The notes under the pieces are model-generated. The model was not told where the DNA came from. It made no database searches and worked only from the letters and a program-made list of their open reading frames with translations. 64,000 bases of DNA from Candolleomyces eurysporus (taxonomy: Eukaryota; Basidiomycota; Agaricomycetes; Agaricales; Psathyrellaceae): contig JANBPK010000819.1 of NCBI GenBank assembly GCA_027579435.1, forward strand, positions 1 to 64,000, in the 5' to 3' direction. Below are positions 1-64,000 of the stretch, in pieces. The position numbers and the translations under genes were made by a program. Position 1 is the first letter of the stretch; each line of letters starts with the position of its first letter.

Positions 1-171
1 GACAAATGGGGCACGCGCCCCGCCGTGCTGCCCATGGGCCCGATCGAGCGGCAGCGCGTGGCAGCCTCAAAGTCGACTCTGGGTGTCGCACCTACGAAAT
101 CGCTGTTACTGGACGTGGTTCCGGGAGTGCCGGGTCCCGAGGTGACGACGGCTGGTGGTGGTGCACGATAG
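1..171 (+). CDS. 3' end of a gene cut by the window edge
   Basis: Frame 1 is open from the first base to a TAG at 169-171 and encodes 56 residues, beginning DKWGTRPAVLPMGPIERQ. The composition (Pro, Gly, Val, GC-rich third positions) looks coding, and the DNA becomes AT-rich and non-coding soon after. No start lies in the window. I do not recognise the protein. An alternative frame over the same bases is also open but looks less protein-like. Confidence 0.45.
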   Translation, partial: DKWGTRPAVLPMGPIERQRVAASKSTLGVAPTKSLLLDVVPGVPGPEVTTAGGGAR

Positions 172-2403
172 CCGCGGCGGCGGCCTTTGGTGGGAGGGAT
201 GCGGTCTGCATTCGTGGGTTATTTTTAGGCCCTCGTTGCGACGNAGTTGGTGTGATTTCTCCTTGTTCCTCCCGGGCGAAGGAAGGCTCGGAAGACCGGA
301 TCTGACCATACCAGTGTTACCGGGCGTCTCTCGTGCNTCATGGAGCGAGGCGACGTGAGCGCTTGTTGAAGCGCGTGGAAGGCTCGAGGTAGCTCTAGGC
401 TGCCTTCCGGGACATCCGATGTTGCGTCGTGCGATCATGGCGGTCGGGAAAGGGTTGCTGAGTCGAGAGGGTTGAGTAGGTTGGTTGATTATGACTCTTT
501 TATGATTTCGTACGTTCCTTGGATTTTATCTTTCGGTGTTTTCATAATATTTTGGGGTATCTCTCGGATCTTTACTATGCGTCGACTTAATACTCGTGTC
601 TGGTTTATTTTGTATATGTTATCGTCACTCTTTCGTTAACCCATTCGTGGGTCTTTACGCCAAGCACACTATCAAGAGACTAAGCCTCCTAGATTCTCGG
701 ATTCTGACCGCGTTTCAGGGCCTGAGTGCCTTGCCAAATCCAATCTATGTCCACCCCTCTGGTATCATCAAGGTGAGTCTTTCAATTCGTCATAATTCTC
801 GTAAGCGTTCTAACGCGTATCGGTTCTCGGATAGGTTAGTGTCGAGCTATTATATTCTCTGTACCCCCTGGATGACTGCGCACGTCTATCTGTGGCACTT
901 TGCCTGAAGGAAACGCTGACGGAGACGCTCGGCGAACTACGGGAAGCTTCGTTCTCATGAGAAATCTCTTAATGGGCGTCACGGTGAACGCAACGTGTAT
1001 CACCTCAGCCTACAATTGAATTAGTAGTCGTGAACTTGGCATCTGAAGTGCGAAAGTAAACTTGAGGATTATATGTTTTAGTGATATCGATCCCCCGATT
1101 AAGGACTGTGAGCGCTGAACTGCGCTGAATGACGCCTGCAATTTTTAAAAAGCGCAGTCCCGATACTAATAGGCTCTACGAGCGGGCGCAGTGCGGTCCA
1201 TTGAAGATCATATCAATACATGAGTCACAATCAGCGAGACTTGAAAACCTTGTGCCTGCACATGCTTCTTCCGTTCGAGAAACACACCTTTGTTACACCT
1301 ATCCGCACATCCGCAGGGACTGGCTGGTTGCCTCGAGCGCCTGCAATGAGAAATCGCAACCGTTCCGATCACAGACTCGGATAGACGGAGGTTGAACATC
1401 TCCTTTGAGACCTCGCTGTTCCTACCACCTCCAACATCCAGCTACTCAGGGCACCACTTGCGCAAGCATCCCGGCAGGCTCCTGATACCGGTCCTTCATT
1501 TCTACTTGGATCTATCAGATATTACTGTTGAGATTGATATCAGAGATATGAATAGATATTGAGTGGCGTCCCATAGTTATCAAAGGAGTACTTTGAGGTA
1601 CACCTGCCCCCTCAGGCGTTTCTTGGTCACAATGGACAAATCTGTTTCCCCTCGGTCAGCTGGGATTCCTCCGTGACGCGCGTGATGTGCGTAAGCGGAT
1701 ACCGGGAACACTTCCTCGGGGCCGTTAAAGTTGCTGGCCAGCATCGCTGGCAGACCAGTTATTAGTTGCACTGAAAATTAACTCGACGATAGATGTCCGT
1801 GTATTTCTACCACCTACACAGCACTGCATTCTCGGTGGTGCACGGTGGCTCTCGAGGGACGGATGCCGTGGCCCAAAGTGGCGAGCAAAGTACTTGTCCG
1901 AGGATGACGTAAACATTTCGATGACGGAGAAAATGAACCCGAGGCCCAATTCTGGTTTGAGGCCAAGGGAATTGTTCGCGAGAATCTGGGTTTCTACATA
2001 TATCAAGACTCCCTCGACCATGGCCTGATTTTCTCCTCCGTCCATCCTCTTGATATTCATCATATATCCCCCCCCACCGCCGCCCACGTTGACGGCATCT
2101 GGCAACCACTGACAGACTACATCACCGGCCAGCACTGTCCTGGACATCAGTGTTCGTGGTGTTCCTCGACCTAGACGGTGAGCAGCGCTCAGTTCATCTC
2201 GCATACCCTTCTGGACGCCATTAATGACACCCTGAGCAGCATTGACAACCGACACACGACACGAGGTGTCAGGTAGCGGGACGTCGCACTCGGAGTGATA
2301 TAATTATCAGCTCGTGGAGCCTTACATATTCGGAATGTGAGTACCTTTTGAATTGGTTCATTGCACTCAGCAATGTTGACGATAACGGAGAGCAGTTGAC
2401 AGC
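172..2403. other. Long intergenic stretch, no convincing gene
   Basis: T-rich, fungal 3'-UTR-like sequence follows about 480. Two N characters lie at 244 and 337. Short open frames on both strands show no recognisable domain. The only longer one is the minus-strand ORF listed at 1725-2255. Confidence 0.5.
1725..2255 (-). CDS. Possible small hypothetical protein
   Basis: A 176-residue open frame starts MSVVNAAQGVINGVQKGMRD and contains a Gly run and Met/Gly-rich segments. No domain, signal peptide or membrane segment is obvious. It would be divergent from the gene at 2404, with about 150 bp between the starts. It could be partly intronic or spurious; it is listed because it is the longest frame in a 2.2-kb gap. 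Confidence 0.25.
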   Translation of the reverse strand: MSVVNAAQGVINGVQKGMRDELSAAHRLGRGTPRTLMSRTVLAGDVVCQWLPDAVNVGGGGGGYMMNIKRMDGGENQAMVEGVLIYVETQILANNSLGLKPELGLGFIFSVIEMFTSSSDKYFARHFGPRHPSLESHRAPPRMQCCVGGRNTRTSIVELIFSATNNWSASDAGQQL

Positions 2404-5400
2404 ATGTCCATGTTCTCGTCATTCACCCAGTTCCTCCCATCTGCGATCCAGAACACCATTGCGCAACAACAGCCGCCGCCCTCAATCACGGAGGAAGCGC
2501 CACCACCACAATCACGGTTTGACCCCTCGACAGACGACGAAGGCGATGAGGAAGAGCTCTTACAACAGCAGAGCCAGCAGATGGAGGAGCAGCAGGAAGA
2601 TAGACGCAAAGTAAAGTCGAAGAAGGAACGAGACGTCACCAAGCTGGCTAATGAGGTTTGTAATTATCTATGATCTCCTCAAAACTTTGTTTCTGAGCGT
2701 CCGTTGTCACAGACTTTCATATTTGTTCGACCACCTCCGTCCAAGTCGAACCATCCTCTAAATCTCCAAGTTCAACTCGTACCACCTAATGCTCGTCCAC
2801 CATCAGGCGTTGCCGTGCCATCTGGTAGCGAGCCCACCACTCCCACGTCTGCGTCATCAATGAGTACAGATGACGGCCGCGGTCCGTCGTTGTCTCGTAC
2901 TGCCAGCGCGTCTTCGGAGTACAGTACCAATACCAACTATGCCTCAAACTCGACGACCTCATTCCAGTCGATGGCCTCGGGGGAGTCTACCACTTCTTCT
3001 GCGACCAGCAGCAGTAGCAGAGGCGCCCGCCGTATCATCCCACTTTACAACCTCCAAGCGCATAATGTCTTGACCAACGTCATCGCCGATGCTGGAACGG
3101 ATGCAAAGATTGCCAGGTTTCAGAAGAAGGGGCTAGAGTTGATTGATCTAGCTGTTCTTGAACCTGTCGAGGTTTGGGGGGTGAGGAGCCGGACCGGGGA
3201 GAGGGAGGCAAAGAAACAAGGCCTCCAAATCAGTGTCGATGAAATGGGCTCCGTCGTCCATCCTGGTATCCCCCCGACCAACGGCGCGAATAGACCAAGC
3301 ACGGCGAATAAGACGCTGTCTAGCTTCTTGCAGCCGAAGAACCAACGACCGAGCGAGGGCAGCCGTCCGAATACACCTTCAGCGAGCTCGAGTGCTTTAT
3401 CTCTCAACTCAAATTCGACTCATTTCAGTACCAATGCCCAGTCTGTTGCAACCCCTCCTCCGCAGCAGCATCAGCAATTCTTACATNCCCCCCGCCTCCG
3501 CTCCACCTCACTCGGGGACTTTCCCATCTACACCAACCCGACCTCAGAAAGCCGACAACTCTCCCTTACCTTCCACGCCTATCGATATGTCTCGGGGTGC
3601 ACCTCCGTCCCCGTCAATCGCGGTCTCTACCACTCCCACTAAGAAATCTAGTTCCCCCAGTCTATTCGGCAAATTCAAGTTCAACAAACGGAGTAGCACC
3701 TTGAACCCTTTTAACGCTCCCTCAGCGAGCGACAATGATCCCGCCACGTTCTCACCTCAACCTCCAAACCCAGATCGACCCAACGAATACACGGAATTCG
3801 GTATGGCACCTCTTGCGCCTGGGGACTTGAATCCGAAGAGATTAGCTACAGAGGCTCATAACCAAGCTCAAGGCAAACACCCATCACCTTCACTATCCCC
3901 TCCTAATTCCCCATCGTCTCTATATAGTAACACGCCTACGCCTACGCCTACCACACCCTATCATCCACACAACCGGCCTCAACAAGACGACTCTGACGAT
4001 ATCCACAGTCCGACCCCTACGATTGCCCCTTCGAAACCCGGGTTCATGTCTGCTGCACTGAACTCGCTTGGAGGGAATAATAACACTTCGCCGCCTCCCC
4101 TCCCCTCTTCTTCCTCAGCATCCCCAGGCCATAGTAGGAACCTCAGTCTTACCAACGCCCTATCGCGAGGGAAGAACAGGTTTATGGGTGGGATCAAGCC
4201 TGGTGGTGGTGGTTCGTCGACCGAGCGCGAGCCTCCTTCACCTACTTCGTCTGCCCCGCCTCCACCACAACCCATTTCTGCTACCCAGACGCAAACGCAA
4301 ATTGGGAATCCGATGGCCGGTGCCAAGGGTTTGTTCAACAAGATCGCAGCTGGGATCACAGGTGACAAGGCTGGGGGCTCCAACAACGACCGGGGAGGGC
4401 TGAACATTTTAGGCGGCAGGAACTCTAACGGTCTCGGGATGAGTAGGGAGAGCGTTGACTCTACCACGAGTGCGGGAAGCGGGGCTGGGGCGAAAGGGCC
4501 GTTTGGGAGGTTGCTCCAACACCAGAGTTCGCAGCAGTACATCGGGAAGGGCGGTAGTAGCCTCGGACCTGGGACAGCAGCTAGCAGCACGACGAGCAGT
4601 GCGAATGCGAGTCCGCGAACGTCTATGCAGGCACCTACCCAGCCTTTGGCGCAGGGTTTATCATCTGTGCCGGCTCAGGGTGCTTCGGCGTCGGCGGTTG
4701 TGCCGCCCCAGGTTGTGGTTGTCGGTGGACAGCAGCAGCAAGATCTCCAGCAACAGCACAAGATGAGTCTGAGGCAGCTGCAGCTGAGGCCGCCGGTGCT
4801 GGGTATCCAGCCTACCTATGTCTCAGCTTCGCAGACCTACGCCCCTGTTGCCGCCCCTCCGGGCCAGCAGCAGTACGCCTCGGCGCTCAGCCTCCCTAGT
4901 GGGAGCGACGAGGGTGGGGCAGGGAGCAGCACGAATGTCAGCTCCAACGGGGGCGTGCCGTTGCAGAAGGTGGAGAGCTACAGCACGTTTGCCGAGACGG
5001 ATGAGAGCGGCTCAGGAGATGTGGGGGCGAGCGGTAGCGGTAGCCAGAGGAGGCGGTCGACAAAGTCGAGGAGGGAAGGGAGCACGAGGAGGGAGAGTTT
5101 GATTTTCAGTGAGAAGGAATCCTCCGTGGGGGGATCGAGCACTGCGTTGGCTTCAACGGGTGCTTCAGCCATTTCGGTGACACAGCAAGCTGGTGGTACC
5201 NGGGAAAGAGAAGGAGCNGGGCGTTGATGTATGTGTGGCTTGTTGCGAGGTGGTTGAAGAAACGCAATCCGGGTCCTCCGGTGAGGAACCAGCATNGGGC
5301 AGAGTGCGAGCGAGGCTAGTGGTGGGGCGGGGAGAGCGAGGGATCTTTTCCAGAATATCCTTTCTGGGAGAGACAGGGATCGCGGGTTTGGAGGCAGTGA

Positions 5401-6436
5401 TAGGGAGTCGAAGAGGGGTTCGTGGCATGCTGGTGCAGGGATTGGCTTGATCCCTTCGCTAGGTGCCCTGGGTAATCTGAACTCTTCACAACCGTCTTCG
5501 CCGAGTTCGGGTCAGCCTTTGGTCCTTAGCCCCGTGGTCGGTGGTGGGTTTGAAGTAAGGTTTGAATGGAAGAGGGCGAAGATGAAAAGTTCGAAAAGCA
5601 AGAATAAAGGGGATAGGAAGGAAAATGGGGCGGATGATAGTAAGAGGGGGAGGAAGAAGTTGAAAGCGGCGCCTGAGGTCAAGGTGCGGGATATGTTGAA
5701 GGAAGGCGGTGGGGACCGGGAAGACACAGATGTGACGCCAAAGATCCCTCAAGTGGACAGTTCACCTCGGAAGATGTCTGTGGCTGAGAGGAAGAGACTC
5801 AATCGGTCGAGCATGGCGAGTGTCAGTAGCCTCGCGACGGAGGAAAAGGAGGGTGATTCCCCTTCCAGAAACTCTTCGTCGCCATCTCGACGAAGCACGA
5901 CCTCAACGAGGAAGAAGAGGTTGTCACTCTTGAGAAAGAAGAAGGACGATGACGGCGACGAATACGGGGGCGCCGGTGACGATGACGAAGATGAGGAGAG
6001 CGACGCAGAAGATTCGGAAACCCCTTGGGTGTGCACCCTCAAGATTCGCCGATCTGAGTATGTCAAGCCACCAGGAGCCTCAGCCGTTGATACGATCACA
6101 TCCGGGCCTTCAAACGGAGAGAAGGAGCAGATTCTTCGGCTGAAAGTGGGGACGCTATCACCGACTCCCCATCACCCGAAAGTGGTGGCTATGCTCAAGA
6201 TCCCCTTCCCCCTCCCTGACGTCGAAGTGGAAAGGATGGAGGTAGTGAGGAAGAAGACACTGTTCAATCAGAATAGCGAGCAGGAGGAGAAGGAGCCGTA
6301 CTACGGCCTGATGCTGAGTGCGGAGGACATCAAGGATATCGTCTGCAGCACTGGGCTATGGCTCGTCGTTCGCGAAGGGTTTGGTGGTGTCGGAAAGATC
6401 AATAGGAAAGGGGACGGGTGGAAGATTCGTGGATGA
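2404..6436 (+). CDS. Large Ser/Pro-rich low-complexity protein with conserved ends
   Basis: Starts MSMFSSFTQFLPSAIQ. One intron (2656-2712, 57 bp) interrupts it, then the frame runs to TGA at 6434-6436, about 1323 residues once the N characters at 3487, 5201, 5218 and 5296 are skipped. Each N breaks the frame and dropping each restores it, including the join into IPSLGALGNLNSS. Most of the protein is Ser/Pro/Thr/Gln/Gly-rich and probably disordered. Ordered-looking parts are a segment near residues 185-240 (NVLTNVIADAGTDAKIARFQ), a short RALMYVWLVARWLKKR segment around residue 915, a beta-rich FEVRFEWKRAKMK stretch and a C-terminal 160-residue region after an acidic DDDEDEESDAED run. I know similar fungal proteins only as hypothetical; an adaptor or scaffold role would be a guess. 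Confidence 0.75.
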
Positions 6437-7135
6437 TCTACGTTACGCAATATAATGGAAAGGCTCTGTTTCTCTCTTCTCTCACAACATCATCATTTTC
6501 TCTTTCTCTTTCGCTCTCGCCCGCTGCATCGTTCACCGTTAATCATTTTATCATTTTGCTTGATGCTACGAGTAGTTCTGTAGACGAACATGATCATTAC
6601 GATTTCTAGCATCCGGCTCCCTCACGAATTCAAGGCTGTACTCTAGTTTCCGTTTACTATATCATTTTCTATTCTACTAATATTCATTCTATACTAACGC
6701 TTCACTCCCGCTTTGCCTTGCCGAAGGGTTGACTCATATCACGACATCCTTGAGCCAGAGTGATCAGCAGCTTCCATTTATCCAAATTCGAAGGCAAGAA
6801 TCCCGGTGCCAGGTGTCGAGTAGGAAGTCATGCCTGGGTCCTCAGGCCTCACCGCGTCTTCTGACCCATTTATAGCGCCAACGGATCTTACAAGAAGGTA
6901 AATCGCGCAGTCAGTCGCCATAATGAGGTCGTCATAAGACCACAACACCGCTTGGACTGATATCAGTTGTTACGACGTTAAGTACGGTAGTTATAAAGGG
7001 TTCAACTTGTTGCGTAAACACCCTTTTCACTGTCACTATATTAGTGTACTTGCCCCACCTCCACCCTTTCACATGAAGAGTATGACACCCGCCCACCGCT
7101 CGTAAAACTGCGGCTCTCTGCCTCTGTCAAACGAG
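6437..7135. other. Intergenic region between two plus-strand genes
   Basis: CT-rich tracts occur just after the upstream stop (6470-6520) and AT-rich sequence around 6640-6700. No coding frame or RNA gene is recognised. The last part presumably holds the promoter of the gene at 7136; no clear TATA box was seen. Confidence 0.4.
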
Positions 7136-8839
7136 ATGACGAGTAGAAGAAATCCGAGCAATGGCAATGTTCAGACACCCAGCGTCAATGGTAAAGCCGG
7201 GTCCGAACAAGGTGAACCGCTGGTGACACAGAAATTTACCCAATCTCCACGTTCATCCCTACCGTCGACGTTCGGACCTCAGTCATCTGCAACCACAACC
7301 AAATCTGCCACAGCAAGGAACACGATACTTCGAACGAGTCCTGAAAGATTTCGGCGCAACAGTTCTGGAGCCCTGATCTCCGTCCCTGAGGAAGGCGGTC
7401 ATATGGAGTTCCCCCAGCAAACTCCCCGTTTTCAAGTCCCAGAGTCGGTAGTGGTGGACGCTGAAGAAGACGACGATGAAGAGGTTGAAGAATGGCTCCT
7501 GGAGCAGGAACTGGCAAGAGAAGGGCTATACCGAGGTGCGTTTTTCGTCATCGTTGTGGGCGCCGAGCTCGAGGCTTACGACTCGACGTCTATAGGGTCG
7601 TACAATCACCTTATTGCTTGGTACACCCTGACGCCAATATCCACAATCCTAACCTTTGCACTACTCGCCATATTCCCAGTGGTCATTTACCCGCTAGACC
7701 CCAAATTCCCTCAATCCCCATATCCCTATGCGCCATATTTGCCGTTCCCCCTCCCTGAGCTTCTGACTGCGGCGGGAATGTGGTCAATGTCCCTGCTTCT
7801 CAGAGAATTTGTGTACTCGCTGCCAAGCTCGCTGTCTTTGACACTCCCGCCCTATGCCTCTCTGCTGCTTTCGCTCCTTGCCACAGCCTTCCAGACGCTG
7901 ATATCAGTGTCTCTCCAACTTGCGGCTGTGGTTCTGCTACTCATCACCCCAACCCCAGGGATCAATCACCCGACGTGGCATGATCATGCATTTCGACGGG
8001 TGTGGACGATTGCTCTGGGCTGGGCTGGGGCAGAAGCAATAGTTGGGATCAAGCAAGGGTACGAAAACATCGCGCTCTACCGGGACGTCCTGGTCAACGT
8101 GAAAAAGATATCGGAAGAGGACTCGCTTATCCCCGGGGAGGGCACAGTTTCAAGCAGCGTCTCGCCAGCCCTGACAAGATCTTCAACCAGGTCGCAAGAA
8201 TTATCGCCTTACCACGATGAAGATGGCCCGGTGCGTGGAGAGCGCCAGCCTCTCCTCGCCAAGCCCCCACAAGCGAACGGTCTTTACCGTTTCTCCAAAA
8301 ACGCTCTCGAGCAGGAGGTGCAGAACGACCTCGACCAGCTCATAGCACTCAGAAGTCGGGAAGAACTGGAAGAAATATATGGAATTCCGGTAATCGTGCG
8401 TGACCCTACCCACTCTCAAGTCTAATCTCTAATTAACCCTCCGTGATTCTTATAGCACGTTCCCGTCTTCATCTCATGTCTCCACCGAATCAACGCAGTC
8501 CTCAACTCCCTCGGGACGTTCCTCGTTCTCTCCGCAGCGTATCTTCGCTCACCCCTTGCGCCCTCCATCCCCGACCGACCTCCCATTCCCTCTTTCTCAT
8601 CAGAAAACTATTCAAGCCTTCTCCAGATATCGAGAACCCTTGCAGGCCTCACTGTCCATCGCGACAGCATCTTGGGTTTGACTGCAGTCGCTGTTGTAAT
8701 ATGTCAGATGGGGCTATCGCTCCTCCACACCGCATGGGTGCTGCCCAAGATTGGCGTACCAACCCATGTCTACGTCGGCCTTTTGGTCTCCCTTGTTCTG
8801 TTTTTCGCTGGATTGGCTCTTTGGGAGGTGTTGGTGTAA
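7136..8839 (+). CDS. Multi-pass membrane protein, function unknown
   Basis: Start MTSRRNPSNGNVQ. Two introns are inferred. 7536-7595 (60 bp, no stop, easily mistaken for coding) joins LYRG to SYNHLIAWY. 8390-8455 (66 bp) joins EEIYGIP to HVPVFISCLHRINAVL. The frame then ends at TAA 8837-8839. The product is about 536 residues. The first 110 residues are polar and low-complexity, ending in an acidic DAEEDDDEEVEEW run. Hydrophobic helices follow (TPISTILTFALLAIFPVV; LLLSLLATAFQTLISVSLQL; LAAVVLLLI), then a cytosolic-looking loop, then more helices in the last exon (LNSLGTFLVLSAAYL; LTAVAVVICQMGLSLL; GLLVSLVLFFAGLALWEVLV). I do not recognise a named family. Confidence 0.75.
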
Positions 8840-9478
8840 TTATTTGTTGCAGTACTATCGGTCGTCACTATCTATCGTGTTTTCTGTGAGTGGTTTACTC
8901 TCGCTTTGGTTTGCTGGTTCTGATTGTCCGTTAGGTTTTGGTTCAAGTTGTTTTCCTCGTGTGGGTTTTATTCGGACTGTGCTGCAGCAGAAATATATAA
9001 TATACACGTGCAATTCCGTAGTGGGGATCGTTGCTCCATCGTTGCCGGAGTGTTTTCAGCCCAATTACCATCAATCCTAAGGGCGAAGGATACAAAGTAG
9101 GGCAAGAACAAGGATCCATAAAACTTGATCTCATCAAGGTACTTTTGTTCACACTCATCGGGAACCTTCATTCAAGCAGATGCGGGGAGCCTGTCCGAAC
9201 AGTGGAGGCCCCAGGTGTGTTGCACAGCCACCTGGGATTTAACAGCATTATATTCTCCTACATCGTCAGCAAAGTTCGAACGGTAAGGTACTGCGTTATG
9301 GGGTTCGGGGTTCCCTCGAGGTACGCCAGGGGGCTGGCGGACAGCGACCGACCAAGGCCGGCCTAGGAATCGTACACACACGCCGGATCGCGAAACGAAT
9401 GAAAATTCTTTCCTACAAATACAGAGTTGACGAGACACACACAGCCTTTCAACCCTAGGGAACAGGCGGTGGTCACCG
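8840..9478. other. Convergent intergenic region, nothing recognised
   Basis: Lies between the 3' ends of the membrane-protein gene and the first member of the coiled-coil array. T-rich 3'-UTR-like sequence covers 8870-8990. Short open frames show no domain. No tRNA or repeat was seen. Confidence 0.4.
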
Positions 9479-10671
9479 CTAGATTGGAGCACTGTCACTG
9501 CCGCCATTTACTGGGAGGAGTTCGCGGGGCATGAAAATTGTCCCGTTGTGGCTTGCTACCAGTTGCATATGGCACTCTGCCAGCTTGTCTTGCAATTCTG
9601 CAATTTTGCGGTTTTGCGCTTCGAAAATTCCGACCGTTGAGATGTTTGCAGCTCCATGTATGTGAGGTTGGGCTCTTGAAAGGGTGAAAAGGGTTTTCCA
9701 CTCCTCCGCAGCGACCCTCTCTTTTGCTATGGTGATCCTGAGCCGGGCCATCGCTTCCTCGTCCTCTGCGATGGTTTCCTCCAGAGATGCGCAGAATTGC
9801 CTCAACCTCTGGCAATCCCGAGATAATGCAAGGACCTCGGTTTCGTGTCCGGCCCGCCGGTCGTTTAGGTGGTCAATAGTTCTATCACGCTGGGCCAACG
9901 TGTCTTGCGTCGATGATAGCAATGTCTCGAGATGCATATTCCTTTCGAGGAGCGACCGAATGCGGTCAGCTTGATGCTCTTCGTCCTTCTCTCTGAGAGG
10001 CGAGGTGTTTACTTTCTCCGAGAAGTCTCTGGAGCCGGCCTTGAGTTGTTGGATAATTGCCTGTTGATTTTGAACGAGCTCTCGCATTGTGGCAAGGTCG
10101 GCTTTGTATTCTCCGTTCTTTTTGGTCAACGAACCGATTTGGGCATCCAACCTAGCCAACTTTGCCATTGACATGATAATATCCCCTTCCTTCTTACCGA
10201 GCTTTCCCTCCAAGGCCGAGCACAGTGACCGGTACACATTAAGCTCTTCGGAAAGCGAAGCGATGAGGTGGTCCTTTGCGCGTAATTCGGCTTGTGCAGC
10301 AGAGAGCGTCCCCGGCACATGCTGAACCTTGTCCATAGCGGCTTCATCTTGATTCTGCAAGTTTGAGACTGCTGAATTGTCAGTTGTAGCTCCAGCAGAA
10401 AAGACATCCATGCGATCGATGCCTTGAGAGTCGCGGCCTCGACGAACCTCGAGTAGCCACGACGGCTCCGGTCTGAGGCGCGTCCTCTTGTTGGGGAGTA
10501 GGTATTTTGGTATCGATCACGTTGGCTGTCCAGAGAAGGAATGATAGTGCAAGGACGCCGAGTAGTACTACCACGGTCTCGCAGAAGGCTGGCAGTAATT
10601 TGAAGGGTCGATCAGCAGGCTAGCTCAAGGAGGGATTTACGAAACTTACTGCATGCAGTCTGGAGTGGCAT
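9479..10671 (-). CDS. Coiled-coil array copy A (divergent, one frameshift)
   Basis: Exon 1 (10650-10671) encodes MPLQTAC. A 61-bp intron (10589-10649, GTAAGT...CCAG) follows, then exon 2 begins with a hydrophobic anchor (TVVVLLGVLALSFLLWTANV). The anchor frame and the coiled-coil frame (from 10411 downward, 310 residues) differ by one base. One base too many somewhere in 10380-10520 explains it; runs of four G at 10493-10496 and four T at 10504-10507 are candidates. Without it the product is about 376 residues. The body is a long heptad-rich coiled coil (LRAKDHLIASLSEELNVYRS; ERNMHLETLLSSTQDTLAQR) ending in the family signature IAELQDKLAECHMQLVAS. It is the most diverged copy. Function unknown. 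The shift could be an assembly error or real inactivation. Confidence 0.65.
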
Positions 10672-10950
10672 TAGAACTAGGAATGAGGATAAAGTGGTCT
10701 TCAAGGTCAACGTTAACAGCAAATTGCAGTGCTCGCCCAGAAGCGCCTTCGGACAATGGGGCGGCGGTACTGATGGCCGTCACATTGACAGTTTGCCCCA
10801 TGCAACCTGTTCGGATATGGGCGCTACTCTAACGAGACATCTAACTGATTTGCGGACACTTGAATCATTATTTAGAGACTTTTATAGCTCTAAAACAGCA
10901 GGAGAAGCGATAAGCGGGGCAATAGAGACCTTGAAAGCTGGTTGGGTAGT

Positions 10951-10969
10951 AGGCGCCAATTTGGCGCCT
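10951..10969. repeat. Perfect 9-1-9 palindrome with E2F/MBF-like cores
   Basis: The sequence aggcgccaatttggcgcct is an inverted repeat of 9 bp around one central base. It contains a TTTGGCGC core, the consensus of E2F/MBF-type factors. It lies about 280 bp upstream of the copy A start codon, in the spacer between A and relic A'. A regulatory role is inferred only. Confidence 0.4.
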
Positions 10970-11173
10970 GTGGCGGCGGCATCGCTTGATATGCCCGATA
11001 GTCCCGACACAGACTCCGATTGAAAGCGCCTTCGGAGCTTTAATTTGCCTACGAGGGACAACCAAACTACGGCAGCTCAGCAGAAAGCTAATTCGCCGGT
11101 ACGCTTATTCAACTCATAGGGTGTATATTGCCATATTGACTGTCTAATTTCTGAGTAAAACTACCGCCAAAGC

Positions 11174-11470
11174 TTACCAAATTGAAGGGCATGGTGGTAA
11201 TGGTTTTGTTGGAAATGGAGCAATGTGATACCTTTCCTTCTTCCCCTTTCGGCTTTCGACTTGCTAATACGGATCAAAGTCTAATAGACCAAGGATAGGG
11301 CGAAAGGCTGTTCCTCCGCCGCCGTTACGACTAGCGAGCAGCTGGCTGTAGCACTGCGAAAGTTTATCCTCTACCTGGGCTATCTTCCGCTCCTTCTGGG
11401 TGATGATTTCTCGCATCGACAGTCTGTGTGTTACGCATTTTACTTCGCAAACGATTTTGGGCCTTTCCAA
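11174..11470 (-). pseudogene. Relic A' of a type-2 coiled-coil gene
   Basis: Only the C-terminal part of a type-2 copy survives: SMREIITQKERKIAQVEDKL, then SQCYSQLLASRNGGG and LLDFDPY. An in-frame TAG follows at the place where copy B reads a Lys codon. The frame then continues with clear homology to the B and D tails (QVESRKGKKERYHIAPFPTK) to a TAA at 11174-11176. Upstream of 11470 no coiled-coil body, anchor or first exon is found. It is a truncated copy with a premature stop. Confidence 0.7.
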
Positions 11471-11604
11471 TTTTTCTTCCTAGAAAGAATCAACTAGCAC
11501 GGCTTAGTGGAAAGCTCACTATCTTGGACGCACTCTCAAATCAAAGTGTGTGAATCATCCTGTCTATTGTCTATCCCGTCTGTCAACCCGCTAGGATCTA
11601 TGGC

Positions 11605-12691
11605 CTATAACTCTAAAGGGTATGTCTGTGGTGACGGTCTGCCAATTGAGGAAGGAGCACTGTAGCACCTCCCTTTCTTCTCCTTCGGGCTTTCGGCTTG
11701 CTTGTATGGATCAAAGTACAAAGGCTCAGAATCAGGGAGGAAAAAGGTCCCTCCGTTGCCACTTCGACTCGCAACCAGCTGGCTGTAGCACTCCGACAAT
11801 TTGTCCTTCAGCTCGGCTATCTTCTGTTCCTTCTGGGCGATGACCTCTCGCATCGACACGCCCGGCGTGTTCTCCCGACTTGAATGCAGAAACATCTCTG
11901 TGAACGGAGAAACCAGCGAAGAGGGGGGTTCAAAGTTCGATTGGCCTCCTTCCATGAACCATGAAGGGATGTCTTCTAGGCCCTGAAGTTTCGACACTGC
12001 GGGGTCTTCGCTTTCAAGTTGGGGCTCCTCCGGAACGTCCACCGCTTCCAACTTCGCTCCCCTATTCTGCGGCCCCGCTGTGGTTGCCTCGTGTTTAGCC
12101 GCCTTTTCCTGAGCGAGGGCAAATGGCGTCCCATATTCTCTTCTTGCTTCTGATGGAGACATGGACATATCCTTTACGCCCCGAGCCTCTGCTAGCGCTA
12201 CTAGAGCCCCTGCCAAGGCTACCAGAGTTTCTTCCCGTTTGCACTGAAGGTTTCGCATCAGGTCAACGTTTTGGGCTCGAGTAATCGCATGTTCCCGGCG
12301 TTCAGTTAGAAGCTCTTCCAACGTCGTTGCAAGCTGCCGCTTCAAATTGGCCATCTCGCTAGCATCCTCGATCGTGACCTTTCCCTCTCGCGGAATCGGC
12401 GCCCTGTCAGCTCGCCCGTCGCAGCCTGGTTCTCTGCGACCCCCATCGACTTTTGGGAGATCGCTCCGTGATTGTGCGGGTGCATGTTGGACCTTGGAAG
12501 TATTTTGCTTTGAGTCATTGCCCGGTACCCCGTAAACTTCTTTCACGAGTAAAGCAAATGCCGCGACAAGAAACTTGAGCAGTAAACGTCCGATCTCGGC
12601 CAACACTGCGTTCGCATTACATCGGATGCTCAGCAACCAACATTTATTGAGGAAAACCTTCTGACTTACCTGACGAGTTCTGAGGGGACAT
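11605..12691 (-). CDS. Coiled-coil array copy B (type 2)
   Basis: Exon 1 (12670-12691) encodes MSPQNSS. A 64-bp intron (12606-12669) follows, and exon 2 runs 12605-11605; together 340 residues with no frame break. The ORF is also open upstream of the true ATG and through the intron, which hides the splice. Residues about 8-32 are a membrane anchor (LLLKFLVAAFALLVKEV). Next comes a polar linker, a coiled coil (MANLKRQLATTLEELLTERR; EARREYGTPFALAQEKAA), an acidic segment with an IPSWFMEGGQ block, and the family signature IAELKDKLSECYSQLVASRS. The tail has a YSAPSS motif. Copy D is the closest relative: same exon structure, same blocks, about the same length. Predicted membrane-tethered scaffold; function unknown. 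Confidence 0.8.
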
Positions 12692-12773
12692 CGGGCTCGT
12701 AAATAATGTGGCGACTCGGAGGGGGAGTGCGGCTGAGGAAGGCTGGCACACACTATCGCATTGTAACCCTTGA

Positions 12774-12806
12774 CCATCTAATGTTGTTAACTGCAATGAC
12801 GTTGAC
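12774..12806 (-). promoter_or_regulatory. Conserved block upstream of copy B with a TGACGT core
   Basis: The block contains ccatctaatgtt (12774-12785) and tgcaatgacgttgac (12792-12806), about 85-115 bp upstream of the copy B ATG. The same two elements in the same order lie upstream of copy D (16066-16096). The TGACGT core matches the CRE/ATF half-site. Either a conserved promoter or simply recent duplication would explain it. Confidence 0.45.
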
Positions 12807-13111
12807 AGTTCTCCAGTTTTAGTCTTCTGACAGGCACATGTCATCGCAACGCCGAGACCCCCAGCCAACCACGTTCCAACATAGCCAACACTCCAGACAT
12901 TTCACGGTGCTCAGCCCGAAATAAAGCTTGTGTACCATGTGTCACCTGCTCATTCACAGCAGGGATTGGAAGGGCCGAGAGAATTCCGGATGTCAAAATC
13001 ATGATGGTTGTGAACTCAAATATTATCACTATCTACCTAGTTTCTACATCCAGCTCTACTACCCGGCGAGTAAACTATTAATAAGAAAGAGAACATTTAC
13101 GGATGTTATTT

Positions 13112-14420
13112 TCAATAGTATCCGCGCCGGAAAAAATCTGGGGGACTACTCAGTGCGCTATTGAAACTTCGTGACCTTGAATGCACGTCCTCGTGGTCCC
13201 CTGCACTCTCACCGACAACTATCGACGGTAGTGATAGCGAAAATGGTCCCGCCAAATTCCCTGCCTGACTGGCAACGAGCTGCCCATAGCATTCGGACAG
13301 CTTGTCGCTCAGCTCCGCGATCCTGCGGTCCTTCTCCGCGATAATCCCTTGCATAGAAAGTGTAGAAAAGGTTGCATCCGTCCGTGGGATGCACATGCGT
13401 GGCTGGTGAGGTTGTGATAGCGATTGAATATATAGATCCTTCCAATCGCCCGCTGCGGCAGTCTTTTCGGCAAGGCTTAGCTTGAGTTGGGCGATAGTCA
13501 CCTCGTCTCGAGCGGCGTCCTCGGTCAAAGACTTGCGAAGACTTGCCAGATTTTCACACTCCTCAGACAACGACGAGATGTGATGCCGCATAGAGTCGAT
13601 ATCGGAAGTTTGTTCTGTGACCTTGGCATTCAACTGGGCAATGGTTGCGTCGTTTTCGGTAAGCATTTGTTTCTGACTTTTGACGGTCTCAGAGAGGGCG
13701 TCGATGTGCCTATCCTGCGTCTTCAGAATATCGGTAAGCTGGAGTAAGGCTGCTTCTTGGAACGCGATCATATTTTGCATGGAAGTAGCGTCGGTTCGCC
13801 ATTCCTCGTTCTTCTTCATAAACGAAGCAATTCGAGCATCTTTGGAGGCACCCTCTGCCTCGAGATTTGCCAACCGCCCCGTGAGCTCGACAACTGTTGC
13901 TTCGTCCTTGGCCGCTTTTTTTTGCATCGCCGAACAGAGAGCTTGGAACTCTCTCCTGGCTTCGGTGAGTGAGGTGATGTGGAGGTCCTTGGCGGTGGCT
14001 TCAGCTCGTGCAATCGAAAGGTCTTGTCGGTGCTGGGTAAGGGCTTCGGTCGCTTTAGCGAAACTGTCTCGCAACTCGAATATCGTACGGTCGTTCGTCG
14101 AGTCTTCACTTTGCACTGAGGCATCTGCCATCGTCTTGAACGCCTTTCCCTGTTCTGCTGAACCAGTCCACCCAGAACCAGGACCTGAGCACCTGGCTTC
14201 GGTGCCCTCCACTGACCAGCTCTTTCTGTACTTTTCATTCTCTCTTGATCGAGTGTTTATCAGCAACTTGAAGGCTACGGGAATTAGCAGCAAACACCCA
14301 AGGAGTAGTGGAGCTGGGATATTGATAAAAACTGAGCATGGCGGAGACCTTTATCAATGGATTGAATATAGACATCCGAGCAACGATCGACATACGAGAA
14401 GGAGTGGTTTGAATAGGCAT
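13112..14420 (-). CDS. Coiled-coil array copy C (type 1)
   Basis: Exon 1 (14396-14420) encodes MPIQTTPS. The intron is 14332-14395 (64 bp, phase 1), and exon 2 runs 14331-13112; total 414 residues with an intact frame. The anchor is INIPAPLLLGCLLLIPVAFK. A polar linker with VQSEDSTNDRTIFELRDSF leads into about 230 residues of coiled coil, including LHITSLTEARREFQALCSAM, the block VVELTGRLANLEAEGASKDA, and QLKLSLAEKTAAAGDWKDLY. The family signature IAELSDKLSECYGQLVASQA is followed by a Ser-rich tail ending near SSPPDFFRRGYY. No catalytic motif is visible. The short exon 1 plus anchor suggests a signal-anchored protein with the coiled coil on one side of a membrane. Confidence 0.82.
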
Positions 14421-14487
14421 CCCAAGATACCAGTCGGAATGCAGATTAGCATCAAGTCGGGAGGCTACCGAGGGCACGCACACGGGC

Positions 14488-14501
14488 TTTATCATCGTTC
14501 A
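14488..14501 (-). promoter_or_regulatory. 14-bp element shared by copies C and E
   Basis: The sequence tttatcatcgttca (read as TGAACGATGATAAA in the gene direction) lies about 70-80 bp upstream of the copy C start codon. It is identical to 17789-17802, at a similar distance upstream of copy E. The flanks are less similar, so it may be a TATA-like core promoter with a conserved neighbour. Confidence 0.45.
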
Positions 14502-14890
14502 GCAGCAGTGTAGCCTGTGTAGGTAGGGTGGCTGCGCCAGGTTCCAATCAGAACGGCGCATTTCAACCGTACTGAATCCGTGGCGGTTGAGATCACTGAA
14601 CAGCAATAATTGAACAGCAATACGACGACCAGGGATGTTTGGTCTTTGGATCAAACAAATACAAACTTTATCTTTACGTAACGCGTCGCGACCTATGCCA
14701 TTTTCCGAGCGGATGCGTTGAGCGACAATGTAACAGGTCGGTTCTTATGTTTCAATATGTCCCTTTTCCGTTGCTTTTCAACCAGGACAACTTTGTGCGA
14801 TTCGCCCTTTATGCCACAATTTTGGATTGGGTGTTGGAGCGAAAAGGGGATGATGACTATTGTTTTATCCAATGTCGGGCACCAGCAGAT

Positions 14891-15988
14891 CTACAGCGCG
14901 AAAGTGCATACTGGTAACGGTCTTGTTGGATATGGGGCACTGTGATGCTTTGCCTTCTTCGCTGTCTCTCCATACGGATCGAGATCAAATGGGTCCGAGT
15001 TGAGGAAAGGGGGAAAACCGGTCTCTCCGCTGCCGTCACGGCTAGCAACTAGCAGGGCGTAGCACTCGGACAGTTTATCTTTCAGGTCAGCTATCTTGTG
15101 CTCCTTCTGGGCGATGACCTGCTTCATCGAAAGGCTCGATGTATCTCCCTGAGGGTGCAGGAAGGGGTTACGGGCTATCTCATATGGCGCCGGCTCTGCG
15201 AACAGGGAACTTGAAGATGGCACAGTTGGGACTGGCCACTTTTTATCGTGTTTCTGGGGATCGAGGCTCGGTTGACTTCCATCCATGAACCATGGTGTGA
15301 TGTCTTCTAAGGCTTCGAGAGGGGCTTCGCTCTCAAGTTTCGAATTCTCCAAAGTGGCTTCCAACTTCGCCACTTTGTTCTGCAGCTCCACAATGGTTCC
15401 CTCGTCCTTAGCCGCCTTTTCCTGCATGATAGAAAATAGCGCCTGGTATTCTCTTCTTGCTTCCGACAGAGACGACATGCACATATCCTTTGCGCATCGA
15501 GCCTCTGCCTGAGCTACCAGAGCTTCTTCTCGTTTGGACTGAAGCTCGTTCAAGAGGTCGGCGTTTTGGGCTCGAGTTATGGCATGTTCCCGTCGTTCTC
15601 TTTGAAACTCTTCCGACATCGTTTCGAGTTGTTGCTTCAAATTGGCCATCTCGGAAGTGTTCTCGAACGCGGCCTCGGTATGTCGTTGAATGGGCACCCG
15701 GTCACCTTGCTCATTGCAGCCTGGTTCTTTGCCATTCCCATCGATTTTAGGGAGTTCGCTTCTTGATTGCGCGGGCGCATTTTTGACTTTGAAGGTACTT
15801 TGCTTTGCGGCAATTTTTGGTGACCGGTTAGCTTCTTTCACAAGTGAAGCTATCACCGCGACAAGGAACTCGAGCAATAAACGTCCGGTGTCAACTAACA
15901 CTGTGTTTGCATTACATCGGATACTCAGCGACCAACATTCTTCGAAGAATGCCTTCCAACACTTACCAGTGGAGTTCTGAGGGGACAT
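14891..15988 (-). CDS. Coiled-coil array copy D (type 2)
   Basis: Exon 1 (15967-15988) encodes MSPQNST. The intron is 15901-15966 (66 bp) and itself has no stop, so the raw ORF reads through it. Exon 2 runs 15900-14891; total 343 residues. The anchor (RLLLEFLVAVIASLVKEA) is followed by a linker and a coiled coil (MANLKQQLETMSEEFQRERR; LSEARREYQALFSIMQEKAA; VELQNKVAKLEATLENSKL). An acidic ITPWFMDGSQ block and the signature IADLKDKLSECYALLVASRD follow. The tail ends HHSAPYPTRPLPVCTFAL. It matches copy B through its whole length, including the blocks in the tail, so B and D are duplicates. Confidence 0.82.
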   Translation of the reverse strand: MSPQNSTGKCWKAFFEECWSLSIRCNANTVLVDTGRLLLEFLVAVIASLVKEANRSPKIAAKQSTFKVKNAPAQSRSELPKIDGNGKEPGCNEQGDRVPIQRHTEAAFENTSEMANLKQQLETMSEEFQRERREHAITRAQNADLLNELQSKREEALVAQAEARCAKDMCMSSLSEARREYQALFSIMQEKAAKDEGTIVELQNKVAKLEATLENSKLESEAPLEALEDITPWFMDGSQPSLDPQKHDKKWPVPTVPSSSSLFAEPAPYEIARNPFLHPQGDTSSLSMKQVIAQKEHKIADLKDKLSECYALLVASRDGSGETGFPPFLNSDPFDLDPYGETAKKAKHHSAPYPTRPLPVCTFAL

Positions 15989-16065
15989 TGGGCTCGAGGA
16001 TAATGTGGTGAGTGGAAGTGGGGCTGAGGGGTATTATCAGTCGCTATCGCATTTTTAACCGTTCG

Positions 16066-16096
16066 CCATCTAATGTTTGATTGCAGTGACGTTGAC
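16066..16096 (-). promoter_or_regulatory. Conserved block upstream of copy D with a TGACGT core
   Basis: ccatctaatgtt (16066-16077) and tgcagtgacgttgac (16082-16096) repeat, in order and spacing, the elements upstream of copy B at 12774-12806. The wider spacer (to about 16330) also shares short blocks with the B/C spacer, such as cactatcgcat/gctatcgcat and an AT-rich atattattactatct segment. Confidence 0.45.
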
Positions 16097-16416
16097 GATT
16101 CGTTCTTCAGTGGTGTCTTTTGACGGGCACAGGCTGTGGCCAGCTAACCCCGTGCCGACACCGCCTTAGCACAGCACTCCAAATATTTCATGGCCCTGAA
16201 ATATACGACGCCTACTGATATATAGCAGAGATTGGGAGAACAGGGAGGCTGCTGGGTATCAAGATGGGTGTGACCCACAATTTCTCGAATATTATTACTA
16301 TCTGCCATCCACCAAGTTTCCGAAACCTACTATGTTGTCCGTACTTGGCTATATGCTAAGTCTGTGATGTGACCACGGCGGTCCGAAACCTGGAACAAGA
16401 TTACGCTGGCAAAGGA

Positions 16417-17717
16417 CTACGAAGTTGGTACGCTACTGAACATGGGCCAACTCCTGTGCCCATACTCTGAGCCGAGGCCTGAAAAGGTTTTTGACCTCGA
16501 TAAATCCGCGCCATTGTTTTCAGCATAACCTCCCGAACTCCCACTGACAAATACAGTTGGAGGTAAGGGAAAGCGTCCGACCAAAGTGTCCGTTTGACTG
16601 GCTACAAGCTGTCCGTAGCACTCAGACAGTTTGTCGTTGAGCTCTGCGATCCTGCGGTCCTTCTCCTCCATGATTCCTTGAATAGACAGCGCAGATAAGG
16701 ACACATCCGTGCGCATGCGAGGCTGGTGAGGTTGAGATAGCGACTGAATATATAGGTCCTTCCAATCGCCGGCTTCGGCAGTCGTTTCAACGAGTTTGAG
16801 CTTGAGCTGGACAATCGTTTCCTCATCCCGAAAGGCGACTTCGGTGGACCGCTTGCAAAGATTGTTAAGTTTCTCGCATTCCTCGGAAAACGATGATATA
16901 CGATGCCTCATGGAGTCGTTTTCGGAGGATTGTTCCGTAAGCTTGGTGTTTAAACTGGTAACGATTGTGTCATTTTCAGCAAGCAACTTCTTCTGACTTT
17001 TGACGGTCTCGGAAAGAGTGTCGTTGTGCTTGTTCTGCGTCTTCAATATATCGCCGAGCTGGAGTAAGACCGCTTCTTGAAACGCTATCATATTCTGCAT
17101 GGAAGTGGTGTCAGTTCGCCATTCCTCGTTCTTCTTCATCAACGAAGCGATTCGAGCATCTTTGGAAGCACCCTCTGCCTCGAGATTTGCCAGCCGCCCC
17201 GTGAGCTCGACAACTGTTGCTTCGTCCTTGGCCCCTTTTTCTTGCATCGCCGAACAGAGAGTTTGGAACTCCCTCCTGGCTTCTGTAAGCGAGGCGATGT
17301 GGAGGTCCTTGGCGGTGGCTTCAACTCGTGCAGTCGAAAGCTCTTGTTGGTTTAGAGAGAGAGCTTCGGTTGCTTTAGCAAGGTTGTCCCGCAATTCGAC
17401 TATTATCTGCTCATCTGCCGATTGTTCGGTTTGCACCGAGGCGTCCGCCGTCGTCTTAGATGCCTTCCGCTGTGTTGCTAAGCCAGTAGAGCCGCAAACA
17501 GGCTCCGAGTTTGAGTCCACTGACCGGTTACTTGTGGACTTTCGCGCCTCCCATGGTCGGGGGTTGGCCAGAAAGGCCAAATTGATGAACACCAGCAACA
17601 TCACGAGTAGAGGGGCCGGAATGTTGATGATAACTGCATGCCGGAAACGCTAATCAACGAAAAGGATACAAGGAGACAATGAATCGACCTACCGGAAGCG
17701 GCAGCTTGAATAGGCAT
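16417..17717 (-). CDS. Coiled-coil array copy E (type 1)
   Basis: Exon 1 (17693-17717) encodes MPIQAAAS. The intron is 17634-17692 (59 bp, phase 1), and exon 2 runs 17633-16417; 413 residues, frame intact. The anchor is INIPAPLLVMLLVFINLAFL. The coiled coil carries the same blocks as copy C, nearly identical over LEAEGASKDARIASLMKKNE and GDWKDLYIQSLSQPHQPRM. The signature IAELNDKLSECYGQLVASQT is followed by a Ser/Gly-rich tail containing SKTFSGLGSEYGH. C and E differ mostly in the linker and tail, so the coiled coil is the constrained part. Function unknown. Confidence 0.82.
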
Positions 17718-17788
17718 TCTACAAAGATCCCAATCGGATTGAAGAGGGCGTGGAGTATCGAGTGTCGGGCACAAAGCACATATAAGGT

Positions 17789-17802
17789 TTTATCATCGTT
17801 CA
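17789..17802 (-). promoter_or_regulatory. 14-bp element shared by copies E and C
   Basis: Identical tttatcatcgttca, about 75-85 bp upstream of the copy E ATG. See 14488-14501 upstream of copy C. Confidence 0.45.
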
Positions 17803-18093
17803 AGAAGAGAGTGGTTCTGAGCCCGTCAATCCCGAGATATGGACTGTCCCACAGCAAACTGCACTGCTTCGCACCGGATCATGGCTGGCCTGTTCGGCAT
17901 TGGCGCCTACTCGGCGCTCGACAACTTCAACGAATAAAACAAATCGAATCTGCACAATCGCATCCTCGGTCCCTATTGGGGGCATAGAGATTCATTTGGT
18001 CGCGATGGTACGTTCAAGTCGACTATTCATAAAAAGTGAGTAATAATGTACAGATTCATACGATTCGTCTATTCAACCCAAAATAGTTTGTAT

Positions 18094-20353
18094 TTACCTA
18101 TCTGACCGATAGCGTGTTCGAAAAGGACCATGAATAGAGCTAGGAGCCGGCGCGCTTTTATGGCTGTTAGATCCTGTATCCTCATTACAGTCTCCTTCGC
18201 TCTCACCGGTAGCTGTTGTCGGTGGTCGCGAAAAGGGTACCACGAAATTACCTGCCTGGCTGGCTAACAGCTGCCCGTAACATTCAGAGAATCTGTCATT
18301 TAGCTCTGCGAATCTTCGATCCTTCTCCGCAATAATTCCTTGTATAGAAAGGTCGGACGCAGGTACACCCATCCCCATACGTCCGTGTGGCCGTTGAGGC
18401 TGGGATAGTGATTGAATATACAGGTCCTTCCAACCTTCCATTGCGGCAGTCTTCTCGGCAAGGTTGAGTTTGAGTTGGGCGATGATTTCCTCATTGAGAG
18501 CGGCGGCCTGGGTCAACGAATTACGGGTGCTTGTGAGGCTCTCGCATTCCTGGGATAGCAATGAGATGCGATCTCCCATAGTGTCGTTTATAGAGGTTTT
18601 TTCTTGAAGTTTGGTGTTCAACTGGTCGATCATTGTGTAGCTTTCAGCAAGCAGTTTTTTTCTGGTTTTCGACGGTCTCGGAGAGGGTGTCGCTGTGCTT
18701 GTTCTGGGTCTTCAGCATCTCAGTGAGCTGGAGTACGGTTGTTTCTTGAACGGCGACCCTCTCTTCCAGAGAAGTGGCGTTTGCGTTCCATTCTTCACCC
18801 TTCTTTGTCAATGAGATGATTTGAGCATCTTTGGAAACTCCTTCTTCCTCAAGTCTCTCGAGCCGCCCCATCAAATCGGCAACCGTTTCTCCGCCCTCGC
18901 CCTCTGTGGTGAGATTCTCCAACCGGCCTGTGAGCTCAACGATGGTTGCTTCGTCCTTGGCCGCTTTCTCTTGCATGGCCGAACAGAGAGCTTGGAGGTC
19001 CCTCTCAGCGTCGCTGAGTGAAATGATATGGAGGTCCTTGGCTTTGGCTTCATATCGTGCCAATGAAAGCTCTTGTCGGTGCTTGGAAATGTTTAAAGTC
19101 GCTTGTTGGAGCATGCGCCTCAATTCGACGATTGTACCCTCATTTGTTGGATCTTCAATTTGCACCAAGGGATCGTCCGTTGTCTCCAACGTTTGCTCCT
19201 GCGTCGCTGAGCCAGTAGAAAAGGAGCTAGGACCCAAGNCCCCCGTCTCCTGCGCCATCTTGAGCAGGCGGGATACTTCTGGACCTTTCATCTTCTCCTG
19301 ATCGAGAGTTCGCCAGAAAGGCCAGGTGAGCTACCAGCAATAACGCAAAGAGTAGGGGAGATGGAACGTTCATGAAAACTAGGCGTCCCAGAGNAACTTG
19401 TTCAATAAAAACGACTAAAAAAGGCAGCAAAAAAAATTCACCTTGCAAAGGGATGTTCCAACAATGCCTGTCCCTTAAATGCCGAGGGCCCAGAGGAATT
19501 ATCGGAACAGCGCTGGTCACGTCAACCTTGAATCCTCTATTGACATACTTTTGCACCCATGCTTGAGGCCAGTTCTCGATGATACTGTCCCGAGAGCATA
19601 CGATAAAAACTCGATCCAAGAAAGTTGCCTTCGGAAACACCGATATGGCCTCCCTATATGTGATGATGTTCATGACTCCTGCTGGTATTTTAAAGGTCAG
19701 CGAACGCTGCGGATAAGGTGAACATATGAAGGGATGAACATACTAGAGTGATAAGTATGAACTATATGCTCCACTGGGTCCTGGGCGACCACTACGACCT
19801 GAACTTTTAGGTTATAAAGAATACTTCGATGGTAACCGTATATCTTCCTCCCAAAGTCGAAAATCTTGATGATCCCATGCTTTCCACCTCCGCTATGAAA
19901 TGCACGCGTGGATGTTATTCCGAACGCTTCATCGACCACTGTGTATTCGTCAGTCCTACTATATGGACCACCCCTTCCGAGTCTGGAGTATCCTTCGCAA
20001 ACAAGGTTGAGAAGGATGGGCAAAACGCCTCCGACTCTGACGACAACATCCAAGTCGGACCCAGGATTTGGGGGTTGACGATCAAAAAACCTGAGCACCT
20101 GCGACCCCGAAATCACTCCATTTGACTTTAACAGTTCAGCGCGAAATCGGTCCACGTTACTGAACCACAAGGATAAGAATTTAGAGACGTTCCACGCACG
20201 TTTTTCGTATGCCACCACTATCTGCCTGATCAAGCTCGACGTGCTTGAGAGTTTAGTGAGTTCTAAGGGCGTGAAGTGACCGAAAAACGTGTTCAAGACT
20301 GTTTCGTCACACTTGAAAAAGAAAGAGAGGAGAACATTGGGAAGTGGACGCAT
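18094..20353 (-). CDS. Nucleotidyltransferase-like / coiled-coil fusion (array copy F)
   Basis: Exon 1 (20353-19744) encodes MRPLPNVLLSFFF and an NTase-superfamily signature GSQVLRFFDRQPPNPGSDLD (Gly-Ser, then Asp-x-Asp). Intron 19682-19743 (62 bp) leads to exon 2 (19681-19442), ending GPRHLRDRHCWNIPLQ. Intron 19379-19441 (phase 1) joins this in frame to the copy F exon, which opens with the family anchor (MNVPSPLLFALLLVAHLAFL) and continues through the type-1 coiled coil to the signature FAELNDRFSECYGQLLASQA. Two extra bases must be ignored: N at 19239, and one T in the run of seven at 18655-18661. The total is then 710 residues. The usual MPIQ first exon of the family is absent here. The paralogue at 34392 has an intron at the same place after its own WTIPRSPQ. 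Alternatives are two separate genes, or a non-functional junction. Confidence 0.6.
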
Positions 20354-20605
20354 AACTGCTCGCGATGCGTGGTGATCGGAACGTGAACGAAGCTTATGAC
20401 ACATCGTGTTCAAATTATTAGGTAAGTGATAACATCGGATAACCTCGGATAAGTTCGGTGAGTTGCACAAATCTGTAATATTTATAGGGAGAAGAACGGG
20501 TTAACCCCAGGAAGTTCGCTTTCAGCGAGACTAACCTCGCGAAAGCTGTCCATGGTATTCTCGGAAGATAATATGCATAATTAAAATATATTATGAAGGC
20601 AGGGC

Positions 20606-20613
20606 TATAAAAG
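20606..20613 (+). promoter_or_regulatory. TATA box of the gene at 20653
   Basis: tataaaag, about 40 bp before the start codon, in the 300-bp divergent region shared with the nucleotidyltransferase-like gene. Confidence 0.55.
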
Positions 20614-20652
20614 AAGCGAAAAATAGGACAGATGGTGCTTTACCACTGAAAG

Positions 20653-22017
20653 ATGTCTTACCTCTCAACCCTCGAACATTGGTGTAAAAATTGTCTCTCC
20701 AGTGACGAGACTCCATTATTACATGTATCAGAAAGAATAGGCACGAGCTCTAACCGCTATTCCCTTCAACGTTCAGGCGAATTCAGAAGCTTGTGGCAGG
20801 TGAATATTCTCTTGCGTTTTTTCCTTCTTAATTTCATTCTTACCTTTGTTCAGCTCTGGGACATGGATTCAGATTCAGCAGTCGTTGCGACGCATGCGTT
20901 CGTCATAGACTTCGCCTCAGATCTTAGGACAGGCAACTTCGTCCCGGAAGGTGAGAAACCTCCTAACGACATGCTCGACTACCAATGGTGCGCTTTCATT
21001 CTTATTATAATACCTCTTACAGCGCTGAATATGACTTTACAGCAAAAGAGAACCCGGTTTGCAGGCCCAGGTCTCCTTAGCTTTCGACACAAGGGAAGAT
21101 AAATCCGTTTACAGATGCCTAAAGGTACGTTCATGCATTTGGAATCCTATACTGATCAAGAAATCATCCTGACAGCGTCCACAGACCATAGAGGACTGGC
21201 TTTCCAACGTATCGGATTTCAATACTCTAAAGAAGCCCAGGTCAACCTGGATGTCACCGGAGAAAGAAAACGAAGCCAATCACCACCGATATATTGTCAG
21301 CTCGTCGCTGTTTCAGAAACGCACAACCTTTAATTGTCCCGACGGGAAGTACTCCGTGAACTACGAAGTACACCCGTGGATAGAGAGAAACTGCGTCCCT
21401 CACAACAGATCCTGGATTCCCAACCCATCCTTGGTTTCAGTTCTAGACGGCCTGACAGGGACCCTTATCGATATTCGCGACGCGTCAGACTCTGAACTCG
21501 AGCAAGGCGATATCGTTAAGATTAAATTCAAGGTTACTTTTTCTGTCAGTAGACTGAACTGGCTGACTACTCTGGTCCCTCTCCAGGTGGTTCGCGTCGG
21601 ACGCGTAGACTCCTCTGGCCCTCAAAACCCCGTTCACAGTGGAGACCACGTGGGGGTAATACTGCTCAAACCAGGCTCAAAGCTGGCGCTCTTATCAGGT
21701 ATGTGCTTTCTTCCAATATTTCGTCTGAATTATATATATCTGACATACATTCCTCCTTCCATTTAATTTCAGATAAAGACCAATCTGTGAGTATGAAAGA
21801 GGAGAGGACGGAAGGTGGCAGTCCAGACTGGGGCTCCATTAAAGAAGAAGAGGAAGATTTTGCCGACCAGACGACTGGACAACCTCCGGATAGCGACCTC
21901 TCCGAAGGCGACGACATAGTGAAAGTGCATACTGCGTCCAAGGCAGATTCTAAGGGAAAGAGAAAGGCCAACGACGAAGGCGACAGGAAAAAGCGGATCG
22001 TTAAGGCGAGGAAATGA
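20653..22017 (+). CDS. Orphan spliced gene with acidic/basic C-terminus
   Basis: Seven exons are inferred: 20653-20799, 20854-20950, 21043-21070, 21115-21124 (a 10-nt micro-exon), 21176-21532, 21587-21698, 21773-22017. They join without a frame break into 331 residues. The middle reads RPQTIEDWLSNVSDF, then RSTWMSPEKENEANHHRYIV and PDGKYSVNYEVHPWIERN, a segment rich in aromatic and Cys/His residues that looks folded. A beta-rich part follows (LEQGDIVKIKFKVVRVGRVD). The C-terminus is acidic (KEEEEDFADQ) and then basic (KRKANDEGDRKKRIVKARK), probably a nuclear localisation signal. I recall similar mushroom proteins only as hypothetical. It is divergent from the nucleotidyltransferase-like fusion gene. 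Confidence 0.65.
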
Positions 22018-22644
22018 GCGTTTGGTTAGTCTGATCGCACGATTCCAGACGACCATGGAGTCTATTCACTTAAAGTCAGCGAATTAGTCCCATAATCCTA
22101 TACAAGTATCCTTTCATCCAGTTAGTAGTAAGTGTACAATAGTTGCTACATATCGATATCTTGATACTGTATTAAGTTTGTGATTATAAACATTTATATT
22201 TTGGATACGAGCGAATCACATGGAAGCAAACAGGGCATAGAGAATGGCTACAGAGACTTTAAAGCTATATCTAGCCATACCAAGGTCGGATGTTAATCTA
22301 GCCTCGAAGACCTTCGTAAAAGAGGTGTAGCATGTATTTCGAATACCTACTCTCAAGCGTATAGAGACAATTATACATGTTGATGATAGCAGTGACCATG
22401 CAATCAACGGAATAAATCTTCTACGCTTTCTTGCAACATGTCTCCCCTATGGCGTACCATCCGACAGAAAGACTTCCGTAGCTCTAACATGGTGTATGTA
22501 GACCGTCCGTTCCAATACTTGATACCTTCTTGCCCTCTACTCGAAATGCCGCTGCGATCATCTTGCCTGACGTCGAGAGTGCCTGATGACTGAGTTGAAA
22601 GGAACAAAGTAAAATTGGACTCGAATATTTGTTCGATTAATGGA
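22018..22644. other. Intergenic region, nothing recognised
   Basis: AT-rich 3'-flank sequence between two convergent genes. Short minus-strand frames have no recognisable content. Confidence 0.4.
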
Positions 22645-23272
22645 TCAAATGTTCCATGGACGAAGGATTGGCAGTCTATCGACTTGGTCTTCAGGGGATA
22701 GCTGTTTGTCCTGGGTATTAATAAGGACGAACTGCGACGTAGAGGATGGAAAGTATGCTGAGGAGAACCTAAGGCAAGGGTATGTACCGATTTCTGGCGA
22801 TAATTTCAGATATTGATATGGGTCGATGTGGCCTTCGGCAGAAGAGTAGTCCACCTCTAGTGTCGATAAGTCCATTATTGGGAGCAGACGCATAGTTGAA
22901 GAGTCGTAACGAGACGGAATAGGAAAGAAATTTCCCTGTGGGGTCCATTCCGTGATGTAATAAACGAATAGGGGGNACGAAGGTGTACAAGGGGTCTGCA
23001 CCAATGGACTTGAAAGTATCACCGTAAGGACCAAGGACGTGTTGCAAGTCTGTTCTGCAGGGTGCTGATTACTTGAAAGTTGGCCCTCGAAAGTATTCTT
23101 GGTCGTTGTCTGGCTCGTCCTGTAAGAGTTTCGTAGTAAGATTCTCAATGCCTAAAACAATCTCTCAGACCGTTTAAAGGCATGACAATCAAGTTTGCTT
23201 ACCTTCACAACGCTGAACAGTTACATCATCGATACCATGGCCGAGGGGCGCGCAGACCAGTTTGAACGTCAT
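22645..23272 (-). pseudogene. Orphan gene with an in-frame stop
   Basis: Starts MTFKLVCAPLGHGIDDVTVQ at 23272. Intron 23152-23202 (51 bp, phase 1) joins CEG to IENLTTKLLQDEPD. The frame reaches GPTFK and a TAA, then continues in the same frame as DLQHVLGPYGDTFKSIGADP. Dropping the N at 22976 carries it on through PLFVYYITEWTPQGNFFPIP to PILRPWNI and a stop. So one continuous protein of about 190 residues is broken only by the TAA. A very short intron over the TAA cannot be excluded. The second half is rich in aromatic residues and Pro. The family is not recognised. Confidence 0.5.
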
Positions 23273-23991
23273 GGCCACTTCTACATGATTAGCGTGTTTA
23301 CAGTCGATCAAGACGACTGAATAAAGCGGCGGCAAACGAACTCAGTAAATAAACCTTCCTTCCTTGAGATAATGCCAAAGCAAAGATAAATTGGATGTTG
23401 ATTGAAAAGACCAGCTGGTCCACTTTTAAGAACGCAGTCGGGCGCTTACTGGGTAAAGACGGCTAAGCACATAATCTGGGGACCGGATTGAGGACGGATG
23501 GAATCTTACTTGGGGGATATACATAACAAACTATGCGCATTACTTTAAAGCTATGAGAGAGATTGAGCTGGCATCTAAAATGAGTCCACAGGTGACGAAG
23601 ATGGCGAAAGAGAAGACAAGGAGGGGACGATCATTGCCTGATCCAATTTAGTAACTTGAACGTGTCACGTGTAAATCCACGGAATTTGCCGAATCAATAA
23701 TTTCTCTCAAATCGCCAGTTAACGGACCTTATCTCGCACTTAGTCTCAATATTTCCTTCGCAACGTCGAGCGAGTCAGTATATAATAACCCGTAGCATTC
23801 AAGAAAAATTGCTATCACCGAATATAATAATCTGCCGATTCACTGCTCTTGTTTGGGGCAATAGGGGCAATAGGGGCTTATCCCAGCAGTATAAAAGGAA
23901 CCGACTTGACTTGCGCTGGTACAGACTCACTCCCCGAGAACCCAAGTCAATCCTACCCATATCCACATATTTCTACTCGCCCATACCCACG
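23273..23991. other. Divergent intergenic region upstream of the Helitron gene
   Basis: AT-rich. It separates the minus-strand orphan gene from the Helitron protein gene and should contain the Helitron 5' terminus, which I could not place. The repeated unit aataggggc occurs in tandem near 23860. Confidence 0.35.
23890..23897 (+). promoter_or_regulatory. TATA box of the Helitron protein gene
   Basis: tataaaag about 95 bp upstream of the inferred start codon at 23992. It suggests the element still carries its own promoter. Confidence 0.5.
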
Positions 23992-26900
23992 ATGAGCATG
24001 AATTATCAATCTTTCTTGCGCTGCCCGACTTATGTCATTGGTAAGAGGATCAACATATAAATGCGTGTACTCTGTTCTAACCACTTCTCACCACTAAATC
24101 GCAAAATTAGTTGACAGGGTTATATCTGTGAATCCTCCTCAAGTAAACACGACAGCCATGAGGTTTGAACTCGTGGAGTGGAACTCACTGTACGATTTCA
24201 AGAGCGTTTCTCGTCTTATACATCAGGGAGATCATCGGGTGTCTGACCCCATCTATCTCGTCTTCAGAACGTCTCTGGATGTCGTGATTAAAGGCTACCA
24301 TTACCTCACAATACCACTTCTGAGGATCATTGCTCAAGGACACGGTATAAAACTGGCCCGAAATCCATCCAAAAGAGAAATAGAACACCTAATTAGAGCT
24401 CACCGGTGCCATAAGGAGTGCGACAATCTCTACTACGTCTTCAAGCAAAGATCAAGGGCCAGACCAGTGCGTCCTTGGTCTGGCCAGGTGTCAATCGACA
24501 GATGGGAATCCGATAGATCCAGGGCCCCCATTCGAGATGCTAGCAACCAGAGAGGTGCAGGTGAAAATTTTCCATCTGAACGACCGCCACCTCCGGCAAC
24601 TATTCCTTTGGATCTTCCGTCCCAAGAAACAACGGCTTTTGACCTGAAGCAAGATCTTAGTTCTACAGAAATTCAAGATATGTCGCACTTGAATACTGTC
24701 CCTGCTTCTAGGGTCCTCGCCATCGTAAAGGAATGGCAGAAGGAAATGGCGCTAGACAAATTCATTCGCCTACCATGTGCCGCATGCAGCGGCCTTAGGT
24801 TCGGGCAGGAACTCATAGAAGTTCACGCCAGGGACGTGGATTTGACTTTGCTACGAAATGACGAGTTACCGTCTTGTCTCCTGCCAGATTCATATGATTT
24901 TCATCTTTATGAAAGAGCCATTCTTGAGCCGAAGGGACTTGAAGATCCACTTGCAAAAGGTTTAATGCGATTTTGTCAAGAATGTCGAAGCGACTTATCC
25001 AGAGGCAAGATGCCAAAATTTGCACTCTGCAACTGGCTATACTACGCCAGAGAGAAGGTCCCCAAAGACGTATATGCTGCTTTTAAAGACATGAGCGTTT
25101 TTGAGAAGGCGATGATATGCCGGGTCAGGACGAATAGTCTTTTATGTCGGTTTAGCTTATACAAGGAGCCTGACATAGGTGACAATGTGAGGCTCAATAG
25201 AAGGCACATACGAGGTAATATCATCTCCACGCCTTTCGACGTTGGTCGGATGAACTCGATACTTCCCCCTTCCCCATCAGAAATCAGGGATACAGTCTGT
25301 GCTCTTTTCGTTTCGACACAAATGCCCAGCAAAGCTACCATCCAACAATTGCGGCCGATTCTTGTTCGTAAAAGCCGTGTAAAACTGCTCATTGAATTCT
25401 TGTTACAAAGCAATCCGCATTACCGCATATCAGAGTCGTTCAAGGGGTACAGCTCTGAATATTTGGAGGCTTTGTTCTCAGGGCCGGAAGATGAAGGGGT
25501 GCCTACATCTACACGTATTGGTCATCTGCCTATTAAGGAGGCTCTCGAAGCCCCAATGGCTGATTATACCGGACGATTGGACGACCTGGAAGGTCTATTC
25601 ATGGAAAACGTTGCCTATACCTCTGGGGATATGACGGCCAAGAGCTACAGGGAAATGACCATGATTGCTTTACAAAGATGTAGAGAGGGTCATCCTTTTG
25701 TTTGCAGTCGAAGTGGGTCTACGGCTGTACCGGATATAGACAACCCTAACTGGCTAAGCTGGGCCCATCCAGACTCAGATCCTTATGGTATCGGAGGTTT
25801 CAACGATCCGCGAAGGAAACGTCGAATTAGCATGGGACAACAACTTAAGCATCTCCTAGCCGTTCAAGATCCTTTCTTCGAAAAGGACTACGCCATAGCT
25901 TTCGATGTCTACAACATCCTCAGGAAATCCATGGTAAACACGAGCCTGCGCTTTTGTGTTCCTATATCGTCTTACGCACGAGTGGTGGACGACATAGTCC
26001 ATTTAAATCGTGAAGTACTCGCGACTATGAGGATGCGTTATATGACCGATCCATTGTACCAACCTCAAACTAGGCAAGAGAGGGACATACTTCGCATCAT
26101 GACTTCTATCACACCAGTAGCGAAGCAGGTACCAGGGAGCACGTCTCAACGGATACGTATGAGAAATGAGATCAGAGCACTCATATGTCAGCGAGGATCT
26201 CCTACCTTATTCATAACACTTAACCCTGCAGATCACCATCATCCGATCGTTCGAGTGTTGGCGCTCCGGTGTGCTACAGAGACTGATATTATGGATTTGC
26301 CAAATTTTAGCGCGTCTGATCGAATGCGAATTTCTCTAGGCCACCCAGCTGCCTGCGCTCAGTTTTTTGATCAAATGATCAAGGCGTTTATAAGAATAAT
26401 CTTGCGTCATGGAAGGAAAGAGAAGAGACCTGGATTATTTGGGCATTGTGAGGCTTACTACGGGACGGTTGAAACCCAGGGAAGAGGTAGTCTGCACTGC
26501 CATATGCTAGTCTGGTTGAAAGGCCATCTTCCTCCGGAGGTTCTCGCCGACAGACTGAAGCGGTCCGATACATACAGGAAAAAACTCAGCCAGTGGATCG
26601 ACTCTTTCATGGCGTCTGGTTTCCTTGGATCAAGATCCCATCTGAATCATTCAGACCTATCGCTGTACGGGGATCTCGACCCGATCATCCAGTCTTCGCA
26701 TCCGGGAACCCATACTGGTCCTCAAGCGGCCGAGTCTGACCCACAAACCTTCAAAATCCATATGCTAGAGCATATAGATGAGCTTCTACTAAAGTTTCAG
26801 ATCCACAAGCATACAGGAACATGTTGGAAATATCTCAAGCCAGGGGAGGCTAGAAACGAGAAAAATTGCCGGTTTGGATTAGATGGCACCGTCAACGATG

Positions 26901-29900
26901 CTACGGAAATAGATCCTGTCTCAGCCGAGATAAGGATAAGAAGAACTCATCCCAAGATGACGGTATTCAACCCCACTCTGACATTTTTGATGAAGTGCAA
27001 CACAGACTTAAAATTCATAGGATCTGGAGAAGACGCCATGGCTTTTATGTACTATGTGACCGACTATATCACTAAAGCACCGCTTTCAATGCACGCAGGA
27101 TTGTCAGCTTTGGCGTACGCCATCCGTGTTTGCCAATCAAGAGGACTTTTAGACTCGACACTTCAAGTAGACAAAGGAGAGGCTGCACGACGAGCAATTA
27201 CTATAGCCATCAACAGCATGCTAGGCCATCAAGAATTATCGCACCCTCAAGTAATGAGTTTCATTCTTGGTTACGGAGAATCTTACACTAGTGATCGGTT
27301 TCATCCAGTCAATTGGTCTGAAACGCTGCAGTATGTCAGTCAGAACCTGGAAGAGCATAGTCGAGACCCTTCTTGTGGAGCTCAAGAAGAAAAGAATAAG
27401 GAAATGAAGATGATTGTCACCACGGAGAAGGGGAACATAGTTGCTTCTAATTATCTGCTAGACTACATATTTCGACCTTCGACTAGCACCTACGAGTCTA
27501 TGAGCTTGTACACATACTGGTCTAGCGTTTCGAGAGTTACGCTCCCACTTGGGTCTGATGGATATCCGAGAATCAGTTCCACCATTACCAAGTTCTCCTC
27601 GGAACGTCACCCGCAATATCGAACCCACGGAGTAAGGACTAGAAGACATGGCGTAGTTCCTGTTCTTTTAGGTCCAAAGATCTCAAGGAGAAAGGGGACC
27701 GAGGGTGAGACTGAATCGTGGTCAAAGGATATGTGCATTCTCTTTAAACCTTGGAGGACACCAGACACTCTAAAAGAGCAAGGTTCGACCTGGTATGACT
27801 CTTTGCAAGAGGCTTACAAGCGCTTCACGAAGGTGGAACGCCATATAATTATCAACATGTCGCTCTTATCGGAGGCCAAGGTTGCCAGAGATCAGCGCCC
27901 AAGAAGAAAGACGAGACTCCGTACTTTATGGACCGACGAGGAGGCAGCCCGAATGGCTTCGAGCATGCAAGAAGACTTGTTAGGACCGTATGTGAAAGAA
28001 GGCGAAGGAAACGTATACTCTGTCTTGCACGAGTCTACACTACCATACGTATCATCTCAGAGTGTCGTTCAGCCTCTCCAATTAGAGGTCCTCTTAGGCA
28101 AAGAAGTCTCAGCAATGTTTGACGAGTGTCAGATCGAAAAAAAATGAAAAATTCCGGACCATACCTGGTGAAGAAGGGGTAGAAAATAGAGGTGACTCTA
28201 TTCCACTAGCCGTACGGGATCACCAGATTTACATGACAGGAACCAGGGAAATCACCGAGGCAGCAATTAAAGGGACGAAAAGGAAAAGAGCCGTAAAGGT
28301 GGGAAAGTCATCTCAACCAGGCATCTCCAATAATCCTACTGTCACCATCGAGAACTTGACAGGAACTCAAGCTAGCTATTCCGTGCGCAAACACGACTTG
28401 GTAGACCGCCTTGTTTGTTCCGAAGGGCTAACAAATAACAAGGCACAAGCGAGAGCCTTTCGAATTATCGCGCAACATGTTCTCGAAGGTCAGGATCAAT
28501 TGCTGATGTACGTGGGCGGCAAGGGAGGAACTGGGAAATCGCACATTGTCAAGACGGTAGTCAAGCTGTTTACGGACTTAGGGCGTTTACATGAGCTGCG
28601 TCTGGGAGCGCCTACAGGCATCGCAGCTGCCCTGATAGGTGGCAGTACCCTTCATTCTCTACTATGTTTACGACCTTCACAGAGGGGGAGGCTGTCCGAA
28701 AAATTATCCAACGAATGGAGAATGGTGAGATACCTGATCGTAGACGAAGTCTCCATGGTCGGAGCTCAGTTCCTGTCAACCATGTCGTCTAGGCTCTCTA
28801 TGGCGAAAGGGGACGTGCCTCGTAGTCAGACAAGGATATTCGGCGGTATTAGCATCATCTTCTTAGGGGATTTTTGCCAACTGGCGCCTCCCAAGCAACC
28901 TAGCTTGTTCTCTTACCGGCTTGTCAGGGACCCATCATTCATAGACACTAGCAACACATGTGGGATAGACGCCATAGCAGGCGCCTATCTGTGGCGACGA
29001 GTTGAGACGATCGTACAGCTGAAAAAGAACGTCAGACAGCTCGAGGATCCAACGTACGACAAGGTTCTTACTTGTATAAGAGACAACAAATGCCTCGGCG
29101 TGGACGGCATCCAAAACGTTATCGCAGGGAAGACGGTACTTCAACATCTGTCTAGTAGGCTACTTTCGAATGTCTACGCTGAAGACAAGGAGTCGCTTAG
29201 GATGTTCTCAAATGCACCGGTGATTGTAGGGAGCAAAACTCTTAGAGATGCATTAAACGTCCGGTTGCTTACGGCACACGCCTCTGGTTTGCACAGAAAG
29301 GTTCACCTCTACTATTCGACCGATAAAGTAAAAGGGTACGCAGTAACTGGCGCCATGGCGGACCGCCTACACAACATGCCAGCAAGGATGACTAGGGAAC
29401 ACTTAGGAAAGCTCCCTTTATTCATAGGGATGAGAGTAATGGTCTTGGACAACGTGTCAGTTCCTTATAAAGTGGTCAATGGCTCTGAAGGAACGGTCCT
29501 CAAGATTATATACTCTGAAGACACTACTGGTAGGAGGAGAGCGGACGTCGTCTACGTCGAACTTAAATCAAGCCTCATCGAAGTCCCAGGGCTTGAAAAA
29601 GGAGTCGTTCCCATTTTTTCCAGACCTGTGACTGTGAAACAGCAAATCAATGTGGGCGAAGTCAGCTCGAAAAGCTATCGTCGGTTTCAGATACCATTGG
29701 CCCCAGCATACTCTTACACGGATTACAAAAGTCAAGGAAGAACTTTGGACTCTGTCATAGTAGATCTGGCTACGTCCAAGGGACAAGGAGTCTATGTCAT
29801 GCTCTCAAGGGTCAAGTCGTTGAAGGGACTAATAATCTTACGCCCATTTCCTTCCAAACGAATATTTGAAAGGATGTCTGGCGAGTTAAGGGAAGAGCTT

Positions 29901-30041
29901 GACAGACTGGATCTGCTTGAACAAAGGACCAAAGCAGACTATAAAAGACGATATCCGATGGGTGATCTACTTTCCACACGAGAACCCTTTAGACATGTAG
30001 GAGACGATCCCGCCAAAGATAGTGACAGTTCTGAATTCTAG
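23992..30041 (+). mobile_element. Helitron (rolling-circle transposon), termini not located
   Basis: Identified by its RepHel protein gene. The 3' end must lie before 30593, where the neighbouring ribonucleotide reductase gene ends, and the 5' end after about 23272. I looked for a CTRR terminus preceded by a hairpin in 30042-30592: several CTAA/CTGG tetranucleotides are present but none has a convincing hairpin upstream. Coordinates given are those of the coding region. Confidence 0.8.
23992..30041 (+). CDS. Helitron RepHel protein (HUH Rep + PIF1 helicase), one frameshift
   Basis: Exon 1 (23992-24040) encodes MSMNYQSFLRCPTYVI. Intron 24041-24110 (70 bp) leads to the main exon. If one A in the run of eight at 28137-28144 is ignored, the product is about 1992 residues, normal for a complete RepHel. 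Order of domains: an N-terminal SAP-like helical segment (LTIPLLRIIAQGHGIKLARN); Cys pairs CAAC and CQEC; the Rep HUH motif GSLHCHMLVWL near residue 810; the Tyr motif YYVTDYITK near residue 997; then a PIF1-type SF1 helicase with Walker A GGKGGTGKS, Walker B LIVDEVSM, GDFCQLAPP, DYKSQGRTLDSV and YVMLSRVKSLKG. The Rep half stops at 28145-28147 in its own frame. The enzyme nicks and unwinds DNA for rolling-circle transposition. No other disabling change was seen. Confidence 0.9.
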
Positions 30042-30592
30042 GCCACTTACCTTGACCTAATCTTTAGCTATAATTCTTGAAATAATCTAAAGATTCATCC
30101 TACGAACTTCAGTGCAAGCAAAAATAAAAATAAAAAATAACCTGGTAGGGTCTATCACGAAACTATATTTTGGGCTCTTTCGTCCTCAAAGTCTAGCAAA
30201 CTCCCTATTCCGCTCCAGTCCCTTACGTCTTATATAATTTTCCAACCGCTCTAATAAGAAATATGAGGACTGAGAGATCCGTTTTTAGGTAGCTTAAAGC
30301 CCAGTTTCGCATTTCCGTCATATCCCATTCTCTGTACGCGCTCTAGAGTTGTCCAACTGAGAGAAGCATTCCAATCGAAGAAGATTAAATGGAGGCATAT
30401 CTGGTCCCAAGCCTTGAATAACCTGTGGTGTACCAAGATACAATGTAACCGAATTGAAACGAGCAATACTGGATTCCAAGAAGACTAGATAATAATTTAC
30501 AGGTGTTTATAAGATATGTCGTTCCATCATGTCCATAAGCAAGATAACGCGCCAAAATGCTGAAATCTAACACGTTCGCTATATTGAGATGA
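30042..30592. other. Spacer between Helitron gene and ribonucleotide reductase gene
   Basis: Tail-to-tail spacer, AT-rich, with an A-rich tract (aaaaataaaaataaaaaat) at about 30120-30138. Probably contains the Helitron 3' end. No gene recognised. Confidence 0.35.
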
Positions 30593-33500
30593 TCAGCACG
30601 CCTCCTCTTCCTTGATGGGTTCGTCATTCCGCCAAGACCCGATGGATAATGTGATGGAAGGCGGGATTAGAGCCGGCCTCGTTCTCAAACGATGCATCCC
30701 CGTTTTAAGTCCAGATCTCCATGCATGCAAGATAGTGCGACCCTATGCAAAAGAGGTAAGCAGGGGATCGAATAGAGACAAGGAAACAGACGAATTTGAG
30801 GAATACGCTTATAAAGTCTGAGAGAGCTCACCACAGTAGTCATTGTAGGCTCTAAGAAGTGGAAAGACAAACTCTGGCTCTGGCACACGAAGGGGGCCCT
30901 TTCAGACGCCATTCTGACCATCACATCAGAACTAATCTCCCATGCTGTCTTGAAAATGGCCTTCAGTTTGTCCGACAAGCCGTCTATGTTCTGTATGGAA
31001 CCTTCGAAAAAAGAGGGTGAGATGCTGCGGTAAGTAAACCTAAACTGATCTCGTACCTTCATCAGCAATTATTTGGTCTTTAATCGCGTCATTCCACATC
31101 CCAACATCGCAGAGATAGCTTATTAATAGCTTGTTGATCATCGTGAATCGACCAGAAGAATCTTGATGGGTGTAAATAAGGCTATACGCGTGTAAGTCAA
31201 ATTTTGAATAACGAAGTTGAAGGACGTAGGGATAGACACACCTAGGGAAAGGCTCGAATGATTCGGTACATTGAGTGAACCGAGACGTGCCGCAGCTGGG
31301 CATGTAAGCGGTAACATGAGAATTACACATTCCCATCGAAACCTTCCTTCTCAGCGATGCCCAGTCATAACGCCCTTCTTCAGGTAGCGTATTCCAGTAG
31401 TCGTATTGTAGCCATCCCTCGTCAGCTGGACTATGCTTGAAGGCAGGATACACTCCAAACGTCTTCGTCAGGTTACAGCTTTCGTCGAGCGCGGAATAGT
31501 AGATTGTCTCCGCAATGCGGCGGTTCGTCTCGAAGGCCCCCTCGCTGTCAAAGGGCACGGCCATCAAAGCGAAGGCATCAGCCAGACCCTGAATACCTAT
31601 TCCGATCGCCCTGTTTGAGGAGGCGGCCCTGTCGGATGAGTATACCGGGTAGCGTGTTTTGTGGATGGCACGATTGAGTGAAAACACTACGTGGCGAACG
31701 ACTGATTCGAGAGCCTGATAATCGAAGGTTCTATCGCTCTTCACAAAGGTCGGTAGCAACACCGAGGCCATAGTGCAGACAGCGGTTTCCTCTCGAGACG
31801 AGTACTGCATAAGTTCTGCACAAGGGCTGGAATGAGTGATTGTACCCTGATGACGGTCATTACTAGTGCCTGAGATGGGGTAAAGATTAGTGATAAGGAA
31901 AGAAATGTTGAATTCCGGTTCAAACACTTACGATTGACAGAATCTTTGAAAAGGATCGACGGGCCTCCGCATTCGATCTGGCTTCGGATGATCTCTTTCC
32001 AAAGATCGCGAGCGCGTATCGTCTTCTTGCCTACTCCTCGTTGCTCAAAGAGTTCATAGGCGGTTTGAAATGTCGCACCATGGAGATCGACCAGTTGTGG
32101 CACTTCTGAAGGGCAAAAAAGGGTCCAATCTTCGTCGTTCTCCACGCGACTCATGCTGTGGACATGTAAGGATGAATCCATACTCATTTACATAAAACGG
32201 AGACAGACTCACAAAAGATCGTTTATCCAGAGCGCGTAGAAGATACTCAAAGCCCGGTTTCCATCGGATCCTTTTACGGTTTTCATTCGAACAAAATCAA
32301 AAACGTCAGCGTGCCATGGCTCCAGGTAGACTGTAAGTGTGCTAGGGAGGTTGGTGTCTTTGCGCTCGATCAATCCCATGGCAGCATCTAACATCCTCAG
32401 CACTGGTACCAATCCGCTGCGTTTAACGCCTTTGATCTTAGTCCTAATGCGAGAAGATGTCAGTTGAAAATAATAAAAAACCAACCCTATTATCACTTAC
32501 CCTTTAGCTGGAACGTAATGTAATCCTAGCCCTATTCCACCTCCATTGCGGCTTATCTTGATGATTTTTGTAACAGTGTTACCGATGAAATCATCGAGCT
32601 GCTCTTCGGCCGGTAGAAGGAAGCAAGAGCTGAGCTGTGCAGAACTGGTTCCACTATTAAGCAGGGTAGTAGACGCGAACGAGAACCGCAGCAGTGAGAG
32701 GTTGTCGTAACATTCCTTGACTGCTTCAGTATCAGGTCCATGGACGCTCAGAGCTGCTCTCAGGAACATATGCTGGGGTCGTTCCATCACTGAACTCTCT
32801 CTGTGCAAGAGATAGTTTTTTTGCATCGCGTTGAGCGCCGTGCTAGAAGCAAAAACAAACAAAGAATGTCAGTATAGTAGATCAGGAAAAACAAAATAAA
32901 AATAAAAATATCAAGAATAAAAGGAAAAGAAACCCGTTCAGAAGAAATAAAGGGCGAGATCAGGTTTAGGAGAAGAAAGGTAGATAAAAATAGGAGAAAG
33001 AAATCGTAATAAAATAAAATAAAAGGATGGAAAGACACGTAGAGCTGGAAGAGCTGAATAGACTCACTAATTGAACACGTTGTCTCTACTTTCGACAATC
33101 ATTGCATCTAATGCGTCACTATTCCGCTCCACCATGTCGACAAATTCATCGGAGAGTAGTTCTTCTGCTTCGATCATGGCGACTGAAAATTTAGAAGGTG
33201 TGACGCGGTAGATAGACTCTCGAGCTATGCTAGCCGCGATAGACCCGTATAACAGGTCTGTGGACACTAGTTGGGCGGATAGGTCGCTGGTAATGATCTA
33301 CATGAGATGCATGGAGAGACATGAGAGACATGAGGGACAAGCAGTGATAGTTATCGGACGTGCGTACTTCGATTTCATGACTCGGGGTTTCGGGCCGCAA
33401 TTTCCCGGCTACAAGCCTTGCCAATCTAACCGCGAAGTCAGTCAAACCGGTTTCGTTCGTGGAAGTGCCTCCAATAAAACGGTATATGGCATAAGATTTA

Positions 33501-33927
33501 AAAGCAAAAATACTCACGAAAAGGCACGTTCTTTGACTCGGCGGCTGGGCCTGGTGACTTTTGTGGACTAAGTTGTGCAATTTGTCAGAGTTCAGAACGT
33601 ACCACCGAAGAGAAAAAAAAAAANAAAAAGGGCAAAAACACTTACGTTTACAATTCTTTTGTATAACTAAAGCCATTATCAGTATGTCTATACCTCTCCA
33701 TATAGAGGCCAACATACCTTGTCCAAACTAAAAACTTCAACGCGCCTTGACGAAAAAGCAGTGAGCAAAGGCGGTCGAAAGAGAAACAGACCAACTCACC
33801 CATCTAGAAAGGAAGGTGAAGAAACCATGTCAATACGTCAAAGGAGTAGTTAGCAATGCCAGTAACAACAGCCGAACGAATGCATACCTCTCTTGAGAAC
33901 TCGGAGTCGAGCATACTCTCCTGACAT
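30593..33927 (-). CDS. Divergent class I ribonucleotide reductase large-subunit paralogue
   Basis: The gene has many short introns. The start MSGEYARLRVLKRDGR uses a 4-nt micro-exon (33800-33803) to complete the ATP-cone motif KRDGR; the next exons of the cone are uncertain. From 33267 down the chain is clear: ASIARESIYRVT, MQKNYLLHRESSVMERPQHM, QLSSCFLL (first active-site Cys kept), NGGGIGLGLHYVPAKG, LEPWHADVFDFVRMK, WTLFCPSEVPQL. Next come HSSPCAELMQY (Cys and Glu kept; the usual Asn is Ser), AVCTMAS (second Cys kept), and MPSCGTSRFTQCTESFEPF, where the usual PTAST loop and NNES are altered. The C-terminus reads SGLKTGMHRLRTRP, where the radical-transfer Tyr-Tyr pair is His-Arg. It then ends EEEAC, with only one Cys of the usual pair. 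No frameshift is needed across about 2.5 kb. It is therefore probably expressed or recently so, but unlikely to catalyse ordinary NDP reduction. Confidence 0.82.
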
Positions 33928-33988
33928 GTTAGTGAATCTTTATTTGCGTTACAGAGGAGCAATGTTCAAGCACGAGTGAGATTTATCC

Positions 33989-33998
33989 CCTTTTTATA
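33989..33998 (-). promoter_or_regulatory. TATA box of the ribonucleotide reductase paralogue
   Basis: TATAAAAAGG on the minus strand, about 62 bp upstream of the ATG at 33927. A canonical promoter supports a gene that can be transcribed. Confidence 0.5.
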
Positions 33999-34391
33999 GC
34001 ACTTCGACGTACCTCTACCAAGACAAGCCTTCTAGAACCTATTTACGAATTAAAAAAAATTATTAAATTAACTCGCTCGAAGGATTTCCCACAGAATAAC
34101 GAGACCAGCAGAGAGCGGAAGATGCCGACTTCAAGTTAAGTGGGACTTAGCAGCTGATATGATACAGTTAAACGAAGGAATTATCGAGTCCAGCATCTTA
34201 TTCGCTGCCTTTGGCGTTATAACCATTATCTCTGCACTATAGTACCGAACATTACAGCGAACAAGGCGAAGACCATCAGTAAATGTGGGCAACAGCTAAT
34301 AAAGGCACGTGTTGGCAAGAATTTGTAGTATTTAAGAAAGAACCTGAATTTTTACTCGTCACCACTTTCACTGCATCCCTCTCTCGTCGAA

Positions 34392-35584
34392 ATGGGTCCT
34401 CTCGAATTATTCCTTCTTAGGGCTCGCGACGAGGAGGTGGACTACCTTCTTGGTCATTTCGACACCCCTCAGCTGTTACTTTTGGCCAGCCTGAACCAAC
34501 TCTTACGCCATTGGTTCGATTCTTACGCCCGCCGGACCTGGTCCTTCACTGGGTTCTTGAGCAAGTACGTGTCTAGGCCCGTCTCTATGCTGTCCCTGAT
34601 GGATGGCAAGAACGCACTGATGTTCGGGAAGGCCGTTCTTGCTTTTATGATCGGATGCGTAGACCCTTCAATCCCGCTCGACATAAGCGTCAACGTAACA
34701 AAGGTCAATCTCGTAAACCGAGTGCTTATCAACGACGGCTTCGTCCGCAGCGGGAACGAGCGCAGGAAGTCTATCAGGTGTTTCAACGACCTCGTAGGAG
34801 GAGTAATACGTCGAGCACAAGCTTCTAACGAGGGTATTTGGGGAAACACGGGAGATAGGACGTATTCCAGATCCGTTTATCTTGGAAGGGAATTTGTTTA
34901 CAGGAAACGGACAAACGAGGCGCACGTTCGGATTCGAGTCCACTTGGTTCGATGCGAGACGCATAGATACGTTCTAGAAGCGAAAAACAGTGAGTTCTCT
35001 CTTCTTGTTTTGTCTTTACACAGGTCTTGACACCTTTTNTTTTTTTTTTTTTGTGGCCGATTCAGCCGCACTGACTTGCCATATGTCGAGAGACCGAGCA
35101 ATATGCCCTTTTGCATCCAGCACCTTGAAACTCAAGCGTGCTTACGCCATAGCGGGTCATAAACACGCAGCAGACGACAGCCTCACCATCAGTGGCAAAG
35201 CGACTCGCCACAAGTTTCAAATCGTCCATGGACCACCCATTAGCTCCCGAACCAGAGATACGGACGAGTTTGGACCAAGATTCTTAGGAGACAATCGCTG
35301 TTGGACGATCCCTAGAAGCCCTCAAGGTGAGTATGTCGGTCTTCTTAGCCCTTTTCTTTTCTTTTATTTTATTTTATTTTTATCTGATACCCTTTTTTAC
35401 CGCTTGATCCTCTCTTCACAACGGTGCGCCGAATAAACGAATACTTTCAATAACGGTGATGCTAGATCCAACTCAGCCTGCTGAAAGGCATCGTGGTCCA
35501 TCGTTTGAGGTCATAGACTGGACGATGATTCAAGACAATGGTGGTTCGTATTTGAAGATAGGCGAACCCTTCGTATGGAGGTAA
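34392..35584 (+). CDS. Nucleotidyltransferase-like paralogue with decayed motif
   Basis: Exons 34392-34989, 35066-35326 and 35466-35584 join in frame to 325 residues. It starts MGPLELFLLRARDEEVDYLL and aligns with the gene at 20353: RTWSFTGFLSKYV versus RAWNVSKFLSLWF in the helical N-terminus, LKLKRAYAI versus FPKATFLDRV, and PRFLGDNRCWTIPRSPQ versus GPRHLRDRHCWNIPLQ. At the nucleotidyltransferase site the paralogue's GS...SDLD becomes FGKAVLAFMIGCVDPSIPLD, so the Gly-Ser and the second Asp are missing. Its third exon (DPTQPAERHRGPSFEVIDWT) is not coiled coil. Probably not an active transferase. The 76-bp first intron contains an N at 35039. Confidence 0.65.
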
Positions 35585-35924
35585 AGTATGTTCTATTCTA
35601 AACCTGAATACTTGATGCTCAATAATTCTGTTCTCTAATCAGCTCCATGTACTACCACAAGATCACTCAGCTAAATGCTCACAGACGCTTTTGGAATATT
35701 TGAACTCCCTCGAAAACGTTCCGCTGTTCCCACCTCTCTCCGTACTCCCCAAACGTCTATACAGCTGATTCCGCTTCTGGTCGTGCCAAATCGACTAACC
35801 CGATCTTGTTGTCCAACCGTACTTAATTTGGCCGTTAGCCACAATATTTGTTTAAAACTCCTTCTTGATTGTCTTTAGCTCCCCCACTTCTTGTTCAGAC
35901 CACCCTCGTACCAAACCACTTACC

Positions 35925-36552
35925 ATGGATTCGCTACAATGGGAGTACATGCCATTACTTTTGACTGTATGTTCATCTCGCTTTATTTTAAACTCACACG
36001 AAACCGAACCGACGTCTTCGGTCAGCACAACTCAGGCTCGCTACCAGCCGAATCGAAAACGGTAAGCCGTTCACCGGCATGTTTGTCTACGGAAATATCC
36101 GGATTATCTTAATTTCACAGCAACGTACGGTGGAAGTCGTCTTGTTCCCCTTCTCTTCTACTAAGCCCGAATCATGGGAGGCTGTCATTCACGAAGAAAG
36201 TGATGGCATCTACAAGACAGAAGACCTCGACCTTAGCGTTCTCTTCCCGAATGGATATATCAGCACCCTTCTCACCACCGTCCCGAACACTCCCTTCCCT
36301 CTCCCGCACGTATACAGGATCTACGTCGACAATTTCTCCCAAGTAACACCACTCAACTTATCTATCGAATCATCATTCGGTTGTTGGTGGGTAGGGAACG
36401 TAGTCGTGGCTAAATATGCCAGAACAGACACCTACACAAAATTGTCATTCACAAACTTACAACGTCCCGAAGCTGACCTCTTGTCGACCCTTATAGGAAT
36501 GTGGGTAACATCAACATCGCTATCACGTCTCAAGGAGCTAACTCCGTCATAG
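35925..36552 (+). CDS. Small orphan protein, 169 residues
   Basis: Exons 35925-35966, 36026-36061 and 36121-36552 join in frame: MDSLQWEYMPLLLT, then HNSGSLPAESKT, then QRTVEVVLFPFSSTKPESWE. The body looks like a mainly beta, soluble fold (LPHVYRIYVDNFSQVTPLNL, SSFGCWWVGNVVVAKYARTD). No domain recognised. It follows the nucleotidyltransferase-like gene on the same strand. Confidence 0.5.
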
Positions 36553-37346
36553 GTGGATCTGGCAGCAGTGGACGGACCTGTTTTTATAAGGAAGTCGGCT
36601 CCGGAAAGGTGCCTCTGCAGTTCGGATTTATGAAACACACAAGCAACAATGTGTATGGCTCTTAGTTGTTCGATTGTGTCGTCACCTTTGATTATATCCT
36701 TTCCGCAGTCTGTATCATATGTACTTCTCTCCGCGTTAAACTTCTGAGAAAGTAGTTCTTGGAAAAGAGGATTATAATTCGAAGCCATTGTTTCATTTTT
36801 AATCGAATTAATAGCTCCTCCCTCGAGGCCAGCACGGGAACAGGCCAAGCGCTATACGAAACCTCCTGACAAGAGCCATTCGTATCATACAGAAAGTGTA
36901 ATAATTCCGGCACTACCATGAACCGGTGCCGCCCTGTCAACCAACTTTGGGGAAATCGAAGAAGGAAGACCTGATAGAGTCAAAAAAAAGCAATTATGAC
37001 TCACGGTTGTCATAATAAGCCAAGATAAGCACGTACGATCTGCTAGACTCTAGCGCCCTCGAATATATATTGAGCACCAGTAATGGAACATCCCACTATT
37101 TCCTCGTTCTGCTAGCGCTTTCCATACCAGAATTCCAGGAGACCTCAGCGGGTTTGCATCCAAGTCTCTCATCACCCTTTGTCGTTTCGCTCGTAAGAAA
37201 GGTTTGTTAAAACTCATGGACTTCGCAGAAGAGCCAGAAGCATGCTAACTTCTTTACAGTCCTTAGGAGCCATCATTTTTGTTTTTCATTTTTNGTTTTT
37301 TTTTTTATTTTTNATTTTAATAAAAAAACAAAAACAAAAAATAAAG
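36553..37346. other. Region without a supported gene
   Basis: Two overlapping minus-strand frames (36432-36848, 36692-36940) are open but have no domain and no convincing joint. Just before the next gene, a T-rich tract (about 37271-37318) with N at 37294 and 37313 is followed by an A-rich tract (37319-37345). These can pair as a long weak hairpin. Confidence 0.35.
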
Positions 37347-38043
37347 ATGTACGACAGCGTCAACATAGTACCGGACATGGCCTTTCTAACCATGGCACAT
37401 TCATCGCATGCCACCACGGAAAAGAGACCTTACAAAAGACCATTCAAATTCGTACATAGTCACCCAGAGGAGTGTAAAAGAGGGAAAGTCTCGAAACGAG
37501 ACGGGTTCATGACCACGAGCACACAGGTTCGTACAACCCAAGAGATTTGAATAGGTCTGACGATCTCATTTCATCCCCAGTTCTCTTGCAGAGTTGTCTA
37601 CAAGAAACCTAAGGCCTACATGGCATCGTCAGGGTCATATCCCAAGGAGATACAAGTTAGAGTGTTCAAAAGGGCAACGGATGCATATCCCCTTTCGTCT
37701 CACAGGATTATCTTGCACGACAATAGTCTGGAGCTCGAAGAGCTAAGAAGGCAACTCAAGATCGGCCCCGACGCGGATCTAACCGTAAGTTGATCTGATT
37801 AGATGCGTTATCTCGCAGACTATCGACTGAACCCATCTATAGGTACTAGATCCACTATCACTAGACAAGATCACAGCAGAACAGCTTTCCACGCCGGGTT
37901 CGCTCGAAGCATTGCTGGAGAAATCCAAATGGATCAGAACTGTAATCAGATGCACCGAAGGAGAATGCCTAGAACCAATCGAATTTCATAAACGCCTCAA
38001 CGGACGAGACTTCACAGAGGCAACTGTCTCGAGACAAGAGTGA
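37347..38043 (+). CDS. Orphan protein, 194 residues
   Basis: Exons 37347-37526, 37581-37784 and 37843-38043 join in frame. Start MYDSVNIVPDMAFLTMAHSS. The first exon is basic (EKRPYKRPFKFVHSHPEECK). The second reads KEIQVRVFKRATDAYPLSSH and LELEELRRQLKIGPDADLTV, a possible beta-then-helix fold. The third ends in FHKRLNGRDFTEATVSRQE. No recognised domain. Three clean exons with standard splice sites argue for a real gene. Confidence 0.55.
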
Positions 38044-38637
38044 ATTTGGCCTTGATGACGGATCGTAAAGCCATAGAAGGCCACGAGTCACAGATATATA
38101 CCCCAAGTCTACCTCATTTCCTACCAGTATCTCAATGTACTTCTATCGGATGGTGATTCAACAGCACGTTAGCTTATCAATAATTTTTTGTTTGTGTATC
38201 AAGCATTAAATCGGTGTAGAAACTCTGAAAGATTCAGTAAATAACAGTCTAGCATCACATAGAATGCTACTTTTACCTTGTCGTGTATGAAGTGAGCGAT
38301 AATACCGAACAAGCTACTCACGTAGGCTAGATATCACTAATGGACAGAACTCCAAATCAGAGGCGACTCGAACCTGTGAAAGTATATACAAATTTTCCAA
38401 AAGAAGGACAGTATCAAGAAGCTAATCAAGAAAGAAAAGGAGGATACACAAGCGCTCTCCATTTTTAACTAAATGTTTTCCTCTAAACACCTCCGGGAGG
38501 GGGAAAAGCCGAATCGCTGTTAAAGAGAGAAAAGAACGATTCTAAATAGGGATTAGAATCCAACCAGAACGGCTGATCAGAACCTAAGTCTTCGAAGGGA
38601 AGATATCTAAGGAACACCCTCCAGGAGGTTAGCATAA
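38044..38637. other. Convergent intergenic region, nothing recognised
   Basis: AT-rich 3'-flank sequence between two convergent genes. No coding frame or RNA gene seen. Confidence 0.4.
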
Positions 38638-39817
38638 TCAAAGAGAGAACCTAAGAGCGGAAGAGATCACGCACGTATGGTCTTCGACATTGAGATCATC
38701 AGATGTTCCTCTTACCGGCGTAGAAACTTGAGGAGAGGATACTCGCGAAGCTCCAAGGTCCACGTAATCTGCAGCGCCATCGAAAATCGTGGTACTGCCG
38801 AGATCGATATCTACGCCAGAGCTTGAGAAAAGGAATTCGTCAGACCTTTCTTTCATAAATAGGACCAGGAATCTAAAAAGAGCTGACTTTACTAGTCGGA
38901 GCATTGCCTCGAGATCAAAATCACCGTTAAGAGGTTCAAGCGAGGCAGATTGGACACATGCAGGCGATGAATGATCGGCACCTACATCACCAGGCGCTAA
39001 GGCGGCTATGTCGTCGAGAGGACGGTCCGAGGCCAGGCTCGGGGGTGTTGGCGCGCTGGATAGAGCCTCCAGCGAAGAAGAATCCGAACGGGGATTAACT
39101 AAAATAACAGTAAAAAATAAAGAACAAAAAAGCGGAACTAGATTAGTGAAGTGGCCTCCGTACGTTTCATCGAAATCGACGAGGGAAAGGAGAAGAGGCA
39201 GTGGTCTGAACTCACCTTCGTCGGAGACAAAGACAAATGGCAGGTCTTGTCTATCGCCGTCCTCCACAGTAGCATGCATTCCCGAACTTTGAATGTGCTC
39301 AGCATCTACACTGCCTAAATCGCTTCCGTGATGAGGGTCGGTAGTCGAATCGCCAGCTGGCGATGGCCCACCGTTATCCGCGGAATCGCTGAAGGTGAGC
39401 GAATTGGCGTCGTCCAAAACGCTCCAAGAACACTTTGGGATGGGTAAGGCAACTTCCAAAGGGTATATATCAACGCGCAGACTCACCGTTAGCCCCGCCT
39501 TGTAACAGAAAGAGCATCGCATAGTCTTGTCGCTCAAGCTGCTCTGATTCTTACTGGGACCGGTGCACTGCCAAAAGACGATCCAAAGAGAAGAATCGAG
39601 AAACGTTAAGCGTTAAAAAGGGTAAAAAAAAGATAAGGAGTGTACGAACTGGAAGAGAAAAGGCCCTGCAACGGTCGCACATAGCTTCAGACCGGGCTCG
39701 AACGCTCGACCTGATTATGTCAAGCATCGAGGTTTCCTGCGTCTTAAGGGCATTTAAACGATCCGATGGGAGAGGCCGCAAGTTCGCGGCGCTACACACT
39801 ATCAGAAAAACATTCAA
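38638..39817 (-). CDS. Zn2Cys6-type zinc-cluster protein
   Basis: The cluster is assembled from three exons. MCDRCRAFSLP ends at 39650, and intron 39568-39649 follows. Then C starts exon 39567-39487, which ends MRCSFCYKAGLT, and intron 39433-39486 follows. Then C starts the next exon. Spacing is C-x2-C-x6-C-x16-C-x2-C-x6-C, the fungal binuclear zinc-cluster pattern, normally a DNA-binding domain of transcription regulators. The rest is acidic and Ser-rich (DPHHGSDLGSVDAEHI, SSGVDIDLGSTTIFDGAADY), as in activation regions, with at least one more intron in the C-terminal half. The length is about 250 residues, short for a typical Zn2Cys6 regulator, and there is no fungal-specific middle domain. 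The start is uncertain: 39817, or the Met at 39727. Confidence 0.55.
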
Positions 39818-40680
39818 AGAGACTAAGATGATTCACATACATAGCGAGGCTTTTGACTTTACGAGGCTGGAACATCATCAGGGAGAGGAGAAAGCAAGGT
39901 GAGATTCAGAATAATCTCGTCCGCGCGGACGAATACGCTATACAAATAGGTTAATACAACGAATAAGGGCAAGGCTAAGCAAACGACACTTAAGGGACCG
40001 TACCGGTTTAGGAAGTAATCATGAACAGCATATGTAAACGCGCACCCGTCTGTTCCCAACGTTCTATATCGTTCGGACCTGCTTTACGTTCGCGGCTAAG
40101 GACGTTCAGTTAGTTTATCTGTAACCACGCGGTGTGTTTCATAGTAGATTTCGTAGAGACACGCAAGCAGTCGACAAACCGAATAGAAACTGGCTATTCA
40201 AGCCATGGTATTATGACCTGCGTCAACCACCCCAACCTCCGCGTCCTCGCGGAGTTACTTTACCATATGTGGACTGATGGTGAACGTGATACGCCACTCC
40301 AATCAGCCCGTAAAAGGCACTTTCCCTTTATGTATCTCTTACAACAATAGAGGCCCGAAGAAACAAAAAGAAGAAAAAAACTCTCCAACATCTCAGTTGA
40401 CCTTCATCCGTCCAAATCCAATTAACTTATGTTCACGGACTTAAGAATATGAGACGATATGAAGCCGACAAGCCACGCTAAGCGATGTAAAATGGCCGAT
40501 CACCTGTGATATCTACATTTAACGGTAAATAATACCATTAATTTTGGCCTTATCCGAAGTTATCATAAGATAAGAGGGTCTTATCCTCCTCATATTTTTT
40601 GTTTAGGGTATTTAGATTTTAAAGAGCATGCGCCCTATAAAAAGAACCGCGTGTCCGAAGTACGTGCATAGCAGATCGCG
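39818..40680. other. Intergenic region upstream of the gene at 40681
   Basis: No supported coding frame. AT-rich from about 40490. Contains the promoter of the next gene. Confidence 0.4.
40636..40643 (+). promoter_or_regulatory. TATA box of the gene at 40681
   Basis: tataaaaa, about 45 bp upstream of the start codon. Confidence 0.5.
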
Positions 40681-41531
40681 ATGACTGAAAGAGAGGCATT
40701 CGATGCCGACAAAGGTCTTTCCGCCTCTAACCTACTCCGTCTTCGCAGCGTTCTCAACAACATTCAGCACCATCCTCATTTCTACGACACACACCAAGAA
40801 AGATTGGCCGCTTCCGACCTGGCGTTCTTCTCTCACGGAGCTTCCCTTGACGACGGCCCTAGGGATCTCGACTCGTTCCATCAGGCACTAACCAATTTCA
40901 GACAAGGCACCAGCGACGGTGCGTTGAGGAATGTCATCCAACTTCGAATGAAAAGAGCCATTTTTGACTTGGTACATGTGATCTATTTCAGCGCCCATCA
41001 TATCGACCCTGACATTCATTTCCGCAGGCAGCCATGCTGGATCAGATGACAGGAGGAACCACGTTAGTGGTATCCATACCCGGAGCTCTGATCCCAGGTT
41101 CTCCCCCGACCCCGGAGCACATCAAAGCCAATGTTTACGTCCCAAAAGTGGTCTTAAAGGAGATTGAGCGCCAAGGACGACCTAATCCCGTTCCTGACAT
41201 CGTTCAGACAGTCATCAGGGAGCTGGGAGAACCGACGGTCGTAAGGTTTGAACGTGCGAGAGAGAAGCGATGGACCTATAAGAGAGGGCATATACCCCCT
41301 CCAAGACCTCTACCTCAAATCGAGGGTATGCCCATGCCCATACCGGCAGGGTCATCCAGGTATCTTTTCTACGGGAGAGGTATCCGTACTATGCCGGATC
41401 CGACGGCGTACTTTGCCTCCGATCTGCCTTCTGACGAGGCGGACTTCGATCCTGATGACCCGGAAGGGTTCTTCGCCGTCACCCAACCGATCATTCATGA
41501 TCACGAAATGAATCTCTTCGACGCATCCTAA
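40681..41531 (+). CDS. Orphan protein, 264 residues
   Basis: Exon 1 (40681-40971) starts MTEREAFDADKGLSASNLLR. Intron 40972-41027 (56 bp) leads to exon 2 (41028-41531). Exon 1 is helical and rich in His and Asp (SVLNNIQHHPHFYDTHQERL). Exon 2 has VVSIPGALIPGSPPTPEHIK, a helical KVVLKEIERQGRPNPVPDIV, a Pro-rich RGHIPPPRPLPQIEGMPMPI stretch and an acidic end (DLPSDEADFDPDDPEGFFAV). A nearby TATA box supports expression. Not a recognised family. Confidence 0.55.
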
Positions 41532-43487
41532 GAACCTTCCGACTCCGCGAATATTTATTATTCTTCCCAACTTGTTCTAGCTTCAAGTGCATATTGACAT
41601 CAATCCCTCTTGTTTATTAACCCTGGCATGTATACCTTCCCACCGGAACCCTCTCATGTATACACGTGACTGAATACGCGTCTTGACGCGTTTTATTGTT
41701 TAATCCTGTTTACGCGACTTCATCAAATTTAAAGGGATCGTCGATACCAGTCGTTTAATAGTTGATGTGCTCCGAGAAAGTCAAGCTTCTTATTGTTAGA
41801 ACATCGATACGGATGGATGGATAGAGCTACGAATGAAGATGCCATCTTATTTGTTGAACAGCTTACAAGAGTCAGGCTTGGCGATGCTACAAACAGACAC
41901 CCTGTTTGGCAATAGCTATAAGGGAAGTGGAGAACGCGAGAGATGAATAAATGCCGATTGCGCTGGAGCTGGAGCTGAGAGTGAATAGCCCACGCTCCAA
42001 AGTTGACCTGAATTTTCTCCGGCTTGGGTTCCAGATCTGTTGACGCCAGCTCTGCCACGCGGGAGATTCATCTAAGCACAGAAATTCGTACTCCGCCGCG
42101 GCGAACGCGACCGCGACTGTGGCCTCGCTCACATCCATCCATATGCTCTCTTTTTTTTATGTTTTCTCGTAAGTTTATCTATCGGAGCGTCGCGATGTAG
42201 CTGAGTCTGTAAATTTATGCTTACATGATTTTCTCGCACGGCCGAGCTGGCGCGCGGCTATTGCGCCAGCAGTCCCGACTCCCAACCGTTATCTCTTTTT
42301 CTCAGGCCTGTCGCCGACTGACGAGCACGATGTGAGGATAACTCGGGGATCACCCTGGTTGAAGAAAGGGTCAAAGCCAACGTCAGAATCCCAAGCACAG
42401 TACAGTTGGTAATTCTGGTGAATGATGCTATGGTACAAGTGGATAAGACCGATTGTGGTGAGCTGAAAGTCGTTGGATGGTAAATGCTGTCTAACTCATA
42501 AGGATAAATGATACATAGTCGGTCCGTTTGCGGTGTGTGCGAGGGATATATGTTGCATGAGGGTATAGGAGAGATAAATCGATACAAGAAAGGGCGTGCA
42601 AGATGGTTGGAAGATGGGAGGTGTATGTTACCGCTTCGACGGCAGCGCGAACGCGAACATCTGGCCCTTGAGAAAGTGGACCTGAGGGGCAACATCTACG
42701 AATGTGAAATTGGGGAAAGTGTCAACGCCATGTATTTGAGCGGTGTTGTGCTCGAGAGCGGTACGTGTCTGTGGTGAAGCCGACGAAGCAGGAGATGTTG
42801 TAACGGAGTAAAAAAATGAAATATACTGCGGCTCCCTTACTCGCTTCGCTCGCATTTAGTCAAAGGCCTTTCGCTCTGTTTTAGTGATCTGATCCACCTC
42901 ACCAATCGACGATCACCACTGCCACCTCATCCATCTCCATCCACTGTTTCCACCGCATACACCAATATGGCCACTGCGAGCCTATGGGACACCGTTATCA
43001 GCCTTTTTTGCCTCTTGGGTTGAATTGAAGATCAAGCGCAGTCGCGTCTGTACGGAGATGGCAGTCTTGTATAGTAGACGTCCCATGTGCAAGGGAGTCG
43101 GTTGCCGATTCAATTCGACTGTATATGCCCGTCTGCCCCCATGTGGACGAATCGACATGCCCGCACAGTCATTCGAAACGAAAGGAATCACATTAAGGTC
43201 GACGCCCCAACCCCATATTCTAGCCCGACACTTATTCTGACAAAGCGCCTTAGACTAGTGCCACCCCTTCCATATCCTGTCGGCGGTTATGTTGTCGTCT
43301 TGAGCACCGCCAAAAGTTGGTTCCTGTACGACATATCTACCAGACCTTCAGCATATTTGAAGCTCGTCTTTTATTTGATTTTTTNATTTTTATTTTTCCT
43401 AGAGTTTACCTGGAAGTCTGCGTCAATCTACGTCAACTCTCCGATGCGGCTTCATCCCTCTGTCTACGATAACAGATCGACAACGCT
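41532..43487. other. Region with only weak open frames
   Basis: Possible minus-strand pieces are an 83-residue frame starting MDVSEATVAVAFAAAEYEFL at 42138 and a frame ending QVHFLKGQMFAFALPSKR at 42628. Neither joins convincingly to other exons. The inverted element tgaatacgcg / cgcgtttta around 41670-41695 and a T-rich tract with an N at 43385 are the only other features. Confidence 0.35.
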
Positions 43488-44093
43488 ATGCCGCTTTTCA
43501 CAGAAATGAACGTCAGAGGTGACACGCGTAGGACGACCCACCAATCCGCACCGCGTGCTGCCTACGCCTCCATCTTCGTCACAACCGGCATCGTTGTCGC
43601 TGCGTCATCTTCCTGGAACTGTTTTGAGGTGAGTCGTCTAAACAGATCGCGAAGGGCCTTCATGCAAGGTTATATCTTGTTTCTCGCTCTTGTCAGTTAT
43701 ACGACTAATTCATTGAAAACACGCCGAAGCTGTTCAACTCAGGCATACACCCAATACCTATCTGAAGGGCAGCCAAACCTAGGCGTCCATCTCATCGCAG
43801 AACGCCCTATTAGCCTTACCCATCCCTACGTATTCCTCGCATTATATAGCATGGACACCCTTCTGCATTCGCAAGAGCAGAGGGCGTTTTCCATCGCATA
43901 CACCGATAGAAGAACTATTACCCAGACTCTATCACTTCTTTCAGCTCCAAAGGCTATTCCGACGGCGCTGGCGACACCCTTCAGCTCTGCTAAGGCGACT
44001 TTAGATGAAGACTTGATCTGCGCTGCCAATTGGTTATGGTGGAGGCCTACAGCCTTTATTAAAAACATATTGCATCCTGTATCGCGTAGTTGA
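43488..44093 (+). CDS. Possible small orphan protein
   Basis: Starts MPLFTEMNVRGDTRRTTHQS. A GTGAGT donor at 43629 and an acceptor at 43742 would join CFE to AYTQYLSEGQPNLGVHLIAE and leave the frame open to TGA 44091-44093, about 164 residues. The last part (SLTHPYVFLALYSMDTLLHS, ATLDEDLICAANWLWWRPTA) is helical and moderately hydrophobic. A start further upstream is possible. Family unknown. Confidence 0.35.
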   Translation: MPLFTEMNVRGDTRRTTHQSAPRAAYASIFVTTGIVVAASSSWNCFEVSRLNRSRRAFMQGYILFLALVSYTTNSLKTRRSCSTQAYTQYLSEGQPNLGVHLIAERPISLTHPYVFLALYSMDTLLHSQEQRAFSIAYTDRRTITQTLSLLSAPKAIPTALATPFSSAKATLDEDLICAANWLWWRPTAFIKNILHPVSRS

Positions 44094-44246
44094 GAATTTC
44101 CGCATTTATCAGCTGTCGAACGCGATCCATTTGTCCTTTGCCAGTCTGCTGTGAACTAAGGTGAAATAAAAAGACAGAAAAAGGAGTAAAATAAATGGAA
44201 TAAAAAAAATGTATACGACAAGAAATAAAGACCCTTTGTACGGTAA

Positions 44247-45408
44247 TCAAGAGGTAGCCTGGAAAGGGACTCCAAAAACATCGTCCCACCACACTTCGGC
44301 AAGGGCAGCTGAAACTGCTACGAAAAATCCACGAGACCCGACAGCCCACACCTTATCGCCGAAACTAAACGAGGACATCGCTGGGTGAGCATGTGAAGAC
44401 GAGTTTAATATGGCCTTCACAGCGTCCGCCGTTCCCAGATGGATGCTGTCAAAACAGGAGGTGTCTTTCCTGTTTACAGCCATACGCCTCATGCGCGGAA
44501 AAAGGCCCGATCCAGTACACACTGTGTCGAGAATGTCCTGCAAAGAATGACGATTAGTAAAAATATTAGAAATAAAATAAATGAAAAAAANGTTCGATAT
44601 TCGTGGTCTCTGCAAAGTCATAAGAACGGTGAATGGTACTCACATTTACGGTGATCCCCGAGGCCTGAATGGACAATGCCCTCAACCGAGGGTACGAGTT
44701 TGAAAGCATCCCGAGCGTTATCTCCACGGGAACGGTCCTCGCGAAAAATACACTAAGCGTCTCCAATGAACGCCCGAGGACAGATCCGTCCGAAGCTTCG
44801 ATGAGTTCAGCTAGATCCTGGCAGTCGACAGGACATCGAATCTCCAGTTCCCGTAGTCCCCTCCAATAGGCCAAGCAAGTCAGCTCGGCGATACCTGCGA
44901 TCGACAAGTTCCGAAGCATTGGCAAAGTCAATGGATTGGAGGGTCCAGAGTCTGTAGCCACAGCTTCAAGAGAGTATGCCGGATGGATGCTTTCCCGTAC
45001 GAGGCCAGCTTTGAGCGAGATCTCCCTGAAGTGATCGATGTCGATGACCCAGGTGCCAAACTGCAAAGTTATCAGGTTGTCGAAGCGTGCTAAGGATCTG
45101 CACAGCAGCATGGTCATCAAGTACATGTCGCCGTCGTTCCAGACCCCTACGACAACCCGCCTAACGTAAGAACAGTACCGATCGGACGTCTCTGATCCAG
45201 ACAACAGAGTTGCAAGGAGGCGCTTTCCGTTGGACTGGAAGATATGCAGACTTCTGTATCGGGTGTACTCCGCGATTCGCCCGATGCGCCTACATGTGCG
45301 CATAAGCGAAGCAAGTGTAAAAGGATCTTGAGAGACGAGCTCGGAGATGTTAAGTAGCAGTTCGTTGGCGAGTGATAACGCTGTGGTAGGGGAGTTCGGT
45401 GGATACAT
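44247..45408 (-). CDS. F-box-like / leucine-rich protein
   Basis: Start MYPPNSPTTALSLANELLLN. Residues about 10-60 (ANELLLNISELVSQDPFTLA, MRTCRRIGRIAEYTRYRSLH) fit an F-box: an L-P-like helix, then LxxCRRxxRIA. F-box proteins recruit substrates to SCF ubiquitin ligases. Leucine-rich blocks follow (LARFDNLITLQFGTWVIDID; LPMLRNLSIAGIAELTCLAY; LRELEIRCP). An intron containing an N at 44591 (donor GTGAGT after ASGITVN, acceptor TTTGCAG) joins to DILDTVCTGSGLFPRMRRMA. About 360 residues. Such genes are very numerous in mushroom genomes. Confidence 0.6.
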
Positions 45409-45808
45409 GCTGCCACGACCACGTCTGAACAAGAAAGAGAAAAGGAGAAGAGGATTGGCGATTTTATTTTTTTTTTACTTTTATTTTTATTTGTTTTTTA
45501 TATGCATCAAGATCACAGTGCGATCTAATCTATTATCCTTATCTATACTCGCCTAATGACAGTCGGCCTTTGCCGAATGGCTGCTAACACAGAATAACTC
45601 TCAATATTCACCTGCTAAGTCCTTGATTCGCTCTGAAACAATTGAAATAAAGTGGGATATTTTTTGTTTGTGCCAATTTCAACGCGAAATATGCGTAGAT
45701 CGTCTCCATCTAAAAGAGGTTTGCGAAGTATAAAGAGAGCGACTAATACCATTCTATTGGAACCCAACACGCCATATTTGCCACTCGATAACACAAGTCC
45801 ACCTCGCA

Positions 45809-46711
45809 ATGTCAGGAAATAAGCGCTAGTAAGTACAGACCTACGATCTGAAACTCATTACCCGCTCACCCCATTTCAGCACCACTAAAAGCAACTCTCT
45901 GCGCACCGGTGCAGGCGCAAAGCAGTTGAAACACTGTGAGTTGTCGCAGCTTGACCACGCCATCGACACCGCCGTAAGGGCGGCCTTAACGGAAATCATA
46001 GACCAAGAAGCAGTACAGTCCCTATCACATCTAGACATCAGGGGCGGCGAAATAGTCTTCGCAGATGAAGGTTAGTCTCAGAGATAAAAATAAANTATTA
46101 CTACGCGACTCTCAGCTCTAATAAAACGACCTTCATACAGATGTAGAGATGAGAGACGGGACTCAAGATTATCTCGCCTCTACTTCGAAGCAATCACTCT
46201 GTCCGGAAGTTTCTATGACCGACGAAACAGCTTCACCCGATACCATATCATCATCGTCTAGCTCAGACTCGTCCTATTTACCGAGGGAGCCAGACAGTGA
46301 CATGGATGGAGGCATGAACCCAACAAACACGGCAAGCTGTTACTCACGTCGCGCCGCAAATCACATGAACTACTCTTTTGAAAGCTCAGAATCCTTGGAA
46401 CGTCGCCCGCATAAAAAGGCAAGGTTCAGCGACACCAGCTCTGATAGAAATCACGATCAAAAGATTTCCACGTCAAGGTCCACTCGGATTGCACTCAACA
46501 GTAAGTTTTTCAATTTGGTCTTCTGGAAGGGCTAAAAATAACTTCTGCCTCAGCCCCGGCATATCTTACCGCCATAGATACCTCCGACGGCGTCCAGTAC
46601 AGACATCGTCGAGAAATACTTCGTGATGCGGCCCGAGCCTACATCCGAAAAGACCGTCTCGTTCCGGTGATATTCACTAGGAAGAGAGCACCCAAGCGCA
46701 GGAGGGCATAG
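45809..46711 (+). CDS. Orphan protein with acidic middle and basic C-terminus, 242 residues
   Basis: Four exons (45809-45828, 45880-46070, 46141-46500, 46554-46711) join in frame. Exon 1 is only MSGNKR plus part of a Tyr codon. A helical region follows (LKHCELSQLDHAIDTAVRAA, LTEIIDQEAVQSLSHLDIRG). Next is a Ser/Asp-rich stretch (DTISSSSSSDSSYLPREPDS). The end is basic (RREILRDAARAYIRKDRL, FTRKRAPKRRRA), a likely nuclear localisation signal. No known domain. The N at 46095 is inside an intron. Confidence 0.55.
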
Positions 46712-47129
46712 AGGGATAAGCCACGCAGACGGAGCCCCTCCCATAAAGCTCGATTATAAACGGAGACGTACCACTACGAACAAGCAGCCTTCTTGACTAC
46801 CTATTTTGATAACTTCGTGTTGTTCCAGTATTTTTCTGTATGTACTATAGCATCTTTCTTGGTCTACACGAACGCCCTCATAGACACATAAACTTGTCCA
46901 CTACAATTTGAAAGAAAATGGGGCGTCATAAAATAAAATGGATAGACGAAGTTGTCTGAACGAAAGAAAAGAGGATATCAGCAAAACCAATCGGACCGTT
47001 GGCTTCCCGCTTCCCGAAGGCAGTGCTCAATTTCCTAATATAGTTAAAAATCGAAACTTTCAAAGAGATGTGTAAACCTGTCCACTATATAGTGTCCAGG
47101 AACCACCATAATTCATCCTTTCCTCAATC
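46712..47129. other. Boundary between accessory island and conserved block
   Basis: No gene seen. This is the upstream region of AP-1 beta. CT- and AT-rich, no obvious TATA box. Confidence 0.35.
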
Positions 47130-49821
47130 ATGGCGCAAGCTGGGCAGGATGCAAAGTTCTTTCAACGGGGCAAGATTGAGGTATGTTTCGGGCAGTTTCG
47201 TCTCTCCTTCCGGCGTCTAATGTCACCTTTTAATTACAGGAATTCAGAGCGGACTTGCATGCCGCTGACACGAAGGACAAGAAGTTCGTCAAGCGAAAGA
47301 CTGTTTTGAAGAAGATCGTTGCCAATATCACGATGGGGAACGACAGTTCGTACGCTCTCCAGTCCTTACGAAGGCGTCGACAACTCATGGTTGCACCAAG
47401 TGTCTCCCCTCTTCACCGATGTGGTACAATCTTTGGGCACACCGTTACTCGAGATCAAGAAGAGTAAGCCTACACAAGCTGATTGCATGGATCCCCTCTC
47501 AACCTATCGCGCTTGCAGTGGTCTACTTGTTCCTCGTGAGCTATGGTAGGTCTGCCAAGCCAGAGCAGATCAACATGGTCATCCCGTTCTTCCTACAGGT
47601 ATGGCCGTACATTCTTCAGTCTTCGTCGCGCTCTAACTCCCCAAACTAGGACGTTAACGACCGAAACCCTCTAATCCGTGCCCTTGCCATCCGAACAATG
47701 TCATACATCCCCATCCCCGTCGTCACTGAAGCCCTGACCGAGAATCTGCGACATTGTCTGCGAGACCGAGATCCATATGTGCGAAAGACAGCTGCAATAT
47801 GTGTCGCCAAACTCTACACTGCAGATCCCCGGAGAGCAGAGAAGGGGGGCTTTGTTGAAATGCTCAGGGATCTCTTGCTGGACTCGAACGCAACTGTTGT
47901 CGCAAATGCAGTCGCTGCTCTATCGGAAATCGGAGACAGGCCAGACGGTGTTATATTCAAGCTCAATCTGACCGCGGCAAACAAGTTGCTAGCTGCACTG
48001 GAAGAAAGCTCAGAGTGCGTGTCCCCTGTTTTCCTTGGATAGCTACAGTATTGAATATTCGTGGAAGATGGGGTCAGATATACATTCTCGATTCTCTTCT
48101 CAGGTTCGTTCCGGAAAGACACTCCGATGCGGAGATCATGGCAGAGCGGATAGTCGTGCAACTACAGCACGCAAATTCTGCAGTTGTCCTCACAACGATC
48201 AAGATCCTACTCTATTTGATGAATTACGTCGAGAATCGGCGCCTCATCGAATACCTATGCAAGAAGATGGGTCCTCCTTTGGGTGAGCCATCCCGAAATG
48301 ATCGTCATGAACCTTACTGAATCTGTCTCAGTGGCTTTGCTGTCCTCCGGACCCGAGGTGCAGTATGTTGCACTGCGAAATATCCTTCTGATCATCCAAA
48401 GGCGGCCCGCTATCTTAAAGAACGATGTCAAATTCTTCTTTTGCAAGTACAACGACCCGATTTACGTCAAGCTAGCAAAACTGGAGATCATGTACCGACT
48501 AGCGCGTGCCGAGAATTATCGAGAGGTTTTGGCAGAATTGCAAGAGTGAGGATCGCGTTTCATCATTCCAGTCATTCGTCTAATTGGGTGCATTTCACAT
48601 CTAGATATGCATCTGAGGTTGATGTCGATTTCGTTCGGAAAGCTGTTCGATCCATTGGCCGCCTTGCTATCAAAGTTGAGGAGGCCGCCGATGGCTGCAT
48701 TCAAACTCTCCTCGAATTAGTAGAGGCAGGGCTGGCCTATGTCGTTCAAGAGGCTGTCATCGTCATCAAAGATATCTTCCGTCGTTATCCTGGAAAGTAT
48801 GAGGGCGTCATTCCGAAGCTCTGCGAGCACCTTGACGCACTTGACGAACCAGAATCCAAGGCGGCTATCATATGGATCATTGGCCAGTTCGCCGATAGAA
48901 TCGATAACGCTGACGAGCTGTTGGAAGTCCTCGTGGACACTTTCCAAGAAGAAACCGTAGAGGTATGGAATGTTGCTGGTTTACTCGAAAAAGATTTGTC
49001 TAAACTCCTGATTCTCAGGTCCAATTGGCTCTCCTGACAGCTGCAGTAAAACTGTTCATTTACAAATCCAAGTCTGAGACCGCGAAAAATCTCGTGCACA
49101 AGATACTCAAATGGGCGACTGAGGAAGTCGACAATCCTGACCTTCGCGATCGTGGCTTCATGTACTGGCGGATGTTGGCCCTCAACCCAGCCCTCGCAGG
49201 GGAGATTGTGCTCTCAGAAAAGCCGGCTATCACCACCGATTCCGATCGGATGGACAGAGGAGCTCTCGACCAACTCCTCCTCCACACCGGAACGCTGGGT
49301 AGTATATACCACAAGAATCCAGAGGTGAGAAAGCTTCAATCTTTTCTTCTGCCAAGCTAACCTTTATTGATTTTCAATAGACGTTTATACGCAATGCTGC
49401 TGGAAGAGCCCTTACCGATAGCCCTGCTCTCAACCCTAACTCAAGAGCAGTCCTTGTCCACCTCCCGCGACTGCAATTACCCGATAGGCAGATTCATGTC
49501 CCAGGGCGTGGGCCCGTTGAACCCCGCGAACCCTCTCAAACCGATACCACTTCCCGTGCAGCGTCACTCCCGTTGATTCCAGAAGACGTGCCGGAAGTAG
49601 TGCCTCCGCCTCTTCCCGTACGCCCTCCTCAAAACAACGGCAATAATCAGAACGGCGATGAAGATGCAGATAATTCCGACCAAGAAGAAACTTCTCGGAC
49701 TCGGAATGATGATCCATATTCTAATCTTGACGGTGCCTTTGGCAGTTACCTTGCTGACGAGCCCAGACCGATGGGGGCGAGTGCCCATCAGGGCAGACAT
49801 AATGACGATCTCTTGTTCTAA
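47130..49821 (+). CDS. APL2: AP-1 complex subunit beta (beta-adaptin)
   Basis: Start [20 protein letters not shown]. Many short introns. The trunk is highly conserved adaptin sequence: [140 protein letters not shown]. After about 600 residues of HEAT-like repeats comes a short Pro/Asn-rich hinge ([20 protein letters not shown]) ending in an acidic motif and DDLLF. There is no appendage domain, as usual for fungal AP-1 beta. AP-1 packages clathrin vesicles between the trans-Golgi and endosomes. It is convergent with the OTU gene, 81 bp apart. AP-2 beta is the alternative, but the whole pattern is closer to AP-1. Confidence 0.93.
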
Positions 49822-49902
49822 GCTTGTATTACATAGATTACAGCATTTAGTCTATTTGACATTGTATCGCAAACCGTACGCATCGTCTGGTTATAGGACG
49901 TT

Positions 49903-50904
49903 TCAGACAGCTTTGACAGGCCGTAACGAGTTGTAATGCTGCGTGCCGTTATCAGACTCCGGGAATGTAGAACCACAGAGGGACAACTCACCTCTCCAAG
50001 CCCATACATACGACGGTGGTAGCTTATACGCACGGGCGGAGCTATTGGGTGTTCGGAAGGATTATGGACGACGATTTCAGGCTGGGCACTTTGAATGACG
50101 TGTATTGGAACGTTGAATGCCCGGCTAAGTGCCAGAATTTCAGGCTCACCGCCCCACACCGCTGTATTCTGGATAGATTTACAGTATTGTTCGAACTGTT
50201 TTGGACTCATAAGGCCGGCACTATCGGCACCATATCCATCTTCGCCGTCTGTGGAAGGAAGGAATGGAAGAAAATCATCTGGATGGGTGTAGATGTAGTT
50301 TGCTGCCGCAGCGCGAATGTACTCGTATCTCGCCTGCTCTGGAGGCAAAAGTCCGAGCAGAGCTAGCTGGTCAGCGACTGCGGAGAACAGACAATGTCCG
50401 TCTGGATTTATCTATACACCCAAAAGCAGGTTAGAGAGCAAGTCAATTGGCTCGGGAAACGACGAACCTCGTACATCACCACACCGAGTTTCTTGCAGAT
50501 TCGGGCTATTGCTTCTTCTTCATCCTTGGCCTGCTTCTCAAGTCTAGCCTGAACCACTGGATCGTCGGGAGAATAAGACTCTGCAAGGGCTGCTGCCTTT
50601 CTCGCCTGGGAGAAGACGTCATTAATGCAAGTGGAAGTAATCGACATGTGCTTGCCTGTCGTGCTTTGAACCGATCCTTTGCGGAAACCTTAGGCTGGGA
50701 CTCTAGCATATCAGCTTGTTTATTCAAATCCATCTCGTTCAGCAAGGCTGCTGACTCTGCTTGAACAGCTGGTGGAGCCTCCTGGGAGTCAAGTTGGTTA
50801 AGAAGTTGGTTCATAAGATCATTGTCGTCGTCGTCTGCAATAGGAGGGGGTGTCGGGGAGCGAACAAGTGTCTTTAATAATTTTCCTTTCTTTTTATTGG
50901 CCAT
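49903..50904 (-). CDS. OTU2: OTU-domain deubiquitinase (OTU2/OTUD6-like)
   Basis: Start MANKKKGKLLKTLVRSPTPP. The first 130 residues are charged and helical (LMNQLLNQLDSQEAPPAVQ, RLEKQAKDEEEAIARICKKL), as in OTUD6/Otu2. The OTU domain follows. NPDGHCLFSAVADQL carries the catalytic Asp-Gly-x-Cys box, with AARYIYTHPDDF-type and FNVPIHVIQSAQPEIVVH segments. The catalytic His is in the last small exon (GLGE joined to HYNSLRPVKAV). Known family role: cleaves ubiquitin chains; yeast Otu2 is linked to ribosomal ubiquitin. It is divergent from the armadillo gene with about 190 bp between starts. Confidence 0.88.
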
Positions 50905-51094
50905 TGGTGAGGACAGACGCGGTGGGGGAGAGAGAAGAGTGTAATTGTTCGCTGGTCAGCGAGCTCCATAGCGTCTGAATGGGTCAAAGGACAAATCTAG
51001 GCGAGGCACAGCCACCCCATCAGGCTGGATATCATCTGAGATCACAATCACAACATGAGTCGAATTCAGTTTGTGAACTCTTTCCTGAATAACC

Positions 51095-53786
51095 ATGGCC
51101 TCTGTCGATGCTGCGGCCTTAGAGGGCAAGATCGCCTCGCTAGTCGGTGCCATACGAGAGGATGACTCGTCCGAATCATGGAACCAAATCACCCAGGTCT
51201 GCCGGTTAATAGCAAACAGCCTGCGGACACGGGGAGAAGGTATGTTGCGGTCAATAAATCTCAAGTCTAGCGCGACCCAGCTAATGTCCAGGCTAGCCGA
51301 TAATCACGAAATACTGGGCAAATCAGCTCTACCCCAAAGTCTTGCTGCCCTCATTCCACTGGCATTGCATGGTGCTCCTGTACCTCCAGACGAATATAAG
51401 GCGCCTATTTGCGAGATGCTGCGAGTTTCTGCTAATTTGTGCCTCGACCATGGTACCAAGTATTCGGTTAGCTGTGATAGTTATCGTGCTAACTTTTCTC
51501 AGATATAAACAGAGGACATATCTTAGAGGCCGGGCTTCCCCAAGTAATTGTCTCTCTCCTTGAGGGATACGCTGACAAAACCTCCGCATCAACCATCATC
51601 GAGCCTCTCGACCTATCAATTTCTCACCTTCAAATAATCCGAACCGCTATTGGTGTTCTGCTCAATGCCTCACTTGGATACGGTAGGTCGAATCTGCTCC
51701 CCTGATCTCCAAGGTACTCAAACGGTCTTCCTCTTTCTAGATCCTGTTAAATTCCGACTGATCTCCCTCGAGACGGCCTTGACAATCGTGAAGTTGTCCG
51801 CGTTTGTTTACCCACCGATGTCATGGCTCTCTCTTTCTCCTGACGATGAAACGAAAGAAGCGTGGTCTCTGCGAAGCGGCATCTCCAATTGGGCATGGAG
51901 GACAGTATCCGAGTTGAAAGACACCAAGGATGATCCCAAAGACGAATGTACGTGTTTTAGCAACCTATTGCAAATGACACACCTTAAACGCCAAGTTAGC
52001 AACGCGCCAGATCCTAGGACCAGATGTCCTCCCCTGGGTTACACCTGCACTTGCACGGTTCATCCCACCATACGAGGCCAAAGCAAACCCCGCTCTGGCT
52101 GCTGACTCTTCGTTCTTCGCTCAGCTCGTTCAAGCCGACTTTGAAGTGTTAGAGGAAACGTGCACTTTGCTGGAATCACTTCCACTGGATGTAGAAGACA
52201 TCCGTCTGGCTCTTGCCCGTGGATATTGTTTCCCGGCAGAGCACCTTGGTGTCCCTTGCTTCAAGACAATGATTGACTTTATTGAGCGAGGAGGTTACCC
52301 TTTGACATGGAGCCATCCGGCAATAACAAAGGACGACAAGCAGCGGAAGGAAAAAGTCTTCAACATTTGCAAAGGCGCGCTGATTAAGTCTGTGGTAGAA
52401 GTCGCGGGAGAGGAGAAGAACGAAGATATTCTATGGGACGACTCTGTTGATGGAAAACCTGGAGGAGAATTCGTCTACACCATGTCCAGGTGGATTAAAG
52501 ATTATGTCGACGCAGTTGAGAGGGATCCAACCGCGATCCACAGGGACGATTTGGTCATCTGTGCCAGCCTCTCGTTAGGAAATCTCGCTCGACGGGGTGA
52601 GTGGCGCTTGTCAAATGAACAGCATTTATGCTAACGGTTCTTTTAGAGAAAACCTCTACCGCCCTAATGTCAAGCCCTCTCTCCCTGGCTCCTTTCCTGG
52701 CATCCCCACACTTCTTCTCGCCCGAAACTGACGTTAAATTGAAGCATGGTGTACTCGGCCTATTGAAGCACGTCGCGCAATCAGCGAGCCTATCTCCCGT
52801 TGTCCCGAAGGCGCTCGCAGAAGTGGCAATTGTCCAAAGAATCAATGAAAGTGGGATCTGGGATGAAGGAGCCGACAACATGGCTATTATCGTGCAGTTG
52901 AACGCTATCGGAGTCGTTAAGCATCTATGCAATGCTGATGGTGAGTGACCAGGTCAGTTATTATCGTTGATACAAGGTATGCCAACTTTTCGTACAGTCG
53001 ACCACGCCATAGCACTTGCTCTCCCTCCGCCGGGGGCCGATGCAACCTATCAGACTGCACTGCAGCGGATACTCGCCCTTGTCTCCAGATCTGATTCTAT
53101 ACCAATCAAGAGCGAAGGAACTCGGGTTCTTGTGAACGTTGTCCGGACCTTGCTGATGAGACGCAGTGGGTCCACGGATGGGAGCCAACCCCTGCCCGCC
53201 AAACAGGCAGAACAGAGGCAGCGGGCGGTTGGAGCTGTGCTATCACCTTCGAACGCCAAAGCATTGGCGTGGTTCCTGGCTCGGAGTGGCAAGTTCCCTA
53301 TCCTCATCAACGAGGCCGTTGTCGCCTTCAATTTGATTTGCACTCAAAAGGGTGGTGGTACGTCCGTTAATTTTTCCTAAGGGTACTACGGTAATTGATC
53401 GATTTGTCACAGCTGACCTCGTCCTGGATGCTATTCTTCTCCCCACCCCCGAAAGTAACGTGGGAGGAACACCTTTGTCGCCCATTGGAAGTGAAGCCAG
53501 TTCACCGACATTGGTGAACAAAAACCCGGCAACGCAGAGCGGACTAGACATGATTGTCAACGCCCTCCGAAATGTCGATAATCCGGCGGTCTATCCGATT
53601 GAAATTCGAGCCAATATCTGCACTTTCTTGAGCCAACTTTCGCGAAACACGTCGGGGCCGAAACTCGTACAAGTGCAAGAGGCGACGAAGCCCCTTCTGG
53701 AGAAGATCACGGAAGCTTCGAAGGAGAAGGAAGATCTGCTAACAAATGTCGCCACCAAGGTGCTGGATGGCTGGAAGTCGAGGTAA
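51095..53786 (+). CDS. Armadillo-repeat protein, RAP1GDS1 (SmgGDS)-like
   Basis: Start MASVDAAALEGKIASLVGAI. Several short introns; the first joins LCLDH to DINRGHILEAGLPQVIVSLL. Helical repeats run throughout: ICEMLRVSANLCLDH, LQIIRTAIGVLLNASLGYDP, LGLLKHVAQSASLSPVVPKA, IRANICTFLSQLSRNTSG. The end is TKVLDGWKSR. About 700 residues. The repeat pattern and the LLNASLGY block resemble Rap1 GTPase-GDP dissociation stimulator family proteins, which chaperone small GTPases. An unrelated ARM-fold protein remains possible. Confidence 0.65.
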
Positions 53787-55102
53787 TCTCTGGTGCTTTG
53801 CCACAGGGGCAGACAACTGTCGCTATATATGTACGCCGTGCTATGCCGTATCTTTCTGTACTATACATTCAGGTAAATACCCTTCAATTTGATACACGCT
53901 TCTCCCTGATAGCACGGTTTTGGCTGGCCTGGGAACATCCCCTACTTTGTTACTGTACCCCGCAGCCCCGCACGGCCGCCATGTGACGGAGGCTGAGGTT
54001 GTCGATCCGAAGGGATGAAGGCTCGATAGAGGGACTGGTGCATTTGGTCCCTCCATTGAATTTTCACGAGCTGTCAATCCGTGTTACGCACGCTGTCCAT
54101 GAATTATCCTTTCTCTCCTTCACCTGTTAGACCTGTCCATGTTTAGGTGGACTGTCGCACCATCATATTAATACTTTCTGCCGCATGTTCAACAGATGAT
54201 ATCGCTGCCGTCATCGGTTTCCCGACTTGCAAATGACCGACCAAAGCCCACCAGCAAGCCCCCACTGATTTCGGGGGCTCAGAGACAGTGAGGAACAGCT
54301 ACTTATCAATGATAACAATGTTACCGTGCCATCCTGGCAAACAGAGGGACAACCAAGCGACAGTACCTAATAGAAGCTGTTGAATCATCTGGCAGCAATG
54401 TGTCAGATCCGAAAGACTCGGAAAGAGAGGCGGGCGATTGATAGCGAACAAGTCGGTGGAGCTCTCTTTAGCGCCCATCTCCCGAGAATACAGAAAGGAC
54501 GCGCCATAATTGGATGCCCACACACACAGTCACTGGTGTTGCGGGTACGCCGGAGCAGTGCAGGGGCGCAGGGGCCAAACAACCGGCGGGAGGCAACTTT
54601 TGAATCCCTCGAGCTGGCGTCGGTGTGAGTGTACCTGCCCTCAGTGTTGATGAGGCATTGCCCGATCCTCATTGTCAGTACTGTGCGAGTGTGACTTCCA
54701 AATCGTTAATAGTCTATATGTACGCCATATATACTTGAGAAGAGTGGGATGAGTGATAGGAGAACGTCATGAGTTAAAGCGCAACCTGCCTGGCGGCCGA
54801 CGCCCCAACAACGGGCAAACCGGGAATGAATTGAGCGACGCCTGAATGAATTGGACCAAGACAGCGAAACCCAGCTGCCGCCGAGGGCCTGCCACAGGTC
54901 TACTCGGCAAGCGGGTCAACTGATCGATCATACCAAGGGGTATCATACCTACTGAGACGGCCCTAAATCCACTACCGGCTTTCGTCGTCGCTTTTGCCGG
55001 TCCCAAGCTTGATGCTCCCCGCCTTTTTTACCATTTATGCCCAGCAGCTCCATGGCCCCAGCCTATCCCTCTCTGCAAACCAGCTTCCACCATTAGATCG
55101 AG
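53787..55102. other. 1.3-kb intergenic region, nothing recognised
   Basis: Overlapping short frames on both strands around 54400-54670 have no domain or splice partners. No tRNA, repeat or transposon remnant was recognised. Confidence 0.45.
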
Positions 55103-56494
55103 ATGGCTAAAAGCACAATCACCCTCCAAGTGTCTGACCGAATTGCTACTATTACGCTCAACCGACCGAAGTCCCTCAATGCATTGACTCCCGAAGGCAG
55201 GTGCCCGCCCCTTTCTCAATGCTGGCCTTCAAGTAAACGTTTGGTTGGCTCGTTCACAGACTATGACTTCCTTGCCAATACGCTGCGGGAACTAGATACG
55301 AGAGACGATGTTCTTGTTACTCTCCTCCAAGGTTTGTTCATCTTCTGCTAATACCGGGCTTTATATTGCATAAAGCTTAGCCATTTATTTTTTCGCTTGT
55401 AGGCACTGGGAGATGGTTTTGCGCGTAAGATATTAGGCTGCCTTATCTCCCCGTTATCTACCAAAGACTAATCATTTATTCTTGGACAGGGGTACGGATG
55501 TCAAGGCCAGCTCTACCGTTAGTGGCACAACGGGAAACGTCCGAAAGGCGTTCACCACTAACGTTGTGAACTCGACCGTGGACCTCGGTCAGGCTGTACG
55601 TCCTCGTTTTGTGGATTAATAGGGGGTATTTAATCCAAGTACCAGTTTTACTCGCATCGCAAGATCCTCGTTGCAGCTTTGAACGGGCCAGTTATGGGTG
55701 CGTATTCCCGTAAAATTTCTTGTGCAGAGCTCTGAAAGAAGTCGTCCTCCAGGAATTATGGCAGGTAGGAATCAGGTTCTTGAAGCGCTAAGACCTCGTG
55801 TTCACTCATAACATCGGTTTCAGCGTTTTTGGGGTATTTCGACTTCGTTTATGCACTTCCGAACGTCTGGCTTTCATGCCCGTTCGGCTTCCTCGGTACG
55901 ATCCCCTCTTCAGACCAGTGCAGCCAATAAGCTTATCATAGTCATCAGGCATCGCCGCGGAGGCAGGCGCAAGTGTTAGCTTTGTCAATCGAAGTGAGTC
56001 TAGCCTCTTGACAACGGTGACCGGGACTAAGCACTGGGACATAGTGGGGCTAGCAATGGCGAAAGAAGTACTCATTTGGGGCAAGAAGAAGAATGTCGAA
56101 CAGCTCCTTATCCCAGGGTTTGTCAAGTGAGAGTTTATCGTCGTATTCAGGTCTCGAGCGGGCAGTGATGATTGTTGTCAGTAAAATATTCCCCGAGCAG
56201 TCTGTACCCCATTTCCAGGAGGCAGTTCGACAGGAGGTTCTTTCGGAATTGGAAGGACTGGACCCTACAGCAATTTTGTCCATTCGGTCTCTCATCCAGG
56301 CAGGTCTGAATGAGAAGAACAATATGGATGCTGTGAACTTGAGAGAGGGTTACGGTAAGTGCTGTCGACAGAGATAGGTGACGGATGATTGACGTACGAT
56401 ACTTTCCACAGCTCAGGCAGCACTATTCGCCAGTGGAGTACCCCAGGAAAGATTCAGGAAGATCGGGGCGAAAGAGATCAAGCACAAGCTGTAA
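55103..56494 (+). CDS. Peroxisomal enoyl-CoA hydratase/isomerase
   Basis: Start MAKSTITLQVSDRIATITLN, then the crotonase N-terminus RPKSLNALTPE. The first intron (55197-55259, 63 bp) appears to be GC-AG: GAAG before GCAGGT, joining LTPE to DYDFLANTLRELDTR. Later exons give GTGRWFCAGTDVKASSTVSG (oxyanion-hole region), HRKILVAALNGPVMG, FGFLGIAAEAGASVSFVNR and a helical C-terminal part. The last exon (from CAG before CTCAGGCAGC) ends KIGAKEIKHKL, stop at 56492-56494. The final HKL is a PTS1 peroxisomal signal. The family carries out beta-oxidation of unsaturated fatty acids; peroxisomal delta3,delta2-enoyl-CoA isomerase is the best guess. Confidence 0.85.
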
Positions 56495-56983
56495 ATTGCG
56501 ACTTTAACCGCTGGCGAGAGCCGAGAGTTTCCAGGAAAGGCATCGAGTGTTCCGTTTCTGTCTGCCAAGAGGGCTTGACATATGACATCTGCAGTATACG
56601 GGGAGAGTGGACGGGCATCCACTCGACGGCCGTGGTCATCTCAGCAATCCGCATGGCGGTGGTGTCTTTATCGTGTAGGGTCACAGCTCTTATCCATCAC
56701 AATGGAACAATACCATGTGCTTCACTTCCGTTACTCTGCTTCCCTCTCGCTTCGTCCCATCACCCCAGGCCTCATGCTTCCCCATGCTGTGTGGAACATC
56801 TCCCTTCGGTTTGTGATGAAAATGCGATTAGAGGCACCTCGCCTCTCCTCGCCTAGCCTGATTAACTCCGCTCCAGGAACTAGCCAACTATAAGATACAC
56901 ACTACACATGGAACTAGTACTTCCCAACTTCTTTCTTCTTTTCCCACCCATCCGTTTGGTGGCCGAGCAGCTCGAGGTTCAGC
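56495..56983. other. Intergenic region between isomerase and permease
   Basis: No supported coding frame. CT-rich sequence just before the permease start (56930-56960). Confidence 0.35.
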
Positions 56984-59329
56984 ATGTCGCTCGACGAGAA
57001 AAGGACGAGCACCAACGAGAAAGTCGTCGACGCGGAGAAGGTCGACAGCCTCTCCGAGTCGGTCGAGTTCGATGAGACCCTTCGCGAGCCAACCGCGCAG
57101 GATGAGACCCTCCACCGTGGTCTCAAGGCCAGGCAAATCTCCATGATTGCGGTGCGTTTCTGTCCTCGTCTCCGTTGTCTACACGCCCTGACTTCACTCT
57201 GGACGTTCAGCTTGGTGGAGCCGTCGGCACTGGTCTTATCATTGGGTCTGGGACGGCGCTCAGACGAGGTGGTCCTCTAGGTGGGGCGTTCATTCTTCTG
57301 TTGATTGCTATCATTCTCACCTTCATCCCTACAAGGTTTACTACTCGGTTACGCCTTTGTCGGCTTCGTTTGCTACCTGGTCATGGTGGCTCTGGGAGAG
57401 ATGGCTGCGTATATTCCCCACAAGCGAGGTTTCGCTGGATATGCGACACGGTTTGTGGATCCAGCCCTTGGCTTTGCACTTGGATGGAACTATTTGGCGA
57501 AATATGCAAGTATTTCGACCGTGCCAAATTTTTTTTTGCATGCTGACAATCATTCTAGCTCATCGTTACTCCAAACAACATTAATGCGGCTGGTGTCGTT
57601 GTGCAGTATTGGACGAAGAGCGTTCATATTGCCATTTGGATGGGTAATTACATTCCGTCTTTCTTCGGGACGTCACCTTTGCTCACTCCTGCTTTCCAGT
57701 TATTTTTATCACCTTCAGTATGTCCTCCAAACTGAGTTAGCGTCGGCTGTCAATTCTGATCATTTTAACAAGTCTTCGTCATAAATCTTTTGGGAGTCCG
57801 CGTATTCGGTGAACTGGAATTCTGGTTCTCTGGAATAAAGAGTGAGTATTAATAGCACCTAGAACTTCCGAGTCCGAACCTGAGGTTAACCATCCTCCAT
57901 AGTCGTTGCCCTGATTGCCCTCCTGTTGATGGGCATCATCATTGATCTTGGTTCGTTCTTGCTCTTCTTCCCCGAGATCTGCACATTTATAGACCAATCA
58001 CGTAGGTGGAAATCCTCATCGTGATAGACTTGGATTCAGATACTGGAAGGAGCCCAATGGACCTATGGGCAAATACCTTCTCGATCAAGTTGGCGGCAAC
58101 ACTTCCCTGTCCATCTTCCTTGGATTCTGGGCTACATTGACCAATGCACTGTTTGCATACATGGGAACTGAGCTCATCGGTGTCACTGTTGGAGAGGTAT
58201 GTAAGCTTTCTATTGTAGCATCACCCTCGCTGACGCCTTTTCGCCAAGGCTGAGAATCCCCGTCGCAATATCCCTATCGCTATCCGAAGAACGTTTTTCC
58301 GTATCCTAGTCTTCTATGTTGGCGGTGTTTTCGTTATCGGTCTTATCGTTCCCAGCACGAACCAAGACCTCTTCATCGCTACGCAAGCCAGGACCGGTGC
58401 TGCAGCCAGTCCATTTGTCGTTGCAACCAGACTGGTAAGTCGTCCCTGTTTCCCATCCAGATTGCCGCCTGACCCCGGTCCTCCTTAGGTTGGTATCAGG
58501 ACATTGGACCATGTTATCAACGGTGCCATTCTCATCTTCGTGATGAGTGCTGCGAACTCGGATCTTTACATTGGATCTCGCACGCTGTATGGTCTGGCAG
58601 TTGAAGGGAAAGCGCCCAAGATCTTCAAGCGAGTCAACCGTATGGGTGTCCCTTACCCTGCGTTGATCCTTTGTACGTTGTTCTGTGGCCTCGTTTTCCT
58701 CAATGTCAGGTCATCCGGATCTAGAGGTAAATTTTCGTTGCGTCTAGCGTATCTGGCTCTTTACTGATGTGTTATCTAGTGTTCGGATGGTTCGTCAACT
58801 TGGTGTCAACCTTTGGCGCTTTGACATGGATGTGTATCGCTTACTCACACATGTAAGCGTCTTTATTGTGCGGGTGGTATGACCGATGCTCATTTCACCC
58901 ACTAGTCGCTTCATGAAAGCCCTCGAACTTCAAGGAAAATCGAGAGATGACCTGCCTTACAAAGCCCCCTTCCAACCATGGGGAAGTTGGTTCGCTCTTG
59001 GTGCCACTACCATAATCACATTCTTCAAAGGATTCGACACGTTCCTCCCATGGAACACTGCGAACTTTATCACGTATGCAATTTTCTATGACTCAATGGG
59101 TGTGCCATGTTTGCTGACGAAACTCTGCAGGAGCTACATTGCCATTCCAGTATTCTTCTTCCTCTGGATCGGCTACAAGCTCTTTATGAAGACTTCTGTC
59201 ATCCCTTTGTCCAGGGTCGATCTCGTGACTGGGCTTAAGGAAATTGACGATGAAGAGAAACGTTATCTCGAAGAACAAGCACGCCTCCCGCCCAGGGGCT
59301 GGCTTGGAAGGCTCTGGGATTCTTTGTAA
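56984..59329 (+). CDS. Amino-acid permease (APC superfamily, fungal AAT family)
   Basis: Start MSLDEKRTSTNEKVVDAEKV, with a long charged cytosolic N-terminus. RGLKARQISMIALGGAVGTG opens TM1, the family hallmark. Further segments, across many short introns, are LLLGYAFVGFVCYLVMVALG, EMAAYIPHKRGFAGYATRFV, PALGFALGWNYLAKY, FVATRLVGIRTLDHVINGAI, SAANSDLYIGSRTLYGLAVE, VNRMGVPYPALILCTLFCGL, AYSHIRFMKALELQGKSRDD, LPYKAPFQPWGSWFALGATT. The C-terminus is cytosolic (EKRYLEEQARLPPRGWLGRL). Twelve membrane helices are expected. It imports amino acids at the plasma membrane by proton symport; substrate cannot be told from sequence. Confidence 0.92.
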
Positions 59330-59708
59330 ATTACTCGCTCGTAGACATGTACACGACATCAGAACATATAACGAATTTACGAGATTTACCATGTCTGTCT
59401 GTCTATTCCCTGAGTTTGTTATGCTGACGTCATACGCTTATGTGGCGACGTGGAGGACTTAGATATCGCCCTTCCTAAAACGCACTGAACACTTCCACGA
59501 ACACGAATCACGATCGGTTTTAAATGGAGGGCTCATGCTGGTCCTGGTATAAAACCCAGATGCGATGAGAGGGTCGTCATTCAGTTTCCTCCTCGTCTTT
59601 GGTGTCTTAACCATCCTATCGTCCATCAAGTTGTACAACTCGAGTTTCTTCAAGAAACCTCAGTCAATACTCGCTACTTCTGACATAAACGACACTTCCG
59701 AACTCAAC

Positions 59709-61136
59709 ATGTCCATCTCTCGAGTTTCGCGCCATGTCGTCAAGAAAGTTCTTGCTATCGAGCAATCCGAGGTACGAGTCTCTCTGACAGTTCTGGCTCC
59801 TAGATGGCTGAATGGTACTAGGGTGCCGGCGCTCGTGTCCGACGAAGCATTGGATCTATGGACTTGCGCAATCTGACGCCCTTCCTCATGCTTGACCACT
59901 TCCGCATCGGAAAGGGAGCGGTGAGTCGGCTTTTAACTGCAGGTCTTGAAAGCCTACTGACGCCTTATTGCAGGGTTTCCCGGATCACCCTCATCGCGGT
60001 CAGGCCACGGTTACTTACATGTTACAAGGGTACGTCCAATGACAGCACATCCATTTGATATCATGCCGGCAACTCTAACACTTGCGATCTAGTTCAAGCC
60101 GTCACGAAGACTCTGCTGGCCATAAGGGGACCATAGGTACGCATCCAGCTGGTGTTTCATTGTTTTGACCCTAACGTATTGTCCCGTAACAGTCGCCGGA
60201 GGCGTCCAATGGATGTGCGCCGGCAAAGGTATCATCCATGCTGAGATGCCGGTGCATGATGAAGGCCATCCCGAACCAGTTGGGTTCCAGCTTTGGGTCG
60301 ACCTTCCAAAGCAATTCAAACTCGTGGTATGTGTGATCATTCATATACCTCAGATGGGTCAGATTTTAACCATCGGAACTCCTTAGGATCCGTCCTACCA
60401 AGAACTCGGGCCCGAGGGGTAAGTCCTGCCGCGCAGCTCCACTTGCAAACTTGTGAGAAGAACATTGCTAAATACATATGTATCGCTTTTCAGGATCCCA
60501 ACGGCTTATCCGGAAGGTCCAGATGGACCTGTCTCCATCAAGGTCATCAGTGGAAAGAGCCATGGGGTCGAGTCACCTGTCCGACCGCTGGGAGGGTGCT
60601 GGTTCTTCCACGTCAAGTTCACCAAGAAGGGCACCTTTTTCCAAGATATCCGTGAGTCCGTTTTATGATGGTTCATTGAAATCAATTGACTGATTCGTTA
60701 CTGCAAAGCTGCCGGATGGACAACCTTCGCTTACGTCTTCGAGGGAGGCGTATCGGTGGATGAGGACCCCACTCGCCTTGAATCGTACAACACCCTTGTT
60801 TTCTCCAGTGAAGCCGACCAAAGTGGAGTCTCCATCACGGCTTTGGACGATGAAACAGAGTTGATTCTAGTACGGCCGTCTCGTTATTCTACCGAACTCA
60901 TTCGCTCATCTATAATGCTAGGTTGCTGGAGAACCTCTTGACCAAACAGTCTTCCAATACGGACCGTTCGTTATGACCACGAAAGAAGAGATTCAGGGAA
61001 CGCTTTTGGACTGTAAGATATCAACTCTCTTCTGGACGCGAATACCGTGTACTGACTTCGATTGCCCCCAGATCAACTTGGGCGCAATGGGTTCGAAAAG
61101 GCCCACACCTGGAAGAGTGAAATAGGCAACCAGTGA
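59709..61136 (+). CDS. Pirin
   Basis: MSISRVSRHVVKKVLAIEQS, then GAGARVRRSIGSMDLRNLTP and FLMLDHFRIGKGA. GFPDHPHRGQATVTYML and IIHAEMPVHDEGHPEP contain the iron ligands (His-x-His; His-x-Glu). Further exons give LGGCWFFHVKFTKKGTFFQD and the second cupin domain to KAHTWKSEIGNQ. Pirins are nuclear/cytosolic cupins, some acting as quercetinases or co-regulators. I used the Met at 59709. An in-frame Met at 59565 would add 48 residues with a hydrophobic segment (SFSFLLVFGVLTILSSIKLY), which would be an unusual targeting sequence for a pirin. Confidence 0.9.
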
Positions 61137-61228
61137 TCAACGATCTTTCGTTTCCGATTTGTGTGCTTGGACATATGTAGAATGCAATTGTGTATCGAAT
61201 TGAATTGAAATTGTCAGGTCAAAGTCCT

Positions 61229-62735
61229 TTACGACTTGACATTTCGCTTCTTGACAACTACTCTCTGATCCTCCTCTGCATCGCTAACCTCCTCCATGGC
61301 ATCCCATACATCGTCTTCAGGTGCATCCGCCTTGGATGAATCAGATTCGGCGGCATTGAGCAAAGAATCGTGACCGTCCCAAACTATGCAGGTAGGTATG
61401 CAGTTTGCATACGTTTTNGCTGGTCACTGTTCCTTTTCCTTCGAGGCGTGAACCGGCTCTGCTGGCTGGAGCGTAAGCATTGTGTGTACGAACATATCGA
61501 TCCAGCGATGTGGATGCAACTGTGGGGGACGGAGCAATGGAAGTGATTGCCCCTGCTATACCTAGAGCACATTGTCAGACACCAGATAAAGTTCAATCTT
61601 ATATCATACCCTGATAGCCGTACAGTACTTGGCCATTACGCAAATCGACGGCGTACATATTTGTTCCATGATCACTTGCGAACAGTTCACTGAGGGCAAA
61701 GTGTAAGCTTTGGAGCTTGGGGAGGATAAGATGGTGACAAACTGCTCGTTAAACCCTGGCTGCAAGGTCTTGATGCCTCCTACTTTGCCAATGCCTTTCC
61801 AATCAGAAACGGGTTTCCGAGCTGCACGTATATCGTAACGTCTAATGTCGTTTCCAAGCGTCCCTGCGACTATTTGACGGGAACCTGAAGACGGTAAAAA
61901 TGAGAGCGATGTTATCCGAACTGGAACGCGAAGATTCAGGTTGTCGTTTGGGACCTGGTTTCGCATGAGTATGACTGTACAGAGGGTGGAATAGTATACG
62001 AGAGCATACATTTTTTNGCGCGCCATATTTCTCCAGGAAACAGTGCTTCTGATCGTTTTCTCTTCTTTCCGCTCGAGGCAGCCGATGTTTCTGATTGCGG
62101 TGGTGGTTGGAATGCTTGCTCCGTATTCCAGACCGATACCTCGACCTCTTCACCACCATAAGTGAAGCTTTGTGAGTCTGACGACAATCTCCAGTCTCGC
62201 AGACGAGTGGGTAGGGAAGCTTTGTCTTCTTGTGTTGGGGAGGAAGATTCTGTCAAGAATGTCGCTCTTCGTAGTGCACCGTTTGATGTACAAGAAAACA
62301 CTGAACTTTCCTCACAATTAATAAATTGCTGATAATGATGAAAGAAGGGAGGCTTTACTTGGTGGTTGCAGCCAGGCCTACAAATTGGTTGTCTTTCAGA
62401 TGTTTTTCTGACCATTGGCAAACCGTTTCGAGTTCATCGGCTGAGGATAAGGAATGCAGGGCGAGAGCTCCATCCGAAAAGGCTGTAGCTAGCTTTACTT
62501 GCTGATGTTCAATGTGGGCCAGAGATAGACAATTGGGCTACATACTAATGAACTCTCGGCGCTTGTAACAGGACAAACTGCAATTTTTTNGGACTGCAAC
62601 TCTATCGGAGGCATCTCCTCCAGTCGCTGGTAGCAGAGTATTTATCTGGGACTTTTCTTCTGGAGTAGAAGCATCTGGCTGGTATCGCAGAGCCTTGATA
62701 TTGCCTAGGTCGTCGCCGAATAGAAACCTACTCAT
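61229..62735 (-). CDS. NSA1: NSA1/WDR74-like 60S ribosome biogenesis factor
   Basis: Start MSRFLFGDDLGNIKALRYQP. Three N characters (62590, 62017, 61418) fall in coding sequence, and dropping each restores the frame: AVQKIAVCPVTSAESS; IWRAKN spliced to VPNDNLNLRVPVRI; TVTSKTYANCIPTCIVWDG. Diagnostic WD-repeat text is TSLSFLPSSGSRQIVAGTLG, NDIRRYDIRAARKPVSDWKG and IGKVGGIKTLQ. The C-terminal tail is acidic then basic (DDVWDAMEEVSDAEEDQRVV, KKRNVKS), typical of Nsa1. A WD40 propeller that joins early nucleolar pre-60S particles with Rix7/NVL. It is divergent from RMD5. Confidence 0.88.
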
Positions 62736-62879
62736 GGTGTGAAGAGAACAAATTTCTATGAGGCGCTCAGGTTCAATCATGGTCCAATAATGGGCACCAA
62801 GTCCCACGGTCCGGATCCGGATAGTTGCAGTGATTGACGACCTCAACGACTTCCGACACTGCACTCGTCCGTCGACACG

Positions 62880-64000
62880 ATGGACGGCCCTCTGAAAGAA
62901 CTTGGCAAACTTGAAACCTTCAGCTCTGGAAGATCAAAGGGAGCCACTATACAAGGCTCCCTGGACTCTCTCCTCAAGTCATTGCGCGAAGCTAAGGATG
63001 AAATAGCCGCGAAAGGCGTTGTGGACCCTTCTCGACTGCGAGACCTGTCGCAGGTGGCCGAGGGCAAGAAGAAGGAGATTGAAGATAAGCAGAAGGAGGT
63101 TTATTCGAGCATGTCGAGGTTCGGTAAAGCCTGGGACAAGGTGTGCTGTCTGCTTTCGTATGTCATGTGGACTATTTCTGAACATCTCTGCAGAAGTTCC
63201 CTACGGCTTTGCCAAGTTACTCTGATCTTTTCTCCTCTCCGTCTTCTGCGGCTGCTCTGGAACGAACAGTAGCGCTTCACTTGCTTAGGACTGGCCAATT
63301 CGATGTTGCAGAGACGTTCCTTGATGTGCGTTATCCATCCCAATAGCCGAGCTTTGTGCTCAATTCAGACTTGCAGGAATCCGGAGTAGAAATACCTCCC
63401 AAGCTCCGGGGACAATTTGTAGAACTGCATGAGATTTTGAAGGCTCTGCGCAACCAGAACATTGGTCCTGCACTCGAGTACGTTCTCTCGTGTTGGACGC
63501 TCCTTATTTCTTACTAATGTCTCCACAGCTGGGCCGACCGATATCAAGAGTTCTTGCAGTCGCGAGGATCGCCATTAGTTTTCTTCTTGCACCGTTCACA
63601 ATATATCCGCCTTCTTCTGTCAACCCACCCACCCGATCCGGAGGCAGCCATTGCCTACGCCAATAAGCATCTTGGACCGTTCCATGATGAGCATGAAGCC
63701 GAGCTCAGGCGACTCATGGCTTGCATCGCCTATTTACCCCTTTCGAAGCTCCAACGATCACCATATCAGGACCTAGCCCAGCCGCAGCTTCATTTCGACT
63801 TGGAGGCGTTATTCGCCAAGGAATATTGTGCGACTCTTGGTATGAGTCGGCAAGTACCACTCCGGGTTGTCGGAGATATTGGTGGAGGAGGCGCACTAGC
63901 GAGGATTGAAAAGGGAAAAAAGGTCATGAAGGATCGCAAAACCGAGTGGGCTCAGTCAGATGAGTTACCTGTGAGTCTTGTGAACCTGTTTTTGTCGGAC
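62880..64000 (+). CDS. RMD5: GID ubiquitin ligase subunit RMD5/GID2, truncated by window end
   Basis: Start MDGPLKELGKLETFSSGRSK. Exons join KAWDK to KFPTALPSYSDLFSSPSSAA. LHLLRTGQFDVAETFLD is the LisH-like helix and LRGQFVELHEILKALRNQNI the CTLH. GSPLVFFLHRSQYIRLLL follows, then AKEYCATLGMSRQVPLRVVG, DIGGGGALARIEKGKKVMKD and ..RKTEWAQSDELP. The C-terminal RING-like part lies beyond the window. Rmd5 with Fyv10 forms the catalytic core of the GID/CTLH ligase that degrades gluconeogenic enzymes. Confidence 0.9.

Follow-up and report, generated by a model that had tools for sequence, protein, structure and literature searches.

A clustered family of coiled-coil rods with a predicted membrane anchor and a conserved tip in Candolleomyces eurysporus

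Units of the array and their two haplotypes

The DNA analyzed here (the window) comprises 64,000 nucleotides of Candolleomyces eurysporus contig JANBPK010000819.1 and carries seven minus-strand units at 9479-19378, which confirms the original observation of seven units in about 10 kb (Table 1). In the order of transcription these are G (type II), II_17, I_16, II_14, I_12, the relic I' and A, so that the order by type is II-II-I-II-I-I'-A. Complete units combine a first exon of 7-8 codons and a short intron in phase 1 with a hydrophobic N-terminus and a predicted rod, and spliced models were obtained for two intact genes of each main type (I and II). In these four genes the phase-1 intron is 59-66 nt long and follows 7-8 codons. 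The first exon and intron had been described for every unit; they are present in the four intact genes and missing from G, whose first exon was lost at the haplotype breakpoint, and from the relic I'. For the window copy of A a script-based search gave no first-exon model, and a putative one was read by eye. The corresponding model was found in the allele of A (C504:34339-35469), where anchor and rod share one frame. Of 15 further models, most from other clusters, the same script, run without a shuffled control, recovered a short first exon with its phase-1 intron in 10; the five without a model include the window copy of A.

Table 1. Coordinates of the array units and of the haplotype breakpoint in the window
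Feature	Position	Strand	Basis or remark
Unit A main ORF, diverged member, 345 aa in frame	9479..10516	-	ORF, tip match and allele comparison
Unit A anchor-encoding part, different frame	ORF 10380-10619	-	
Unit A putative exon 1, 22 nt	10650..10671	-	By eye; exon 2 would start at 10588
Relic I', only the C-terminal end of a type I copy	11264..11479	-	ORF, similarity, haplotype comparison
Unit I_12 (type I) exon 2	11605..12605	-	Spliced model
Unit I_12 exon 1, 22 nt	12670..12691	-	Spliced model
Unit II_14 (type II) exon 2	13112..14331	-	Spliced model
Unit II_14 exon 1, 25 nt	14396..14420	-	Spliced model
Unit I_16 (type I) exon 2	14891..15900	-	Spliced model and AF2 model
Unit I_16 exon 1, 22 nt	15967..15988	-	Spliced model
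Unit II_17 (type II) exon 2	16417..17633	-	Spliced model and AF2 model
Unit II_17 exon 1, 25 nt	17693..17717	-	Spliced model
Unit G (type II) exon 2 region	18094..19378	-	ORFs, haplotype comparison; exon 2 start by eye
Haplotype breakpoint	19433..19445	.	C504 homology ends at 19438, inside intron 1 of G

The array is also present in the other haplotype, with alleles 97% identical, which argues against an assembly artefact. Compared with that haplotype, the frame breaks trace to A-runs that differ by one base, to N calls or to a G-run that differs by 2 bases; they look like consensus errors, which makes gene death doubtful. Unit G, for example, is divided among open frames at 18094-18711, 18644-19330 and part of 19227-19742, the frame shifting at an A-run and where N bases occur. 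What had been described as a fused copy is this unit, which was found to sit at the point, window ~19438, beyond which the other haplotype is no longer homologous; homology to C1152 starts at window 19446. The relic I' occurs in one haplotype only, the other having unrelated sequence there. Of the intact, frameshifted and truncated copies that were taken as visible birth and death, the frameshifted ones are thus in doubt, while the relic does differ between the haplotypes.

A predicted anchor, a rod and a conserved tip

An N-terminal anchor followed by a long coiled coil had been proposed for these proteins, and a hydrophobic segment, a long helix and a separate C-terminal helix are indeed predicted. 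AF2 places helices at residues 12-28, 77-304 and 323-355 of II_17 and gives the same plan for I_16, the continuous predicted helix spanning 228 residues in II_17 and 116 in I_16; both are monomer models, built on alignments of 20 and 9 rows with mean pLDDT of 72.8 and 63.6 for II_17 and I_16, respectively. The excess at the heptad lag was greater than in all 500 shuffles for 9 of 12 rods and was weaker in I_16, I_12 and A, where 10, 11 and 25 of the 500 shuffles reached it. A test of hydrophobic periodicity gave p < 0.05 in two of the four array proteins.

None of 11 anchors has Lys or Arg before the 19-residue anchor window, and in 10 of the 11 one of these residues follows within 15 residues. 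From this charge bias we infer that the N-terminus would be lumenal or outside, with rod and tip in the cytosol. The bias is not clean: five anchors (I_16, I_12, C504_10273, 8643 and 4466) carry an Arg within the best 19-residue window, toward its N-terminal side, and only eight are followed by a net positive charge.

At the far end of the rod, the tip is a strongly conserved amphipathic helix with a core Cys, followed by a variable tail. Its signature is a Ser and then a four-heptad helix around L-x-[DK]-[RK]-[LIV]-[SA]-[EQ]-C-[HY]-x2-L, a pattern found in the array. With II_14 alone as query, each of the six other units was matched over the tip, bearing out the claim that the signature is kept even in A and in the relic (relic E 1.7e-5); a 12-sequence tip profile scored all seven units at 57-73 bits, although all seven are among its seeds. 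That the end is conserved and the rod variable has good support: 16 aligned C-termini from distant members (no type I included) keep W, S, L, C and L without exception, and 12 full-length proteins that do include type I all keep S, L, D, E, C and L of the tip. The core Cys is followed four residues on by L, V or P at 48 of 49 signature places. In many members a short hinge before the tip starts with a DWKDLY-like motif; where both motifs were found (33 places), its W and the Cys lie 45-59 residues apart, and the open frame leading up to the W measures between 61 residues (in broken copies) and 489. No DWKDLY motif occurs in type I, and where the large subfamilies have a CxC or CCC cluster after the tip the array has VAS or LAS, so functions may differ.

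Relatives and history of the array

The window array is one cluster of a genome-wide Candolleomyces family of anchored coiled-coil rods. The C-terminal signature was found with the 12-sequence profile at 49 places on 16 contigs (cut 20 bits; best reversed-sequence control 6.5 bits), a count that takes in both haplotypes and the 12 profile seeds. Some of these places are fragments. In the searches made, all nine database relatives with an organism name were from Candolleomyces. They include proteins annotated as hypothetical, all with the same rod and tip, from C. aberdarensis (EST38_g6277, EST38_g2853, EST38_g6272), C. efflorescens (MD484_g7659, MD484_g8691) and C. eurysporus itself (H1R20_g6606, H1R20_g13457, H1R20_g1755). 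Among the relatives' gene models, P0010 and P0014 end before or within the tip, and P0001 and P0006 fuse neighbouring genes. Our literature search found no paper connecting Candolleomyces with coiled-coil proteins, naming the family's three locus-tag prefixes, or joining septal pore cap, Agaricomycetes and coiled-coil.

A known family such as a myosin or kinesin tail was not recovered. The Pfam scan of seven array ORFs gave no named motor or tail domain above cut-off; its sole model over the cut-off was SlyX in II_14 (36.9 vs. 30 bits), a short coil model, the result for II_14 covering the best 25 of 30 families. A sequence profile against the PDB returned 25 weak matches at E up to 1, the strongest being a coil of a phage tail needle (0.0023), and Foldseek with the II_17 model returned none from the PDB at E up to 10. 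Overall, the Pfam and PDB comparisons gave generic coils.

The two types were originally thought to alternate strictly, which is not the case: II-II and I-I' neighbours exist, and A forms a separate branch in the tree (the relic was left out of it). The alternating core fits a single duplication of a two-gene II-I block, with a register of 3295-3331 nt and homology in the spacer between the paired genes. For the spacers in front of the type II genes the value was 44% vs. 40% for five shuffles, barely above chance. The spacer comparison also gave a 30-nt match to C504 sequence lying upstream of G. We considered and dropped a third II-I pair at the relic, as the other haplotype is unrelated there and gave just short matches. 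The proposal that the types act as pairs has no more than partial support: a type II and a type I gene stand side by side at two points in the array and in one C. efflorescens gene model, but the alternation follows from the single block duplication.

II_14 and II_17 have separate C. aberdarensis orthologues in the tree, by which the two type II genes are older than the divergence of C. eurysporus from C. aberdarensis; this makes continuing local birth and death doubtful. The paralogues show purifying selection (dN/dS 0.25 and 0.36), and in the tip dN between them is 0.070 and 0.138 vs. a dS above 1, over 32 codons.

A possible tethering role and its alternatives

Our preferred reading, to which we give a probability of roughly 45%, is that the proteins act as tethers: cytosolic rods anchored at the N-terminus, with a docking helix at the far end and a reach that differs between paralogues. 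The rods would pair via their heptads, and the conserved tip would dock either to itself or to a shared partner; each protein could thereby tether or space something at a set distance from the membrane, with paralogues supplying rods of differing reach. The alternating core would have been born when an adjacent II-I pair was duplicated as a block, which for the type II members would predate the separation of C. eurysporus and C. aberdarensis. A single conserved partner, should the tip bind one, would account for a mushroom retaining a few dozen such loci.

Such tethers would be kinectin/p180-like in plan and not in sequence. In kinectin and p180 the anchor is N-terminal, and kinectin, p180 and CLIMP-63 resemble the rods in joining a membrane anchor to a long coiled coil, a comparison of how they may work only. 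Homology to these three was absent from the Pfam scans (seven array ORFs, seven relatives) and from the 25 weak PDB matches, and we know of no conserved Cys helix tip or large multigene expansion among them. In one survey, the animal ER-sheet proteins kinectin, p180/RRBP1 and CLIMP-63 are described as coiled coils that shape or space membranes and as found only in some metazoa (PMC9804665), so it is fair to ask what takes on this role in mushrooms, a question that the rod family makes testable.

It is less likely, though not far-fetched, that these are secreted or cell-surface coiled coils with a role in the wall or hyphal sheath, either through a cleaved signal peptide or through an anchor that leaves the rod outside. 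Only a few residues precede the hydrophobic stretch, the sequence AFLANPRP just after it in type II looks by eye like a cleavage site, and the five anchors listed above have an Arg toward its N-terminal side; the absence of Lys and Arg before the anchor window and their presence after it are, however, unlike a classical signal peptide. With much the same, marginally lower likelihood, the proteins could be fast-turnover orphan coiled coils of little specific function, their tandem copies coming and going and the tip being kept only for coil stability. Partial copies are many across the clusters, a relic is confined to one haplotype and the organism-named relatives come from a single genus in the searches made, but the low dN/dS of the paralogues and of the haplotypes (0.34 pooled), the type II orthologues in C. 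aberdarensis and the invariant tip positions across distant subfamilies all speak for constraint.

The recognition or conflict role suggested originally finds no support here, and a family of paralogues or alleles read by partners such as NACHT proteins is quite improbable. Two NACHT genes (C504:1-1377 and C647:2959-4254) did appear among 20 non-family ORFs of the clusters, scanned out of 68 candidates, with one further on C789, but a first look gave 1340 NACHT candidates in 65.85 Mb; these look numerous enough for such neighbours to be unsurprising, and a NACHT partnership was set aside as uninformative. I_16 taken alone differs between haplotypes by two synonymous and 10 replacement changes (ratio 1.46), against which stand the near-identity and low pooled dN/dS of the array alleles. 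Deeply divergent or positively selected alleles were not seen between the two haplotypes, which are too few for a verdict on this point. More remote still is descent from a TMF/Sgm1-type golgin (PF12325, PF12329), with the tip as a Rab6-type binding end. These golgins too are coiled coils with a short conserved C-terminal helical end, which has a link to Rab proteins; TMF, unlike the Candolleomyces rods, is not known to have an N-terminal anchor. The metagenomic member P0016 passes the PF12325 cut-off (33.3 vs. 29.1 bits) and PF12329 is precomputed for P0004 and P0010, but several members matched PF12329 in our scans only below cut-off (best 31.2 vs. 35 bits), the seven weak PF12325 matches in the genome include none on a family contig, and PF12325 is not among the best 25 of 44 families for 16 aligned tips. 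A golgin origin was accordingly not supported. The precomputed PF27954 of P0010 was not reported by our own Pfam scan.

A bolder form of the tether reading, which we regard as a long shot, is that the proteins are membrane rulers in which anchor and tip stay constant while the rod changes length largely by in-phase heptad blocks, the CxC/CCC subfamilies bridging two membranes. If so, one fungus would carry a few dozen tethers of graded reach; the CxC or CCC after the tip could be S-acylated, with the rod spanning a defined gap, and the window array, with VAS or LAS, would have lost this second attachment and dock to a protein instead. Fixed ends on a rod that varies largely in heptad steps would offer a natural experiment in the evolution of tether length. 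Among the rod indels counted, 21 of 57 are multiples of 7, as are 21 of the 27 of at least 7 residues (the protein pairs are not independent). The 20-residue insertion in the lineage of unit G and the best internal lag of 73 in the member on C314:8685-9893 are not multiples of 7. In-phase rod repeats measure 77 residues in some members and 63 or 70 in others.

Gene models and the origin of the alternation

Each of the four intact genes opens with a first exon of 22-25 nt followed by a phase-1 intron of 59-66 nt, an architecture which a script also recovered in 10 of 15 further family models. With the intact type II gene II_14 as query, the tip, a conserved C-terminal signature helix with a core Cys, was matched in all six remaining array units.

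Units of the array, all seven on the minus strand
Unit	Type or state	Position	Strand	Model
G		18094-19378	-	
II_17	type II, intact	exons 17717-17693, 17633-16417	-	spliced
I_16	type I, intact	exons 15988-15967, 15900-14891	-	spliced
II_14	type II, intact	exons 14420-14396, 14331-13112	-	spliced
I_12	type I, intact	exons 12691-12670, 12605-11605	-	spliced
I'	relic	11264-11479	-	
A	diverged	9479-10516	-	

The transcription order is G(II), II_17, I_16, II_14, I_12, I' and A, and in a tree the type II units G, II_17 and II_14 form a supported clade, distinct from that of the type I genes, and A branches separately; the relic I' was left out of the tree and owes its type I assignment to a DNA match to I_12. 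The original prediction that the two types always alternate thus does not hold along the array. Repeat families are spaced 3295-3331 nt apart (II_14 to II_17 and I_12 to I_16), the spacers within the II-I pairs are homologous (64% vs. 40% in five shuffles) and those upstream of II_17 and II_14 are scarcely alike (44% vs. 40% in shuffles). This register and these spacers together point to a single block duplication of a II-I pair, which would explain the alternation. II_14 is sister in the tree to its own Candolleomyces aberdarensis orthologue and II_17 likewise to another, so the duplication predates the split from that species, an age that covers type II only, the C. aberdarensis relatives retrieved including no type I gene. 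A C. efflorescens gene model (P0006) spans a type II and then a type I sequence.

The probable second haplotype and the breakpoint at G

The assembly comprises 65.85 Mb in 1296 contigs, with the window on C1105. Contig C504 matches window positions 1597-11025 at 95.4% identity and 11457-19438 at 97.3%, inverted in both cases, and is read as what appears to be the second nuclear haplotype. This homology ends at 19438, within intron 1 of G; the sequence beyond, starting at 19446, aligns to C1152 at 71%, in a different gene. The array had been said to hold a fused copy; the copy in question, G, lies on this junction. The C504 copy of G begins with a typical first exon (judged by eye) and lies downstream of four more signature-bearing members, three of which EST38_g6272 resembles, and EST38_g6277 corresponds to G plus II_17; these two C. 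aberdarensis models each lie on a 71933-base contig, presumably the same one. Taken together, these points argue that the window arrangement at G is either derived or a misjoin.

To the right, window 19446-39000 mostly matches the 51-88 kb region of C1152, with segments in a different order and an identity of ~68-79%, far lower than the 95-97% haplotype identity left of the breakpoint, and parts of it match additional contigs. It holds a Helitron-like element (24098-30041; Helitron_like_N and PIF1 helicase domains on two overlapping open frames), a fragment of ribonucleotide reductase large subunit, perhaps captured (31040-31927, E 1.2e-63), and small genes without Pfam matches.

Of the truncated and frameshifted copies also described, relic I' is a case apart, with unrelated sequence at its site in the other haplotype. 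G is broken at an A-run (7 A in the window vs. 6 in C504) and again where N bases stand (19394 and 19239); the C504 copy has its own break at a different A-run, and C504 carries one N within II_14. A G-run in unit A is two bases shorter in the window than in C504, whose allele keeps the hydrophobic N-terminal anchor and the rod, a predicted long helix, in one frame, and EST38_g6277 (P0001) continues through the G part. Such sites are typical of consensus error, and decay of these copies is doubtful, with room for some real changes.

The family across the genome and its relatives

A profile covering the C-terminal 40 residues, seeded from 12 of the places later counted, reached at least 20 bits (the cut-off) at 49 places on 16 contigs among the loci fetched, counting the window as one, and the best reversed-ORF control scored 6.5 bits. 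A 100-residue C-terminus from C504 gave 44 matches at E <=0.01, including five window units and missing I_16 and I'. With fragments counted and haplotype pairs collapsed (C504 with C1105/C958/C80; C1122 with C647; C1146 with C8), we estimate about 30 loci by eye; further search matches lie on C1003, C1156, C614, C789 and C381, outside the loci fetched. NACHT/NPHP3_N genes are very numerous genome-wide, with 1340 first-look candidates and all 150 scored exceeding the cut-off (e.g., C504:1-1377 and C647:2959-4254).

Database searches returned 17 proteins, of which nine carry an organism name, six are metagenomic and two come from the window. All nine named relatives are from Candolleomyces (six from C. 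aberdarensis and C. efflorescens, three from C. eurysporus). The searches scored ~8000 candidates, or 37 in one case, and required shared exact words, so the apparent restriction to this genus is provisional.

Protein anatomy and a possible tether

Across 16 aligned C-termini of distant members, type I absent, W, S, L, C and L are invariant, and the tip residues S, L, D, E, C and L are common to all 12 full-length proteins, type I among them. The W lies 45-59 residues from the core Cys in the 33 of 49 places where both motifs were found, and the open frame ahead of it ranges from 61 residues (broken copies) to 489. None of 11 proteins has K/R ahead of its best 19-residue hydrophobic window, ten have K/R within 15 residues after it (net positive charge in eight) and five have an Arg inside it, close to its start. 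AF2 predicts helices at residues 12-28, 77-304 and 323-355 of the II_17 frame (pLDDT >=90 for 167 of 410 residues) and at 21-40, 44-69, 120-235 and 303-332 of the I_16 frame, where helix 21-40 precedes exon 2 and hence falls outside the gene model. Residue similarity at multiple-of-seven lags exceeded all 500 shuffles in nine of 12 rods, with a weaker signal in I_16, I_12 and A. Internal repetition peaks at a lag of 77 residues in members on C647, C1040 and C1146, at 73 in one C314 member, at 63 on C998 and, with a faint signal, at 70 on C1200. A 757-residue frame with 77-residue rod repeats (C647:7665-9935; lag-77 identity 32%) is the longest family frame fetched, bar a 770-residue frame without the signature at C504:20008.

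Between haplotypes the four intact genes differ by 31 synonymous and 35 replacement changes (ratio 0.34), and the tip is free of replacements; I_16 on its own accounts for two synonymous and 10 replacement differences. Paralogue dN/dS is 0.25 for type II and 0.36 for type I, and paralogue dN reaches its minimum within the 32-codon tip.

Hydrophobic N-terminus, rod, hinge, conserved tip and constraint are observed or predicted, and we suggest, with a probability of roughly 0.45, that the protein works as a tether or spacer: the rod would lie in the cytosol, rods would pair and the tip may serve as a docking site. The nearest working analogy is with the animal ER-sheet proteins kinectin, p180 and CLIMP-63, with no claim of family membership; one account reports these in some metazoa only (PMC9804665). 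Pfam and PDB sequence comparisons matched chiefly generic coil models, and fold comparison of the II_17 model gave no match. A TMF golgin lead proved unsupported, though single members bear TMF models.

In the window, the tip is followed by VAS or LAS in each of the seven units and never by CxC or CCC; the latter occur at 28 of the 49 places (e.g., C1040, C1146, C314 and C504:4466-11445) and are a possible lipidation or metal site.
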